From: Mesostigma viride
Taxonomy: Eukaryota > Streptophyta > Mesostigmatophyceae > Mesostigmatales > Mesostigmataceae
Direction of reading: 5' to 3'
Length of the DNA stretch: 64,000 nucleotides
Assembly: GCA_009746045.1 (NCBI GenBank)
Contig: RPFO01000041.1
Span: forward strand, 9,516,468 to 9,580,467
Made by a program: the position numbers and the translations under genes. How positions within the stretch are numbered: position 1 is the stretch's first letter; each line of letters opens with the position of its first letter. Shown here piece by piece: positions 1 to 64,000 of this stretch. Under the pieces are notes generated by a model that did no database searches, was not told where the DNA came from, and saw only the letters and a list, made by a program, of their open reading frames with translations.

Positions 1-1513
1 AACTGCCGTCAAAGTCAGTGGGGTCAAGACGAGCGTTTTCATTTTTGGTAGAATGTGCATTTTAAATTATGTTGTAAGAGCTAGGCACCTACCACTTCAG
101 GGATGATAAACAATTAGTTGCTGAACAGTTTGAGCCATTGGGGTCATCATTTGGGTGGGTATACCAGCAGTTACACCCAGTACAGCCCATAGGGGTACCG
201 TTGGTAAAAAGCAACCAAGGGGGTAGGAGTGGGCATACTACCTACTAATACCTACTAATATGGCCCCCAACCATGCCAAACAATACATTTCCCTTCCACA
301 ATGATGGGGAAACATAACTGCATCATCACACTGCCCTTACATGGCACCTATGTGCAGGTGCCACCTTGTCCATGCACGTAGGTAACGTGGTACGGATACC
401 CTACGCAAGGCATGCATTCTAGGAGGCAGCCACCAACAAACTAGTGATTTTAAGCCTATTTCAGCCTGCCCTAGCAAGGATAAACTAGGCCTAAGCTGCT
501 ATAGCTTTCCAGGTGATGGCCAGCACACCTGGTGGCACATGCTGACAATGGGAAGCTTCTACTCACCGGTTACATGCTTGATGATGCCACAGAGACCAGC
601 CAACTGCCTCACACTCATGCAATATGTGTGTGGGAAATGTATAACAAACATATATGGAGGTATTCAAACCCATACAGCCTCTAAAACTTATCACCATCAC
701 CCTGTGGCAGGTCAACTGACTGAGGGAAGCATCTAAGAAGGGTGTTTTAGAAAGGGGCCAGGCCAGGGTCAAGAAAGAGCATGAATAATGCAAAAAGAAT
801 GTGCTACACAAGCTAGAACGTATATATAAACGTCAAACATCGATAGGAAAACGATGCTTAAGCTTTACCAGGCATGGATGGCGTTACCTTGGCCCAGGCG
901 GTGGCCGCAAAATGGCGCATTTCGGCACACCAAAGTTGTGCAGCATGGTCGCTGGATTCGGCGACCCTTGCACGTTTACGACTAATATGTATCATAAAAA
1001 GTACAAAGAAACCGATATATCCTTTAAAATACGCCGGAAAGGTATTGCTGTCAACGTTTCTATCGTCCGGCCTGATCGCAGTTTGTTTCCAGCAAGAACG
1101 CTGCCGACACCTATCAAATGGCATTCCCGCGAACCAAAAATTGGCCTGTATGATCTTTAGGACGTATAAAATCAATATATTAAGTTTGGCCAGAAAATTC
1201 GAACGCAAACGTAAATGCCATGCGTGGGCGCAAGCCGCCATGGCCAGGTCGTCGTTTTCCGGAATGCACGTTGTACGTGAAAAAGTACCCTGACCCCTTG
1301 TACTTTGACGGTCTGGAACACCTGTTAAACTTGGTCAAAATATAGCAAACCCTAGTATCATAATCTGGAGAAACTTATAAACTTTCATTCTTCTCAGCTA
1401 AACGTTTCCTAATTCCCAATAGTATTCTTGCAAACTGGTCCCCGGAGTAGGTGCCGACAAATCGGCTGTAAGTCACTTTTTGGCGGAAAATCGGCAGCAA
1501 GACCATTTAGGGG
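1..1513 (-). mobile_element. Non-autonomous piggyBac-like element, truncated by window start
   Basis: This stretch is the reverse complement of the element at 18614-20313, base for base over most of its length. Its right end reads CCATTTAGGGG followed by TTAA at 1514-1517, the terminal sequence and target site of the autonomous piggyBac-type element at 28478-40649. The other end, about 190 bp including its terminal repeat, lies outside the window. Short open frames inside it also occur in the other copy but have no recognisable domain, so I treat it as non-coding and mobilised in trans. Confidence 0.8.
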
Positions 1514-1517
1514 TTAA

Positions 1518-3050
1518 TACTAGCCGTGCAGATTCGGGATATTCTACCCCCGGTCTGTACGGTTAGCGTCTTACTAGCATCACTGAACATAAGGGTTTAA
1601 TGACGTCAGTTAGCTAGGGATAAGGGAGGTTTTGCGACTAAAAGCCGCTCTGGCTGGTTTTGTCGGCCTCTTTCTTTGCTCCCCACCCACCCACCCTTGT
1701 CTTGGTTGCCTCTAGGGCAACGTACTTCATGAAGGGCCTTGAACGGCGTGCCTCCGGGCATGTCAATAGTGTCACATGTATGCTTCCACTTATTGTTTTA
1801 ATGAAGATGCTGTTTTTTGTGGGAGCTACGTGGGACATGAAAGTATATAGAACCATTATTTAGGAAATCATTTACAAGAAAAAGTGGTATACACTATTAT
1901 TTTTTTAAAGTTCGGCAATCTATAATAGTAAGACATACCGGATGGCAGGTTTATCAGCGGCCTCCAGGGCTATAGCGTCTGGCTGCAGCGTGACCGTTTG
2001 GTGCTATGACTGATTTCAGTAGATGTGCAGAAAAAAATTTATTACCATGACACCAGGAATCGAACCCAGAACCTCATTGTACATTTCTGCATGGTAACGA
2101 TGTCAACCAAACATCCGAATGTTCCAGGGTAAATGGGCTGGAGGTCGTCTCTTTTTATACCTGCGGTCACAAGCAAGGGTGACGGCATATTGGATGTCGT
2201 CCAATCCGCTAGCTTCAGGTTACAAAAAATGGGATGGAGCTTTTGCACCAGCGCCGCGCTTCCAGTTTTCAGTTCCGTGGGGAGGAACGAGGATGCCACG
2301 TTTCCAATTTTTACAATACCGTTCAGCCCTGTGACGCCGCGTCCGGTTTGCGAATAGCGACCGTCCCATTGCCCATCGAAAAAGAAGCGCAGCCGCAGAG
2401 AGACCCCATAGCTGATACGAGCTGCCATATCGTTTCGACGTTTGCATGCTACCTGCTGGATTATAAAATCCTACGTTGATACCTGCCTGGTGCCGGAAGT
2501 TTACAAGGAAATCGGTCTGCTTTCGCCGCACAACGAAAAAAGGTGAGCTTTTGCCGCATCCTGGATGGTAGGCTGACTAAAATTGTTCTATCAAAAACGG
2601 CAACTAAACAGCGCATGCACGCCGACGACACACAGTTAGCCAGCTGGGCGAAGACATGTCCTTGCTGCCATCGCAAGAAACTCTACATTGCAGCAAGAGT
2701 GATAAATCTCCCTGGGTTCCTTCTTTTCGTTGCTAGCTAAACCCTGCAGACATCTCGGTAGAGTCAGCTAAGCCGATCCTAATCCACATCTGGCATCCAT
2801 CTCTTTAGTCTAGTTGCCCTGGAGCGTTTCTTGGTCTCGCACATGTCGATCATGGTGGTGCTAGGCTTTCACTTGGGTCACCCTTTCAATGTTTGCTATG
2901 CCTTTGGTCGGGTTAGGTTATAGGTGTAGATGTGCACATACTGCATTTGCCGCGTTTCTAATCGGTGCTCCTGTTAATGCTGTTTTTCCCCCTTCCTTTG
3001 TGCGTGCAGGTAAATGTGCAACGAATATGGGCTCTTTATCCCTGGCTGCA
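1518..3050. other. Unassigned spacer left of the satellite
   Basis: No gene is supported here. Several frames of 60-130 codons overlap on both strands but none shows a domain, repeat structure or plausible splice context. The only notable signal is a tRNA-like B box near 2060 (separate entry). The right edge runs into the satellite at about 3051. Confidence 0.5.
2040..2096 (-). other. tRNA-related fragment (possible tRNA-derived SINE or pseudogene)
   Basis: On the minus strand an exact RNA polymerase III B-box consensus (GGTTCGATTCC) lies at 2056-2066 in a T-arm-like context. An 8-bp stem (TTACCATG with CATGGTAA) can close a structure around it. The space for a D-arm is missing and spacing from T-stem to acceptor is off by about three bases, so this is not a functional cytosolic tRNA. 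A tRNA-derived repeat is the likeliest reading; chance cannot be excluded. Confidence 0.25.
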
Positions 3051-3435
3051 TCGTGGTGGGGTGCTGCTACGCATCAATACATGTGGGGGGGTGATGCTAC
3101 GTATCAATACATGTGGGGGGGTGATGCTACGTATAAATACATGTGGGGGGGTGATGCTACGTATAAATACATGTGGGGGGGTGCTGGCACGAATAATTAA
3201 ATGTGGGGGGGTGCTGGCATGAATAATTAAATGTGGGGGGGTGCTGGCATGAATAATTAAATGTGGGGGGGTGCTGCTACGTATAAATACATGTGGGGGG
3301 GTGATGCTACGTATCAATACATGTGGGGGGGTGATGCTACGTATCAATACATGTGGGGGGGTGATGCTACGTATCAATACATGTGGGGGGGTGATGCTAC
3401 GTATCAATACATGTGGGGGGGTGATGCTACGTATC
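3051..3435. repeat. 30-bp satellite, left segment
   Basis: About 13 tandem units of 30 bp. Each ends in ATGTGGGGGG and carries one of two bodies: GTGATGCTACGTATMAATAC (type X) or GTGCTGGCATGAATAATTAA (type Y). Because 30 is a multiple of three, the array gives long frames in several phases that are not genes. The array stops within a unit at 3435, where the DIRS element begins, and resumes at 8768 with the next bases of the same unit. Confidence 0.95.
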
Positions 3436-3632
3436 CATTTCTGGCCTTGCCTTGCTTTGCATGCATCACCACAAAACATCAAATTTATTACAATATGTGT
3501 GCTAGCTCTATACGGTGGAATAACACAGACATGTCTACCAGATGGCAACACGGCCATCTGTATGCTAGGGTGAGCACACTATGTGAATGTGCAGGGCCAG
3601 CCCACAGCAGCTGTGCCCCTGCTCTACCCCGT
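3436..3632 (-). repeat. Split direct repeat B2 (outer)
   Basis: Near-identical to 3864-4057, with a few substitutions and a small indel near its start (GCATCACCACAAAAC against GCTACACCACTAAAC). It forms the terminal end of the DIRS element abutting satellite. Confidence 0.92.
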
Positions 3633-3653
3633 TTGCCAGGGTGGGTGGGTGGG

Positions 3654-3863
3654 AGGCAAAAGAAACAACCTGCTTCCCTAGAATGGAAGCCCACCCTTTA
3701 TAGCAACCACCTCTCCAGCCAACCCCTACCTGGGTGGCTGGGGTACGGGTGCCAGCACAAAAAATATTTTTTCTAAAATTATTTTTTCCTTTGGTGCTAT
3801 ACGGCGTTGCATTCTCCGCTCAGCAGGTTAGTCATAGATAAAATGAGCATAGCTCACCAAATC
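3654..3863 (-). repeat. Split direct repeat A2 (inner)
   Basis: 210 bp, matching 8558-8767 without a difference that I can see. It lies between B2 and B1 and supplies the template that restores the element ends during replication. Confidence 0.93.
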
Positions 3864-4057
3864 CATTTCTGGCCTTGCCTTGCTTTGCATGCTACACCAC
3901 TAAACATCAAATTTATTACAATATGTGTGCTAGCTCTATACGGTGGAATAACACAGACATGTCTACCAGATGGCAACACGGCCATCTGTATGCTAGGGTG
4001 AGCACACTATGTGAATGTGCAGGGCCAGCCCACAACAGCTGTGCCCCTGCTCTACCC
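3864..4057 (-). repeat. Split direct repeat B1 (inner)
   Basis: Copy of B2, located directly downstream of the recombinase gene in element orientation. It abuts A2 at 3863/3864, reproducing the circle junction. Confidence 0.92.
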
Positions 4058-4258
4058 ACATCTCCTTACATGGCTAACAGCCGAAAAATACGTAGGACAT
4101 GCAAAAAAGAAAACTTAACCTACCTAGCTATGGGGGTACTTTGTCCCAACCCAGGTTCACCCTCGGGTTAGTTAAACCATTTCCCCCCTGACCTCCCACA
4201 CAAGGGTGAGGTCAGTTGATAGCTAAAAGACGAGAGATAAAAAAAAAACAGGAGGACG

Positions 4259-7189
4259 TCAAAACACGACGCCACCGAAGTGGCGCCGGAACGCCGCTGG
4301 GTCAAAACCCAGGGCCTGAGCCCAGAGGGCGGGTGGGATGTCGCGCCCCAGGAGGCTGCGGTGGAGGCCAATGTAGCGCGTGACCGAGAGGGCCGAAGCC
4401 CACCGGCCACGCAGCTGGATGGCCTCCGGCGACTCGCCAGCGATGGCGTCGTGCGTCGCCCCCCCATGCCGGAGGCTGTGAAAAGAAAACATCCCTGGGA
4501 TGCCCATGCGGGCCTGCACAGCCTCCCACTGCTGCCTAGCCTGGCTGTACGTTAAGCCCCGAAAGAGGAGTGCATCCGGGGGCTGGCCAGCCGTCAGACG
4601 TCGCAGGAGCCACAAAGAAAGTGGATCCCGGACGAGGACGTGCTGGGCCGCCCCCTGCGCAGTTTTGGGGTTGCGCAGCACAAGGGCACCGACCATGGGC
4701 CCTGGCTCGAGAAGGGGGTGGCCGGGATGAGCCACATCCCGAACCCGCAGCCCTAGCGCCTCGCTAATGCGTAAATACTGCTGGAAAGCAATAATAATCA
4801 ACGCACTCAAGTGCACCTGTCGACGTGAAACTAGCAACAGGGCAGTGAAATAGCAAAGGCGCCAGGGCATAGGCGGAGGGCTGACAGCCGGAACAAGCCG
4901 CTGCCAACCTGCTAGCAGGCGGTCCGCCAGTACCCAATTCCGAACAATGTCGGGGTAGTACAGGTGGAGACAGGCCTTGGCATGCTGGCATAAGGTACGC
5001 CCCCGCCCGCCCCTGGCATGGTAGACAGCAGAAATCCACTCACAGAAAATGGCTTCCGCGTCAGCTGGGTCGACAGGGCCAGGTGGCGCCCACGCCACGT
5101 AGACAGCCGCCGCACGCCGGTACGCTGGCAAGGTAGACACAGGGTTGACTGTGCCTTCCAAAAGTGCCAAGTCCCGAGGGCGTCGCGCCCCCTCAGGCCC
5201 AGGGTTGGGATGCACGTCACCACACCGGGTCAAGTCAGGAATCCAAGCGCCACGCCGACTGGCCTTGTCAGCTGGGTTGTGGTCGGTAGCCACCCAGACC
5301 CAGTGGCTCTGCGTGTCGCCAGCCAGTGACAGAGCGCAGTAGCGCCGAACCAGCTGGTTGAGGCGGTAGGAAGACGACCGCCCTCTGACAAACGCCCCCA
5401 CCACAGCACTGGAGTCTACGAGCCGGACGACTCGCTTACCTCGACACGCCTTGGTCCGGCACGACCACTCGACCCCCTGTGTCGCAGCAATCGCCTCCTT
5501 GACGTTGATGTGGTTAGGCTGCCCCCGCCACCGGTAGGACAGTGCCGTACGCCAGTGGCCACTATCCAGCAGGCTGTAGTCCCCCTCCTCCATGCGCTCC
5601 AGGTCCCAGTCCTCCCCAGACGTTAAAGCTGTCGTCCGCCACCCCCGCGCTTCGCGCCGGGTCGCCAGCCGGGCACAATCGGCCCCAGGCAGGTCCCTGT
5701 AGACCACCCCACCGCCGGAGCCGCTCGCATCACTTGCGACGACCCGGTCAGAAAGGGGCCGGGCCCTGGCCGCCCTCAAAAAGGGGGCCAGGTCGATCGC
5801 CGCCTGAAGCTCCTGGCGGGCCCCCGCAGGGAGGCGCCAGCGGCGCCCAGGCAGGGAGGCATTCATGGCTGCTAGCAGCCGGTACGTCTCAGACCACACC
5901 GAAAGCATGGGGCGGCACAGCAGATGCATCCACACCCACTTCCCAAGCACAGAACTAAGTTCGCGGTAGTATGTAAACCCGCGATCTAAGATTCTATGAG
6001 TAGCAGCGATAACTGCCACCACACGCTCAGGAACAGGCACCACGTCACCATCTCTTTGGTGAATGACACCCACCGCCTGCACACCAGTCTGCTCTGCTGT
6101 CGCCCGTACCACCTTGTCAGACTTCTGCACCAGCCCAACAGCGGCGTAGGCAGCCTGAACACGATCTAGCTGCTGATTCACCCCATCCACCGACGCACAG
6201 TGGGTGAAATGGAGGTCATCGATCGTCACAGCATGCATACCTTCCAGATCCTGCCGAGATTCGAAGCACGGCGAGGGCGCCAAGGGCGCAGCAGGGTCCT
6301 CCTCCAGCCTCAGCCGGACGGTCTCCCCCGCCTCGTTGGCCTCCGCCACCAGGATCAGCGCGGACATGTTGATGCTCAGCCCACGACTAGCCTCCAACGG
6401 CGGCTTGGGGCCACAGCGGTACAACACAGACTGATGCACACACTGGGCCACGGCGACGGCCAGCTTGTTGCCCATTGGCCAGCACAACATCCACGGCCAC
6501 ACCTTCCGACGAGCCCCACTCAGGCCCACCAGATCCGACCACACCGGCATCCACGCACAGTACCGCCGCATCCAAACTGGCAGGCGGAGTCTGTTGTAGT
6601 ACGAATCCAAATCTGATACGCCCCCAAAAACATCCTCCCCAGCGCGCGTGGGCAAATCGCAAATCACGCCAAGGTGTGGTAAAAAAGCGGGCATAGGATC
6701 TGGTAGTGGCATGTTGCCACGCCGGTTGTCCACAATCAGCCGTATACGGCCGTCGGGCTTTCCGACCCCAAAAGTACCGTTCACCATAGGCGGCTCCTCC
6801 TCAAAAAATCCACCCAAAATCCCCCTCTCCACACACACCGTGCAAACCCGCGCGAACTCCTCCATGCTACACCCCCGCGAGATCCGCATCGACTTCTGCA
6901 AGATCCGCTCTGCTGGGCTCAGCGTCCGTACCATCCTACTCTCATCATTCAAAATTGCTCCCCAAGAGGGGGGTAGTAAGTTCAGCACATCCACTTGGCC
7001 ACCTTCCCCCGGACCAGGCAAAGCCAAGCGTGCGGCCACTAACGGTTCGTAAGGGGCTCCTTCAGCATATTCACCCCCATCCACTACAGATCCTGCCATT
7101 GCCGCTACGGAACCACCGTTCCGGCGGACAAAGGACCTGCAAGCATCATCGATCCCATCTAGGGCCGCCTGCTGCAGAGGCCCGGGCAC
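4259..7189 (-). CDS. DIRS polyprotein: reverse transcriptase, RNase H, tyrosine recombinase
   Basis: 976 codons, uninterrupted. The RT palm shows SDLDSYYNRLRLP (about residue 195) and TIDDLHF (about 322), the latter replacing the usual YxDD. RNase H follows with SDASGSG (about 485), a glutamate in NVKEA, VDSSAVV and TDHNPADKASR. The C-terminal third is a tyrosine recombinase with R in YLRISEA (about 810), HSLRHGG (about 906) and the nucleophile in TRYIG (about 938). Instead of an integrase, this enzyme would insert a circular cDNA, matching the absence of a target duplication. A 2A-like motif (GDVHPNPGP, about 657-665) separates RNase H and recombinase. The methyltransferase-like domain of some DIRS elements is not apparent. 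Confidence 0.93.
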   Translation of the reverse strand: MPGPLQQAALDGIDDACRSFVRRNGGSVAAMAGSVVDGGEYAEGAPYEPLVAARLALPGPGEGGQVDVLNLLPPSWGAILNDESRMVRTLSPAERILQKSMRISRGCSMEEFARVCTVCVERGILGGFFEEEPPMVNGTFGVGKPDGRIRLIVDNRRGNMPLPDPMPAFLPHLGVICDLPTRAGEDVFGGVSDLDSYYNRLRLPVWMRRYCAWMPVWSDLVGLSGARRKVWPWMLCWPMGNKLAVAVAQCVHQSVLYRCGPKPPLEASRGLSINMSALILVAEANEAGETVRLRLEEDPAAPLAPSPCFESRQDLEGMHAVTIDDLHFTHCASVDGVNQQLDRVQAAYAAVGLVQKSDKVVRATAEQTGVQAVGVIHQRDGDVVPVPERVVAVIAATHRILDRGFTYYRELSSVLGKWVWMHLLCRPMLSVWSETYRLLAAMNASLPGRRWRLPAGARQELQAAIDLAPFLRAARARPLSDRVVASDASGSGGGVVYRDLPGADCARLATRREARGWRTTALTSGEDWDLERMEEGDYSLLDSGHWRTALSYRWRGQPNHINVKEAIAATQGVEWSCRTKACRGKRVVRLVDSSAVVGAFVRGRSSSYRLNQLVRRYCALSLAGDTQSHWVWVATDHNPADKASRRGAWIPDLTRCGDVHPNPGPEGARRPRDLALLEGTVNPVSTLPAYRRAAAVYVAWAPPGPVDPADAEAIFCEWISAVYHARGGRGRTLCQHAKACLHLYYPDIVRNWVLADRLLAGWQRLVPAVSPPPMPWRLCYFTALLLVSRRQVHLSALIIIAFQQYLRISEALGLRVRDVAHPGHPLLEPGPMVGALVLRNPKTAQGAAQHVLVRDPLSLWLLRRLTAGQPPDALLFRGLTYSQARQQWEAVQARMGIPGMFSFHSLRHGGATHDAIAGESPEAIQLRGRWASALSVTRYIGLHRSLLGRDIPPALWAQALGFDPAAFRRHFGGVVF

Positions 7190-7385
7190 ACGGGCTGAAT
7201 CTACAGCAGGCGGGTCTCGCCCCCCCCCCCCATCCAGTTTAACGCCCTAACCGTCTGACAGGCTAGTGTGCGAGCATTAAAAGCCCGACTCATCCTATCG
7301 CGCCTACGGCCTGAGCGTACCTGCTGCCACCAGTCACGAGGTGGCAGGGGTGCTGGAAGAGGTAGTGGAAGAAGGCACCGCTCCC

Positions 7386-8489
7386 TCACTTGTTGTTGTT
7401 GGACGGGCCGCCCTGCCCCTTCTTGCCGGGACCCTGCTCCAGCTTGTGCTGCAGCTTCCCCATGCTCATCGCCGCCCGCACCGCCGGAGACGCCAGCATT
7501 GCTCCACCCTCCTGGAATGGCAGCATTGCCGACGGCGTCCCCTTCCACCCCGTCGACCCCACATCCACCAGCTGGCATGCCGTGATCAGCTTTGCCAGGT
7601 ACTCGGCTGCTGCCAGCTCCAGAATTACTTCGGAGCGTGGCGTGGCCCAGTAGCCAAATTCTGTCACCATCGTGTCCAGAATTCCTGCCATCTGCAGGAG
7701 CAGCATCCTCCTCTCCCCGCTGGCTGAGCTGCCGTGCATCGTCAGCATTAACGATGCACGGATTGACTTCCCCCCCACGCTCTCTGCGTAGTCCAGCATC
7801 CCCGGCAGCACCGCCTCCAGCATGTTGCTCACCAGGACCGGCACTGCATGCCCGCTCAGCGCCACCCCCTTCGTGCGCGCCAGCCTGCCAGCAGTCGCCG
7901 CTGCGGCTGGGCTTGCAGTTGCTGGAGTCTTTGCCTGGTCCAGCAGCTTCGACATGGCCGATATCAGGTCGCCAATATCTCCGCCAGTGCGGGCGTTGCC
8001 CGGGCGGGATGGAAGCCCTCCCGCTGGCGTTGCATAGCCCGTCTCGGTGCCCAGCAGCCGACCTATGTTCCGGTCTAGGTCCGCCACATCCTGGTCGATC
8101 GCCCCAGGGGCGCCATCCTCCTCGCCAGCGCCCGGTCCACCATGCCCCGCCCCTCCGCTTCCACCTGCCGAAGGGGGAACACCCCCAGCTCCCACCCCAC
8201 CTGCTGACACTGGTGGATCCGGCTCTGCAATAGCCTCCCCCAGTTGCGCTGCTAGCACATCGGCCAGGGCCTCCTCCCCATCCCAGTCGCTGACAAACCC
8301 CCTTTTCTCCAACACGTCCATGACGTTCTTGGCACGCCCCGGATTGAGCTTCTGGATCCGCTCTAGCCAATGCCCCTCCCCTAGGATCTTCTGGACCGCA
8401 GTTGCGGCCTCCTTTGGGGTGCATCCCTCCCTGGCTTCTTGCTTGAGCTTTGCTATGAAATTCCGCTCTGGGGCTGTCACTGAGGTCAT
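7386..8489 (-). CDS. DIRS gag-like protein
   Basis: 367 codons from ATG at 8489, upstream of the RT gene in the same direction with a gap of about 200 bp. The N-terminal 90 residues are charged and helical, followed by a Gly/Pro/Ala-rich linker. A helical C-terminal half (for example TRSEVILELAAAEYLAKL-like segments) ends in a basic, Asn-rich tail. No zinc knuckle is visible. The gag role is inferred from position and composition, since gag of DIRS elements is poorly conserved. An overlapping frame on the same strand reaching into A1 is a shadow. Confidence 0.7.
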   Translation of the reverse strand: MTSVTAPERNFIAKLKQEAREGCTPKEAATAVQKILGEGHWLERIQKLNPGRAKNVMDVLEKRGFVSDWDGEEALADVLAAQLGEAIAEPDPPVSAGGVGAGGVPPSAGGSGGAGHGGPGAGEEDGAPGAIDQDVADLDRNIGRLLGTETGYATPAGGLPSRPGNARTGGDIGDLISAMSKLLDQAKTPATASPAAAATAGRLARTKGVALSGHAVPVLVSNMLEAVLPGMLDYAESVGGKSIRASLMLTMHGSSASGERRMLLLQMAGILDTMVTEFGYWATPRSEVILELAAAEYLAKLITACQLVDVGSTGWKGTPSAMLPFQEGGAMLASPAVRAAMSMGKLQHKLEQGPGKKGQGGPSNNNK

Positions 8490-8557
8490 GGTGGGTTATA
8501 ATGCTTGATGTGTTATATTGCGTTTTGTTTTTTGTGATGTGGTCACTTGAGGTTCTC

Positions 8558-8767
8558 AGGCAAAAGAAACAACCTGCTTCCCTAGAATGGAAGCCCACCC
8601 TTTATAGCAACCACCTCTCCAGCCAACCCCTACCTGGGTGGCTGGGGTACGGGTGCCAGCACAAAAAATATTTTTTCTAAAATTATTTTTTCCTTTGGTG
8701 CTATACGGCGTTGCATTCTCCGCTCAGCAGGTTAGTCATAGATAAAATGAGCATAGCTCACCAAATC
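8558..8767 (-). repeat. Split direct repeat A1 (outer)
   Basis: 210 bp matching A2. It is the 5' end of the DIRS element in coding orientation and so should contain its promoter. It ends with ATAGATAAAATGAGCATAGC, a string also present near the 5' end of the LINE-like element at 40714. Confidence 0.92.
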
Positions 8768-10826
8768 AATACATGTGTGTGGGGGATGCTACGTATAATT
8801 AAATGTGGGGGGGTGATGCTACGGATCAATACATGTGGGGGGTGCTGCTACGTATCAATACATGTGTGGGGGGTGCTGCTACGTATCAATACATGTGGGG
8901 GGGGGATGCTACGTATCAATACATGTGGGGGGGGATGCTACGTATCAATACATGTGGGGGGTGATGCTACGTATAAATACATGTGGGGGGGTGATGCTAC
9001 GTATAAATACATGTGGGGCATTGCTGGCATGAATAAATAAATGTGGGGGGGTGATGCTACGTATCAATACATGTGGGGGGTTGCTGGCATGAGTAAATAA
9101 ATGTGGGGGGGTGCTGGCATGAATAATTAAATGTGGGGGGGTGCTGGCATGAATAAATGAATGTGGGGCGTTGCTGGCATGAATAAATAAATGTGGGGGG
9201 GTGCTGCTACGTATACATGCATGTGGGGGGTTGCTGGCATGAATAATTAAATGTGGGGGGATGATGGCATGAATAATTAAATGTGGGGGGGTGCTGGCAT
9301 GAATAAATAAATGTGGGGGGTGGATGCTACGTATAAATACATGTGGGGGGGTGATGCTACGTATCAATACATGTGGGGGGTTGCTGGCATGAATAAATAA
9401 ATGTGGGGGGTGATGGCATGAATAAATAAATGTGGGGGGGTGCTGCTACGTATAATAAATGCATGTGGGGCGTTGCTGGCATGAATAAATAAATGTGGGG
9501 GGGTGATGCTACGTATACATGCATGTGGGGGGTTGCTGGCATGAATAAATAAATGTGGGGGGGGTGATGGCATGAATAATTAAATGTGGGGGGGTGCTGG
9601 CATGAATTATTGAATGTGGGGGGGTGCTGGCATGAATAATTAAATGTGGGGGGGTGCTGGCATGAATAAATAAATGTGGGGGGTTGCTGGCATGAATAAA
9701 TGAATGTGGGGGGTGATGGCATGAATAAATAAATGTGGGGGGATGATGGCATGAATAAATTAATGTGGGGGGATGCTGGCATGAATAAATAAATGTGGGG
9801 GGGGTGCTGCTACGTATACATGCATGTGGGGGGTTGCTGGCATGAATAAATAATTGTGGGGGGGTGATGGCATGAATAAATAAATGTGGGGGGGTGATGG
9901 CATGAATAAATGAATGTGGGGGGGTGATGGCATGAATAAATAAAGGTGGGGGGGTGCTGGCATGAATAAATAAATGTGGGGGTTTGCTGGCATGAATAAA
10001 TGAATGTGGGGGGGTGATGGCATGAATAATTAAATGTGGGGGGGTGATGGCATGAATAAATGAATGTGGGGGGGTGATGGCATGAATGATTAAATGTGGG
10101 GGGGTGCTGCTACGTATACATGCATGTGTGGGGTTGCTGGCATGAACAAATAAATGTGGGGGGGTGATGGCATGAATAAATAAATGTTGGGGGGTGCTGG
10201 CATGAATAATTAAATGTGGGGGGTGCTGCTACGTATACAAAATGTTGGGGGGTGCTGGCATGAATAATTAAATGTGGGGGGGTGCTGGCATGAATAAATA
10301 AATGTGGGGGGGTGCTGCTACGTATAAATGCATGTGGGGGGTTGCTGGCATGAATAAATAAATGTGGGGGGGTGATGCTACGTATAAATACATGTGGGGG
10401 GGTGATGCTGCGTATCAATACATGTGGGGGGGTGCTGGCATGAATAATTAAATGTGGGGGGGTGCTGGCGTGAATAAATAAATGTGGGGGGGTGCTGCTA
10501 CGTATAAATGCATGTGGGGCGTTGCTGGCATGAATAAATAAATGTGGGGGGGTGCTGCTACGTATAAATACATGTGGGGGGGTGATGCTACGTATCAATA
10601 CATGTGGGGGGTTGCTGGCATGAATAAATAAATGTGGGGGGGTGCTGGCATGAATCAATGAATGTGGGGGGGTGATGGCATGAATAAATAAATGTGGGGG
10701 GGTGCTGCTACGTATACATGCATGTGGGGGGGTGCTGGCATGAATAAATAAATGTGGGGGGGTGATGGCATGAATAATTAAATGTGGGGGGGTGATGGCA
10801 TGAATTATTAAATGTGGGGGGTGCTG
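8768..10826. repeat. 30-bp satellite, main segment
   Basis: About 68 units of 29-31 bp, continuing the unit interrupted at 3435. Type X (TGCTACGTATMAATACATG) and type Y (TGGCATGAATAAATAAATG) are mixed irregularly and all end in a run of 5-8 G. Length variation is mostly in the G run. Minus-strand frames read as repeats of PPHLFIHAS and related strings and are artefacts of the 30-bp period. The array ends in TGCTG, which is duplicated at the far side of the large LTR element (28363-28367). Confidence 0.95.
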
Positions 10827-11520
10827 TGTTGCGTCCAAGCCTATTTAATTAGGTTCCTTTAGTGGACAGTTCGGCGCAACAATGTTAAATAGCCGTAGTC
10901 TCATTGTTCGGCTATTTAGGCATATTCGTACAGCCAGTTCATACGGCGTTGTACTTGCTATTTAGTGGTTTTGTAGTACTTTCGGTACTTTGGTTTATAT
11001 GTAGGTGCGCAGCATGTCAATGTGCGTGGACCTAGTATAAGTCGTTTTGGGTCGTACGGTCAATTCGTGTGAACCGTAGCGCCCTAGAGATCTCGGTTGA
11101 CCATGCGTCCAAGCAGTGCTGCTTGGCACTGCTTGGCAACGCCGTGAGCCGCCAAGGTTAATAGTGTGTGGGAACGTTCACCATTGTCACCCCCGGAATG
11201 AATGAAATGAATTGAGTTAATCTCTTTCTCTTTCCGGCTGGGTCACGCCCGCGGGTTTAGGAAATGCATGGTCCTGAATTCCTGTCGTAAATGCTACATG
11301 TACCTCGGGAGGCATTTCGCCCAGCTTCCCACGAGGTTGCAACACCTCGGGCTTGAACCGGCCAGGGTCAACTGCGCCAGGTTAATTATGTTAGATTAGT
11401 TATCGTCCATACTAGTCATGGTGTGGATTGCGTAGATTAATTAAACGACCACTGTTCATAATGGTCTATTATGAATCAGGTGTAGATCTTTCGCAGCCGG
11501 CAGTCAGCCGGGATGTAAAA
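10827..11520 (+). repeat. 5' LTR of the large LTR element
   Basis: Starts TGTTGCGTCC and ends GGGATGTAAAA. It matches 27669-28362 along its full length. It contains an internal echo of its own start, ATGCGTCCAAGCAGTGC, near 11104. Confidence 0.93.
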
Positions 11521-11521
11521 C

Positions 11522-11539
11522 TGGACTCGGAGGAATCCA
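11522..11539 (+). promoter_or_regulatory. Primer binding site of the large LTR element
   Basis: TGGACTCGGAGGAATCCA begins one base after the LTR. Its complement ends in CCA and has a T-arm-like ATTCC just upstream, as expected for the 3' end of a tRNA primer. The tRNA identity cannot be set from this window. Confidence 0.6.
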
Positions 11540-12070
11540 CCTGAGTCGCAGAGGTAAATAAGCGCTGTTTATAAGTTTCTAAAACAATCGTAATGTCACA
11601 TCGCAGACTTGCCACCTTGCGATTGTGCGTATGTCGTGACCTACACTCTAGAGGTCATGACCCAGGTTCCTGTCAGGAACGGCTTTTTTATCACGAATTT
11701 ATTTTTTTCTTGAGGCGGTAGGTCGATTTTCAATTGCCCTTGCCGAAGAGGGGTTATGGGTTCGGTAGTTATTGAATAAGTCCGGCAATCGGCATCGAGA
11801 ACCTATAGCGGGTCCTTAATCTCCCTATAGTCGACTTTTTAGTGGGGCGGGGTGCTGGCGAGCGTCCGAGGGAATATCCTCATCATCGGCGACCTCTTTT
11901 ACTTCGGCAGCGTCCATGGGCACGACACCCGGCAGTCAGCTGGGTGAGTCGAAGACACAGGTATGCCCGGAGTAGGATTGTTCATTATGATAGAACGCTC
12001 CTTCGGCCAATGCTGTCGAAATTTTAGTTTTTCCTAGACTTGAATTTCTATCAGTATATGCAGCCCTACC
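11540..12070. other. Internal non-coding sequence of the large LTR element
   Basis: Moderately AT-rich sequence with no supported gene. It contains the LTR-like string CGGCAGTCAGC twice (near the LTR end and at about 11930). Confidence 0.5.
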
Positions 12071-12395
12071 CAGTAGTGTTTCTTTTAGGGTTGCAGCCCT
12101 TTCAGGCTGTAGCCCCCTTTTCTTGTCATGCTGCAGCCCTTCCAGGCTGTAGCCCATTTTTGTGCTGCAGCCCTTACATGTTGTAGCCCATTGTGGTGCT
12201 GCAGCCCTTACAGGCTGTAGCCCCCTTTGTGTGTGTGTGTGCTGCAGCCCTTCCAGGCTGTAGCCCATCAGTTTTTGCGTTGCAGCCCTTCCCGGCTGTA
12301 GCCCATTTTCGCGTTGCAGCCTCTCCCGGCTGTAGCCCATTTAGCGTTGCAGTCCTTCCAGGCTGTAGCCCAAGTGTTTCTTTTAGTGGCAGCCC
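12071..12395. repeat. GCAGCCCTTCCAGGCTGTAG minisatellite, left part
   Basis: About nine imperfect units built on GCAGCCCTTCCAGGCTGTAG plus a variable spacer of 5-20 bp. Each unit is itself an imperfect inverted repeat (CAGCC and GGCTG). The array is broken at 12395 by Copia-like element A and resumes at 18556 with AGCCCTTATAGGCTGTAGCC. Confidence 0.9.
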
Positions 12396-12744
12396 AGTTG
12401 AGTAACTCTAGAGCCCTAGGATCTGGCTCTAAGTTCCCCATGTCCGTCCGCACGCCTTCCGCTAGCGTCCGCTAAGCCGCCGGCTATAATCCGGCGGTCC
12501 GATGCGGTCGACCGGTCTAAGGGCGGCGCCTAGGGCCGGCGCCACCTAGGCCCCAGTCCGGGGCCTTATCCGGGTCGGTACGGACAGCTAGCTTGTCCCA
12601 CGGTTACGGCTAACCGGATAGGGTTTGCTGGCTAAGACATAAACCAGTGGTTGGCCAGCTCCGACAGCAGTAATTTCTCTGTGTTCACCTTATCCCAAGC
12701 TCAACGTGACCGACCGCCATAGCTGAGCCGGTCGGGCGTTAACT
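12396..12744 (+). repeat. 5' LTR of element A
   Basis: 349 bp, very GC-rich, with a TATAATCC string near 12484 that could serve transcription. It is four bases longer than the 3' LTR (insertion near 12670). Terminal inverted motif is AGTT/AACT rather than TG/CA. Confidence 0.93.
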
Positions 12745-12756
12745 TGTATTCATAAA
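12745..12756 (+). promoter_or_regulatory. Putative minus-strand primer site of element A
   Basis: TGTATTCATAAA begins exactly one base after the LTR and is perfectly complementary to TTTATGAATACA at 17859-17870 in the same element. It does not start with TGG as a site for a tRNA 3' end would. Confidence 0.6.
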
Positions 12757-12763
12757 AATCCCG

Positions 12764-15547
12764 ATGGCTTCCGGTACACGGAGCCGCACGGGCGAACACA
12801 CAGATACGCCAAGTGGCGAGGCCGCAGGGTCCGTCCTGCCACGCTTTAGTGCGGACGAGGCCACGAGGTTGATGCAAACCCTCGTGGCGCAACCTGAACT
12901 GGCCAAGCAGTTCAAGCATTTGATGCTTGCTGCTGACGATGCACTGAATCGCGGCCCTCTGAAGCAAACGGAGGTGCCCGCTGATCTACCTGCCGACTAT
13001 ACGGCGGACGACGCAGCAGATTTTCTAGCTGCTCTCAAGCGTCTGCGCGATGGACGCGCAGACAAAGATTCGGAGCTGATTGGCAAGTTCCGTGCAGTAT
13101 TCTGCAGTACAACAAAGCACCCAAACATTGCCAATCTAGTTCGCATTGCGGACGACAACAAACAAACCTGGGAAGTTTTTTACAACGGTCTAGATGCCCA
13201 CTTGTCGCGGTCTAAGGAAGAGGCCGACGAGCAAGCCTTCAATGACTTCGAGGGCTATGCAGTTAATAAGGCAAATTTGCCCGGGGCTGCACGTGATTTC
13301 CAGGTCTTCGTGCACAAGCACAAGCTGCTAGATACTCTCAAGCCCATTTTCCTGTGCAATCGATTTCTCAAGAAATGCGACCTGTCGTCGGATGTGCATC
13401 TGACCATAGCGACGGAACTCAAAAAGAAGAGTGCCGTCAGTTTCGACGAGGGCATGCTGTATTTGATCTCATGCTTCAAGAGTGCGCAGTCCAAGCCGGC
13501 TGCCTCGGCTGCTCTGCCATCCCTGCGCAAGGTGGATGCCGGCGCGTCTTCTTCTTCAGGCGCAGAGGCTCCAATTACGCGGTCGGAGCTTACGGCCATC
13601 CTGAAAAAGGTCGTCGGCCACGGCAACAACGGGGGCCAGCGAGGGCGCAAGCGCGGGCATGGTGGCGACGCCAAGCAGGGTGATAATCCCCCGGCCAAGC
13701 GGCAGCAGGGGGCGTCTACTGACCGCAAGCAACGCTGTGAGCGCTGCTTCGGACGTCGCCATGTCCGGGATGACTGCCGAGTTCGCCCGGACCTGGAGCT
13801 CGAGGACAACCTTTGCCGCAAGTGCCACGACGTTCTGCGTGGTCACAGCGTGGAGGCGTGCAAGGCCAAGCGCATCGTCGTCCACGGCACACGCGAGGAG
13901 TGGGCAGAGCGACGGGCAGCACGAAAGTCAGGTGAGAGCACGCTCGATACCCCTTCTTTTGCTCAATGCGTCACGCTGAACCGGGCCGTCGTAGAGCCTG
14001 ACGTCGTTCCTAAAAGCAACGTGACTGCATCCTCTGTCTCATTCCGTGATGTGCTCACGCAATCCGTTGATGCTGCTCTGGCTCTGTCGCGCCAGGATCA
14101 CGTGCTTCCTGAGCACGGGTCTACAATGCGTGACCTAAGCAATGTGGTGTCTTCTAGGTCGGGTGTGTACAACGCCGAGCGACCAAGCACTACTGCAGCA
14201 CCCCAGCTAGATACTGGGGCGGTTGGGCCTATGAGGAATGTTGTGACAGTGCAAGAGAATGCTGGGCGGGCAGATGTTCTCGGTACACACCACCCTAGTG
14301 TGGATCTTCACATTGGCAAGGTGCTCACACGGGCGGCCTTTCGTGCAGCCTCTGAAGCTGCCCAGTTAGCCAATGTCACTACCCCAGTAGTCACCCCACC
14401 TGTTGAGAATCCTGACAATGCCACTGCACCTCAGGCTGTCACCCTGAAACTGTTAGCATACCAGATGCACCGTGCATACGGGCATGAGGCCCAAGCCGAG
14501 GTAGAGGGGGCACACATGTTGGGGGCACCTTTATACAACGAGCTGAAGAATGTGCGTGCTCAGTGTCCTGCCTGCATCAAGATCAGGAAGAAGTCGCGTA
14601 GGCGGCATGCCAAGACTCCACCCTTGGAGCGAGGGTACCTTGTGGGGGATGTCATGCACATGGAAGGGGGGGACACCTATTTCATAGTCAAGGATAGGTT
14701 CAGCAAGGCCACCTACATTGAGCCGCTGCCCCACATGTTTGAGGCTGACCTGCACAGGGCTATCAAGATCAGCCTGGCTTTCTTTCATCCCGTAGTGGAG
14801 CTCATGCTAGACCAGCAGTTCCGCTGTGTGCAAGGTTTGCCGGGGATGGAGGCCGTGGTCATCGTGGGGCGTGAGGATCACGGCAATATGGGCATGATAG
14901 ATCGCACTGTAAGCTATGTCAAGACTGTGGCAGCCAAGCGACAGGATAACCCACATGGCAAATCCTACGCGGTCAAGACGGCGTGGTGCAAGGAGCTCAT
15001 GCATGTGTGCAACCATAGGCACGTGCTTGATGTCAAGGGCTTTGGGCTAGTCACGCCTCGGGGGCTGTCAGCGGGCACCTACTCACCCGAGGTAGTAGAG
15101 GCATACCAACAGCATCTACAGGATACCGCCGCCAAGCTGCGGCTCAAGGATGCCACGCTGCCTGATTTGTCTAGCGCTTTTGAGGTCGGGCAGTTGGTCA
15201 TGTTCCACAAGGAGAGCTCGCCCAGCGGCAAACGGGGCACCATGCAGGGGCCTGGGGCCATCACAAAGTTAGACTGGCCGCTGCGGGTCATAGACATAGA
15301 GTGGAATGATCGGGTGTATAGGGTACCATGGGCATCGGTGGCAGGCTATAAGCAAGGGGATAGCATGGAGAGTGAGCTGGCAGCCAACAGGGCACTGGGG
15401 TGGGTAGTGAAGGATAATGCGCCTGTCGTAGCATCTGAGGTGGTACCCCACGGGTCGCTCCCAGGGGCAGACACAGCTACACCCCCCCCTCCCCTGGGCC
15501 CCAATATGACCCCGTGGATGGGTGGGATGAGGATGGGGTGGGTTTGA
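12764..15547 (+). CDS. Element A Gag-integrase polyprotein
   Basis: 927 codons from ATG 20 bp after the LTR. Residues 1 to about 290 are gag-like. A CX2CX4HX4C zinc knuckle lies near residues 325-338 and a second, looser CX2CX6HX4C at about 361-377. Integrase starts with an HHCC-like segment (HRAYGHE ... CPAC, about 570-605), then GDVMHMEGG, LMLDQQF and GMIDRTVSYVK. In the last, aspartate stands where the catalytic glutamate of the DDE triad is expected (element B has AVERS). An SH3-like C-terminal part carries GKRG and VYRVPWASV. No protease precedes integrase. The frame overlaps the next gene by 34 bp in the -1 frame. Confidence 0.9.
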   Translation: MASGTRSRTGEHTDTPSGEAAGSVLPRFSADEATRLMQTLVAQPELAKQFKHLMLAADDALNRGPLKQTEVPADLPADYTADDAADFLAALKRLRDGRADKDSELIGKFRAVFCSTTKHPNIANLVRIADDNKQTWEVFYNGLDAHLSRSKEEADEQAFNDFEGYAVNKANLPGAARDFQVFVHKHKLLDTLKPIFLCNRFLKKCDLSSDVHLTIATELKKKSAVSFDEGMLYLISCFKSAQSKPAASAALPSLRKVDAGASSSSGAEAPITRSELTAILKKVVGHGNNGGQRGRKRGHGGDAKQGDNPPAKRQQGASTDRKQRCERCFGRRHVRDDCRVRPDLELEDNLCRKCHDVLRGHSVEACKAKRIVVHGTREEWAERRAARKSGESTLDTPSFAQCVTLNRAVVEPDVVPKSNVTASSVSFRDVLTQSVDAALALSRQDHVLPEHGSTMRDLSNVVSSRSGVYNAERPSTTAAPQLDTGAVGPMRNVVTVQENAGRADVLGTHHPSVDLHIGKVLTRAAFRAASEAAQLANVTTPVVTPPVENPDNATAPQAVTLKLLAYQMHRAYGHEAQAEVEGAHMLGAPLYNELKNVRAQCPACIKIRKKSRRRHAKTPPLERGYLVGDVMHMEGGDTYFIVKDRFSKATYIEPLPHMFEADLHRAIKISLAFFHPVVELMLDQQFRCVQGLPGMEAVVIVGREDHGNMGMIDRTVSYVKTVAAKRQDNPHGKSYAVKTAWCKELMHVCNHRHVLDVKGFGLVTPRGLSAGTYSPEVVEAYQQHLQDTAAKLRLKDATLPDLSSAFEVGQLVMFHKESSPSGKRGTMQGPGAITKLDWPLRVIDIEWNDRVYRVPWASVAGYKQGDSMESELAANRALGWVVKDNAPVVASEVVPHGSLPGADTATPPPPLGPNMTPWMGGMRMGWV
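15482..15489 (+). promoter_or_regulatory. Possible -1 frameshift site (C8 run)
   Basis: Eight consecutive C lie shortly before the overlap of the two element A frames. The downstream frame is -1 relative to the upstream one and is open from here onward, so slippage on this run could make a Gag-INT-AP-RT-RH fusion. The pseudoknot that usually stimulates such events has not been assessed. Confidence 0.35.
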
Positions 15548-17832
15548 CGGGACCTAGTGCACGTAGTGACTCACCTCCTGTGCTAGCCACGGATAATGTG
15601 GGAGGCCCGCCTAGCGTGGCCTCGCCGGAGGGTCAGGGTCCTGCCCATGCGCCTCGCCCACCTAGGGACCTGGCTTCAACGGTCACGGCCTTGTGGCGTG
15701 CTCAGGCGCTTAAAGCGAAAGCTGCATCAGGGGTGGCTCAGGTCAAAACTCTCTCACAGGGGGTCAGGCCGGTTAAGTCAGCCTTGTTTCCTACGTGTAG
15801 ACCGTGGCAGCTGGTGGCTGTGGACACGCAAGCATCCGTGTCTATTATCTCTCGTCGGGCAGCCACCCTGTATCCAGTGCTAGAGTCGCCGTACAAATCG
15901 GTGACCGACTTTGCAGGCACTTCGGCATATCAAGTTACCGGGATGGTGGTGCTGCCGGTGTTGGGCATTGACACGCCGTTTCACGTCGTGGATGGCTACG
16001 AGGATGTGGCCTTGCTGGGCGAACCTTTCGTATCATACCCGGGGTTCTCAGTGTCCGCTGACTTGCTGTCAGTCGCGGGGGTGGGCAGCATCCCGCTTCG
16101 CGAGTACCACGCTCCATTGGGGGTGGTGGTCGGGCAGCCCGGCGTCGTGCGGCGCTTACCGATGGCGGCGTTTTCCACACCGCCGCTCGTCCAGTCCATC
16201 ATTCAGCCTCAGGATTGGCACCCGCGCAGCTTCGGCCTCCACTCACACTCACTGGCGGCGGATAGCCCTGTGACGTGGGAGCAACTTGTCCTGGACTGTC
16301 AAGATCCTCTCAAGTTTGCTTTGTGGCGCGACGCGTTCATTCGAGCCAAGGAGCAGTGGCGAGAGCGCGAGGTCTACCGAGGATTGGAGAGTGTGCCAGC
16401 CGGGGCCACGCGGTTGCGGTTGAAGTTCGTGCTCACCTACAAGCCGGACGAGACCAACTCTTCGGTGGTGTTCCGGGTAAGGCCCGTGGTCACGGAGACG
16501 AAGGGGTCCTCCCCGCTGGACGCCAAGGATCTTTATACCCCTGGGCTCAACCATGTTTCGCATCGGCTACTGACGGTCATCTACTTGGGCAAGCGGAACG
16601 CGGGCAAGGACTACGGGATGTGGTGCGGTGACTTTCAGCGGGCATTCCTCCACAGCGACGCTGGGGTCGCGCAGCAAACATGGCAAGGCACCCGCTACGT
16701 GGTGAAGGTCCCGGTGGTCTGGCAGGATGGCACCATTGGCAGCGAGTATATCGAGCTGTTGACAGGGGTGGAGGGGCTGCAGAGCTCTCCCATCATCTTC
16801 CGCATTTCCGCGGAGGAGGTCTTGCAGAGCTTAGGGGCCACGTACCATCGCGCGGATCCTAACTTCTTTGTGGTCCCCACCGGCGTCCCTGGCGAGCCAG
16901 CCCTCTTCGTGTGGCATGGCGATGACTTCAAGCTGGTGGCACCTCGCACCTTTGCTACCCAGTTTCTTGCTGCAGTGGCGGCTAAGTTTCCCCTGGGCAG
17001 GGCGGTGGATCATGAGGAGGGTAAACCCGTGGTGTTTTGCGGCGTGCAGTCTACGTTGCAGCGGGATTCGCGTTCTGGCGAATGGGTCATGCACATGCAG
17101 GATAGCCGCAACTATGTGGTTGACCTGCTGGCCGACCTCCCGTCCCCGCTGTTGGCAACCCATGGGCCCTCGGTTAAGGGCAAGCTCGGGTGGTTGGCGG
17201 ACACGGTGGCACCTGATTTGGCAGTGCTCGCTCGCCTGCCCGATGATGTGCTGGAAGGACTAGGGTCCATTCATGTTCGGCGGCAGCTGGCCATGACGCC
17301 CGGCATTGTGCTTCGTGGGCTCGATTGCTCACAGCCGGTGCACCTCGAGATAGTGACGGATGCTAATCTAGAGACGCGCACAGTCAGCCAAGTGCGGGCC
17401 CGCATGGGGGCACTGTTCTTTATCAGCAATGAGGGCCAGCCTGGCATGTTGTTAGATTGGTACTCGCGCTTGCACAGCCGCATTGCCACTAGCCCCAACA
17501 CGGCTGAATGCCGGGGCATTGTTTCAGCTATCTCACATGGCATGTGGCTGCGGTACTTGCTGGGTTGGGTATTTGGCTCGTGTGGGTTCACTCTTCACTG
17601 GACTAGCACGGTGCACACTGACTCACAAAGTTGTTTGGCCTTCCTTGACAATCCCTATGCGCGGTCACAGGACGTTGATTACCTCGTACTCGCTGAGGCG
17701 GCCTCCTGCGTCACGCGTCTCCAGCACATCGCGGATGAACTCAATCCCGCGGATGCACTCACCAAGGAGGCGCGGGAGGCTGCCCCGCAGTACGCAGTGT
17801 TGCGCAAGCGCATGACGATGCAACACCCGTGA
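15514..17832 (+). CDS. Element A protease-reverse transcriptase-RNase H
   Basis: 772 codons. After a Pro-rich leader, a retropepsin-like domain shows AVDTQASVSII (about residue 102) and ALLGEPFV (about 166). It aligns well with the equivalent part of element B (VDTNSQVSVI, AILGQNFL). Copia-type RT (RVT_2) follows with CGDFQRAFLHSD and VWHGDDFKLV, so HGDD replaces YVDD. RNase H has TDANLE, AECRG, HTDSQS and DELNPADALTKE. Expression may use -1 frameshifting from the upstream gene. A separate start at the first ATG is the alternative. Confidence 0.92.
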   Translation: MDGWDEDGVGLTGPSARSDSPPVLATDNVGGPPSVASPEGQGPAHAPRPPRDLASTVTALWRAQALKAKAASGVAQVKTLSQGVRPVKSALFPTCRPWQLVAVDTQASVSIISRRAATLYPVLESPYKSVTDFAGTSAYQVTGMVVLPVLGIDTPFHVVDGYEDVALLGEPFVSYPGFSVSADLLSVAGVGSIPLREYHAPLGVVVGQPGVVRRLPMAAFSTPPLVQSIIQPQDWHPRSFGLHSHSLAADSPVTWEQLVLDCQDPLKFALWRDAFIRAKEQWREREVYRGLESVPAGATRLRLKFVLTYKPDETNSSVVFRVRPVVTETKGSSPLDAKDLYTPGLNHVSHRLLTVIYLGKRNAGKDYGMWCGDFQRAFLHSDAGVAQQTWQGTRYVVKVPVVWQDGTIGSEYIELLTGVEGLQSSPIIFRISAEEVLQSLGATYHRADPNFFVVPTGVPGEPALFVWHGDDFKLVAPRTFATQFLAAVAAKFPLGRAVDHEEGKPVVFCGVQSTLQRDSRSGEWVMHMQDSRNYVVDLLADLPSPLLATHGPSVKGKLGWLADTVAPDLAVLARLPDDVLEGLGSIHVRRQLAMTPGIVLRGLDCSQPVHLEIVTDANLETRTVSQVRARMGALFFISNEGQPGMLLDWYSRLHSRIATSPNTAECRGIVSAISHGMWLRYLLGWVFGSCGFTLHWTSTVHTDSQSCLAFLDNPYARSQDVDYLVLAEAASCVTRLQHIADELNPADALTKEAREAAPQYAVLRKRMTMQHP

Positions 17833-17835
17833 GCC

Positions 17836-17889
17836 ACACAGGGTTACGGCTCGGGCGCTTTATGAATACAGCCATAACTCACCCTGTGT
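17836..17889 (+). other. Hairpin presenting the primer-site complement, element A
   Basis: ACACAGGG (17836-17843) pairs with CCCTGTGT (17882-17889). TTACGGCT (17844-17851) pairs with AGCCATAA (17870-17877) with one mismatch. The 18-base loop ends with the complement of the putative primer site (17859-17870), whose final A is the first base of the 3' arm. It begins a few bases after the stop of the RT gene and 340 bases before the 3' LTR. Confidence 0.65.
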
Positions 17890-18210
17890 TGCTAGCATTC
17901 ACGAATATCATGGTGGTAGTTTTTTTTGCTTGTCCTGACCATACCCTAGCCACGTTGGACGGTGCCTTGGGCCCGTCGGCGGGTCACTGGTCCTAATAAA
18001 TGGGTCACCTTTTGTCTGGTGGCATAGTTGTTTTTTTCTCGCTACTTATTACATCACTATTCATGTGTGATCACAAGGGCGCGGGTCGATACCGTGGTGA
18101 TTTTGACGGCCTTGAGGCCCCCTTGAGTTCCCTACCTTAGAGGGTTTTGTATGGTCTGCATTTGATGTAATTATTTTGATAATTAATCAAAGAACAAAAG
18201 AGTATGTCGG

Positions 18211-18555
18211 AGTTGAGTAACTCTAGAGCCCTAGGATCTGGCTCTAAGTTCCCCATGTCCGTCCGCACGCCTTCCGCTAGCGTCCGCTAAGCCGCCGGCT
18301 ATAATCCGGCGGTCCGATGCGGTCGACCGGTCTAAGGGCGGCGCCTAGGGCCGGCGCCACCTAGGCCCCAGTCCGGGGCCTTATCCGGGTCGGTACGGAC
18401 AGCTAGCTTGTCCCACGGTTACGGCTAACCGGATAGGGTTTGCTGGCTAAGACATAAACCAGTGGTTGGCCAGCTCCGACAGCAGTTCTCTGTGTTCACC
18501 TTATCCCAAGCTCAACGTGACCGACCGCCATAGCTGAGCCGGTCGGGCGTTAACT
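18211..18555 (+). repeat. 3' LTR of element A
   Basis: 345 bp, matching the 5' LTR except for the 4-bp indel. The preceding 20 bases are A-rich (AAAGAACAAAAGAG) and may act as a polypurine tract, although it does not directly abut the LTR. Confidence 0.93.
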
Positions 18556-18613
18556 AGCCCTTATAGGCTGTAGCCCCTAGCAGCAATAGTGTACACTGTG
18601 GCTTGCTCCTTAA

Positions 18614-20313
18614 CCCCTAAATGGTCTTGCTGCCGATTTTCCGCCAAAAAGTGACTTACAGCCGATTTGTCGGCACCTACTCGGGGGACCAGTTTGCGAG
18701 AATACTATTGGGAATTAGGAAACGTTTAGCTGAGAAGAATGAAAGTTTATAAGTTTCTCCAGAACATGATACTAGGGTTTGCTATATTTTGACCAAGTTT
18801 AACAGGTGTTCCAGACCGTCAAAGTACAAGGGGTCAGGGTACTTTTTCACGTACAACGTGCATTCCGGAAAACGACGACCTGGCCATGGCGGCTTGCGCC
18901 CACGCATGGCATTTACGTTTGCGTTCGAATTTTCTGGCCAAACTTAGGATATTGATTTTATACGTCCTACATCATACAGGCCAATTTTTGGTTCGCGGGA
19001 ATGCCATTTGATAGGTGTCGGCAGCGTTCTTGCTGGAAAAAACTGCGATCAGGCCGGACGATAGAAACGTTGACAGCAATACCTTTCCGGCGTATTTTAA
19101 AGGACATATTGGTTTCTTTGTACTTTTTATGATGATTTGTAGTCGTAAACGTGCAAGGGTGGCCAGAAATCGCCAAATCCAGCGACCATGCTGCACAACT
19201 TTGGTGTGCCGAAATGCGCCGTTTTGCGGCCACCGCCTGGGCCAAGGTAACGCCATCCATGCCTGGTAAAGCTTAAGCATCGTTTTCCTATCGATGTTTG
19301 ACGTTTATATATACGTTCTAGCTTGTGTAGCACATTATTTTTGCATTATTCATGCTCTTTCTTGACCCTGGCCTGGCCCCTTTCTAAAACACCCTTCTTA
19401 GATGCTTCCCTCAGTCAGTTGACCTGCCACAGGGTGATGGTGATAAGTTTTAGAGGCTGTATGGGTTTGAATACCTCCATATATGTTTGTTATACATTTC
19501 CCACACACATATTGCATGAGTGTGAGGCAGTTGGCTGGTCTCTGTGGCATCATCAAGCATGTAGTAACCGGTGAGTAGAAGCTTCCCATTGTCAGCATGT
19601 GCCACCAGGTGTGCTGGCCATCACCTGGAAAGCTATAGCAGCTTAGGCCTAGTTTATCCTTGCTAGGGCAGGCTGAAATAGGCTTAAAATCACTAGTTTG
19701 TTGGTGGCTGCCTCCTAGAATGCATGCCTTGCGTAGGGTATCCGTACCACGTTACCTACGTGCATGGACAAGGTGGCACCTGCACATAGGTGCCATGTAA
19801 GGGCAGTGTGATGATGCAGTTATGTTTCCCCATCATTGTGGAAGGGAAATGTATTGTTTGGCATGGTTGGGGGCCATATTAGTAGGTATTAGTAGGTAGT
19901 ATGCCCACTCCTACCCCCTTGGTTGCTTTTTACCAACGGTACCCCTATGGGCTGTACTGGGTGTAACTGCTGGTATACCCACCCAAATGATGACCCCAAT
20001 GGCTCAAACTGTTCAGCAACTAATTGTTTATCATCCCTGAAGTGGTAGGTGCCTAGCTCTTACAACATAATTCAAAATGCACATTCTACCAAAAATTAAA
20101 GCGCTCGTCTTGACCCCCCTGACTTTGACGGCAGTTATACATGGCCTACGATGAATATATGTGAGGTTGTGATATATCACGGCTTAGGGCAACTCATGGA
20201 CATGCTTGCCCCCCAAGGACAGCCATTGGATATTGCTAGGTTGTACAGGGGCTGGTTTACAAAATAGGTGAGTTACTGCCGATTTATCGGCAGCATTTCC
20301 GCCCATTTAGGGG
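18614..20313 (+). mobile_element. Non-autonomous piggyBac-like element, complete
   Basis: 1700 bp between TTAA sites at 18610-18613 and 20314-20317, with CCCCTAAATGG at both ends in inverted orientation. The first ~220 bp and last ~350 bp match the ends of the autonomous element at 28478-40649, including the GCCGATTTATCGGC-type palindromes. The middle is unrelated to the transposase gene. Frames in the middle carry no known domain. It is the inverted counterpart of 1-1513. Confidence 0.9.
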
Positions 20314-20317
20314 TTAA

Positions 20318-21275
20318 TCTTCGGAGCACGCTGAACAGGTCATTCGTGGGTACGGGTGGGGGAGGCAGGTCTTGCCACTCTTGTTCAGGCAGAAGAGTGA
20401 ATTCTTATGCACACGGCACTCCTGGGTCACTAGGAGCCACTTGTACCACTCTATGACCTTCACCACCACCTTTGCCTTCTGCCCCAACCCTCCTCTCACC
20501 TGGGTCATCAGGGTAGAGGGTACAGGGAGGGCAACAATTGTTGGATGCACTACGTAGCTGTGACAACAGGTAGTCATATCTGTTGCATGCGCAAATGGTG
20601 ACGCGCAGTAGTAGCTACTTTGGTTGGCTGCTGCACTGTTACAGGTGGTCACACAATTGTTCTTTTCCTTCATTGGGTTGTTTTATTTTCTTTAGGTGCT
20701 GGTGGTCATGCCACTATCTTGGAGACAGGCAGGTAGTAGCCAGTCTGGCTAGCTGCTGCGCTGTTACGGGTGGTCACACCTGTCCTTCTTCTTTCTTTTG
20801 TTGTTTGGTTATTTCCATATGCTGCTATTCATGCTAGTATGTTGACACTGTGTCCCTGTTGTTGTAGCCGGTAGCTGCCTGTACCATACCTCCTTTGCGG
20901 GGGCCAGGATGGCTGCCTGTGCTCACCTTATAGGTGCTATAGTGACAATTGCTATCTTTAGTAGCATCGTCCCTTGTAGTCTTTAGTGACTGCAATATTC
21001 TAGCAATATTTGTATCAGCTGTGACAGCAGCTAGTAATAGCTGTGTTGTCTAGGTTGCTCTTATTTGCTACTAGACATCGCAATCTGGGATACCCTAATG
21101 GCTGTTGCTGTCTCTTTGTTGGGATTAATTAGTTAGAGTGAAAGTTGTTGCAACAGTTAGTCATAGCTGGTGCAATCCTGAGTATTCTGTCCCTTTTGCT
21201 CCTTTTGGTTCCTGTGTATATGGCCCTCACGGCCGTCCATGTGAAGTGCATCAACGCTTAACCTCTTTTGTTTTC
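20318..21275. other. T-rich internal sequence of the large LTR element
   Basis: No supported gene. Recurrent motifs such as GCTGCGCTGTTACRGGTGGTC (near 20630 and 20755) suggest diverged short duplications. Confidence 0.5.
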
Positions 21276-23003
21276 TTAGCTCGTCGTCTGTCTCTGGTCC
21301 TCTACGGAGGACTGAGTTGAACTCAGTCCTCTCTAGAGGATCGAGTTTTTGGGTTTCGTAGAAAATTCGCCCCGGTCAGAATGTTTGACCAAAAAATTCT
21401 CTCAAAATTTATTCAAATACTACGTGAAAAGATCTTTCTTGGACATATTTTTGGGATTTTTTTGGATTTGGTATGAGCGGCTAAATGTACGGTCAAAGTA
21501 CAGGTGGTAAGGGTACTTTTCCACGTGAAACGCGAGTTCCGGAAATGCACGACCTAGCCATGGCGGCTCGCGCCAATGCATGCAGTTTACGTTTGCGGAC
21601 GAGTTAGCTGTCCAAACTCAGGAAATAGATTTAACATGCTCTAAAGATGATAAAAATAATTTTTTAGCTCGCGGGGATGCGATTTACCAGGTGTCGGCAC
21701 TGTTCTTGCTGGAAAAAACTGCGATAAGGCAGGTCGACGGAATTGATGACTGCGCTTGCTTTCCGGCGCAATTTCAATGGCTGATAGGTTTCTTTCTACA
21801 TTTTAACATGCATGGTATTAGAATAAATTGAGTGACAGTATAGATTTGATGATTTCGACCATTCTGTCACGTCATGGTCTATGTGCCGCAAAGTGCCACT
21901 TTTGCGGGCACCGCCTGGGCCAAGGTAACGCCAGCCGTGCCAGGTAAAGCCGGAGAATCGTTGCCTCTTCGTTTCTTGATGTTCTTACATGAGTTTAAGC
22001 TTGCGAGGCGTTGTCAGGTTCAAGTCTTGATGCTCTTTCTTGACCGTTGCCTGCCCCTCTCTAAAACCCCCTTTTCAGATGATGTTAGCAGGCATTTGCC
22101 TTAACCCAGTGTAGTTGTGCAGGGTTTTAGGAGCTGTGCAGGTTTGAACACCTTCGTAGATGTTAGTTATTCTTTTGCTACGTTCATACTGCATGATTGT
22201 GTGGCCACGGGCTGCGTCAAGGGTGCATTCAAGCTTTTACGGGTGAGTGAAAAGTCTTGGTGACAAACCACTGCCATCATGTGCCAGCAACTATGTTGGC
22301 CACATCATGGCAAGGCAAAACACTTATAGCCATATCTATTGTTGTTAGAAACAATGGAAATATGCTTAACCTACCCATTATATTGGTGGTTGACACTTAT
22401 AACATAACCCTTTGTTGGTAGGTATCCAAGCCCATTCCCTACATGCATGCATAGGCTCTCACTGCATGATAAGGTATGATATACCTGAAGTATGATGATG
22501 CAAATGTGTTGTCATGTAATGCTTGAAGGGAAATGAGTTGATTGGGATGGTTGGTGGCCACGGTGATGTGTAGTATGACCGCACTTACATGCTAGCAAAG
22601 TTAGCAAAAGCCCCATTCCTCTCCTGAGGACTGAGAGTTTTTTAATTGTTTCAGGCAGTTGCAGTGGCCAAATCGAGCCCAGTTTTTTGCCACGTTTCAA
22701 GAACTATATTGTTTACATGCCTATATTTTTTCTTCATGCACCAGGATTTGATTGAATTTTTCCCACTCGTTCTTATCCCGAAAAATGCAAATTCGCGAGG
22801 GGTGCCCAACGCCCGTGTAATTTTCAGGTGTTCGGGTCAAGTTTTCACATATGCAGTATTTTTGCCAACAAAATAACATCTAGTACACCCCCGATCCACA
22901 TCAAAACATTTGGGATGGACCCCCCACCTAGTCGCTACACGCGGTTGAAAATTGTCAACTCAGTCCTCCTGTGAGGACTGAGTTGGGACAGACGACGAGC
23001 TAA
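21276..23003. mobile_element. Foldback-type element with hairpin ends
   Basis: The ends carry a perfect 17-bp inverted repeat (TTAGCTCGTCGTCTGTC at 21276-21292, complement at 22987-23003). Just inside each lies a near-perfect hairpin built on GAGGACTGAGTT (21307-21331 and 22956-22985). No clear target duplication is visible and no transposase is encoded. The middle (about 21490-22570) is a diverged relative of the non-autonomous piggyBac-like elements, so one element captured or was entered by another. Confidence 0.7.
21490..22570 (+). repeat. Diverged relative of the non-autonomous piggyBac-like element
   Basis: Shares collinear blocks with 18830-19880, for example TGGCGGCTYGCGCC, GGTGTCGGCA and TCTTGCTGGAAAAAACTGCG, with many substitutions and gaps. 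The TTAA-flanked ends are not recognisable. An older copy than the two near-identical ones. Confidence 0.65.
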
Positions 23004-24160
23004 TTAGTGGATGTCGCCGGCGTTCCACCGGCTTGTTCCTTTGTGCATCATGTCCATCTTCAAGCGTCGGCCTGTTTGGCAAGGGTAATTAATTTTTCTT
23101 GTCTTTGACGTATCTATGCGACGTGGTTGTTTCAGGATGATGCGCTTGGTTGTTGTAGCTTGGGTACCTTACTTTTCCTTCCAGTCATGGAGGGTTCTAT
23201 CAGCATATGCTTTGCAACCTTCCTAGTTGCAGATTTCACTTTGCTGAAATGCATGTTGTTGTGGACGTTCATGGACATCATTTCCCACGTGTGGATCCTA
23301 CAGGGTTCCCAGTACTCCTAGCTGTCATGCACACTTGTCTCCTCTTACTTTTTCCTTCCAGTCAGGGAGGGTTACGTCGCCACAATGTGCAGCCTTCTTA
23401 GTTGCAGGTTTTAGGCAATGGAGCACTTAGCTGCATGACGGGCCTGGGATTGTTGTTGACTTTTGTTGCTTGTTGACATAACAATCTATGGATCGTTTAG
23501 GGTTAGCAGTACTCCTTCAGTCTGAAGGCGCTAGTAGCATTTTGTTCTCTTCCCTGTTCTAAGGGGAGTTAGGACTCTTCACATGGGGTGCATTGGGTTC
23601 TACCACCACCCCCACATCATCTATCCTCAGTCGCATTCAGCCCCTTGCCATCACCCCTCCCCTGCACAATCACCGTGCCAGGATCTAGCAATTAAGTAGT
23701 AATCCTTGCTGTTAATCGAGGTTGCTGTTGGTCATACCTCCTGTTTGCTGGGATTGATGTCAGGTGATAATGAGTGTTCATACCCATTGTTGTGGGTGTG
23801 TGGCACGTTTCTGTTGCAGGTAGTCATGCCTATTTTTTTTGTACTCAATACTAGCGGTCATGCTGGTAACCGTGGCAATGGTTTATCGGACATCGCCAGC
23901 TAGACACATCTACCATGATGACAGGGGCTCGTGATAGCTCAGTACCAGGGAGTTCCTCGACGTGTTTGTAGGGGCAGCCTTGCTTGTGGACCTGATCACT
24001 CCACTCTCACTGCCATTCGGACACATGTTTCGTAGACACTGCCTTGTCCTGAACTTCACACCCCTTTCTCCCCAGTCTGGGGGTACCCTTGTGGGTACAA
24101 TGTCTTTGTACCTCAGTTGTGGCACGTCTATTTTGGCTTGATATTCTATCTGTTTGGTTT
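23004..24160. other. Internal sequence of the large LTR element, no gene seen
   Basis: T-rich sequence with partial internal duplications (CTTTTCCTTCCAGTCATGGAGGGTT-like near 23175 and again near 23350). No frame shows coding character. Confidence 0.5.
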
Positions 24161-24229
24161 GTTTGGAATTTTTTTTTCCTCCCCCCCCCCCCTCCGGGTG
24201 CTTTCTGTCGCGAGGGCGCTCCGATTCCC

Positions 24230-24370
24230 ATAGAGGGGGGAGGAGAGAAGAAGGAAGAGGCTTCACAGCCCCTTAGGGGGGGGAGGAGGCACAGAGATAG
24301 GCATCTGTGTGTTACCCAGTTAGTGGAATGAAGGGAGAGGCTCCCATCCCCCTTAGGGGGGGGAGGAGTC
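24230..24370 (+). repeat. Three polypurine-tract-like repeats
   Basis: Strings of the form TAGRGGGGGGAGGAG occur near 24231, 24274 and 24353, the latter two after CCCCTT or CCCCCTT. They closely resemble the true polypurine tract at 27653-27668. They are preceded by a poly-C run at about 24181. Confidence 0.6.
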
Positions 24371-24630
24371 AGTGTGAGAAAGCACTGAGGTTACTAGTGT
24401 TATTACTAGTGGCTCTAGTAGCAACTAGATATTGTGTCTGTTCTAGTAGTCATACTAGTGGATGCACATGTTGGTCCGAGCATCTGTGTTTGTACTGGTA
24501 GTCATACCAGTGAGCTCTGGTGCATGTGTTGGTCCGGACATCATGGATGTACGGGGTTGGTTGTCCTTGGTTCGTCAGTGCCTGAGGTCAACTAGGTCAT
24601 GTAGTAGGTGTATGAGGGTGTACGTGGTGT

Positions 24631-25260
24631 GTGCATGAAGGATTGGAAGATGCGTATGCGTGTCAGAGGAATCTTTCAATCCTTTCGGCGAGTCATTTGT
24701 TGGACAACATGGTTTCCGGCATTAACAAGGCGTCCGACCTCTCTTTGCAGTCCGCGGTGGAGGTCGAGCAGCGGGTTTTCTCCCAGCTGCAGGCGCTGCG
24801 TTTAGGTTTGGAGAAACAGATGGTTGCACAGGCAGAGTTTTTTTTTTAGGCGCGGTTGTCCACCACGATGGAAGCGGTACTCCAGAAGGTGATGGAGCGG
24901 ATGTTGACTCCCCAAGCGGCGGTGGGACTTGGGGCTTCTGCACCTTCCAGTGCAGGACCCAATCAGGTCGCGCCTTAAGGGCCGGGCGGGGCAGTCACCA
25001 GCGCGACGTTACCGGTGGGTACTGTGAACGTTGCGGGTGGTAATCCCGGGGTTGTGGGGCCCTCAGGTACTCCCCCAATGACGGGGCTTTCCAGTGCCCG
25101 TCCAGGGGTCGCACCGGGGCCGTCAGGTCCCCTCGTGGCGGGGCGTTCCAGCTCCTCCCACCGACCTTTGGCTCCTGTCCAGGTTCCCCCTCAGGGGTCT
25201 GGGTGGACCTCCCTATTGCCACGTGTGGCGATAGTACGGGCGTGCGATTGGTCATGGTCA
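24631..25260 (+). pseudogene. Decayed gag-like fragment of the large LTR element
   Basis: One frame gives a helical segment (SAVEVEQRVFSQLQALRLGL) and then a Pro/Gly/Ser-rich stretch. It is interrupted only by a TAG after a nine-T run near 24847 and a TAA near 24976. Composition and position resemble the N-terminus of a gag protein. No zinc knuckle or pol follows. Identification is weak and rests on composition and continuity of the frame. Confidence 0.3.
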
Positions 25261-25354
25261 CATGACAGTTTACATTGTGTTCTTCACCACATTGTCTTAT
25301 CGGGTCGGAGCTTTTGGCACCTTGCTTGCCATTGGTAGACTGTTCTATTTGGGA

Positions 25355-25440
25355 CATCGTTGAGTTGGTGACATTTGGTGACATTTGGCGACATTCGGTG
25401 ACATTTGGCAACACTCGGTGATCTTTGGTGACTTTTGGCT
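25355..25440 (+). repeat. Short tandem repeat based on GGTGACATTT
   Basis: About seven degenerate copies of a 12-bp motif (TGGTGACATTTG). Confidence 0.75.
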
Positions 25441-25490
25441 ATTTTGTTGTAGCATGGCCTTTATTGTCCATGTTACCAAGAAAAGTCCTT

Positions 25491-27220
25491 ATTTTAGGAC
25501 CAGTTTGAATCAAAAAATATATGTGCAAACATCAAATTTCGACCCTGGCATTTTTACCACTGACAGATAACACACTTTTTGAATTTTGGACAAAAACCTG
25601 GGTTCAAATAATTACATTTAGTGCCTGAATGGACCCTGGCCCATGGCAGGCCTCAAACCGCGAATTTGGTCAAAATGAGAATTTAGGACCAATAGGACCA
25701 ATTAGTGTCAACGCATGACCATGCTATCCACACGGTCCCTTGAGCATCTTACAAGCGCTAGGGGACCCTACGAGGCCTTGGGATGGCGGGGCAGCGTATA
25801 ACAAGGCCATACCCTGCTGTGGCTGCCTCTATATATACGCGTGCTTAACGGTGTCACAGATGGTGCAGGTAATGCAATATACGGTTGCATGGTTGCTGAG
25901 GTTGCCCGGCTTGAACATGGCCCACCCCTTGCGGTAAACTTTCTCTAAGCATATGCCAAACCTTCTTTGACATCACGGACATGCTGGCCACCACCCAGCG
26001 ATGAAAAAACATTGCATTTGCATTGCAACTAACACATGAATGCAGCCAAATCAAGTTACAGAACAACGTTGTGCTAACATGCAACGCTTTGTGAGTGAAC
26101 TCAGGGTGCATGTAACACGTAAACCATACTGTATATACTGTCTGAGAACACCCTGAACGACTGCAGGCCATAGGACCATGGTTTATAACTAACACATGAG
26201 TAAAACTGCTCTTACGCATGTGTGTTTTAGCTGCAGCGGACGACGAAGATAGAGACGTAAAAAATTGTATGACGTAAACCAACTATGTGTGACAGTTATG
26301 TGCACAGAGAGCGTCCCCTCTTTTTAGGCATAGCTGGCTGACTCAAAACACCACGACAGCGTTGCCAGTTACACTCATGATCTAGGGCACCCCGGCACGT
26401 ACCTGCTACTTACGTCGCCTCATTCCAGATGGTTGCAAAAAAGTCGCTGAAATCCGCAGCGAGGTCAGCTTTCCGAGAGCTGAGCGCACCACAGCTGGCC
26501 AACCGGTTCGAAAATGATATAAACCACGCTTGTGATGCGTTCTAGGTCCAAGAAATACCGAAAGTGAAGACCTATAAGGTGCGCTCGCTGCCCAGCCTGA
26601 ACGTCCCTAAAACATGGTCGACAATGGAAATCGGGCAAGAATATCACAGCCCAGGCGCTCCCATGTCAAATACTCCGTTTCTAAACTCCAGACTATTATC
26701 AAAATCGTCCACAAAAATTTCCTGGCTTGATTCGCACCACCATTGCTAATACACTAACATGTTTGTGCCAAAATCGACCCTCCGCGAGCAGGCGATCTGC
26801 GACCCATTTGTGTTGTGCCGCTGTGCTACAGCGCTACACATAAAAACTTGCGCAGAAAATTTCACAGCCTTTAAGCATAACTAACGACCTTTCGTTTTTG
26901 CTACTGGGCGCCCAAAATGATGAACGCACGTGAAAACGCCGGCCACGATTGTCAGGTCGCCATATCCACCTCAGATCATTCCCGCACCCACTTTTTCGCT
27001 CCAAAATCGGTTATATTTTTGGTCGAGGTACCTACTTTCCCGCCATTATACCCGGTACCCGGGTACGGAATCCGGGTACCATGTGCCGGTACCACGGGTC
27101 GGGTACATCATGCCGGGTACGGTCCACATGGGGTACGGTCCATATAGTGACCCCCCCCCCCGGTACCTCGGTTATAGTAAATTGGTCCTTAATTTAGGAC
27201 TTTGTCCTAAATTAAGGACC
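25491..27220. repeat. 1.73-kb dispersed repeat, copy 1
   Basis: Matches 44457-46192 at high identity over its full length. No conserved coding frame. The right part is rich in GGGTAC/GGTACC motifs, and the element ends in a perfect 17-bp-arm hairpin (GGTCCTTAATTTAGGAC, loop TTT, complement). The left end reads ATTTTAGGACC. It is a non-autonomous mobile element of unknown class; the terminal hairpin recalls foldback or rolling-hairpin ends. Confidence 0.8.
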
Positions 27221-27652
27221 GTGGTATGGCTAACATTATTGGCTCTTGTGATGAGAATTTGGAGGTTGAGCCACCTGCGTGTGATGTATCACCTCGTGCA
27301 GTTACAGTGGTGTTCGTGTCGATGCCTGTATTGACTATCCTCACTTTGGATGTGTTACGATTCACGTATATCCGTGGCTAAACTTGTGGTGATCGTGGAG
27401 ACCTTGGCTCACTGCCCTGTGTCTTGGCCCCTCGCTTCTGTCCTTTGGGCATGCTGATCCTTCTTCTGCGTGCCGCGCGGCCAATGGACGGGATCTGAGT
27501 TGGGCTTGCCCGATGGACCAGCTTAGTCGTGCAAGCTGGTCCCTGCCCCATCGGGACCATAGGTCACTCATGGGTTGCACCATGCGTATACGGAGTCTAG
27601 CATGTTCTGGGCGTGGTTGTCGTTGGGCTAGCGGGGTAGCCGACCTCTCCCC
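27221..27652. other. Right internal end of the large LTR element
   Basis: No gene supported. Leads into the polypurine tract. Confidence 0.5.
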
Positions 27653-27668
27653 AGAGAGGGGGGAGGAG
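27653..27668 (+). promoter_or_regulatory. Polypurine tract of the large LTR element
   Basis: AGAGAGGGGGGAGGAG, 16 purines directly abutting the 3' LTR. It primes plus-strand synthesis in LTR elements. Confidence 0.85.
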
Positions 27669-28362
27669 TGTTGCGTCCAAGCCTATTTAATTAGGTTCCT
27701 TTAGTGGACAGTTCGGCGCAACAATGTTAAATAGCCGTAGTCTCATTGTTCGGCTATTTAGGCATATTCGTACAGCCAGTTCATACGGCGTTGTACTTGC
27801 TATTTAGTGGTTTTGTAGTACTTTCGGTACTTTGGTTTATATGTAGGTGCGCAGCATGTCAATGTGCGTGGACCTAGTATAAGTCGTTTTGGGTCGTACG
27901 GTCAATTCGTGTGAACCGTAGCGCCCTAGAGATCTCGGTTGACCATGCGTCCAAGCAGTGCTGCTTGGCACTGCTTGGCAACGCCGTGAGCCGCCAAGGT
28001 TAATAGTGTGTGGGAACGTTCACCATTGTCACCCCCGGAATGAATGAAATGAATTGAGTTAATCTCTTTCTCTTTCCGGCTGGGTCACGCCCGCGGGCTT
28101 AGGAAATGCATGGTCCTGAATTCCTGTCGTAAATGCTACATGTACCTCGGGAGGCATTTCGCCCAGCTTCCCACGAGGTTGCAACACCTCGGGCTTGAAC
28201 CGGCCAGGGTCAACTGCGCCAGGTTAATTATGTTAGATTAGTTATCGTCCATACTAGTCATGGTGTGGATTGCGTAGATTAATTAAGCGACCACTGTTCA
28301 TAATGGTCTATTATGAATCAGGTGTAGATCTTTCGCAGCCGGCAGTCAGCCGGGATGTAAAA
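27669..28362 (+). repeat. 3' LTR of the large LTR element
   Basis: 694 bp, two substitutions against the 5' LTR (near 28098 and 28287). Followed by the TGCTG duplication and the continuation of the satellite. Confidence 0.93.
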
Positions 28363-28412
28363 TGCTGCTACGTATAAATAAATGTTGGGGGGTGCTGGCA
28401 TGAATAATTAAT
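28363..28412. repeat. 30-bp satellite, right remnant
   Basis: One type X and one type Y unit (TGCTGCTACGTATAAATAAA, then TGCTGGCATGAATAATTAA) continue the array interrupted at 10826. The TGTTGGGG variant is also found at 46330. Confidence 0.85.
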
Positions 28413-28781
28413 GTCCATGTTCCCAAGAAAAGTCCTTTTCTATTCCCACTATTACCAATCCACCAACATTTGATTAACCCCTAAATGGTCTTGCTGCCGA
28501 TTTTCCGCCAAAAAGTGACTTACAGCCGATTTATCGGCACCTACTCGGGGGACCAGTTTGCGAGAATACCATTGGGAATTAGGAAACGTTTAGCTGAGAA
28601 GAATGAAAGTTTATAAGTTTCTCCAGACCATGATACTAGGGTTTGCTATATTTTGACCAAGTTTAACAGGTGTTCCAGACCGTCAAAGTACAGGGGGTAC
28701 AGGGTTTTTTGGGTGCAGTCGGCCCCGACGTTCGACGCAAAATTCACGTTCGGACGAAATTTATGGTCAGCCAGCCTGGAC

Positions 28782-30171
28782 ATGGCTGTCGCGCCCACGA
28801 CAATGGCAGCCACAGGGCGGCTCGTTAAGGGGCTTAAAGTTAGCGTACCGGCGGTCCTGTTCGGTGCTGACTGGGCAACGAAAGAATTTGGCAAAAATTA
28901 TGCGACTGTGCGCCTGGCAGGTGTAGTAAAGCGGGTGAAACGAGACAAAACGCAGGCATTTTGCGAGTTTGAGGGCGATAAAAAGCTGTACCCACTCAAG
29001 AAAGACCAGGTTTTTGAGTACCTGGTGAGTGCTAACGATGTGGGGGGTGGTGACGATGAGGTCCCCGACCTGGTTCCTTCAGATGATGACGAGCCCGAGT
29101 CGCAGGAGGTGGTACAGTCGGACGATGGGTCTGAGGAGGAATTCGAGGGGGAGGAGGACGCCAGCGATCCGGAGGAGGAGGAGGACATCGAAAAGACTCC
29201 GTTGAAGAAGCGCAGTCGTGCACGAGGCAAGAAAGCCTCCCGGCGCAAGGGCATCGATAAGTGCAGAAAGAAAGGCAAGAAATCGCTGGGCGCGCGCGAT
29301 CCGGAGTCTGACGAGGAACAGGACGAACACCTTCAGAAGCAGGGCGATGGCGTGGACGACATGCCTGAACAGGACGTAAACGATCCAGTGCTGAGCGACG
29401 ATGAGATTGCTGGAGAGGGGAGTGCCTCAAATCCTGGTGCAGGCTGGGTTTTTGGGGCGGGAGCACCTGATGCCGACGTGCAGTCTTTGTCGACCAACAT
29501 TGCCGTCGACGTTGCCATGCCAGTTCCTGAGGAGGCCAAGCTGCCTGGCACCAGCCAGACCAAGTACCAGGAGAGCCCTGTCGACATCTTTGCTCTGTTT
29601 TGGACACGAGATGATGTGCTGGGCCCCATTGTGGAGGAGACCAACAGGTATGCCGCCATGAAGGGGCTCACTCTGCCAGCACACGCGCGCGACTGGACGC
29701 CACTTACAGTGCATGAGCTGGCCAAGTACTTGGGCGTCCTCATTACCATGGGCCTGGGTGGCCTGCCCAACGCACAGCTCTACTTCACTGACCGCAAGGT
29801 GGGCATGGCGACAGCCCCGGGCCTGCAGCATTTCATGACGTATAAGCGTTTCCAGCAGATCACCCGCTTTCTGCACTGCAAGGACAGTGCCCACAAGCCA
29901 GCCAACACCGAGTGCCGCGAGTACCGCCTGTACCAGTTCGAGTGGCTCGAGATCCACCTCAACAAGGCGTACAAGAAGTACTGCACGCTCGGGGGGAAGT
30001 GCGCCATCGACGAGCGCTGCGTGGGCACCGGCCACAAGTTCTGCAGCATTCGCTGCTTCAACCCACTCAAGCCAGCCCCCTTCCACATTCTGGCATACGC
30101 CCTGTGTGCCCACCCCAGCGGCTACCTGTGGCACTACCACACCTATGACAAGCTCCCCCAGGAGCAGCACA
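28782..30171 (+). pseudogene. piggyBac-type transposase, N-terminal part (split by insertion)
   Basis: From ATG at 28782 (MAVAPTT; an upstream in-frame codon at 28653 lies in the terminal region), 463 codons run into the B1 insertion. Residues 90-210 are acidic then strongly basic, as in many PGBD proteins. The DDE_Tnp_1_7 fold begins near residue 270 with VDIFALFWT. CAIDERCVG carries the first catalytic aspartate, followed by KPAPFHILAYALC. The frame resumes in phase at 38624 after one copy of the GCACA duplication is discounted, so the insertion alone breaks the gene. Confidence 0.93.
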
Positions 30172-30819
30172 AGTTAGCGAGCAGCCAGAACTGTGAGTTC
30201 CTGGTCTCTCACGCCACACAACGGGATGAGCCAAAGTTGCAAGGCAGCAACCTTTTAACCCGTGCACCAAGCCACGACCACGGTGAGCGGTTCCACGTCC
30301 AATGTGGGAGCCTCGGTTCGTGCTTGCCAAGATAGCTGGTCATCCCCCATGACCAAGCTATATCCTTTGCGTTGTTCCTCGTTCCCATCGGCGTGACGAG
30401 GCACGTGCAGGCATGCAAGCAAATCCTCAACGTCCACTGGCATCAGTGCAGAGCCAGGACGAACTGGATTTGCCTAGACTCTGCAACCTAGGAAGTACAG
30501 GACCTGTCACAAGCCTGCAAGGCCTAGTATCCTTGCAGACCTGTGCCAGTTCCTGTAGTCCACCAGTCACAGGCTGCTGCTCCTCTGGTCTACGTGGACC
30601 ACAGTCACGTGATAGTCAGGCTAAGCCTGCGCAGGCACGGCCTGCCACGTGTCCTGTCCACTACACCAGAGGACTGTACCTCAGTCGGCCACGGACGGCT
30701 AGGACTTCGGGACCTCATATCTTTCTTGTCCCTTGTCTGTTTCAGGCGGTCAGCACGGCGTTGGAAAGGTCTTTCCAAACTGCATCCACTTAGCATATTG
30801 GTTGCCCAAAATGCTAACT
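30172..30819 (-). repeat. 3' LTR of B1
   Basis: 648 bp. In coding orientation it follows a short polypurine stretch (AAAAGAAGAAAGGG, complement at 30824-30837). Confidence 0.94.
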
Positions 30820-31826
30820 CCAACCCTTTCTTCTTTTGGAGCTGGACCAGCTTGAAACAACCTAACCTTGCTTGTGCCCACTCAGCCACAGACCGCTTGG
30901 TCCCTTGAGGTTGATCAGACCTTTGAGGGCCCAGGTTCCTGCCTCCTTTGGGTAACAACATATCTGCCCTTGGACCAGGCTAGGTGTACTGGCCAGTGAA
31001 TCAGAGGTCACCCCAGGTTATCCCCTGACCCCTTGGTCAGCTCCCAACCTTTCCTTGGGAACTTGGTGCTAGATTAAAGTCAAGGCACATTACCTAGTCC
31101 AATGGCTGGGATTACAGGATGCCAAGAACGTACTATTGTGAGTTCCTGATCTTTCACAGTTATCACAGGCGCCCGTTCTTATGGCGCCCGCCTTGGCCAG
31201 CCTTTCCCTTTTATGCTCAAAGAGACTCAGGTAGCACCTACAAATACTGCCTCATTGGGGAGCCCATGTCTTCACTGGGTGTTAAGCCCAGGAATCACTC
31301 ATGCCAGGCTGTGGCTCTGCTGGGGAATTGAACCCCACCCCAACCTCCAGGTTTATAGGTGACCTGGAACTTTACACAAGAGAAACATTACAACCATGGA
31401 ACAACATGAGAATGACATGACATGATTATGTTTTATTCAAGCATTATATAACCCAGAATGTGGCCCCCTGGCAACCATGTTCCACATGGTCACACAACCA
31501 GGTTCTTTATTAGCAACAGGTTGGAAACAAGCACTAGAAAACATATGTACAGCAACCTGTAAGAACCAACATTCGGGTTGCCCTTGCATGGCCTAACTGT
31601 TTGAGGCCAAAGGCGTCGACTTAAGTCCTGGCGACTCTTCTGAACCCCATGGGGAGGGCCAGGCATGATTCTCAGCTGGTAGGAGTGACATTCCACACCA
31701 ACTCCTGTCCAGGAGGGTGTACCTAACCCTGAAGGACCGGCTGTCAACCAGTAAGCACCAGTCACCACTTGGTACTTTGGTCAAGCAGCCCACTGGGGAC
31801 ACCCAAGCTGAAGCAAGGCCTGGTCT
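30820..31826 (-). other. B1 region between RNase H and 3' LTR, including primer hairpin
   Basis: Non-coding, about 1 kb and conserved with B2. It contains a tRNA T-arm-like segment (GGTTCAATTCC, minus strand, near 31330). It also holds a hairpin with arms 31121-31129 and 31175-31185, whose loop edge (31129-31138) is complementary to the ten bases after the 5' LTR (37961-37970). Confidence 0.65.
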
Positions 31827-34800
31827 CTATGGCCGCCCGTGTAAGGGGTCCATGAGCCCACGGAGCAGGGGGTACTGCCTCTCCGCCTTCTCCTCCAGCT
31901 TGGTGAGGGCATCTGCAGGGTTGTCCACACCAGGCACATGTTCAATGTGAGCTAGGTAGGACATCTCCTTGAGCAACAAGTAGTCAAGGTCCCTGCTCCT
32001 GGCCAGCTGCCTGTGCACAAATTGCACCATGCCCATGCTATCAGTCCTCACCAGTGTGTGCAGCTGCAACCTACAGGAAGCCACTTGACATAGCTGGTAG
32101 AAGAGCTCCCTCAAGTAAAGAGCAGTATGCAGCCCTTCACAGATTGCCCTGCACTCAGCAATATCACTGCTGGGTGTAACCCTGTTCTGCAACCGACTGT
32201 ACCAGGTAACAAGTGAGGTGTGATCTTGCTCCAGGGTAACTAATGCTGCTGCCCCCCCTGACCTCTGTGACCTTCCTATTATCCATAGAACTGTCCACAT
32301 AGAGAACCATGTCAAGGGGCTTGTACAAATCCACAGGACCCAGTATGAGAGGGGGAGACATCATGACAGCCTGCACCACACTCTCAGCACCCACCTCAAC
32401 CAGCTGGGAATCAGTAAGTCGACTCAGAACCAGCAAGTCAGGGGCACATATACTTGCAAGCCATGCCAGCATGCCCCTGATGGTAGCACACCTAGCCTGC
32501 GTGATGGGCTCCTGCAATGCATCTACAATCTGCTGTGGGTAGTCCTTACCACCCTCCATCCTGATGAACCACGAGCCCTTGGCTTGGAACAACGTAGCCT
32601 GCATGCCACAGAAGACCATAGGCTCATTCTCCACCATGTGCTGTATCTTACCCAGCTCAAACCGCTTCTGGATCTTAGCCAAGACAGCCTCAACCCAGTC
32701 TGGTGGACCTATGAGATGCAGGTCATCACCATGCAGTGAGGCAAAGACAGGAAGGCCATTGTGGGACCCTTGGAACAAACAGGGATCCACTGGAGACACA
32801 GAAAACCCACAAGTATTCTTCAAGAATTTCTCTAGGCTCTTTCTCCAGATAATGGGACTGGACCTGAGACCTTCCAACCCTTTCAGAATTCTCAGGTACC
32901 TGGCCTTTATCTCTGCTCTCCATACAGCAGGTACAGTCACAAAGAAAGGAGGGATATCTCTCCAAGTCTGCCTAGCCTGATCTTGGTCACCCTTGAGAAA
33001 AGCCCTCTTGAAATCAATCAGCACAGAGCTATAGGGCACACCCTTAACCAGAAAAGACAGAAATATACACAGCAGAATCCTCCACGTGTCATGCAGCATC
33101 CCTGGAGTATAGAGCTCCTCATCTAACAACTGGCCAGTGCCATGATACTCGGTTACAACTGGTCTGACATGTGGCACCTGGACACCATCAACCTCCTTGA
33201 GCTTGAGGACAAACATCAATCTGAGCAGCTGGTGAACTTCTGGCAGCTCATCCACAGGTTCTGCACAGTTGGAAACTATCCACTCATGCCCAGAAGCAAC
33301 AAAGCCAAGAGTCCATGCCTTAGCCATCTTGGGGCTCTGCATCATCTCGACTAGCTGGCGCCAGGGAATAGGACTGTGAGCAGCTATCTGGTACCTGTTT
33401 ACCCCTAACTGCCTTGGATCAAAGGTGGTTGGGATTATCAACAAGTCCTCAGCTATGGGCTCCTGACTCTGAGGACCCTCAGCTGGCTGACTCCTAACAG
33501 CCTTCACCGCCACTGCAAGACCCTGGGAATAGTGATATCTTTCAAGGGGGAGGCTGCCCCTGCCTTCTAGTGCCAACTCATCAGAGGTCAAAGTAACCCC
33601 TGGCATGCACAAGAAGTTCTGACCCAGAATGGCAGGCCCCTGATAGCCCTCTACCACACAGAACGTGGTGGGCACCCCTAAGATAGGCACACTCACTTCC
33701 CCAAGGATCTTCATGGACACCTTTCCTGAGAAATCAGACACAGCAAGGCAACTGGGATGGGACATCTGTAAGCCTACAGCATCCTCTTCCCTGATGACAG
33801 ACACCTGTGAGTTGGTATCTACCTCCATTGTAGCTGCCCAGCACGACCCCCACCCCGTGAGCTTGGATACCTTGGGATCATGTTTGCTGCGCATGAGTGC
33901 TCGGATGACGTCCGCCATGAGAGGCCCCCGGGCCTTAGGTGGCTGCCCCGTCCCCTCTGGCCTTGTGACAGTTGCTTCAGCAGCCTCCTGCTCGTCATCT
34001 TCCAGCAGGGACAGACCATCATCCACCACCAGAGGATTGTTAGCTGCTGCTGCCTGGCTCTGGCCTGGCTCCTCAACCCAGCTGGGAGGGCCTGGCCCGT
34101 CTGCAGGCCAGATTGCATGTGGCCTTCTTTCCTTGACATGAGCCCAGGACAACCTGTACACGTGCCTTGGATCCTTTTCCAAAGCCACCAGGCAAGATCT
34201 GTTAGCTTCTTCCACACGAGTGACAACCCCATCCTGCCACTTCCCCCGCTTGCCTGGAATAGATGGTTCCTTCCACATCCTGACCTTCAGCCCCACCTGA
34301 GGCCTCAGCACATTCCAGTTCTTGTCCTTACGTCTCAGCTGGGCAAATAACCTATCTGCCTTCCTAAGACTGGCCTGCACCACGTTCTCAGGCAACAAGC
34401 TATACTGCAGGGCCAGGGGAGAGACAGCCACACCATCAAAGTAATAGTTAACCCTGTGGTTCAGCTGCTCTTCTATCCCCTTACACCAGGCTGCCCTCTC
34501 TAAGGCAGATGCCACAAGTGGCACTGACTCTGCTGCTAGCACCACTGTCTTCACTTCACGTATGGATCTCTCTACAGCCCCTTGCTGCCCATGACTCTCC
34601 CTGGGGACTACTACCAGCTTACAAGGCAGCTGGTCCTGATGCTTGAGCAAACAGTCAAACTGCAAGTCTGCCTGCACACTCTTGCACACCCCAAAGCCTG
34701 GGATCAGGGCCTTCATACCCAACAACAAGTGGTGCTCCTGCATACCAGGCAGAACGTCTATCAGCCTGTATCTGCTGAACCTGTCCACCCCCACCAATAT

Positions 34801-35345
34801 ATACAAGCCCCTGATATGCTGGATATCCATCTGGATGTCGCCACGCTCCCTAGCAGGCTCCCTAGCATGGGACTGAGGTGGGTGAACAGCATTCTCCTGG
34901 CAACCACAGTTCTCAGCAGCAGCCTGGCATGCCTCCCACAAAGGCTCCCTACCTAGCTTCCAAGCAAACATTGCTGCCTGCCCAGAATGCCCAAACATGT
35001 GATGCAACTATGGCCAGCCTCAGCATAGCTCAGCACTCTGTCAGTACTGACCTGGCGAGACGTCTGAACCGTGTGTGGGGACACATGATCCACTCCTGAG
35101 GTTCCAGGGCTTCCCTGCAGGCCATCCTGACGCCCCAAGTCAGGTCCTGCACCCTGGACCGCTCCAGGCCCTTCCAGCAAGGTCCCTTGGCCCTCCAGGC
35201 CAGCACCTGCTGGAGACCCACCACCTGCATGAGGCATAGGGAATTCAGCTGCAGCATTGTTATTGCAATCCAGTGGAAGAACAACATCTTTACACCCTTG
35301 GTGCTGCACAAGGGGCACACCCCCATCCTTATGTACATCCAGCAC
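31827..35345 (-). pseudogene. B1 pol: integrase, retropepsin-like, RT, RNase H (frameshifted)
   Basis: The longest frame (32164-35007, 947 codons) begins inside integrase (MHHMFGHSG, then MDIQHI, QADLQFD, GAVERSIREVK) and has an SH3-like tail with GKRGKW. A retropepsin-like domain follows (MEVDTNSQVSVI, AILGQNFL, positions 33828-33613). RT comes next with IDFKRAFLKGD and LHGDDLHLIG. A two-base loss in a G run near 32256 shifts the frame before RNase H (VRTDSMG, GVDNPADALTK; 31827-32315). Another shift near 35010 separates the N-terminal leader starting MLDVHKDGG. The copy cannot make a full pol without frame correction. Confidence 0.9.
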
Positions 35346-35390
35346 ACCTTCCCCAAGGGGTGATTGACTATTTACAGGGGATGATGCTAG

Positions 35391-36737
35391 TCACTGCTGC
35401 CCAGACTGGCCCCCTGCCCCAGCAGGCTTGGCCTTCCTGTCAGGACACTCACGACGCCAGTGACCTTCCTTGCCACACACAAAGCATGCCCACCCTTCTT
35501 CCCAGACCCAGCCCCACCCTTGCCAGGCTTCCCTGGCCTCCCTGAGACTGTCCACCCTGCTTGCCCTGGTTGCCTTGAGCTTGGCCCTTGCCTTGCCCTT
35601 GGCCACCCTTACCCTGCTGACCACCAGCTTGCTGGCTCCCAACCCCTCCTTGGGAACCTGCACCCTTGCCACCCTGAGCCCCCTGCCTCTGGCGCCTGAA
35701 GCGCTTACGCTTGTTGGGCCTTGCCCCATCACGGGCTGGGTACCCGGGGACATCACCTTGGCCCTGCACAGCGGAGGTGGCATTGCTGCCATGGGACTGG
35801 ATAGCTTTGCAGGCAGGATCTGGCTTCCTTATGCTGAGGATTACAAGCTCCAGAGCACGCAAGGAGCCATCAGTCTGGTTAAGAAACATGCGGGCACCGT
35901 TCCTCCCATCCACACTCAAACCCATACGGTCCAGGAAATAGTCTGCCAAGGCCCTATCTGTGACCAGGAAGCCATACTTGGCCCCCTTGTCCCTGATACG
36001 GTTGAGCCTAGCCCATTCCTCTGCCACAGGGCCCACTATCTCAAAGGTGTCATACTGATGTTTAATAGTTGGTGAGGTTGAGAACCTTGTCAGAGAACTC
36101 CTCCCTCAACCCTCCAGGAACTGTGCCCAGGTTAGCTTATCCTTGACACCAGTCCTAGCCTTTTCCCTGACACGCTCTGACGAGTCCCTGTTGCACGTGG
36201 ACGAGTGAAACACTTGCACTAGGTTGACAGTGGGGTCCACGGAGAGCACAACCAGCTCCATGTCCTCTAGCCACTTGTCTAGCTTCCTGTGCTAGTGGTG
36301 GGTTAAGAGGCTTTTGTCCATTCATAAGCGTGACTGCACTCATGTGAGGTCTCGACCCTGGCAGCGCCTTCACCGGCTCCACCACAGTGGGTGTCACAGC
36401 AACAACGCCACTTGGGCCAGCAAGCACAGGGGAGAGCACATCCACGTGAGGCCTCTTACCATTGCCGTCAGCGGAGGTCCCTCTTACGCTTCTCCACGGC
36501 AGGTTGCCCATTCGCCACCGTTATTGCATCAGATGCTCCTAGTGCCCGCGCCTTGCGCGCCTCCTCCACCGAGTCTTCGTGCCGTCTCTTGCTGCCTGGT
36601 CTCTTTCCCCCATCGCCCTCGCTGGCTGGGATCGCCTCCCCCACCAGCTGCTCCTTGTCTTGCCGAGGCTCCTGACTTGCTCCAGCCGGTGCCTCCATCT
36701 CGCCCTTGTCGCCGTCTCCCGGTTTGCCACGAGGCAT
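35391..36737 (-). pseudogene. B1 gag (frameshifted)
   Basis: Starts MPRGKPGDGDKG directly after TATATA. Frames are broken near 36480, near 36290 (a two-base loss relative to B2) and near 36060. A glycine/glutamine/lysine-rich tail leads to a CX2CX4HX4C zinc knuckle (CFVCGKEGHWRREC) near 35430-35470. Nucleotide sequence is close to that of B2, but the two copies do not share the same breaks. Confidence 0.8.
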
Positions 36738-36788
36738 TATATACAGTGGGAGGCAAAACAAAACAGGCGACAGACAAGGAAAACTGGC

Positions 36789-37936
36789 TCAAGCGCTGGT
36801 GCTGCCTGAAGAAGCCGCTGGCCGTTCCTCAGCTATGGCCTCCTCCTCACGCTCCTGCGCTGTGCGTGCCACCGGTGTCCCCACGCGCGGAACTGAGCGG
36901 ACCTCCTCCGCGTTGTAAGGACCTAGCACACGACTCACCGGCCTCCCGGCTGGTGTCTGCTCTACCGGCAGCCTAGGCGCACTGCCACGGCGATACCACT
37001 GCAGGTTCCTGACCCACCGACTGCCACCACCCCGCCTGTCGTTCCGTGACCCCCGACCAATCTCAGCGAAGTCGTGTTCTGGCTCAAACGGGATATGCAA
37101 CTCCGCCCTACGCCGAGCTGAGTAGCCTTCGTTTGTGCCGTCCCCTTCGTCAATCTGCTGTGACGAACGAGCTATGATGCCCGTTGGGCGATCCACGAAT
37201 TCGCTGTGAAAATCCTCGTCGGTGACGTCCCGACCGGTGATGACTGTCACCGTTGGCCCACACGCCCCCGGTCTGCTTTGCAACCTCGGTGTATCCAAGG
37301 TCGACCAAATGCCGGCTGGTCGTGTCGTGATCACCCAGTGATCGGCGTGACCACGCGCCTCTTGGATCAAGATATTGACCAGGTGCTCACACGTCTGAGC
37401 CACCACTTCAGCCGAATCCCACGGACTGTCGGCTTCACGCGTCTGCGCGTCCCGTATAATATGTGACGCGTCGGTCCCCTCCCCCAGCGAGCTTGTCGCC
37501 ACCCAGTGGTTATACAATCTGGTACCACCTAAACAAATGGCCACCAGTTGGCCCAGCGTTCACGCGCTAAGTCCAGCGCCTGAATGGTGACGTGCCCGCC
37601 CTGGTACGCAACCTCCAAACTGTAGATCAACGAAGCAATTTCGTCGCGAATAGCGACGAGCCGCTCCGTGCAGACCCGACCCGTTTCCCCTGGCGACGTC
37701 GTCGCCCTTATCCTCATCACCACAGGGTCGTTTGCCGACGGCCCCGCTGCGTTCCCAAACACAGCAACCCAACCTCCTTCCGCAAGACCCCTCGCGACGT
37801 AGGCGGCCTGCACAAATGTAGAAGCGTTGGATGGGTGGGAATAGGGGAAAAATGCGTTCTCGCGCGCTGGCAACTCGGGAGCTGCTTCGCGCCTGGGGGA
37901 TGACTCAGGTGTCTCGACCCGAGCCTCGGCCGACAT
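36789..37936 (-). pseudogene. B1 ORF0, extra upstream gene of unknown function (frameshifted)
   Basis: ATG at 37936. The frame shifts at about 37540 and continues to 36789. It matches the intact B2 ORF0 at roughly 55-60% by eye: shared blocks include NASTFVQAAYVARGLA, GGHVT, CEHLVNIL and WVITTRP.GIWSTLDTP. This is far lower than the near-identity of gag and pol. No known domain. It precedes gag and is not an obvious capsid or zinc-knuckle protein. Confidence 0.75.
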
Positions 37937-37960
37937 GAAAAACCTTGCACAACAGAAATG

Positions 37961-37970
37961 CAATAGTACG
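37961..37970 (-). promoter_or_regulatory. Putative primer site of B1
   Basis: CGTACTATTG on the minus strand, starting at the first base after the 5' LTR. It is perfectly complementary to CAATAGTACG in the internal hairpin (31129-31138, minus strand). Confidence 0.6.
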
Positions 37971-38618
37971 AGTTAGCGAGCAGCCAGAACTGTGAGTTCC
38001 TGGTCTCTCACGCCACACAACGGGATGAGCCAAAGTTGCAAGGCAGCAACCTTTTAACCCGTGCACCAAGCCACGACCACGGTGAGCGGTTCCACGTCCA
38101 ATGTGGGAGCCTCGGTTCGTGCTTGCCAAGATAGCTGGTCATCCCCCATGACCAAGCTATATCCTTTGCGTTGTTCCTCGTTCCCATCGGCGTGACGAGG
38201 CACGTGCAGGCATGCAAGCAAATCCTCAACGTCCACTGGCATCAGTGCAGAGCCAGGACGAACTGGATTTGCCTAGACTCTGCAACCTAGGAAGTACAGG
38301 ACCTGTCACAAGCCTGCAAGGCCTAGTATCCTTGCAGACCTGTGCCAGTTCCTGTAGTCCACCAGTCACAGGCTGCTGCTCCTCTGGTCTACGTGGACCA
38401 CAGTCACGTGATAGTCAGGCTAAGCCTGCGCAGGCACGGCCTGCCACGTGTCCTGTCCACTACACCAGAGGACTGTACCTCAGTCGGCCACGGATGGCTA
38501 GGACTTCGGGACCTCATATCTTTCTTGTCCCTTGTCTGTTTCAGGCGGTCAGCACGGCGTTGGAAAGGTCTTTCCAAACTGCATCCACTTAGCATATTGG
38601 TTGCCCAAAATGCTAACT
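37971..38618 (-). repeat. 5' LTR of B1
   Basis: 648 bp. Compared with B2 LTRs, the first ~500 bp of the LTR are about 96% identical by eye and the last ~140 bp (U5 side) clearly diverged. Confidence 0.94.
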
Positions 38619-38623
38619 GCACA

Positions 38624-39693
38624 CTGTCAAGGTTGTGCAGCTCCTTGGGGAGACCATGCCCCACTCCATGGACGTGGCCATGGACAGGTGGTACACCAGC
38701 CGGCCAGCCGTGGAGTGGCTGCATGAGCAGGGCCACAACGTGGTCGGCACGGTGGTGCCCAACCGCAGGGGCATCCCCTGGGCTGAGCTCAAGGCGCTCA
38801 TTCCCAAAGGCAAGGCACTCAAGCAGGGCTTCTACGCGTGGGCGGTGCACGAGGAGACGGGGCTGCAGGTGCTTGTGTGGATGGACCGCAAGCTCGTGTA
38901 CCTGCTGCAGAAGGGGTATGGCCTGCAGGAGGTCATGGTGGATCGCCATGGGGGGCGTGGCAATGCCCGGGTGAGCGTCCCAGCCCCGTCAGCCGTCCCC
39001 AACTACTGGTCATGCTACAAGGCAGTCGACCTCTTTGACCAGCTGGCTGCAGAATACGACGTGGGCAGGGCCCTGGTGAGCAGGGTGTGGTGGCACAGGG
39101 CCTTTGGGGCCCACCTGGTGAATGCCATCACCAATGCATACCTGCTGATGACCTTCATCAACCGGGGGAAGTCCTGCATGAGCCACTACACCTTCATGTC
39201 CATGCTGGCAGACCAGCTGGGGAGGAACCAGTGGCCAGGGGCGCCTGCCCCTGTGAGGCAGATCACCATCATCCCAACCAGGGAGGCACGGTGGGACGGC
39301 AACCACGAGGCCCAGCGCATTCCATTCGTGGTCGAGGCTGACTGCGCTGTCTGCAGCGCCACGTCCACCACCGGTGCCCGCAAGCGCACAAGCGTATGGT
39401 GCCCTGAGTGCGACATTGCTCTGTGCAACTCCGTGGACTACCCATGCTTCCAGATTTATCACACGGGCCACGTGCCCGGGCTGGACGAGATCCCGGGGGA
39501 GCCAACACCTGACCCCAGGTATTCCAGGGCACTCACCGAGAAGAGCGCGCGGGGCAAGGAGTGGGTGGCAAAGCGGCAGACCCGTGAAGGGTCAACGCCT
39601 GGTTCCACCCTGGTGGGGAACGCTAGGAAGCGGTGGCTGAAGGCCAACTGCCCCATCAACAAGAAGAAGAGGAAGTCAAACACCCCATCATAA
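38624..39693 (+). pseudogene. piggyBac-type transposase, C-terminal part
   Basis: 356 codons in phase with the part ending at 30171. MDVAMDRWYTS supplies the second catalytic aspartate. AVDLFDQLAAEYDVGR supplies the third acidic position and is followed by WWHRAFGAHLVNAITNAYLL, all typical of DDE_Tnp_1_7. The C-terminus has a cysteine-rich zinc-binding region (CAVC...WCPECDIALC...C...H) as in PGBD transposases, and then a basic tail (KKKRKSN) that could direct nuclear import. Apart from the B1 insertion the whole gene looks intact. Confidence 0.93.
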
Positions 39694-40649
39694 GCTGACT
39701 ATATATGCTATTGTATCGCACACCATAGGCAGCTTGCACACTAGTGGCTATGTACTCTTGACAGGCTTGGTTGTTGCTTGTTGTTGGACTGTGCATGTGT
39801 GCCCAGTTTGGTATAGTGCATGTGCACTAGATTGTTGCATTGATCAGCATGTGATGTGTTGGTGGTGTCATGCATGCATGCATGGTGGTGTAGCTCCCAT
39901 GTAGCTTGATAGCTCAGCCCCACTAGTGCTTCACGGATGGCAGCCATGCCATGTTTGCATGAGCTTGCCAGGTAAGTTTATATTGCCATCTTGTGTTGCC
40001 AGTGCAGTGCAGCCAATTTGAGCTTAGGGGAATAATAATTACGTATGGGATGTAACCTTGTGTCATTATGAAAACTGTTGCATGCCAGCGGCCCATACCT
40101 GTGACGCTTTTATTTGATGTCATAATAAATAATTTTATTGCATATAATGAGTCCAAACTGTCCAGGAAGTTCATATATACCATTTATGCAAGTACTTGGG
40201 TCTTAGGGCCCACAATAATGGAGGCCACCCTAGAGATATCATGTGATACACATAGGAAGCAGTTACAGCCGATTTATCGGCACCAAAGTGCACATGGTGT
40301 AACTGCTGGCATACTCATCCAACCATGGGCCCCAGTGGCTCAAACTATTCACCAACTAACTCTTCATCATCCCTGAAGTGATAGGTGTCTAGGTATTATT
40401 CCCTAATTCACAATGCACAATCTACCAAAAATGAAAACGCGCGTCTTGACCCCCCTGACTTTGACGGTAGTTATATATGGCCTACGATGAATATATGTGA
40501 GGTTGTGATATATCACGGCTTAGGGCAACTCATGGACATGCTTGCCCCCCAAGGACAGCCATTGGATATTGCTAGGTTGTACAGGGGCTGGTTTACAAAA
40601 TAGGTGAGTAACTGCCGATTTATCGGCAGCATTTCCGCCCATTTAGGGG
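39694..40649 (+). other. 3' non-coding region of the piggyBac-type element
   Basis: No gene. The last ~350 bp are shared with the non-autonomous copy (19960-20313). It contains the 12-bp palindrome GTGATATATCAC at about 40505 and terminal GCCGATTTATCGGC. Confidence 0.8.
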
Positions 40650-40690
40650 TTAAAACAATAAGTGGGCAATTACAGAACCCATGAGTGAGC

Positions 40691-42726
40691 ACCGCAAGCG
40701 CATGCTCTTCAATAGATAAAATGAGCATAGCTCACCAGCCACGAGCCACGAGGTAGCCATGGCTGTCGGAGCTCATAACTTTCACGTTTGAGCACCGAAT
40801 TCAGCTGTGAATATCACAATCGCTTCGTCTTTCTTAGACGCACATGCTGATATAATTTTCCGAAGCTGTAACGCACTATACGATGAGCAAACGCCTCTCG
40901 ACGCAACGCAGCCTGGCGGCTGCGCTCAGCAATGAAAATACGTCTGCAGCCCCGGCTGCAGCTTCGCCAACCGGCCCAGAAGGCAGCGGCGCCACTAGCC
41001 AAGCTCTAGTGGTCGCCCAGCCGCCTGCTGAGCCCGCCTCGCCCGCAGCGTCGCCTGAACCCAAGCGCAGTCGCTCTGCCGAGCCGAGTTGGACAGAGCT
41101 CGACTTTGTCGCCGAAGCCAGCCAGCCCGGCTTCCTTGACACGCTTAACCCGGAACGCATCCTGGTCTGCGTGTTTTATGGAACGCACGCCTCGCTTCTT
41201 GCACTATGCAAGCAGCTCTTCAACCAAGGTCGCCTCTTTGACCCTCGCTGGGTTCGTCTCGCCTCTTTCGACATCATTCCCAGCCTCCACCGCCCCTTCC
41301 TCCAGCAATTCGCTCTCTTTTCCCTCCTTGGACGCTCCATCGGGGAGCTTTGGCCCCCCAAGCCTCTCACCACCACCTTAACCGAATCCTCCCTCCGCTC
41401 ACTCCTTAAGGAGGTCCTCGAGGAGCACGTGGACCCCATTGCTGCAGATGTGGCGGCCATCGGCGGCACGCTGACTGCCGAGCTTCCCCTCCTTTCCACC
41501 GCCACCTCCACCATCTCCACCGCCACCTCCACCCTCCTCGCCTCCTCCACCGCCACCACCTCCACCTCCGACGCCATCACCGCCCAGCTCCGTGACATCG
41601 ACCAGCGTCTTAAGGACAACGCCATCGCTATCGAGGTTCTGCAGAACACCGCAGGCCTCACCGCCCAGGCGGTGAAGGACATTGCCGCCAAGCCAGCCCC
41701 GGCTGGCCTGGCCGGCGATGCTCCTCCCATCACCACCTGGGCGGACATGCTTAAGCAACATACCACCTCCACCACCTCCGCCGTCGCAGCCCAGCTCCAA
41801 CGGCAGACGCTTGACCTCCGCGAGGAGGCCGAGCTCGCCCAGCGCAGCCTCAACGTCATTGTCAAGAACTTCACCATGGAGGAAGGTGAGACTTCCGAGA
41901 AGCTTTTGCGTGCGTTTGAGCGAGAAATCCTTGGTCGCATGGGCCTTATCGGTGAGATCGCGCTGGCCGCCCACCGCCTTCCCCGCGCGCGGGGTAAGGC
42001 AGGGCCGCCCCCGCTCCTTCTCACCTTTAAGACCCCGGCGGACAAGATTTCTTTTCTCAGACGCCGCAAGCGGCTCGAGAAGACTCTCTTCACCCTTGAT
42101 GACGACCTGACCCTGGCGCAGCAACAACGGCGACGGGAGCTATGGCCGATCTACCTCCAGCTCCGGCAGACCAAGGCGGGCCAGCCGGTGTACTGGAAGG
42201 GGGCGGCCATCTACGTCGGCCACAAGCCCTGGCAGGCGACCCCCCCCCCCCGCGGCCCCAGCGACTCCAGACGCCCCAGCTTAGGGGAATACAGCAGTAG
42301 TAGTGCAGAATAGATAGACCGTGGCCATGTACATGTACGCCTCCTAGAGGCACTATCCTAGCTAAGCCACGCGCTTTCCTTAATCATGTACATGTGTGCC
42401 TATGATGAGCCACACCCCAGATGATGCCTAGCTTTATTTAGTTATGTTGTGCCCATGCAGGGAGTAACTCTCTGCTGAGACGCCATGCCCTAGCTTCTTT
42501 GTATAGCTATGCTGCTCTTCCCCCCCATGACAGGCTCCCCCTTCGCTGGGCATAGCTTGAAGATCATGGGATGCAAGTGCCCTGGTGCACCTAGAGCAAG
42601 GGTCCTTTACATCCCCACCCTTGCAGGAAGTAGCTTAGGATGTATGATAGGCCATATGCCCCCCTCTCAAGGGCTGTGTGCTACATATACTCCCAACGGA
42701 GTTATGTTACAATTCAATTCAATTCA
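40691..42726 (+). mobile_element. LINE-like retrotransposon with ORF1 only
   Basis: Flanked by the 10-bp duplication ATGAGTGAGC (40681-40690, 42727-42736). It ends in a short AATTC tandem tail. One gene resembling a LINE ORF1 protein is present and no reverse transcriptase follows, so it depends on another element. The 43074-43197 block gives the unoccupied target site. Confidence 0.85.
40883..42313 (+). CDS. LINE ORF1-like RNA-binding protein
   Basis: 476 codons from ATG at 40883. A low-complexity Ala/Pro/Ser head is followed by a helical region. Next is a Thr/Ser-rich heptad-like segment (about 180-270) that could form a coiled coil for trimerisation. The C-terminal 150 residues resemble the RRM plus C-terminal domain of L1-type ORF1 proteins: SLNVIVKNF, a middle with LLLTFKTPADKISFLRRR, then LTLAQQQRRRELWP. 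Such proteins bind element RNA as chaperones. Assignment rests on this layout and the target duplication; no zinc knuckle or endonuclease is present. Confidence 0.7.
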   Translation: MSKRLSTQRSLAAALSNENTSAAPAAASPTGPEGSGATSQALVVAQPPAEPASPAASPEPKRSRSAEPSWTELDFVAEASQPGFLDTLNPERILVCVFYGTHASLLALCKQLFNQGRLFDPRWVRLASFDIIPSLHRPFLQQFALFSLLGRSIGELWPPKPLTTTLTESSLRSLLKEVLEEHVDPIAADVAAIGGTLTAELPLLSTATSTISTATSTLLASSTATTSTSDAITAQLRDIDQRLKDNAIAIEVLQNTAGLTAQAVKDIAAKPAPAGLAGDAPPITTWADMLKQHTTSTTSAVAAQLQRQTLDLREEAELAQRSLNVIVKNFTMEEGETSEKLLRAFEREILGRMGLIGEIALAAHRLPRARGKAGPPPLLLTFKTPADKISFLRRRKRLEKTLFTLDDDLTLAQQQRRRELWPIYLQLRQTKAGQPVYWKGAAIYVGHKPWQATPPPRGPSDSRRPSLGEYSSSSAE

Positions 42727-42818
42727 ATGAGTGAGCCTGCCACGCTGCACCCATTTCATGATTGATTGTAGTTCTCGTTACCCTAGAAACAAACACAAGA
42801 AGAGGGAGGGAGGGCGGG

Positions 42819-43073
42819 ACAAGAAAAAGAGACCTAGAACATCGTGCAAATGGCACTTTAGGGCGGCGTAGCCCGGGCTCGCCTCATGAGCCGTCAGCAA
42901 CAGTAACTTAATTGCTACTTAACTTAACGAACTAGAAATGGCCATACAAAACTGGCCAACTAATTCTAACTCATGGAACCGGTCCAGCCCAAGGCCCACC
43001 GTCCCGTAGTACCACTCACATAGCGGCGTTCATTCTCATCTGTTATAAAGAAACTACGTTCAGAGAACACCGA
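42819..43073. repeat. 255-bp duplicated block P, copy 1
   Basis: Matches 44202-44456 over 255 bp (ACAAGAAAAAGAGACC to GAGAACACCGA). Not TG/CA-bounded and without matching flanks, so it reads as a local duplication rather than an LTR pair. Confidence 0.8.
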
Positions 43074-43197
43074 TTCTATTCCCACTATTACCAATCCACC
43101 AACATTTGATTAAAACAATAAGTGGGCAATTACAGAACCCATGAGTGAGCCTGCCACGCTGCACCCATTTCATGATTGATTGTAGTTCTCGTTACCC
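43074..43197. repeat. Unoccupied copy of the piggyBac and LINE target region
   Basis: Reads continuously through the sequences found at 28438-28477, 40654-40690 and 42737-42784. It holds a single TTAA (43110-43113) and a single ATGAGTGAGC (43141-43150). It is the pre-insertion structure preserved as a paralogous duplicate. Confidence 0.93.
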
Positions 43198-44201
43198 AAA
43201 CCCCCTTTCCTGGTGCTTTATCTCCAAAGCTCCGCCAACCACTTTCGCTCAGTGGCTCTCGAGGCTGCCCTGCCGCAACGGTCACGACCATTACAATCGC
43301 CGGCGGCTGTAGCGAGCCTCATGCACGATAACCCTTCGCAGGGCCCCCCCCAGCCTTCCACCCTCGGCCAGTAAAAGAGGGTGTTGAATGTGCACGCAAA
43401 GACAAGGAAGAAGACGCCTCGTTTAACGATCACGGACCTCCCTCAAAGGCCAGTGCCGCCCTAACGTGACGACAACTTGTAGGACGTCACCCGATGCCAC
43501 CATATCTCGATTACTATCAACGTTGTCACGTGGGGGAGTAACTTTCCATATTTCAGGTTTTAGTTGATGAGCAGGCTCTCATCACACACCCCAGCGGCCG
43601 ATAAAGCGCAAGCGCAACTGGGCCGGCCAAAATATTTGGTCCTGCCCGGCCCAGGTCCGTCTGTTAAACTGGCCCCTTAAGTCTCGGTCTGAATCGAAAT
43701 ATTGCATAATTCCGGAATTCGTCCCCACCACATTCCCGAGACCTCATGCACCCATAAGAGCGGATGCTGGTAAATATTTTTCTACTTACGCGAGGGCCGA
43801 CAGACTTGTCGTCCATCACAATGCCCACTAAAAGTAACCCGACCACCCTTCCTTCGGCAGTCAGCAGTCAGGAACTGCAACCCTGCTGCGACATTCCGCA
43901 GCAAAGCGGTAGGCACTGCAGCGTGGCACGGAAATCTTACTCATGGTTTCAGAGTTCCGTACAGGTGCCACGCGCAGGCAAACGCGAAGTATTTTATAGT
44001 CTCTCGTCGGCCAAGAACCCAGCTGCGGGGAGAAAACCGACGAGGGTAATTTCAATTTCTTTTTCACAGTCACGTGACTGTTCAAGCTATGTCAGTCACG
44101 CGCCATCTCTGATCGGCCACCGCCAGCCAAAAAGGCTGACGCGATTAGGGCAGCATTAAATTTCTTGTAATCCGCCATACCCATACCCCATACATCCGAT
44201 T
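43198..44201. other. Unassigned unique sequence
   Basis: No convincing gene. A 131-codon plus-strand frame at 43764-44159 has ordinary composition but no domain and an overlapping antisense frame. It lies between the two copies of block P. Confidence 0.45.
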
Positions 44202-44456
44202 ACAAGAAAAAGAGACCTAGAACATCGTGCAAATGGCACTTTAGGGCGGCGTAGCCCGGGCTCGCCTCATGAGCCGTCAGCAACAGTAACTTAATTGCTA
44301 CTTAACTTAACGAACTAGAAATGGCCATACAAAACTGGCCAACTAATTCTAACTCATGGAACCGGTCCAGCCCAAGGCCCACCGTCCCGTAGTACCACTC
44401 ACATAGCGGCGTTCATTCTCATCTGTTATAAAGAAACTACGTTCAGAGAACACCGA
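44202..44456. repeat. 255-bp duplicated block P, copy 2
   Basis: Second copy of 42819-43073. Directly abuts the second 1.73-kb dispersed repeat. Confidence 0.8.
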
Positions 44457-46192
44457 ATTTTAGGACCAGTTTGAATTAAAAAATATATGTGCAAACATCA
44501 AATTTTGACCCTGGCATTTTTACCACTGACAGATAACACACTTCTTGAATTTTGGACAAAAACCTGGGTTCAAATAATTACATTTAGTGCCTGAATGGAC
44601 CCTGGCCCATGGCAGGCCTCAAACCGCGAATTAGGTCAAAATGAGAATTTAGGACCAATAGGACCAATTAGTGTCAACGCATGACCATGCTATCCACACG
44701 GTCCCTTGAGCATCTTACAACAAGCGCTAGGGGACCCTACGAGGCCTTGGGATGGCGGGGCAGCGTATAACAAGGCCATACCCTGCTGTGGCTGCCTCTA
44801 TATATACGCGTGCTTAACGGTGTCACAGATGGTGCAGGTAATGCAATATACGGATGCATGGTTGCTGAGGTTGCCCGGCTTGAACATGGCCCACCCCTTG
44901 CGGTAAGCTTTCTCTAAGCATATGCCAAACCTTCTTTGACATCACGGACATGCTGGCCACCACCCAGCGATGAAAAAACAATGCATTTGCATTGCAACTA
45001 ACACATGAATGCAGCCAAATCAAGTTACAGAACAACGTTGTGCTAACATGCAACGCTTTGTGAGCGAATTCAGGGTGCATGTAACACGTAAACCATATTG
45101 TATATACTGTCTGAGAACACCCTGAACGACTGCAGGCCATAGGACCACGGTTTATAACTAACACATGAGTAAAACTGCTCTTACGCATGTGTGTTTTAGC
45201 TGCAGCGGACGACGAAGATAGAGACGTAAAAAATTGTATGACGTAAACCAACTATGTGTGACAGTTATGTGCACAGAGAGCGTCCCCTCTTTTTAGGCAT
45301 AGCTTACTGACTCAAAACACCACGACAGCGTTGCCAGTTACACTCATGATCTAGGGCACCCCGGCACGTACCTGCTACTTACGTCGCCTCATTCCAGATG
45401 GTTGCAAAAAAGTCGCTGAAATCCGCAGCGAGGTCAGCTTTCCGAGAGCTGAGCGCACCAAAGCTGGCCAACCGGTTCGAAAATGATATAAACCACGCTT
45501 GTGCTGCGTTCTAGGTCCAAGAAATACCGAAAGTGAAGACCTATAAGGTGCGCTCGCTGCCCAGCCTGAACGTCCCTAAAACATGGTCGACAATGGAAAT
45601 CGGGCAAGAATATCACGGCCCAGGCGCTCCCATGTCAAATACTCCGTTTATAAACTCCAGACTATAATCAAAATCGTCCACAAAAATTTCCTGGCTTGAT
45701 TCGCACCACCATTGCTAATACACTAACATGTTTGTGCCAAAATCGACCCTCCGCGAGCAGGCGATCTGCGACCCATTTGTGTTGTGCCGCTGTGCTACAG
45801 CGCTACACATATAAAAACTTGCGCAGAAAATTTCACAGCCTTTAAGCATAACTAACGACCTTTCGTTTTTGCTACTGGGCGCCCGAAATGATAAACGCAC
45901 GTGAAAACGCCGGCCACGATTGTCAGGTCGCCATATCCACCTCAGATCATTCCCGCACCCACTTTTTCGCTCCAAAATCGGTTATATTTTTGGTCGAGGT
46001 ACCTACTTTCCCGCCATTATACCCGGTACCCGGGTACGGAATCCGGGTACCATGTGCCGGTACCACGGGTCGGGTACATCATGCCGGGTACGGTCCACAT
46101 GGGGTACGGTCCATATAGTGACCCCCCCCCCCCGGTACCTCGGTTATAGTAAATTGGTCCTTAATTTAGGACAAAGTCCTAAATTAAGGACC
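44457..46192. repeat. 1.73-kb dispersed repeat, copy 2
   Basis: Collinear with 25491-27220 with few differences. The terminal hairpin has loop AAA instead of TTT, with identical arms. Followed after a few bases by satellite. Confidence 0.8.
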
Positions 46193-46205
46193 GTGGGAGG
46201 CTTAA

Positions 46206-46421
46206 CATTAAATGTGGGGGGGTGCTGGCATGAATAAATAAATGTGGGGGGGTGATGGCATGAATACATAAATGTGGGGGGGTGATGGCATGAATAAATA
46301 AATGTGGGGGGTGCTGCTACGTATAATAAATAAATGTTGGGGGGTGCTGGCATGAATAATTAAATGTGGGGGGGTGATGGCATGAATAATTAAATGTGGG
46401 GGGGTGCTGGCATGAATAAAT
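46206..46421. repeat. 30-bp satellite, separate small array
   Basis: About seven units of both types, including a CTACGTATAATAAATAAATG variant like those near 9450 and 28370. Not contiguous with the main array. Confidence 0.9.
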
Positions 46422-46473
46422 TTTTGTTGTGCACTGTTCTTCATTGTTTTGATAGAGTTCACGCATGGACGTA

Positions 46474-47006
46474 AGGGTCTCGCTGCGGGTAGACCCTCGG
46501 AATTTTGTTTTTGTATTGACGTAAGGGTCTCGCTGCAGCGAGACCCCAAGGAATGTCAATTTTTCATGTTTTCATGATGGGGGGGGTCTTTCTTTTCTCA
46601 CCCTTAAAATGATTTGTTTTTTTATCGACGTTAGGGTCTCGCTGCAGCGAGACCCCTACGAATGTCGACTTTTAATGTTTGCAAGATGGGAGGGGGCTTT
46701 CTTCGCTCACCCTAAAAATGATTTGTTTTTGTTTGACGTAAGGGTCTCGCTGCAGCGAGACCCCAAGGAATGTATACTTTTTATGTTTGCATGATGGGAG
46801 GTTGCTTTCTTCGCTCACCCTAGAAATGATCTGTTTTTGTTTTGACGTGAGGGTCTCGCTGCAGCGAGACGCCAAGAAATGTATACTTTTTATGTTTTCG
46901 TGATGGGAGTGATGTTGCACGACTAGCACCTTCACCATCCCTTTTTTTTGCATTAAAGTAAATGTCCCTTTTAGAATCCACGAAAGGGTCTAGCTGCAGC
47001 GAGACC
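46474..47006. repeat. Tandem array of 22-bp palindromes upstream of the large gene
   Basis: Palindromes of the form GGGTCTCGCTG plus its complement start near 46474, 46524, 46633, 46741, 46850 and 46985, several about 109 bp apart within a longer repeat. Several are preceded by GACGTAAG, which resembles a splice donor. The block ends shortly before a splice-acceptor-like TTCTGCAG at 47080-47087, so it probably lies in an intron of the large gene. Confidence 0.8.
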
Positions 47007-47087
47007 CCTCCCCATCGTTTTTCTGCCGGCAATTCAGATTCTGAATGACATTTGTGAAACTTGCTTTTTTTGAATATTGTTCTGCAG

Positions 47088-48395
47088 ATGTCGTCCTCCT
47101 ATTCCGATTCTGTCAAGGCCACTCCCGTTTCACCCAAGATGACGTCGAACACCTCGCCGGACCGAACGGCAACGGAGGAGTTTCCTCCGTTGCCGGTCGG
47201 TCCCGTAAATGCTCTGGCGAGGTCCCCCCCCCCGAGTCCCCCTTGCCCTCCAAGTCCCCCTTGCCCCCCAGCGAGTTGGACAGAATTTTACCCCCCAACT
47301 CCCTCGCTGCTGCGTCTCGCGCTCCGTTCCACTCTCCGCCCCGTAAGTCTCCATCGCCGCCCCCCAAGTCCGTAGCTACTGCGTCCCGCTCGCCGTCCCG
47401 CAAGTCCCCCAAGTCCCCCGCAACTGCGTCCCGCTCGCCGTCCCGCAAGTCCCCCTCTCCGCCCAAAGTTCCCCCCGCTACCGCGTCCCGCTCTCCTTCT
47501 CGCAAGTCCCCCTCGCCGTCAACCAAGACCCCCGCAACTGCGTCCCGCTCGCCGTCCCCGCAAGTCCCCTTCTCCGCCCAAAATGCCCCCCGCTACCGCG
47601 TCCCGCTCTCCTTCTCGCAAGTCCCCCTCGCCGTCAACCAAGACCCCCGCTCCTGCGTCCCGCTCGCCGTCCCACTCTCGTTCCCCCAAGTCCCGCTCGC
47701 CGCCGCCCAAGTCCCCCGCTTCTGCGTCCCGCTCGCCGTCCCCCAAGCATTCCAGTTCTAAGCGTAAGCCTGCGCCCGAGTGGGTAGAGGAAGACGACCA
47801 CACCAAAGAGCTCAGGAACCTGAGGAAGTCTATCAATCTTCTTCTTGAGGAGGACGAGCGCGATAAGATTAACGGGAGGCCTGAAGACCCGGACTCGCCG
47901 GTTCGGGAGTCGCGTCGGGAGCTGTTGTCCGAATTGTTAGCAAAGGCCGCAAGATTTTCTGACGACTACGCGGCTCTCGACAAGAAGGACAAGGAGAAGG
48001 AGAAGGCGGAGAGGGAGGCCATGGAGAAGTCGGAGAGGGAGAGGGTGGAGAGGGAGGAGAAGGAGAGGCTGGAGAAGGCGGAGAGGGAGGAGGAGGAGAG
48101 GGAGTACAAGGAGCGTAAGGCTGCCCAGGAGAGGGAGCACAGGATCCTGGTGGCGAAGCAGAAGGAGGAGGCGAAGAAGAAGACGGAGGCGGCAGCGAAG
48201 GAAGTTATTGCGGAGGAGGCTGCTGTTTTAATTCAGATGCGACAGGAGAGGATGAAGGCGGACGAGGCCGCGAGGAAGATGGAGGAGGAGGCTGCGAGGA
48301 AGAAGGAGGAGGAGGCTGCGAAGGCGGTTGAGGGGGAGAAGGACGAGAACGTGAAGAAGGGGTGGGCTCCCGAAGGATGTTCAGTCGATTATCAG
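47088..48395 (+). CDS. Large multi-exon gene of unknown function, exon a
   Basis: Begins with ATG right after an acceptor-like CAG, so an upstream exon is likely. The protein starts SSSYSDSVKAT, then repeats of SRSPSRKSP(S) alternating with ATA. A highly charged coiled coil (EKEKAEREAMEKSERERVE and so on) runs to the donor at 48396. The frame changes at a poly-C run near 47226-47237 and again near 47555, where one repeat has CCCC instead of CCC. These look like single-base indels. The Ser/Arg repeats recall splicing-factor tails, but no RNA-binding domain is seen and I assign no function. Confidence 0.6.
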
Positions 48396-48590
48396 GTATG
48401 TTTATTGATGTGAGACGTACATTTTTCAGATGGCTTTTGAACGGCGTGTGTGTATCGTAGAAAGGGCGGGATTTTATGTCATACATTGATCGTAAGGGTA
48501 TAGCTGCGGAGAGACGTTGACCTAGGAGTTAAGTTTGTTGACTACGACGACGACGATGTGTGGCCTTTTTTTTACTCTTGTTGTCTGCAG

Positions 48591-49634
48591 CCCGACACGG
48601 TGGCCATTCTGAAACAGTACCTGGCTCAGGCCGAGTCTGAGGCTGGGGCGGGCGGTAAAGTCGAAAAGGACTTGATCCACTTTCTTTCGGCCGAGATAGC
48701 ATTTGCAGAGAAGTCCGGTGTCGTCGTGGTGGACCGTCCGGAGCCGGCACACATAATTTGGAAGAACGACCGACTGGGCCATCTTGCTTTGTTCGAAGCC
48801 ACACAGCGAGCCATTCATGGGAAGAGGGTCGTTGGTGACGACGTTTATGCGGCTATGAAGATCGCGCACTCGTGCATCCTTAATCTGAAGGAGGATGCCG
48901 GACATTTATATCCTCGTCGTGCTTTAATATGGTCGACGCTCTTTGATGAGGTTGAAAAGTTCGAGGACTGCACGGGCGTTTTGTTTTCAGAGCGTGCCTA
49001 TGTGGAAACCTTGAGACTTACTGCGTTGCATCAGCTCTTTAAACTCATGACAGGAGATATGAAAGCGGATTCGAGGGCTCCACTGTCGGAAGATGAAGTG
49101 TTTGATACTGTCAGGAAAGGATTTGTTGAGATGTCCAACAGTGACTTTATCGTAATTGTGCCGGGAAGAATGAATTCCACAGCAGGATGGGAGGAGCGCG
49201 CAAATGAAGTGATCGCGCATTTGGACATGACAAGAGACCACTTACTGCAATCTTTTGTTAAGTGGCGGACCGACTTTCTTGTCAGCCCGGACAACAGCCT
49301 TTCGTGGGAAGCGGTCGATTTCTTTTTGGAATGGGCTGGACAGGTGATCCAAAGTTTCCGGCACCGTGCCGACTTCAATGTTATTCAGACATATAGGCCC
49401 CACCGGGAAATCGTCCGGGAATGGTTGGATCAAATCTCGTTGGTTGATTGACTAGTGAGTATCCGAAAGAAGTTAGACACGGAGTGGTCTGATTTAGAGG
49501 CTGCAACCCATGTGCAGTCCCTCGAGTTGTTTTTCGAGGCGGAATTGAGGCGGCATCTGGAAAAGGAGAGAACCGGTGTTGTGCCGATATGGCCTTTGGG
49601 GAAGATTCTGAGGAGGTGGAAGTTCACGGTTTCG
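48591..49634 (+). CDS. Large gene, exon b
   Basis: In phase 0 with exon a across a 195-bp GT-AG intron (48396-48590). Encodes a globular, mostly helical segment (TVAILKQYLAQAESEAGAGG ... FRHRADFNVIQTY) that I do not recognise. An in-frame TGA at 49449-49451 is followed by a further 60 codons with coding character (WSDLEAATHVQSLELFFE) up to a good donor (GTACGT, 49635). Either the copy is damaged, the base is wrong, or the protein ends here and the rest is a second unit. Confidence 0.6.
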
Positions 49635-49741
49635 GTACGTGATCTTGCCGATATCGTTTATCGATTTGTTTTGTTTCCTTTCCCTGAATAGGGCTCTATA
49701 TGCTGACCAACCTGCATGGTTTGTCCTGTCATATCATGCAG

Positions 49742-49807
49742 GGGGGCTTCATGCCAGGGGACCTCGTATCGGAGGATGTAACGAATTTGTCAGACTTGGT
49801 TGATAAG
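49742..49807 (+). CDS. Large gene, exon c
   Basis: 22 codons (GGFMPGDLVSEDVTNLSDLV) between TGCAG and GTGGGT, phase 0 at both ends. Confidence 0.5.
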
Positions 49808-49944
49808 GTGGGTGCTTGTCCGTCGAGTTTCCACGAGCATCTTACATGGGGTCTAGCTGCAGGTAGACCCTCACCCTTTTATTGAGACTGACATCTACGG
49901 CTAATTTCAACGGTGCCCCCCACAAATCTGTTGTCTTTTTTCAG

Positions 49945-50007
49945 GCAGCGGCTGCGGCGATGGCTGTTGACAGTGCTGGTCTTTGGTCTGGAATCGAGAT
50001 GGAAATG
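49945..50007 (+). CDS. Large gene, exon d
   Basis: 21 codons (AAAAMAVDSAGLWSGIEMEM) after a strong polypyrimidine tract, donor GTAAGC, phase 0. The intron before it (49808-49944) contains one palindrome at 49849-49870. Confidence 0.5.
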
Positions 50008-50131
50008 GTAAGCATTGAACGATATCCGGATGTCTGCATTTCGCCTGAAGTTTTAGTGAGCGCATTATGCGAAATATACAAATGTCGACTAATTTTGATT
50101 TCCAATGAGCTGTCGTATTCAGTGTTGACAG

Positions 50132-50227
50132 GTGGGGGGTTTGGCATCAGCAGGCGCTGGCGGAGAGGAAGCAAACGCTGGAGGAGATGAGGATGGGGGA
50201 GACGCTGAGGGAGAAGTGGCTGCGCAG
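50132..50227 (+). CDS. Large gene, exon e
   Basis: 32 codons, Gly/Glu/Ala-rich (VGGLASAGAGGEEANAGGDE), donor GTACGT, phase 0. The next intron (50228-58843) contains element B2. Confidence 0.5.
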
Positions 50228-50329
50228 GTACGTTCATCCGCCGCGAGTTCGGGTGATTTTTTTCGTGCTGAGGGGTATCTCCGCAGAGAGATGATCGTGC
50301 AACAATCGAACTGAGGTCAAGTCCCTTCT

Positions 50330-50972
50330 AGTTAGCATTTTGGGCAACCAATATGCTAAGTGGATGCAGTTTGGAAAGACCTTTCCAACGCCGTGCTGAC
50401 CGCCTGAAACAGACAAGGGACGAGAAAGATATCAAGTCCCGAAGTCCTAGCCATCCGTGGCCGACTAGGGTGCAGTCCTCTGGCATAGTGGACAGGACAC
50501 GTGGCAGGCCGTGCCTGCACAGGCTGAGCCTGATTATCACGTGACTGTGGTCCACGTAGATCAGAGGAGCAGCAGCCTGTGACTGGTGGAGTACTGGAGC
50601 TGGCACAGGTCTGCAAGGATACTAGGCCTTGCAGGCTTGTGACAGGTCCTGTACTTCCTAGGTTGCAGAGTCTAGGCAAATCCAGTTCGTCCTGGCTCTG
50701 CACTGATGCCAGTGGACGTTGAGGATTTGCTTGCACGCCTGCACGTGCCTCGTCACGCCGATGGGAACGAGGAACAACGCAAGGATATAGCTTGGTCATG
50801 GGGGATGACCAGCTATCTCGGAAAGCACGAACCGTGGGTGCCACCTTGGTCGTGGAAGTGCCCATTGTGGTCGTGGCCTGGTGAACAGATTTAAGGTTGC
50901 TGCCTTGCAACATTGGCTAAGACGCGCTGTGAAAGATCAAGAGCTCACATACGTTGGGAGCTCTTTCTAACT
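50330..50972 (+). repeat. 5' LTR of B2
   Basis: Starts AGTTAGC, ends TTTCTAACT. The segment 50927-50949 (CTGTGAAAGATCAAGAGCTC and so on) recurs in the internal hairpin loop near 57830-57852. Confidence 0.94.
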
Positions 50973-50983
50973 CGTATTATTGT
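50973..50983 (+). promoter_or_regulatory. Putative primer site of B2
   Basis: CGTATTATTGT starts at the first base after the LTR. It is perfectly complementary to ACAATAATACG at 57850-57860 and to nothing TGG-like. Pairing stops exactly at the LTR boundary. Confidence 0.6.
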
Positions 50984-50997
50984 CTCCTTACTTCTTC

Positions 50998-52185
50998 ATG
51001 TCCAACGTGCCGAGGGAACAGGCCATTGAGCCTTCGCAAAGCCAGAGCTCGCAGCCGCAGCTTCGGGTAGGAGCCCCGGAGCGATCACGACCTTTTCATC
51101 CCTACGCTCATCCGAGCACCGCATCAACCTTCGTCCAGGCGGCGTACCTGGCAAGGGGGCTGGCGAAGAAAGGTTGGGTAGCAGTTTGCGGAACTGCAGC
51201 AGGGCCGGCGGCGAGCGACCCCATTGTGATGCAGATTGAGGCTTCGACAGCTCCCGGCGAATTGTCGCGAGAGGCCGTCGAAAAGTTTGTGTCAATACGG
51301 GACGAGCTGTCCTCGACCATTTACGGTCTGGAGGTGGCTCACCAGGGCGGGCACGTGACCGTGTCGCAGCTGGATTTGGCGCGGGAGGCACTGGGCCAGA
51401 TCGTGGCCATTGGACTGGGAGCAGCGCGACTGTTCAACCATCAGGTGGCAACGTCTGTGCTGGGCGCGGGAGTTGAAGTCCCGGACGTGATCAGGCAAGC
51501 GCAGGCGCGCGAAGTCGACAACCCCTGGTCGTCGGCAGAGGTGGTTTCACAAACGTGCGAACACCTCGTGAACATTCTTTTGCAGGAGTCACGGGGTAAC
51601 GCAGACCGGTGGGTGATAACCACACGACCATTTGGGATTTGGTCAACACTCGACACACCGCGGGCGGCGGAACCAGACGCACACGATCCAGTGGTCGAGG
51701 TCATCACGGGTCGGGAGGTAACGCCAGAAGACTTCCATTACCAATTCGTTGATCAGCCAGAGGGGATCATCGAACGTTCATCTCAGCAGATAGATCAAGG
51801 CGACGGTACCACAGAAGGGTACGCTGCACGACGTCGTGCTGAGCTGCACGTCCCGCAAGAGCCCGAACACGACTACGGTGGTCGTGGGGCTTGCAACGAC
51901 AAGCGGGGTGGTGGAACGCGGTGGGTGAGGAACCTTGAGTGGGATCGCTCGAGTGGGAGCGAGCCCCGGATCCCAGTGGAGAAGTCTGCAGACGGGCGAC
52001 CCGTTAGCAGAGTGTTTGGACCCTACGCCGACGGGGAGGACGCCGCTGGCAGCGACGAGGAGCGGCCAGAGACGCCCATCGCAGCCACTGCTCAAGAGCG
52101 AGAGCTGGAGGCAGCGAACCAAGCAGGTGCTGAGTCAGTAGCTGGGACGGTGCCCACGGCATCCCCCAGCGACGCCAGTGCTTGA
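50998..52185 (+). CDS. B2 ORF0, extra upstream protein of unknown function
   Basis: 395 codons from ATG at 50998, 25 bp after the LTR and before gag. It begins with a polar Ser/Gln-rich head. The central part has STASTFVQAAYLARGLA, GGHVTVSQLDLAREALGQIV, SAEVVSQTCEHLVNILLQE and DRWVITTRPFGIWSTLDTP. The tail is acidic and disordered. It is the only fully open gene of B2. The homologue in B1 is frameshifted and only about 55-60% identical, although gag-pol is nearly the same. No domain is recognised; a second structural protein or regulator is possible. Confidence 0.8.
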   Translation: MSNVPREQAIEPSQSQSSQPQLRVGAPERSRPFHPYAHPSTASTFVQAAYLARGLAKKGWVAVCGTAAGPAASDPIVMQIEASTAPGELSREAVEKFVSIRDELSSTIYGLEVAHQGGHVTVSQLDLAREALGQIVAIGLGAARLFNHQVATSVLGAGVEVPDVIRQAQAREVDNPWSSAEVVSQTCEHLVNILLQESRGNADRWVITTRPFGIWSTLDTPRAAEPDAHDPVVEVITGREVTPEDFHYQFVDQPEGIIERSSQQIDQGDGTTEGYAARRRAELHVPQEPEHDYGGRGACNDKRGGGTRWVRNLEWDRSSGSEPRIPVEKSADGRPVSRVFGPYADGEDAAGSDEERPETPIAATAQERELEAANQAGAESVAGTVPTASPSDASA

Positions 52186-52238
52186 GTCAGTTCTTCCTTT
52201 TTCCTTCGCCTTTATTGTTGTGTCCCCACTTGTATATA

Positions 52239-53591
52239 ATGCCTCGTGGCAAACCGGGCGACGGCGACAAGGGCGAGGAGGGGGCACCGGCTGGAGAGAG
52301 CCAGGAGCCTGGGAAGGGCAAGGAGGCGCTGGTGGGAGAGGCGATCCCAGCCAGCGACGGCGATGGGGGAAAGCGACCAGGGAGCAAGAGGCGACACGAA
52401 GACTCGGTGGAGGAGGCGCGCAAGGCGCGGGCGCTGGGGGCATCTGATGCAATAACGGTGGCGAATGGGCAACCTGCCGTGGAGAAGCGTAAGAGGGACC
52501 CCTCTGCTGACGGCAATGGTAAGAGGCCTCATGTGGATGTGCTCTCCCCTGTGCCTGCTGGACCAAGTGGTGCTGTTGTTGTGACACCCGCTGTGGTGGA
52601 GCCAGTGAAGGCGCTGCCAGGGTCGAGACCTCACATGAGTGCTGTCACTGTTATGAATGGACAAAAGCCTCTTAACCCACCACTAGCACAGGAAGCTTTG
52701 GACAAGTGGCTAGAGGACATGGAGCTTGTTGTGTTCTCCGTGGACCCCACTGTCAACCTAGTGCAAGTGTTTCACTCGTCCACGTGCAACAGGGACTCGT
52801 CAGAGCGTGTCAGGGAGAAGGCTAGGACTGCTGTCAAGGATAAGCTAACCTGGGCACAGTTCCTGGAAGGGTTGAGGGAGAGTTCTCTGACAAGGTTCTC
52901 AACCTCACCAACTACTACAAGCACAGTATGACACCTTTGAGATAGTGGGCCCTGTGGCAGAGGAATGGGCTAGGCTCAACCGTATCAGGGACAAGGGGGC
53001 CAAGTATGGCTTCCTGGTCACAGATAGGGCCTTGGCAGACTATTTCCTGGACCGTATGGGTTTGAGTGTGGATGGGAGGAACGGTGCCCGCATGTTTCTT
53101 AACCAGACTGATGGCTCCTTGCGTGCTCTGGAGCTTGTAATCCTCAGCATAAGGAAGCCAGAACCTGCCTGCAAGGCTATCCAGTCCCATGGCAGCAATG
53201 CCACCTCCGCTGTGCAGGGCCAAGGTGATGTCCCCGGGTACCCAGCCCGTGATGGGGCAAGGCCCAACAAGCGTAAGCGCTTCAGGCGCCAGAGGCAGGG
53301 GCTCAGGGTGGCAAGGGTGCAGGTCCCCAAGGAGGGGTTGGGGGCCAGCAAGCTGGTGGTCAGCAGGGTAAGGGTGGCCAAGGGCAAGGCAAGGGCCAAG
53401 CTCAAGGCAACCAGGGCAAGCAGGGTGGGCAGCCTCAGGGAGGCCAGGGGAAGCCTGGCAAGGGTGGGGCTGGGTCTGGGAAGAAGGGTGGAGCATGTTT
53501 TGTGTGTGGCAAGGAAGGTCACTGGCGTCGTGAGTGTCCTGACAGGAAGGCCAAGCCTGCTGGGGCAGGAGGCCAGTCTGGGCAGCAGTGA
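52239..53591 (+). pseudogene. B2 gag (frameshifted)
   Basis: ATG at 52239 overlaps TATATAATG. MPRGKPGDGDKG, then a basic segment (KRRHEDSVEEARKARAL) and the gag core (KWLEDMELVVFSVDPTVNLV). The frame breaks near 52880 (one base missing against B1), near 52925, and again between 53290 and 53490. A zinc knuckle (CFVCGKEGHWRREC) is readable at about 53494-53535 in another frame. Confidence 0.8.
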
Positions 53592-53639
53592 CTAGCTACA
53601 TCATCCCCTGTAAATAGTCAATCACCCCTTGGGGAAGGT

Positions 53640-56600
53640 GTGCTGGATGTACATAAGGACGGGGGTGTGCCCCTTGTGCAGCACCAAGGGTGTAAAGATG
53701 TTGTTCTTCCACTGGATTGCAATAACAATGCTGCAGCTGAATTCCCTATGCCTCATGCAGGTGGTGGGTCTCCAGCAGGTGCTGGCCTGGAGGGCCAAGG
53801 GACCTTGCTGGAAGGGCCTGGAGCGGTCCAGGGTGCAGGGCCTGACTTGGGGCGTCAGGACGGCCTGCAGGGAAGCCCTGGAACCTCAGGAGTGGATCAT
53901 GTGTCCCCACACACGGTTCAGACGTCTCGCCAGGTCAGTACTGAGAGAGTGCTGAGCTATGCTGAGGCTGGCCATAGATTGCATCACATGTTTGGGCATT
54001 CTGGGCAGGCAGCAATGTTTGCTTGGAAGCTAGGTAGGGAGCCTTTGTGGGAGGCTTGCCAGGCTGCTGCTGAGAACTGTGGTTGCCAGGAGAATGCTGT
54101 TCACCCACCTCAGTCCCATGCTAGGGAGCCTGCTAGGGAGCGTGGCGACATCCAGATGGATATCCAGCATATCAGGGGCTTGTATATATTGGTGGGGGTG
54201 GACAGGTTCAGCAGATACAGGCTGATAGACGTTCTGCCTGGTATGCAGGAGCACCACTTGTTGTTGGGTATGAAGGCCCTGATCCCAGGCTTTGGGGTGT
54301 GCAAGAGTGTGCAGGCAGACTTGCAGTTTGACTGTTTGCTCAAGCATCAGGACCAGCTGCCTTGTAAGCTGGTAGTAGTCCCCAGGGAGAGTCATGGGCA
54401 GCAAGGGGCTGTAGAGAGATCCATACGTGAAGTGAAGACAGTGGTGCTAGCAGCAGAGTCAGTGCCACTTGTGGCATCTGCCTTAGAGAGGGCAGCCTGG
54501 TGTAAGGGGATAGAAGAGCAGCTGAACCACAGGGTTAACTATTACTTTGATGGTGTGGCTGTCTCTCCCCTGGCCCTGCAGTATAGCTTGTTGCCTGAGA
54601 ACGTGGTGCAGGCCAGTCTTAGGAAGGCAGATAGGTTATTTGCCCAGCTGAGACGTAAGGACAAGAACTGGAATGTGCTGAGGCCTCAGGTGGGGCTGAA
54701 GGTCAGGATGTGGAAGGAACCATCTATTCCAGGCAAGCGGGGGAAGTGGCAGGATGGGGTTGTCACTCGTGTGGAGGAAGCTAACAGATCTTGCCTGGTG
54801 GCTTTGGAAAAGGATCCAAGGCACGTGTACAGGTTGTCCTGGGCTCATGTCAAGGAAGAAGGCCACATGCAATCTGGCCTGCAGACGGGCCAGGCCCTCC
54901 CAGCTGGGTTGAGGAGCCAGGCCAGAGCCAGGCAGCAGCAGCTAACAATCCTCTGGTGGTGGATGATGGTCTGTCCCTGCTGGAAGATGACGAGCAGGAG
55001 GAGGCTGCTGAAGCAACTGTCACAAGGCCAGAGGGGACGGGGCAGCCACCTAAGGCCCGGGGGCCTCTCATGGCGGACGTCATCCGAGCACTCATGCGCA
55101 GCAAACATGATCCCAAGGTATCCAAGCTCACGGGGTGGGGGTCGTGCTGGGCAGCTACAATGGAGGTAGATACCAACTCACAGGTGTCTGTCATCAGGGA
55201 AGAGGATGCTGTAGGCTTACAGATGTCCCATCCCAGTTGCCTTGCTGTGTCTGATTTCTCAGGAAAGGTGTCCATGAAGATCCTTGGGGAAGTGAGTGTG
55301 CCTATCTTAGGGGTGCCCACCACGTTCTGTGTGGTAGAGGGCTATCAGGGGCCTGCCATTCTGGGTCAGAACTTCTTGTGCATGCCAGGGGTTACTTTGA
55401 CCTCTGATGAGTTGGCACTAGAAGGCAGGGGCAGCCTCCCCCTTGAAAGATATCACTATTCCCAGGGTCTTGCAGTGGCGGTAAGGCTGTTAGGAGTCAG
55501 CCAGCTGAGGGTCCTCAAGGTCAGGAGCCCATAGCTGAGGACCTGTTGATAATCCCAACCACCTTTGATCCACGGCAGTTAGGGGTAAACAGGTACCAGA
55601 TAGCTGCTCACAGTCCTATTCCCTGGCGCCAGCTAGTCGAGATGATGCAGAGCCCCAAGATGGCTAAGGCATGGACTCTTGGCTTTGTTGCTTCTGGGCA
55701 TGAGTGGATAGTTTCCAACTGTGCAGAACCTGTGGATGAGCTGCCAGAAGTTCACCAGCTGCTCAGATTGATGTTTGTCCTCAAGCTCAAGGAGGTAGAT
55801 GGTGTCCAGGTGCCACATGTCAGACCAGTTGTAACCGAGTATCATGGCACTGGCCAGTTGTTAGATGAGGAGCTCTATACTCCAGGGATGCTGCATGACA
55901 CGTGGAGGATTCTGCTGTGTATATTTCTGTCTTTTCTGGTTAAGGGTGTGCCCTATAGCTCTGTGCTGATTGATTTCAAGAGGGCTTTTCTCAAGGGTGA
56001 CCAAGATCAGGCTAGGCAGACTTGGAGAGATATCCCTCCTTTCTTTGTGACTGTACCTGCTGTATGGAGAGCAGAGATAAAGGCCAGGTACCTGAGAATT
56101 CTGAAAGGGTTGGAAGGTCTCAGGTCCAGTCCCATTATCTGGAGAAAGAGCCTAGAGAAATTCTTGAAGAATACTTGTGGGTTTTCTGTGTCTCCAGTGG
56201 ATCCCTGTTTGTTCCAAGGGTCCCACAATGGCCTTCCTGTCTTTGCCTCACTGCATGGTGATGACCTGCATCTCATAGGTCCACCAGACTGGGTTGAGGC
56301 TGTCTTGGCTAAGATCCAGAAGCGGTTTGAGCTGGGTAAGATACAGCACATGGTGGAGAATGAGCCTATGGTCTTCTGTGGCATGCAGGCTACGTTGTTC
56401 CAAGCCAAGGGCTCGTGGTTCATCAGGATGGAGGGTGGTAAGGACTACCCACAGCAGATTGTAGATGCATTGCAGGAGCCCATCACGCAGGCTAGGTGTG
56501 CTACCATCAGGGGCATGCTGGCATGGCTTGCAAGTATATGTGCCCCTGACTTGCTGGTTTGAGTCGACTTACTGATTCCCAGCTGGTTGAGGTGGGTGCT

Positions 56601-57161
56601 GAGAGTGTGGTGCAGGCTGTCATGATGTCTCCCCCTCTCATACTGGGTCCTGTGGATTTGTACAAGCCCCTTGACATGGTTCTCTATGTGGACAGTTCTA
56701 TGGATAATAGGAAGGTCACAGAGGTCAGGGGCAGGGCAGCAGCATTAGTTACCCTGGAGCAAGATCACACCTCACTTGTTACCTGGTACAGTCGGTTGCA
56801 GAACAGGGTTACACCCAGCAGTGATATTGCTGAGTGCAGGGCAATCTGTGAAGGGCTGCATACTGCTCTTTACTTGAGGGAGCTCTTCTACCAGCTATGT
56901 CAAGTGGCTTCCTGTAGGTTGCAGCTGCACACACTGGTGAGGACTGATAGCATGGGCATGGTGCAATTTGTGCACAGGCAGCTGGCCAGGAGCAGGGACC
57001 TTGACTACTTGTTGCTCAAGGAGATGTCCTACCTAGCTCACATTGAACATGTGCCTGGTGTGGACAACCCTGCAGATGCCCTCACCAAGCTGGAGGAGAA
57101 GGCGGAGAGGCAGTACCCCCTGCTCCGTGGGCTCATGGACCCCTTACACGGGCGGCCATAG
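53640..57161 (+). pseudogene. B2 pol: integrase, retropepsin-like, RT, RNase H (frameshifted)
   Basis: Starts MLDVHKDGG. Integrase is intact to the SH3-like tail (HHMFGHSG; MDIQHI; QADLQFD; AVERS). One A is missing near 54855 relative to B1, so the retropepsin-like domain continues in another frame (54791-55534; VDTNSQVSVI, AILGQNFL). Further single-base losses near 55490 and 56561 precede RT (55546-56562; LHGDDLHLIG) and RNase H (56559-57161; VRTDSMG, NPADALTK). The domain order gag-INT-AP-RT-RH is the same as in elements A and B1. Confidence 0.9.
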
Positions 57162-58171
57162 AGACCAGGCCTTGCTTCAGCTTGGGTGTCCCCAGTGGGC
57201 TGCTTGACCAAAGTACCAAGTGGTGACTGGTGCTTACTGGTTGACAGCCGGTCCTTCAGGGTTAGGTACACCCTCCTGGACAGGAGTTGGTGTGGAATGT
57301 CACTCCTACCAGCTGAGAATCATGCCTGGCCCTCCCCATGGGGTTCAGAAGAGTCGCCAGGACTTAAGTCGACGCCTTTGGCCTCAAACAGTTAGGCCAT
57401 GCAAGGGCAACCCGAATGTTGGTTCTTACAGGTTGCTGTATATATGTTTTCTAGTGCTTGTTTCCAACCTGTTGCTAATAAAGAACCTGGTTGTGTGACC
57501 ATGTGGAACATGGTTGCCAGGGAGCCACATTCTGGGTTATATATGCTTGAATAAAACATAATCATGTCATGTCATTCTCATGTTGTTCTCATGGTTGTAA
57601 TGTTTCTCTTGTGTAAGTTCCAGGTCACCTATAAACCTGGAGGTTGGGGTGGGGTTCAATTCCCCAGCAGAGCCACAGCCTGGCATGAGTGATTCCTGGG
57701 CTTAACACCCAGTGAAGACATGGGCTCCCCAATAAGGCAGTATTTGTATAGGTGCTACCTGAGTCTCTTTGAGCATAAAAGGGAAAGGCTGGCCAAGGCG
57801 GGCGCCATAAGAACGGGCGCCTGTGATAACTGTGAAAGATCAGGAACTCACAATAATACGTTCTTGGCATCCTTTAATCCCAGCCATTGGACTAGGTAAT
57901 GTGCCTTGACTTTAATCTAACACCAAGTTCCCAAGGAAAGGTTGGGAGCTGACCAAGGGGTCAGGGGATAACCTGGGGTGACCTCTGATTCACTGGCCAG
58001 TACACCTAGCCTGGTCCAAGGGCGTATATGTTGTTTCCCAAAAGGAGGCAGGACCCTGGGCCCTATCAGGTCTGATCAACCCCAAGGGACCAAGCGGTCT
58101 GTGGCTGAGTGGGCACAAGCAAGGTTAGGCTTGTTTCAAGCTGGTCCAGCTCCAAAAGAAGAAAGGGTTGG
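57162..58171 (+). other. B2 region between RNase H and 3' LTR
   Basis: Non-coding, conserved with B1. Holds AATAAA at about 57475, a hairpin CCAGGT/ACCTGG followed by a T-arm-like TGGGGTTCAATTCCCCA near 57650, and the primer-complement hairpin. A polypurine stretch AAAAGAAGAAAGGG (58154-58167) lies four bases before the LTR. Confidence 0.7.
57804..57868 (+). other. Hairpin presenting the primer-site complement, B2
   Basis: GCCA-TA-AGAAC (57804-57814, TA bulged) pairs with GTTCTTGGC (57860-57868). The complement of the primer site (57850-57860) is at the 3' end of the 45-base loop and its last G is the first base of the 3' arm, the same geometry as in element A. Confidence 0.6.
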
Positions 58172-58814
58172 AGTTAGCATTTTGGGCAACCAATATGCTA
58201 AGTGGATGCAGTTTGGAAAGACCTTTCCAACGCCGTGCTGACCGCCTGAAACAGACAAGGGACGAGAAAGATATCAAGTCCCGAAGTCCTAGCCATCCGT
58301 GGCCGACTAGGGTGCAGTCCTCTGGCATAGTGGACAGGACACGTGGCAGGCCGTGCCTGCACAGGCTTAGCCTGATTATCACGTGACTGTGGTCCACGTA
58401 GATCAGAGGAGCAGCAGCCTGTGACTGGTGGAGTACTGGAGCTGGCACAGGTCTGCAAGGATACTAGGCCTTGCAGGCTTGTGACAGGTCCTGTACTTCC
58501 TAGGTTGCAGAGTCTAGGCAAATCCAGTTCGTCCTGGCTCTGCACTGATGCCAGTGGACGTTGAGGATTTGCTTGCACGCCTGCACGTGCCTCGTCACGC
58601 CGATGGGAACGAGGAACAACGCAAGGATATAGCTTGGTCATGGGGGATGACCAGCTATCTCGGAAAGCACGAACCGTGGGTGCCACCTTGGTCGTGGAAG
58701 TGCCCATTGTGGTCGTGGCCTGGTGAACAGATTTAAGGTTGCTGCCTTGCAACATTGGCTAAGACGCGCTGTGAAAGATCAAGAGCTCACATACGTTGGG
58801 AGCTCTTTCTAACT
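58172..58814 (+). repeat. 3' LTR of B2
   Basis: 643 bp, essentially identical to the 5' LTR. Directly followed by CTTCT and the polypyrimidine tract and acceptor of the host intron. Confidence 0.94.
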
Positions 58815-58843
58815 CTTCTTGTTGTATTTTTTTTTTCATGCAG

Positions 58844-59386
58844 GGGGGGGCTGTCGCTGGGGGTACTGCGGGGGGGAAGGCGGCGAAGCCCGAATTGACG
58901 TCCTATGAAAGGGAAAAGCTGGATTCCCGCAAGAAGATTGCGAACGATCATATTATCGCTGTTGGCAAGATCATGCTAAAGTCTCCGCCCGAAGGCGTCA
59001 ATTCGGAGGGACCTGAGGGGGCCGAGTTTCGCAAGTACCTGACACGACTTGAGGCGGAAGTCGATGCCGATTTCGATACTGCGGTGTTGGGTGCCGCCAC
59101 CTTTAAACATGAATTGGCATATGAATTTGTAAATCTGGTGAGGGCGAAAGCCACCAAGAATTACAAGTGGCAGCCTAAGGAGTACTCAGAGGCAAAGGTT
59201 GAGAAGATCGAGAAATTCATGAAGGCTGATTTTCGTCGTCGGGACGCTCAGGACAAAAGGGCGGTGAATGCGGAGGCAAAGGCTAACAATAAGAAGAACG
59301 CGGAGGCAAAGAAGGCGGAGAAGGAGGCGAAGAAGGCGGAGAAGGAGAAGGCTAAGGAGGCCAAGAAGCAGCAGAAAACTGGACAG
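58844..59386 (+). CDS. Large gene, exon f
   Basis: Follows TTTTTTTTTTCATGCAG, phase 0 with exon e. A Gly/Ala linker leads into a helical segment (KPELTSYEREKLDSRKKI, LTRLEAEVDADFDTAVL) and a Lys/Ala/Glu-rich coil (AEKEAKKAEKEKAKEAKKQ). Donor GTACGA at 59387, phase 0. No known domain. Confidence 0.6.
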
Positions 59387-59575
59387 GTACGATTGTTGTG
59401 AAAATTTAGACCTCTCGCTGCGGGTAGACGCTTACTGGCTGCGGGACTTGGTGTTCAGTGTCAATAAGGTATTATTCCAACAGAACTTTGTTCGTCCCTG
59501 AACAGGATGTCGTGGTCGGCCTAAATATTACTGACTTGAGCGAATCCTGCGGTCCTTTTTGATTTTTTACTTCAG

Positions 59576-60740
59576 GATGACAGGGGGGACGAAGACGCCA
59601 CGGTGGAGAAGAAGTTACCTGGTCATGACTGCCGTGTTCGCGCTGGTGAAGGATATGCTCAAGTACTGCTCGGGTAGGCGGATGGCGGATGTCGATGACC
59701 TGCCAAACTGGCCCGAGTTCTCCCCCTTTCTTGAGCTGCTCCGGTCACTCAACAAGCTGTTTAAGGAGGGGTTGCTCACGAGCAGTGGGAACCCGGACAC
59801 CGACCCTATCATTGACAGCTGGAAGCCTTCGAAAAAGGTCGACTCGAACAAGGAGGTCAGGGACCAGAACATCCGGAAGGCCAATGCTCTCAGGGAAACG
59901 CATTGGATTCGGCCGGCCGATTTTAAGCAGACCGGATGTTTCAGTATGCGGATCCAGACGGTCAACGCGCTTATTTTGCCAGAGGCTTTGAGGCAGCGGC
60001 GTTTTAACCTTGAAACCATTAAGGAGAACGGCCGCATTCTCCTAAATGCGCGGGACAACAGCTTGCACTTCAAGGTTGTTGTCCCGGTCTGGCAGTTCCC
60101 TTTTCAGGCGCTTGCCGAATCTCAACCTGACCTGTTCGAGAAGCAAATCTTGTGCATGCCGGATTTCGTCAGGTGGCTGAAGATTCACCACGGCGGTAAG
60201 ATTGACCCGGAGGATGTGGGCTCCAGGTACTTCCGGCCCCTTTCGGATCTTGAAGTTGACGTGTGGCGCACGTCGTCCACCTCCTCTTTCCTCGAGAGAG
60301 GACTTGCGTGGCGTACCTACGCCAAGGTGGACGAAGTGGAAGCAGTTTTGCCTCAGGACATCCACAGCAGTCGGGATGTTTTCAACCTGCTGTGCAATAC
60401 TGCGATGAAGCATTACGATCCGAAATTTTTTGAGGAACGGGTACCGGTACCGTATCTGGTTCTCCGGTACGCTGTGGTGGATGGGAACCACTACTTCAAG
60501 GGGTTGAAGTCGTTTCTCAGGGGCCAGGATGGCGGGTGGGGAGAGGTTCGGGCACTGATGTGGGAGGGTGGGGCGGAGTCCAATTTCGCAAAGACTCCTA
60601 AGGAGGCGGAGCACGCATTCCAGGACCTGTTGCGGAAATTCCGTGGTGGTTACATGGGTACGAATGTCATTCTTCTGAAGGGTGGCGACCTCCTCCCGTC
60701 GTGGAGTGAGCAGCGAAATCTACCTAACCCTAAAGAAAAT
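59576..60740 (+). CDS. Large gene, exon g
   Basis: Acceptor TTACTTCAG. The first bases read acidic in the expected phase but the long open frame is shifted by one, so an indel near the G6 run at 59583-59588 or soon after is likely. The rest is a compact, aromatic-rich globular region (LPNWPEFSPFLELLRSLNKL, VVPVWQFPFQAL, VPVPYLVLRYAVVDGNHYF) of about 380 residues that I cannot assign. Donor GTAAGC at 60741 in phase 0. Confidence 0.6.
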
Positions 60741-60760
60741 GTAAGCTATCTATTTTGGCA

Positions 60761-60938
60761 GGGTCTAGCTGCGGGTAGACCCTCGGAATTTTCGTGGTGA
60801 TTTTTTGTGTGCGCTTCAAGTTTTTTGGGAGGGTCTCGCTGCAGCTAGACCCTCTCCTTTTTTTTGTTGGAATTTTCGTTGTGTATTGTCGGCCGTTTCT
60901 TTTTCGAATTTTGTTAGGGTCTATCCGCAGCTATACCC
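60761..60938. repeat. Three intronic palindromes
   Basis: Positions 60761-60782, 60831-60852 and 60917-60938 within the 60741-60995 intron. All are variants of GGGTCTMGCTGC plus its inverse. The third has TATCCGCAGCTATA at its centre, with paired changes preserving the outer stem. Confidence 0.8.
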
Positions 60939-60995
60939 CTCGCCTTTTATGGCTGAGTTTTGTCGTTGCTCGCTCGATGTTAATTGATGTCGCAG

Positions 60996-63500
60996 GCGGT
61001 GCTGACCGGCAAGCTGGAGAAGCTGTTCGACATCGCCAAGGGGGCCAATTCGGAGGACTTAGCCGTGGCGGATCGTACGCTGGGCCAGGCGTTGTTTGAC
61101 GTGTGGAACTACAACAAGCTATATCTATACGGCAAAGTCACGCGTGGGAAGGGCCACTATATTGCGGATGGCCACTATACCAATCTGCTCACGTACATCC
61201 TCCCGGCTATGCGGCAAGCGGGGGGGAGGGAAGGGAATGTGGAGCCGGCAGGGGTGGATGTACACGAGGAGGAAGCAGAAGGAAAGAAAAAACCGGCCCA
61301 CAGCATTGCTAAGTTCAGTGCATTCCGCTTACAGTCGCACGCTGGCCAACACGTTTCTCCGTCTGACACAGGAGCAGACTGATGATCCTGCCTCAACGAA
61401 ACCCGCGCCTGAGGAGGTGATGATGCAAAGGTGCAAATTCGCGAATGCAGAGGGGGAGAAGAAAGGCCAGAAGGTCTCTTGGACCGCTTTCAGGAACTTG
61501 GCCAGCCTTCCTATGATGGACGCCGTGATCGATTGCATCATGAGCTGCCAGGTTGGACCGGAAAAGCTCACCAAGTTGGTGGAGTTCGCCAAGGATGTGC
61601 TGGAGTGCCTGCGGCTGACCATTTGCGCCAGATTCAAGGAGGATGTGACGCTGGAAGCGCAATGCAAGGACGCAAAGGGCAAGGAGTTTGTGGCGTCTCA
61701 TATTTTCGAACTCGTCTTCAATCTCCATCCTCTCCCTCGGCCGGTCGGCAGGCAGGAGATTGTTGTGGCCAGATACCGGGAATTTTGGGATGTGGCCGTC
61801 ATCATAACGAGGAACATCGCCTACCTTCTTAAAGCCAAAAAACACGCCGCACATCTGAGGATTCCGAGAAAGGATCTCATGAGTGGCAAGATCGACTTTC
61901 AGGAGATTCTGCTAAAAGAGAGCGAGGACAAGACGGTGGGTTTGGCACTTTTGGCTCCGGAAGCGTTCAGGAAGTACGCTAAAAAAGTCGGATTACTCAA
62001 AGGGGGGGTGAAGGAGGCGGCGATGAAGGGGCCGGTGAAGGGGCTGGAGAAGGGGAAGGGGAAGGGGAAGGGGAAGGAGACGGAGGAGAAGAAGGAGGAG
62101 GAGGCGACGGAGGAGGAGGAGTGGGACGTTGTGTATAAGTGGCAGAGTCTGGACTGGGGCCGTCGCCGGGTCTGGTTTTGCTGTCAGGAACTCCTCGGTG
62201 ATGATGATGACAAGTCGCTCGTCAAGCAGGTGGCAGGCGAGGTTGCCTCAGCTCCAGCCCACCACTTTCCCTTGGGCAGGTCCCTTCCGTGCCTGAGCCT
62301 GCTGAACTTGGCGAACATTTGGGGTGATAAGTGGAGTCACTTTCAGAGAGGGTGGTGGTCGTTCGGTCCTTGCCCGACAGCTTCGGACATTCCCGAACCG
62401 GGCGGGATCTACGATCATGTGCTGAAGGCTTGCGCCGAAGAGTTTTTCTCCAGGTTCGAACCGATGGTGATCGTGTTTGGTACCGAGCCGGCGATTAAGG
62501 GGTTTCAAGAGATAGTGGAAAGGATCGCGACTGGGATTGAATTGTGGGAGCGGCTTGAACAGGGGGAAGGTGATGGGGGGCCTAGGCTCGGAATTAAGGG
62601 CGAAGAAGCGAAAAGCTTCCCACGAAGCCGGGGTTCCTTCGTCGGCCGTGGTGGAGAGGGATGACCAACAGTTGTTGGAGGGAGGGGATGGAGGGGATGG
62701 AGGTCCGGCAGGAGGGTCTACTCGCGGAGAGACCCCCGTCGAGGTCAGAACGCAGCAGTCCGAACAGATGACGGGGCCTGAAGGTGATGCGGATCCGCCT
62801 GCGGCGAAGAAGCCCGCTTCTCAAGTGACTCGACGGGCAGTCGTGTCACTTGCTGAGGATGATGGAGGTGGGCCTTCCAAGCCTGCCGCGCCGCAGCCCG
62901 TTTTTCAGGTTCCGAAGAAGCAGCTTCGGGTTCCCCCGCCGACTCTGCCCACCCCGGCGACTCTGCCCAGTTCTCAGGTACCGAAGAAGCAGCTTCGGGT
63001 TCCCCCGCCGACTCTGGCCATTTCTCAGGTACCGAAGAAGCAGCTTCGTAAGCCACTTGTGGCAGTGGCTGATTCGGACGATGATGCAGATGATGATGAT
63101 GGTGAGGAGGAGGAGGAGGAGGAGGGGGAGGAGGAGGAGGAGGAGGAGGAGGAGCAGCACGTTGCTACCAAGAAATCCGCCAAGGGTGGGAAGGCTGCGG
63201 AGCACGTTGCTTCCAAGAAATTGGCCAAGGGGGGGAAGGCTGCCAAGCCTGCCCTGCCTCAGAAACGGCGTCGAAAAGCAGTTGTGCTTTCAGATTCGGA
63301 CGATGAGGAGGAGAAGGAGGAGGAGGATGGCGGCGGAGAGGAGGAGGACGGGGGAAAGGAGCGCGTTGCTTCCAAGAAGTTACCCAAGACCGCGAAGACT
63401 GCCAAGGTTGCCGAGCCCGCCAAACCCGCCCCGGCGCCTGCCCCCCACCCCCAGACGGGGTCTACCTGCGAGCAGAGGTCGAAGGAAAAGGCCAAAAAGG
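60996..63500 (+). CDS. Large gene, exon h
   Basis: Follows a 255-bp intron with three palindromes. Starts AVLTGKLEKLFDIAKGANSE in phase 0. The frame shifts near the A6 run at 61287-61292 and again near the G6 run at about 62575. Middle: helical globular part (WTAFRNLASLPMMDAVIDC, FWDVAVIITRNIAYLLKAK) and a second one (WQSLDWGRRRVWFCCQELL, GDKWSHFQRGWWSFGPCP). The last third is disordered: three VPKKQLR repeats, an acidic run of D and E, and K-rich repeats (HVASKKLAKGGKAA). Donor GTAAGA at 63501 leaves phase 1, matching the next exon. Confidence 0.6.
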
Positions 63501-63623
63501 GTAAGAAAAAATCTGCGAGTGAATTCTGGTATGTCGAGTGTTTTGATTTCTTACGGTTGGCAGTCCGATTTCTACTAACTCGATTTTAGTCATGCGTTGA
63601 TGGCATGATCGGTTTGCGCGCAG

Positions 63624-64000
63624 GTAAGGAGGATGTGGAGCAGTTACTTCGCTTGGCAAATGTGGCGGTGGGCTTCGGACCAGCGGCTGTACATGCTGAC
63701 ACTTCCGGAGGGGAGGAGCCTAAGGGGGCGGAAGACTGTCAGGCGGGCGATGAGGATGATGAGAAGCCCACGTTGGAAATGAGACTTATGGACGGGGAAA
63801 TGGGGTTCGGAGCACCAGAGGCCTTTTGGTGTGATGGGTGGACTTCAGCCATTATGCAAGCAGGGAACAAGGATACGGCTACGCCAATGTATGCCAAGCT
63901 AGAAGACGTCATGCTTTATGGGCAGGTGTCTGGATACGACACCAAGTGGAGGGACGTCGCATTTAAGTTTTTCGCTGAGGGGGAGAAGGGAGGGAAGTTG
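63624..64000 (+). CDS. Large gene, exon i (continues beyond window)
   Basis: Acceptor GCGCGCAG. In phase 1 it reads GKEDVEQLLRLANVAVGFGP and stays open to the window end (AFWCDGWTSAIMQAGNKD, YDTKWRDVAFKFFAEGEK). Globular, unrecognised. Confidence 0.55.

Follow-up and report, generated by a model that had tools for sequence, protein, structure and literature searches.

In the Tf1/sushi group of Ty3/gypsy chromoviruses (Tf1, Tf2 and Tj1), the RNA of the element is complementary to its own primer-binding site (PBS) and no tRNA primer is involved (PMC7175516, PMC10085805, PMC4600332). In Tf1, the PBS pairs with the initial 11 nt of the transcript, and the RNase H cut falls between bases 11 and 12 (PMC7175516). 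Self-priming has also been predicted for the Ty1/copia elements TAR, Houba and Osr-1, the primer again lying in the 5′ LTR (PMC6317226). The dictyostelid element Skipper and the fungal GalEa elements have no recognizable tRNA PBS, and a novel priming mode is suspected for them (PMC5006619, PMC5445492).

Two copia-like elements, B1 and B2, were analysed here in a window of 64 kb (the whole stretch of DNA examined). The candidate primer of B2 has the same length, 11 nt, and the same register as that of Tf1 (PMC7175516). However, Tf1 is a gypsy element whose primer comes from the 5′ LTR, at the start of the RNA, while the candidate primer of the copia-like B elements lies in a hairpin ∼310 nt before the 3′ LTR. 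B elements resemble the Ty1/copia elements TAR, Houba and Osr-1 in their copia-like character and in a predicted self-primer, although the method used for the latter sought this primer only in the 5′ LTR (PMC6317226) and the B candidate is 3′ internal. They also resemble Skipper and GalEa in being LTR retrotransposons in which no tRNA PBS is recognizable; fungal GalEa elements, however, have a palindromic hairpin where the PBS would be, and the portions of those reports consulted describe no complement of the B kind (PMC5006619, PMC5445492). According to the original prediction, a 3′-located internal hairpin primer is not known to be described, and no report of one was found in the open-access full-text literature searched. 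Within that literature, only the 3′ internal location of the primer is new, self-priming being known for Tf1 and having been proposed for the Ty1/copia TAR lineage (PMC6317226).

Structure of the B1 and B2 elements

Element B2 lies on the plus strand, with a 5′ LTR of 643 bp at positions 50330–50972 (AGTTAGC..TCTAACT) and a 3′ LTR at 58172–58814. Element B1 lies on the minus strand and extends from 38618 to 30172; its 5′ LTR of 648 bp (AGTTAGC..GCTAACT) occupies positions 37971–38618, and its 3′ LTR positions 30172–30819. The LTR ends were set independently, from an alignment of the 5′ with the 3′ LTR and from the 5-bp target site duplications (CTTCT for B2, TGTGC for B1). The LTRs of both elements start with AGTTAGC and end with CTAACT, their termini being AG..CT instead of TG..CA. 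The 643/648-bp LTRs with their 5-bp duplications identify B1 and B2 as LTR retrotransposons. Since the two LTRs of each element differ at a single position (identities of 642/643 in B2 and 647/648 in B1), both are probably recent insertions.

The copia-type reverse transcriptase model RVT_2 matched with E values of 1.2e-4 and 1.4e-5, scores that fall below the Pfam curated cut-off. A 947-aa frame contains integrase-like and then reverse transcriptase-like stretches, an order recognized by eye in the alignment to P0001; a profile search gave no match to an integrase model. P0001 was the single match to pol among 7995 scored candidates. An extra reading frame, ORF1, follows the PBS (positions 50998–52185, plus strand in B2). 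It too had a single match among 7994 scored candidates drawn from 5.8 billion proteins, namely P0002, with 40% identity; the source label of P0002, eukprot ‘Mesvir1’, was read as Mesostigma viride. Two scans of viral contigs confirmed no relatives. The purine-rich tract preceding the 3′ LTR of B2 (58154–58171, plus strand), picked out by reading the sequence, is a putative plus-strand primer.

Complementarity between the post-LTR site and a 3′ internal loop

The candidate PBS of B2, CGTATTATTGT (50973–50983, plus strand), is the exact reverse complement, over 11 bp, of the candidate primer ACAATAATACG (57850–57860), whose proposed 3′ end is G57860. That of B1, CGTACTATTG (37970–37961, minus strand), is the exact reverse complement, over 10 bp, of CAATAGTACG (31138–31129, minus strand). 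In both elements the complementary stretch begins at the first post-LTR base and does not continue into the LTR. The two stretches and their coordinates agreed with the original prediction, as did the register at the LTR boundary, here anchored by ends fixed through LTR comparison and target duplications.

The likelihood of finding such matches by chance was assessed with 2000 dinucleotide shuffles per element, in which the post-LTR prefix was compared with the remaining internal region and the length of its best match recorded. For B2 the best shuffle reached 9, as compared to the 11 observed, and none of the 2000 gave a match of at least 10; for B1, where 10 was observed, two of the 2000 shuffles gave at least 10. 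When 60 start offsets after the LTR were scanned, offset 0 gave the longest match in B2. In B1 a single further 10-mer, starting at offset 40, was equally long, which weakens the B1 match taken alone. The window contains a second LTR-flanked unit, at 12396–18486; the internal complement of this unit never exceeded 7 at the eleven offsets tried.

The two elements differ at one PBS base, which is T50977 in B2 and C37966 in B1, and the internal site shows the matching difference, A57856 in B2 and G31133 in B1. The A57856/G change accounts for one of the 21 columns listed as different between positions 57440 and 58171. The internal region had been described as otherwise nearly identical in B1 and B2. 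This held for pol (56142–57340), which is 100% identical in aligned columns with 3 gap columns, and for positions 57491–57938 (98–99% identity), but the likeness is not uniform, as identity is 95% at 57939–58088. The ORF1-bearing segments beside the PBS are 62–76% identical, and the LTR ends 75%. By these alignments B1 and B2 are mosaics, and the matching PBS/primer pair was retained despite the exchange of other segments, since the primer and the LTR/PBS/ORF1 segments have diverged while most of the intervening pol is 99–100% identical. The LTR pair identities (642/643 and 647/648) suggest that the lineages carrying either primer/PBS version were active recently.

Further copies were sought in the assembly from which the window derives (439,911,974 bases, 2243 contigs). 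With the B2 3′ region as a query, 700 candidates were obtained, the best 40 of which were listed, comprising 20 long and 19 short stretches plus the window copy. With the B1 3′ region, the best 40 of 835 candidates were listed, including the B1 copy of the window, and 29 of the other 39 were examined. Both sites could be read in 55 of the 70 elements examined, and the counts were made by script. Those left out were three elements with no loop read (L067–L069) and 12 with no LTR junction in the stretch (L046, L047, L049, L052, L054, L056, L072/073, L090/091, L102/103, L104/105, L112/113 and L126/127); L104/105 does show LTR sequence, and its stretch probably missed the junction.

Perfect pairing over at least 10 bp was found in 51 of the 55 elements, a G·U pair at the covarying position in three and a mismatch in one. 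At this position the PBS/loop combination was T/A in 31 elements, C/G in 21 and T/G in three; the non-pairing combination C/A (PBS C, loop A) was absent among the 55. In the B2-type set, the 5′ junction was located in 17 of the 20 long and 16 of the 19 short stretches, and CGTATTATTGT was present at 17/17 and 15/16 of them, respectively. The exception, L058, has the PBS CCTATTATTGT, with a mismatch at PBS position 2 and an unchanged loop; the 31 A-loop elements, including the B2 of the window, thus comprise 30 exact pairs and one mismatch. All 29 relatives of B1 had the loop ACAATAGTACG. Their junction was located in 23 cases, 20 of which read CGTACTATTG, the other three (L083, L107 and L125) reading GTATTATTG. 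Together with the B1 of the window this makes 24 G-loop elements, 21 exact and three with a T in the PBS and G·U pairing only. In L083 the LTR end is rearranged, and the first C is missing besides the T in the PBS; L107 and L125 have in common a third kind of LTR end.

The pairing, its register at the LTR boundary and the matched C/G and T/A states of the two window copies recurred in dozens of genomic copies. Complementarity is shared by the two subfamilies sampled. However, since the samples are near-identical subfamilies chosen by their likeness to the two window copies, this covariation perhaps reflects one or two ancestral events inherited by many descendants rather than 55 independent changes. 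T/G is the middle step that would be expected between T/A and C/G under compensatory change.

The primer hairpin and its homologue in the LTR

In B2 the candidate primer lies in a hairpin at 57840–57867 (plus strand), ∼310 nt upstream of the 3′ LTR. When this segment was folded alone, it formed a stem, TCAGGAAC/GTTCTTGG (57840–57847/57860–57867), with a loop at 57848–57859 and a local folding energy of −6.6 kcal/mol; the loop holds the 11-nt primer, with its 3′ G at the 3′ edge. The corresponding hairpin of B1, recognized by sequence and fold, occupies positions 31122–31149 of the minus strand. The predicted placement of the site at the 3′ edge of a hairpin loop was reproduced in the segment folded alone, but not in a longer fold of the internal region, which preferred a different, multibranched structure (MFE z −2.19). 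The latter includes a GUGA/UCAC stem that GCGA variants disrupt in some LTR copies, and the simple hairpin was favoured for this reason. At the Rfam gathering threshold the whole window gave no matches; a search of 57160–58172 with E values up to 5 gave six, all of them far under the gathering scores.

A homologous hairpin is present at the 3′ end of the LTR. In B2 (AAGAGCTC..GAGCTCTT, 50939–50965, plus strand) its primer part is 4 nt shorter, giving the alignment CTGTGAAAGATCARGARCTCAC(4 nt)ATACGTT. The B2 LTR sequence, CTGTGAAAGATCAAGAGCTCAC followed by 4 missing nt and ATACGTT, matches the internal sequence CTGTGAAAGATCAGGAACTCACAATAATACGTT to an extent that none of 1000 shuffled LTR ends equalled; for B1, one of 1000 shuffled ends was as good. 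The primer part of the LTR copy is shortened in B2 (ACATACG) and gone in B1 (ACAG). Between B1 and L107 the stem of the LTR hairpin is preserved by one paired change (CCAGGAACT/AGTTCTGG versus CCAGGAGCT/AGCTCTGG); in L125 one side of the LTR hairpin is different, and the predicted fold has a shifted bulge. The hairpin module is therefore present twice, once immediately upstream of the PBS and once around the primer, and a single protein may possibly bind both modules and bring them together. The homology of the primer hairpin to an LTR 3′-end hairpin without an intact primer is, as judged from these alignments, newly recognized here.

The LTR copy was also considered as a primer source of the Tf1 type, in which the complement of the PBS lies within the 5′ LTR, and was disfavoured, the LTR copies having no intact primer. 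The B2 LTR retains ATACG, complementary to the first five bases of the PBS, and a short Tf1-like pairing through this motif inside the B2 LTR keeps some slight probability.

Priming and alternative roles for the pairing

An element-encoded primer fits the pairing, its register and its covariation better than the alternatives that could be tested here, an explanation that these data support in part. The main rival is that the two sites form a 5′–3′ RNA cyclization pair that aids reverse transcription or packaging, with some other molecule acting as the primer. In Ty1, a 14-nt perfect complement between the 5′ region and the 3′ UTR, CYC5:CYC3, promotes reverse transcription (PMC5454406), and the B pair is likewise a perfect complement between a 5′ region and noncoding sequence before the 3′ LTR. 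A hairpin loop is moreover a natural kissing partner, and cyclization poses no problem of a severed template. However, Ty1 CYC5 (nucleotides 155–168) lies downstream of the PBS (95–104), at which tRNA-iMet primes (PMC5454406), whereas the B pairing starts at the first post-LTR base, the position of a PBS; any separate primer would need this same site. Cyclization is on these grounds an unlikely explanation, though one to be taken seriously.

A historical by-product, the match being a relic of an old duplication or template switch of the LTR end with no present role, seems improbable. A duplication probably did occur, since the internal hairpin is homologous to the LTR 3′ end, but that homology is direct and spans the hairpin, whereas the primer–PBS match is inverted and lies at the hairpin edge. 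Neither would an unselected pairing be likely to persist in both subfamilies, whose ORF1-bearing segments by the PBS differ by 24–39%.

Slightly less probable still is a host half-tRNA primer of the kind used by Copia, Osser or Bianca, the internal match being incidental or a tRNA mimic: aligning the PBS with tRNA positions 29–39 does place U33 and A37 correctly, with an AAU (B2) or AGU (B1) anticodon, but this register requires A32 together with either C38 or U38, which is atypical of anticodon loops, needs two different tRNAs for B1 and B2, and leaves the internal match and its matching base change unexplained. The PBS shows no TGG at its start (CGTATTATTGT/CGTACTATTGC directly after the LTR), so the primer would not be a mature tRNA 3′ end either. 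An ARAGORN scan of the 64-kb window predicted no tRNA, a result of little weight for the genome as a whole. A sequence resembling a tRNA T-arm, GGGGTTCAATTCCCC (57651–57665), was not part of any tRNA according to Rfam; ARAGORN with introns allowed proposed tRNA-Leu(AAG) with ∼550-nt introns at seven loci and tRNA-Trp at one, all judged false. Half tRNA-Met and half tRNA-Ile primers have been reported for Ty1/copia lineages (PMC6317226).

On balance, we favour a reading of the B elements as Ty1/copia-like LTR retrotransposons whose minus-strand primer is supplied by a 3′ internal hairpin of their own. Pairing, cleavage and priming at the primer:PBS duplex in the cell, which we infer from the sequence, could proceed as follows. 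The 11-mer of the loop would pair with the first 10–11 nt downstream of the 5′ LTR, and the RNA would be cut after the loop G, most simply by the element RNase H acting on the primer:PBS duplex, as in Tf1. The cut would leave a 3′-OH for extension into U5, and the primer ribonucleotides ACAAUAAUACG would become joined to the U5 cDNA. Since a cut in the genomic RNA would detach the 3′ LTR needed for first-strand transfer, the primer would most likely be donated by the other packaged RNA copy or by a separate fragment. When the 5′ leader was cofolded with the 3′ module, the primer:PBS duplex was not the best structure. This cofolding result, the multibranched longer fold, the severed template, the small number of covariation events, the three of 24 G-loop elements that pair by G·U only and the mismatch in L058 speak against self-priming.

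Primers of tRNA origin are copied into plus-strand DNA. If the B primer is likewise copied during plus-strand synthesis, the PBS would follow changes in the loop and so stay matched to it. We tentatively propose, as an idea with roughly even prospects at best, a third source of minus-strand primers, in which a cut 3′ hairpin loop yields an 11-nt primer acting in trans, the PBS being rewritten in each cycle and passing from A:U through G·U to G:C, the states that three subfamilies show.

An element of this kind, if it does prime itself, would be freed from dependence on host tRNA pools. For groups such as Skipper and the fungal GalEa elements, surveys of tRNAs or of 5′-LTR complements would overlook a primer borne elsewhere in the element. 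Screening 3′ noncoding hairpins for complements of the ten bases that follow the LTR would directly test whether other LTR retrotransposons carry such primers.

Coding regions of the B elements

In the two Ty1/copia-like LTR retrotransposon copies B1 and B2, the pol region (53979-57161 in B2 and 32164-35007 in B1) appeared, when the alignment was read by eye, to run in the order integrase, protease-like DTN motif and ILGQNF stretch, reverse transcriptase and RNase H. A protease placed between integrase and reverse transcriptase would be unusual for a copia element. Also by eye, LHGDD occupies the reverse transcriptase position where YVDD is expected. The additional frame ORF1 (50998-52185), which has the primer-binding site on one side and gag on the other, has diverged in sequence between B1 and B2. 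It had no Pfam match, and a protein search with 7994 scored candidates returned a single match, in Mesostigma.

Termini and 3′ noncoding region of B2

The B2 LTR (50330-50972) has the termini AGTTAGC..CTAACT, not TG..CA. In the 3′ noncoding region, GGGGTTCAATTCCCC (57651-57665) resembles a tRNA T-arm and is B-box-like; an Rfam search of 57160-58172 gave no tRNA family match to it. The TATA-like CATAAAAGGG (57774-57783) lies upstream of the primer hairpin (which carries the candidate self-primer), reminiscent of a copied LTR end, promoter plus leader.

Other repeat-bracketed and transposase-related units

Direct repeats of 276 bp (12396-12671 and 18211-18486) enclose two long frames, neither with a Pfam match; at the post-repeat site of this unit (12396-18486), self-complementarity never exceeded 7 at the eleven offsets tried. 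A 976-aa minus-strand frame with a tyrosine recombinase domain (4262-7189) has a 213-bp direct repeat on either side, at 3654 and at 8558, and repeat arrays with 30-base spacing occupy 2938-3477 and 8778-10100. Frames matching the DDE_Tnp_1_7 transposase profile lie at 28653-30332 and 38635-39690; its N-terminal part is matched on one side of B1 and its C-terminal part on the other, as if a transposase gene had been interrupted by the B1 insertion.
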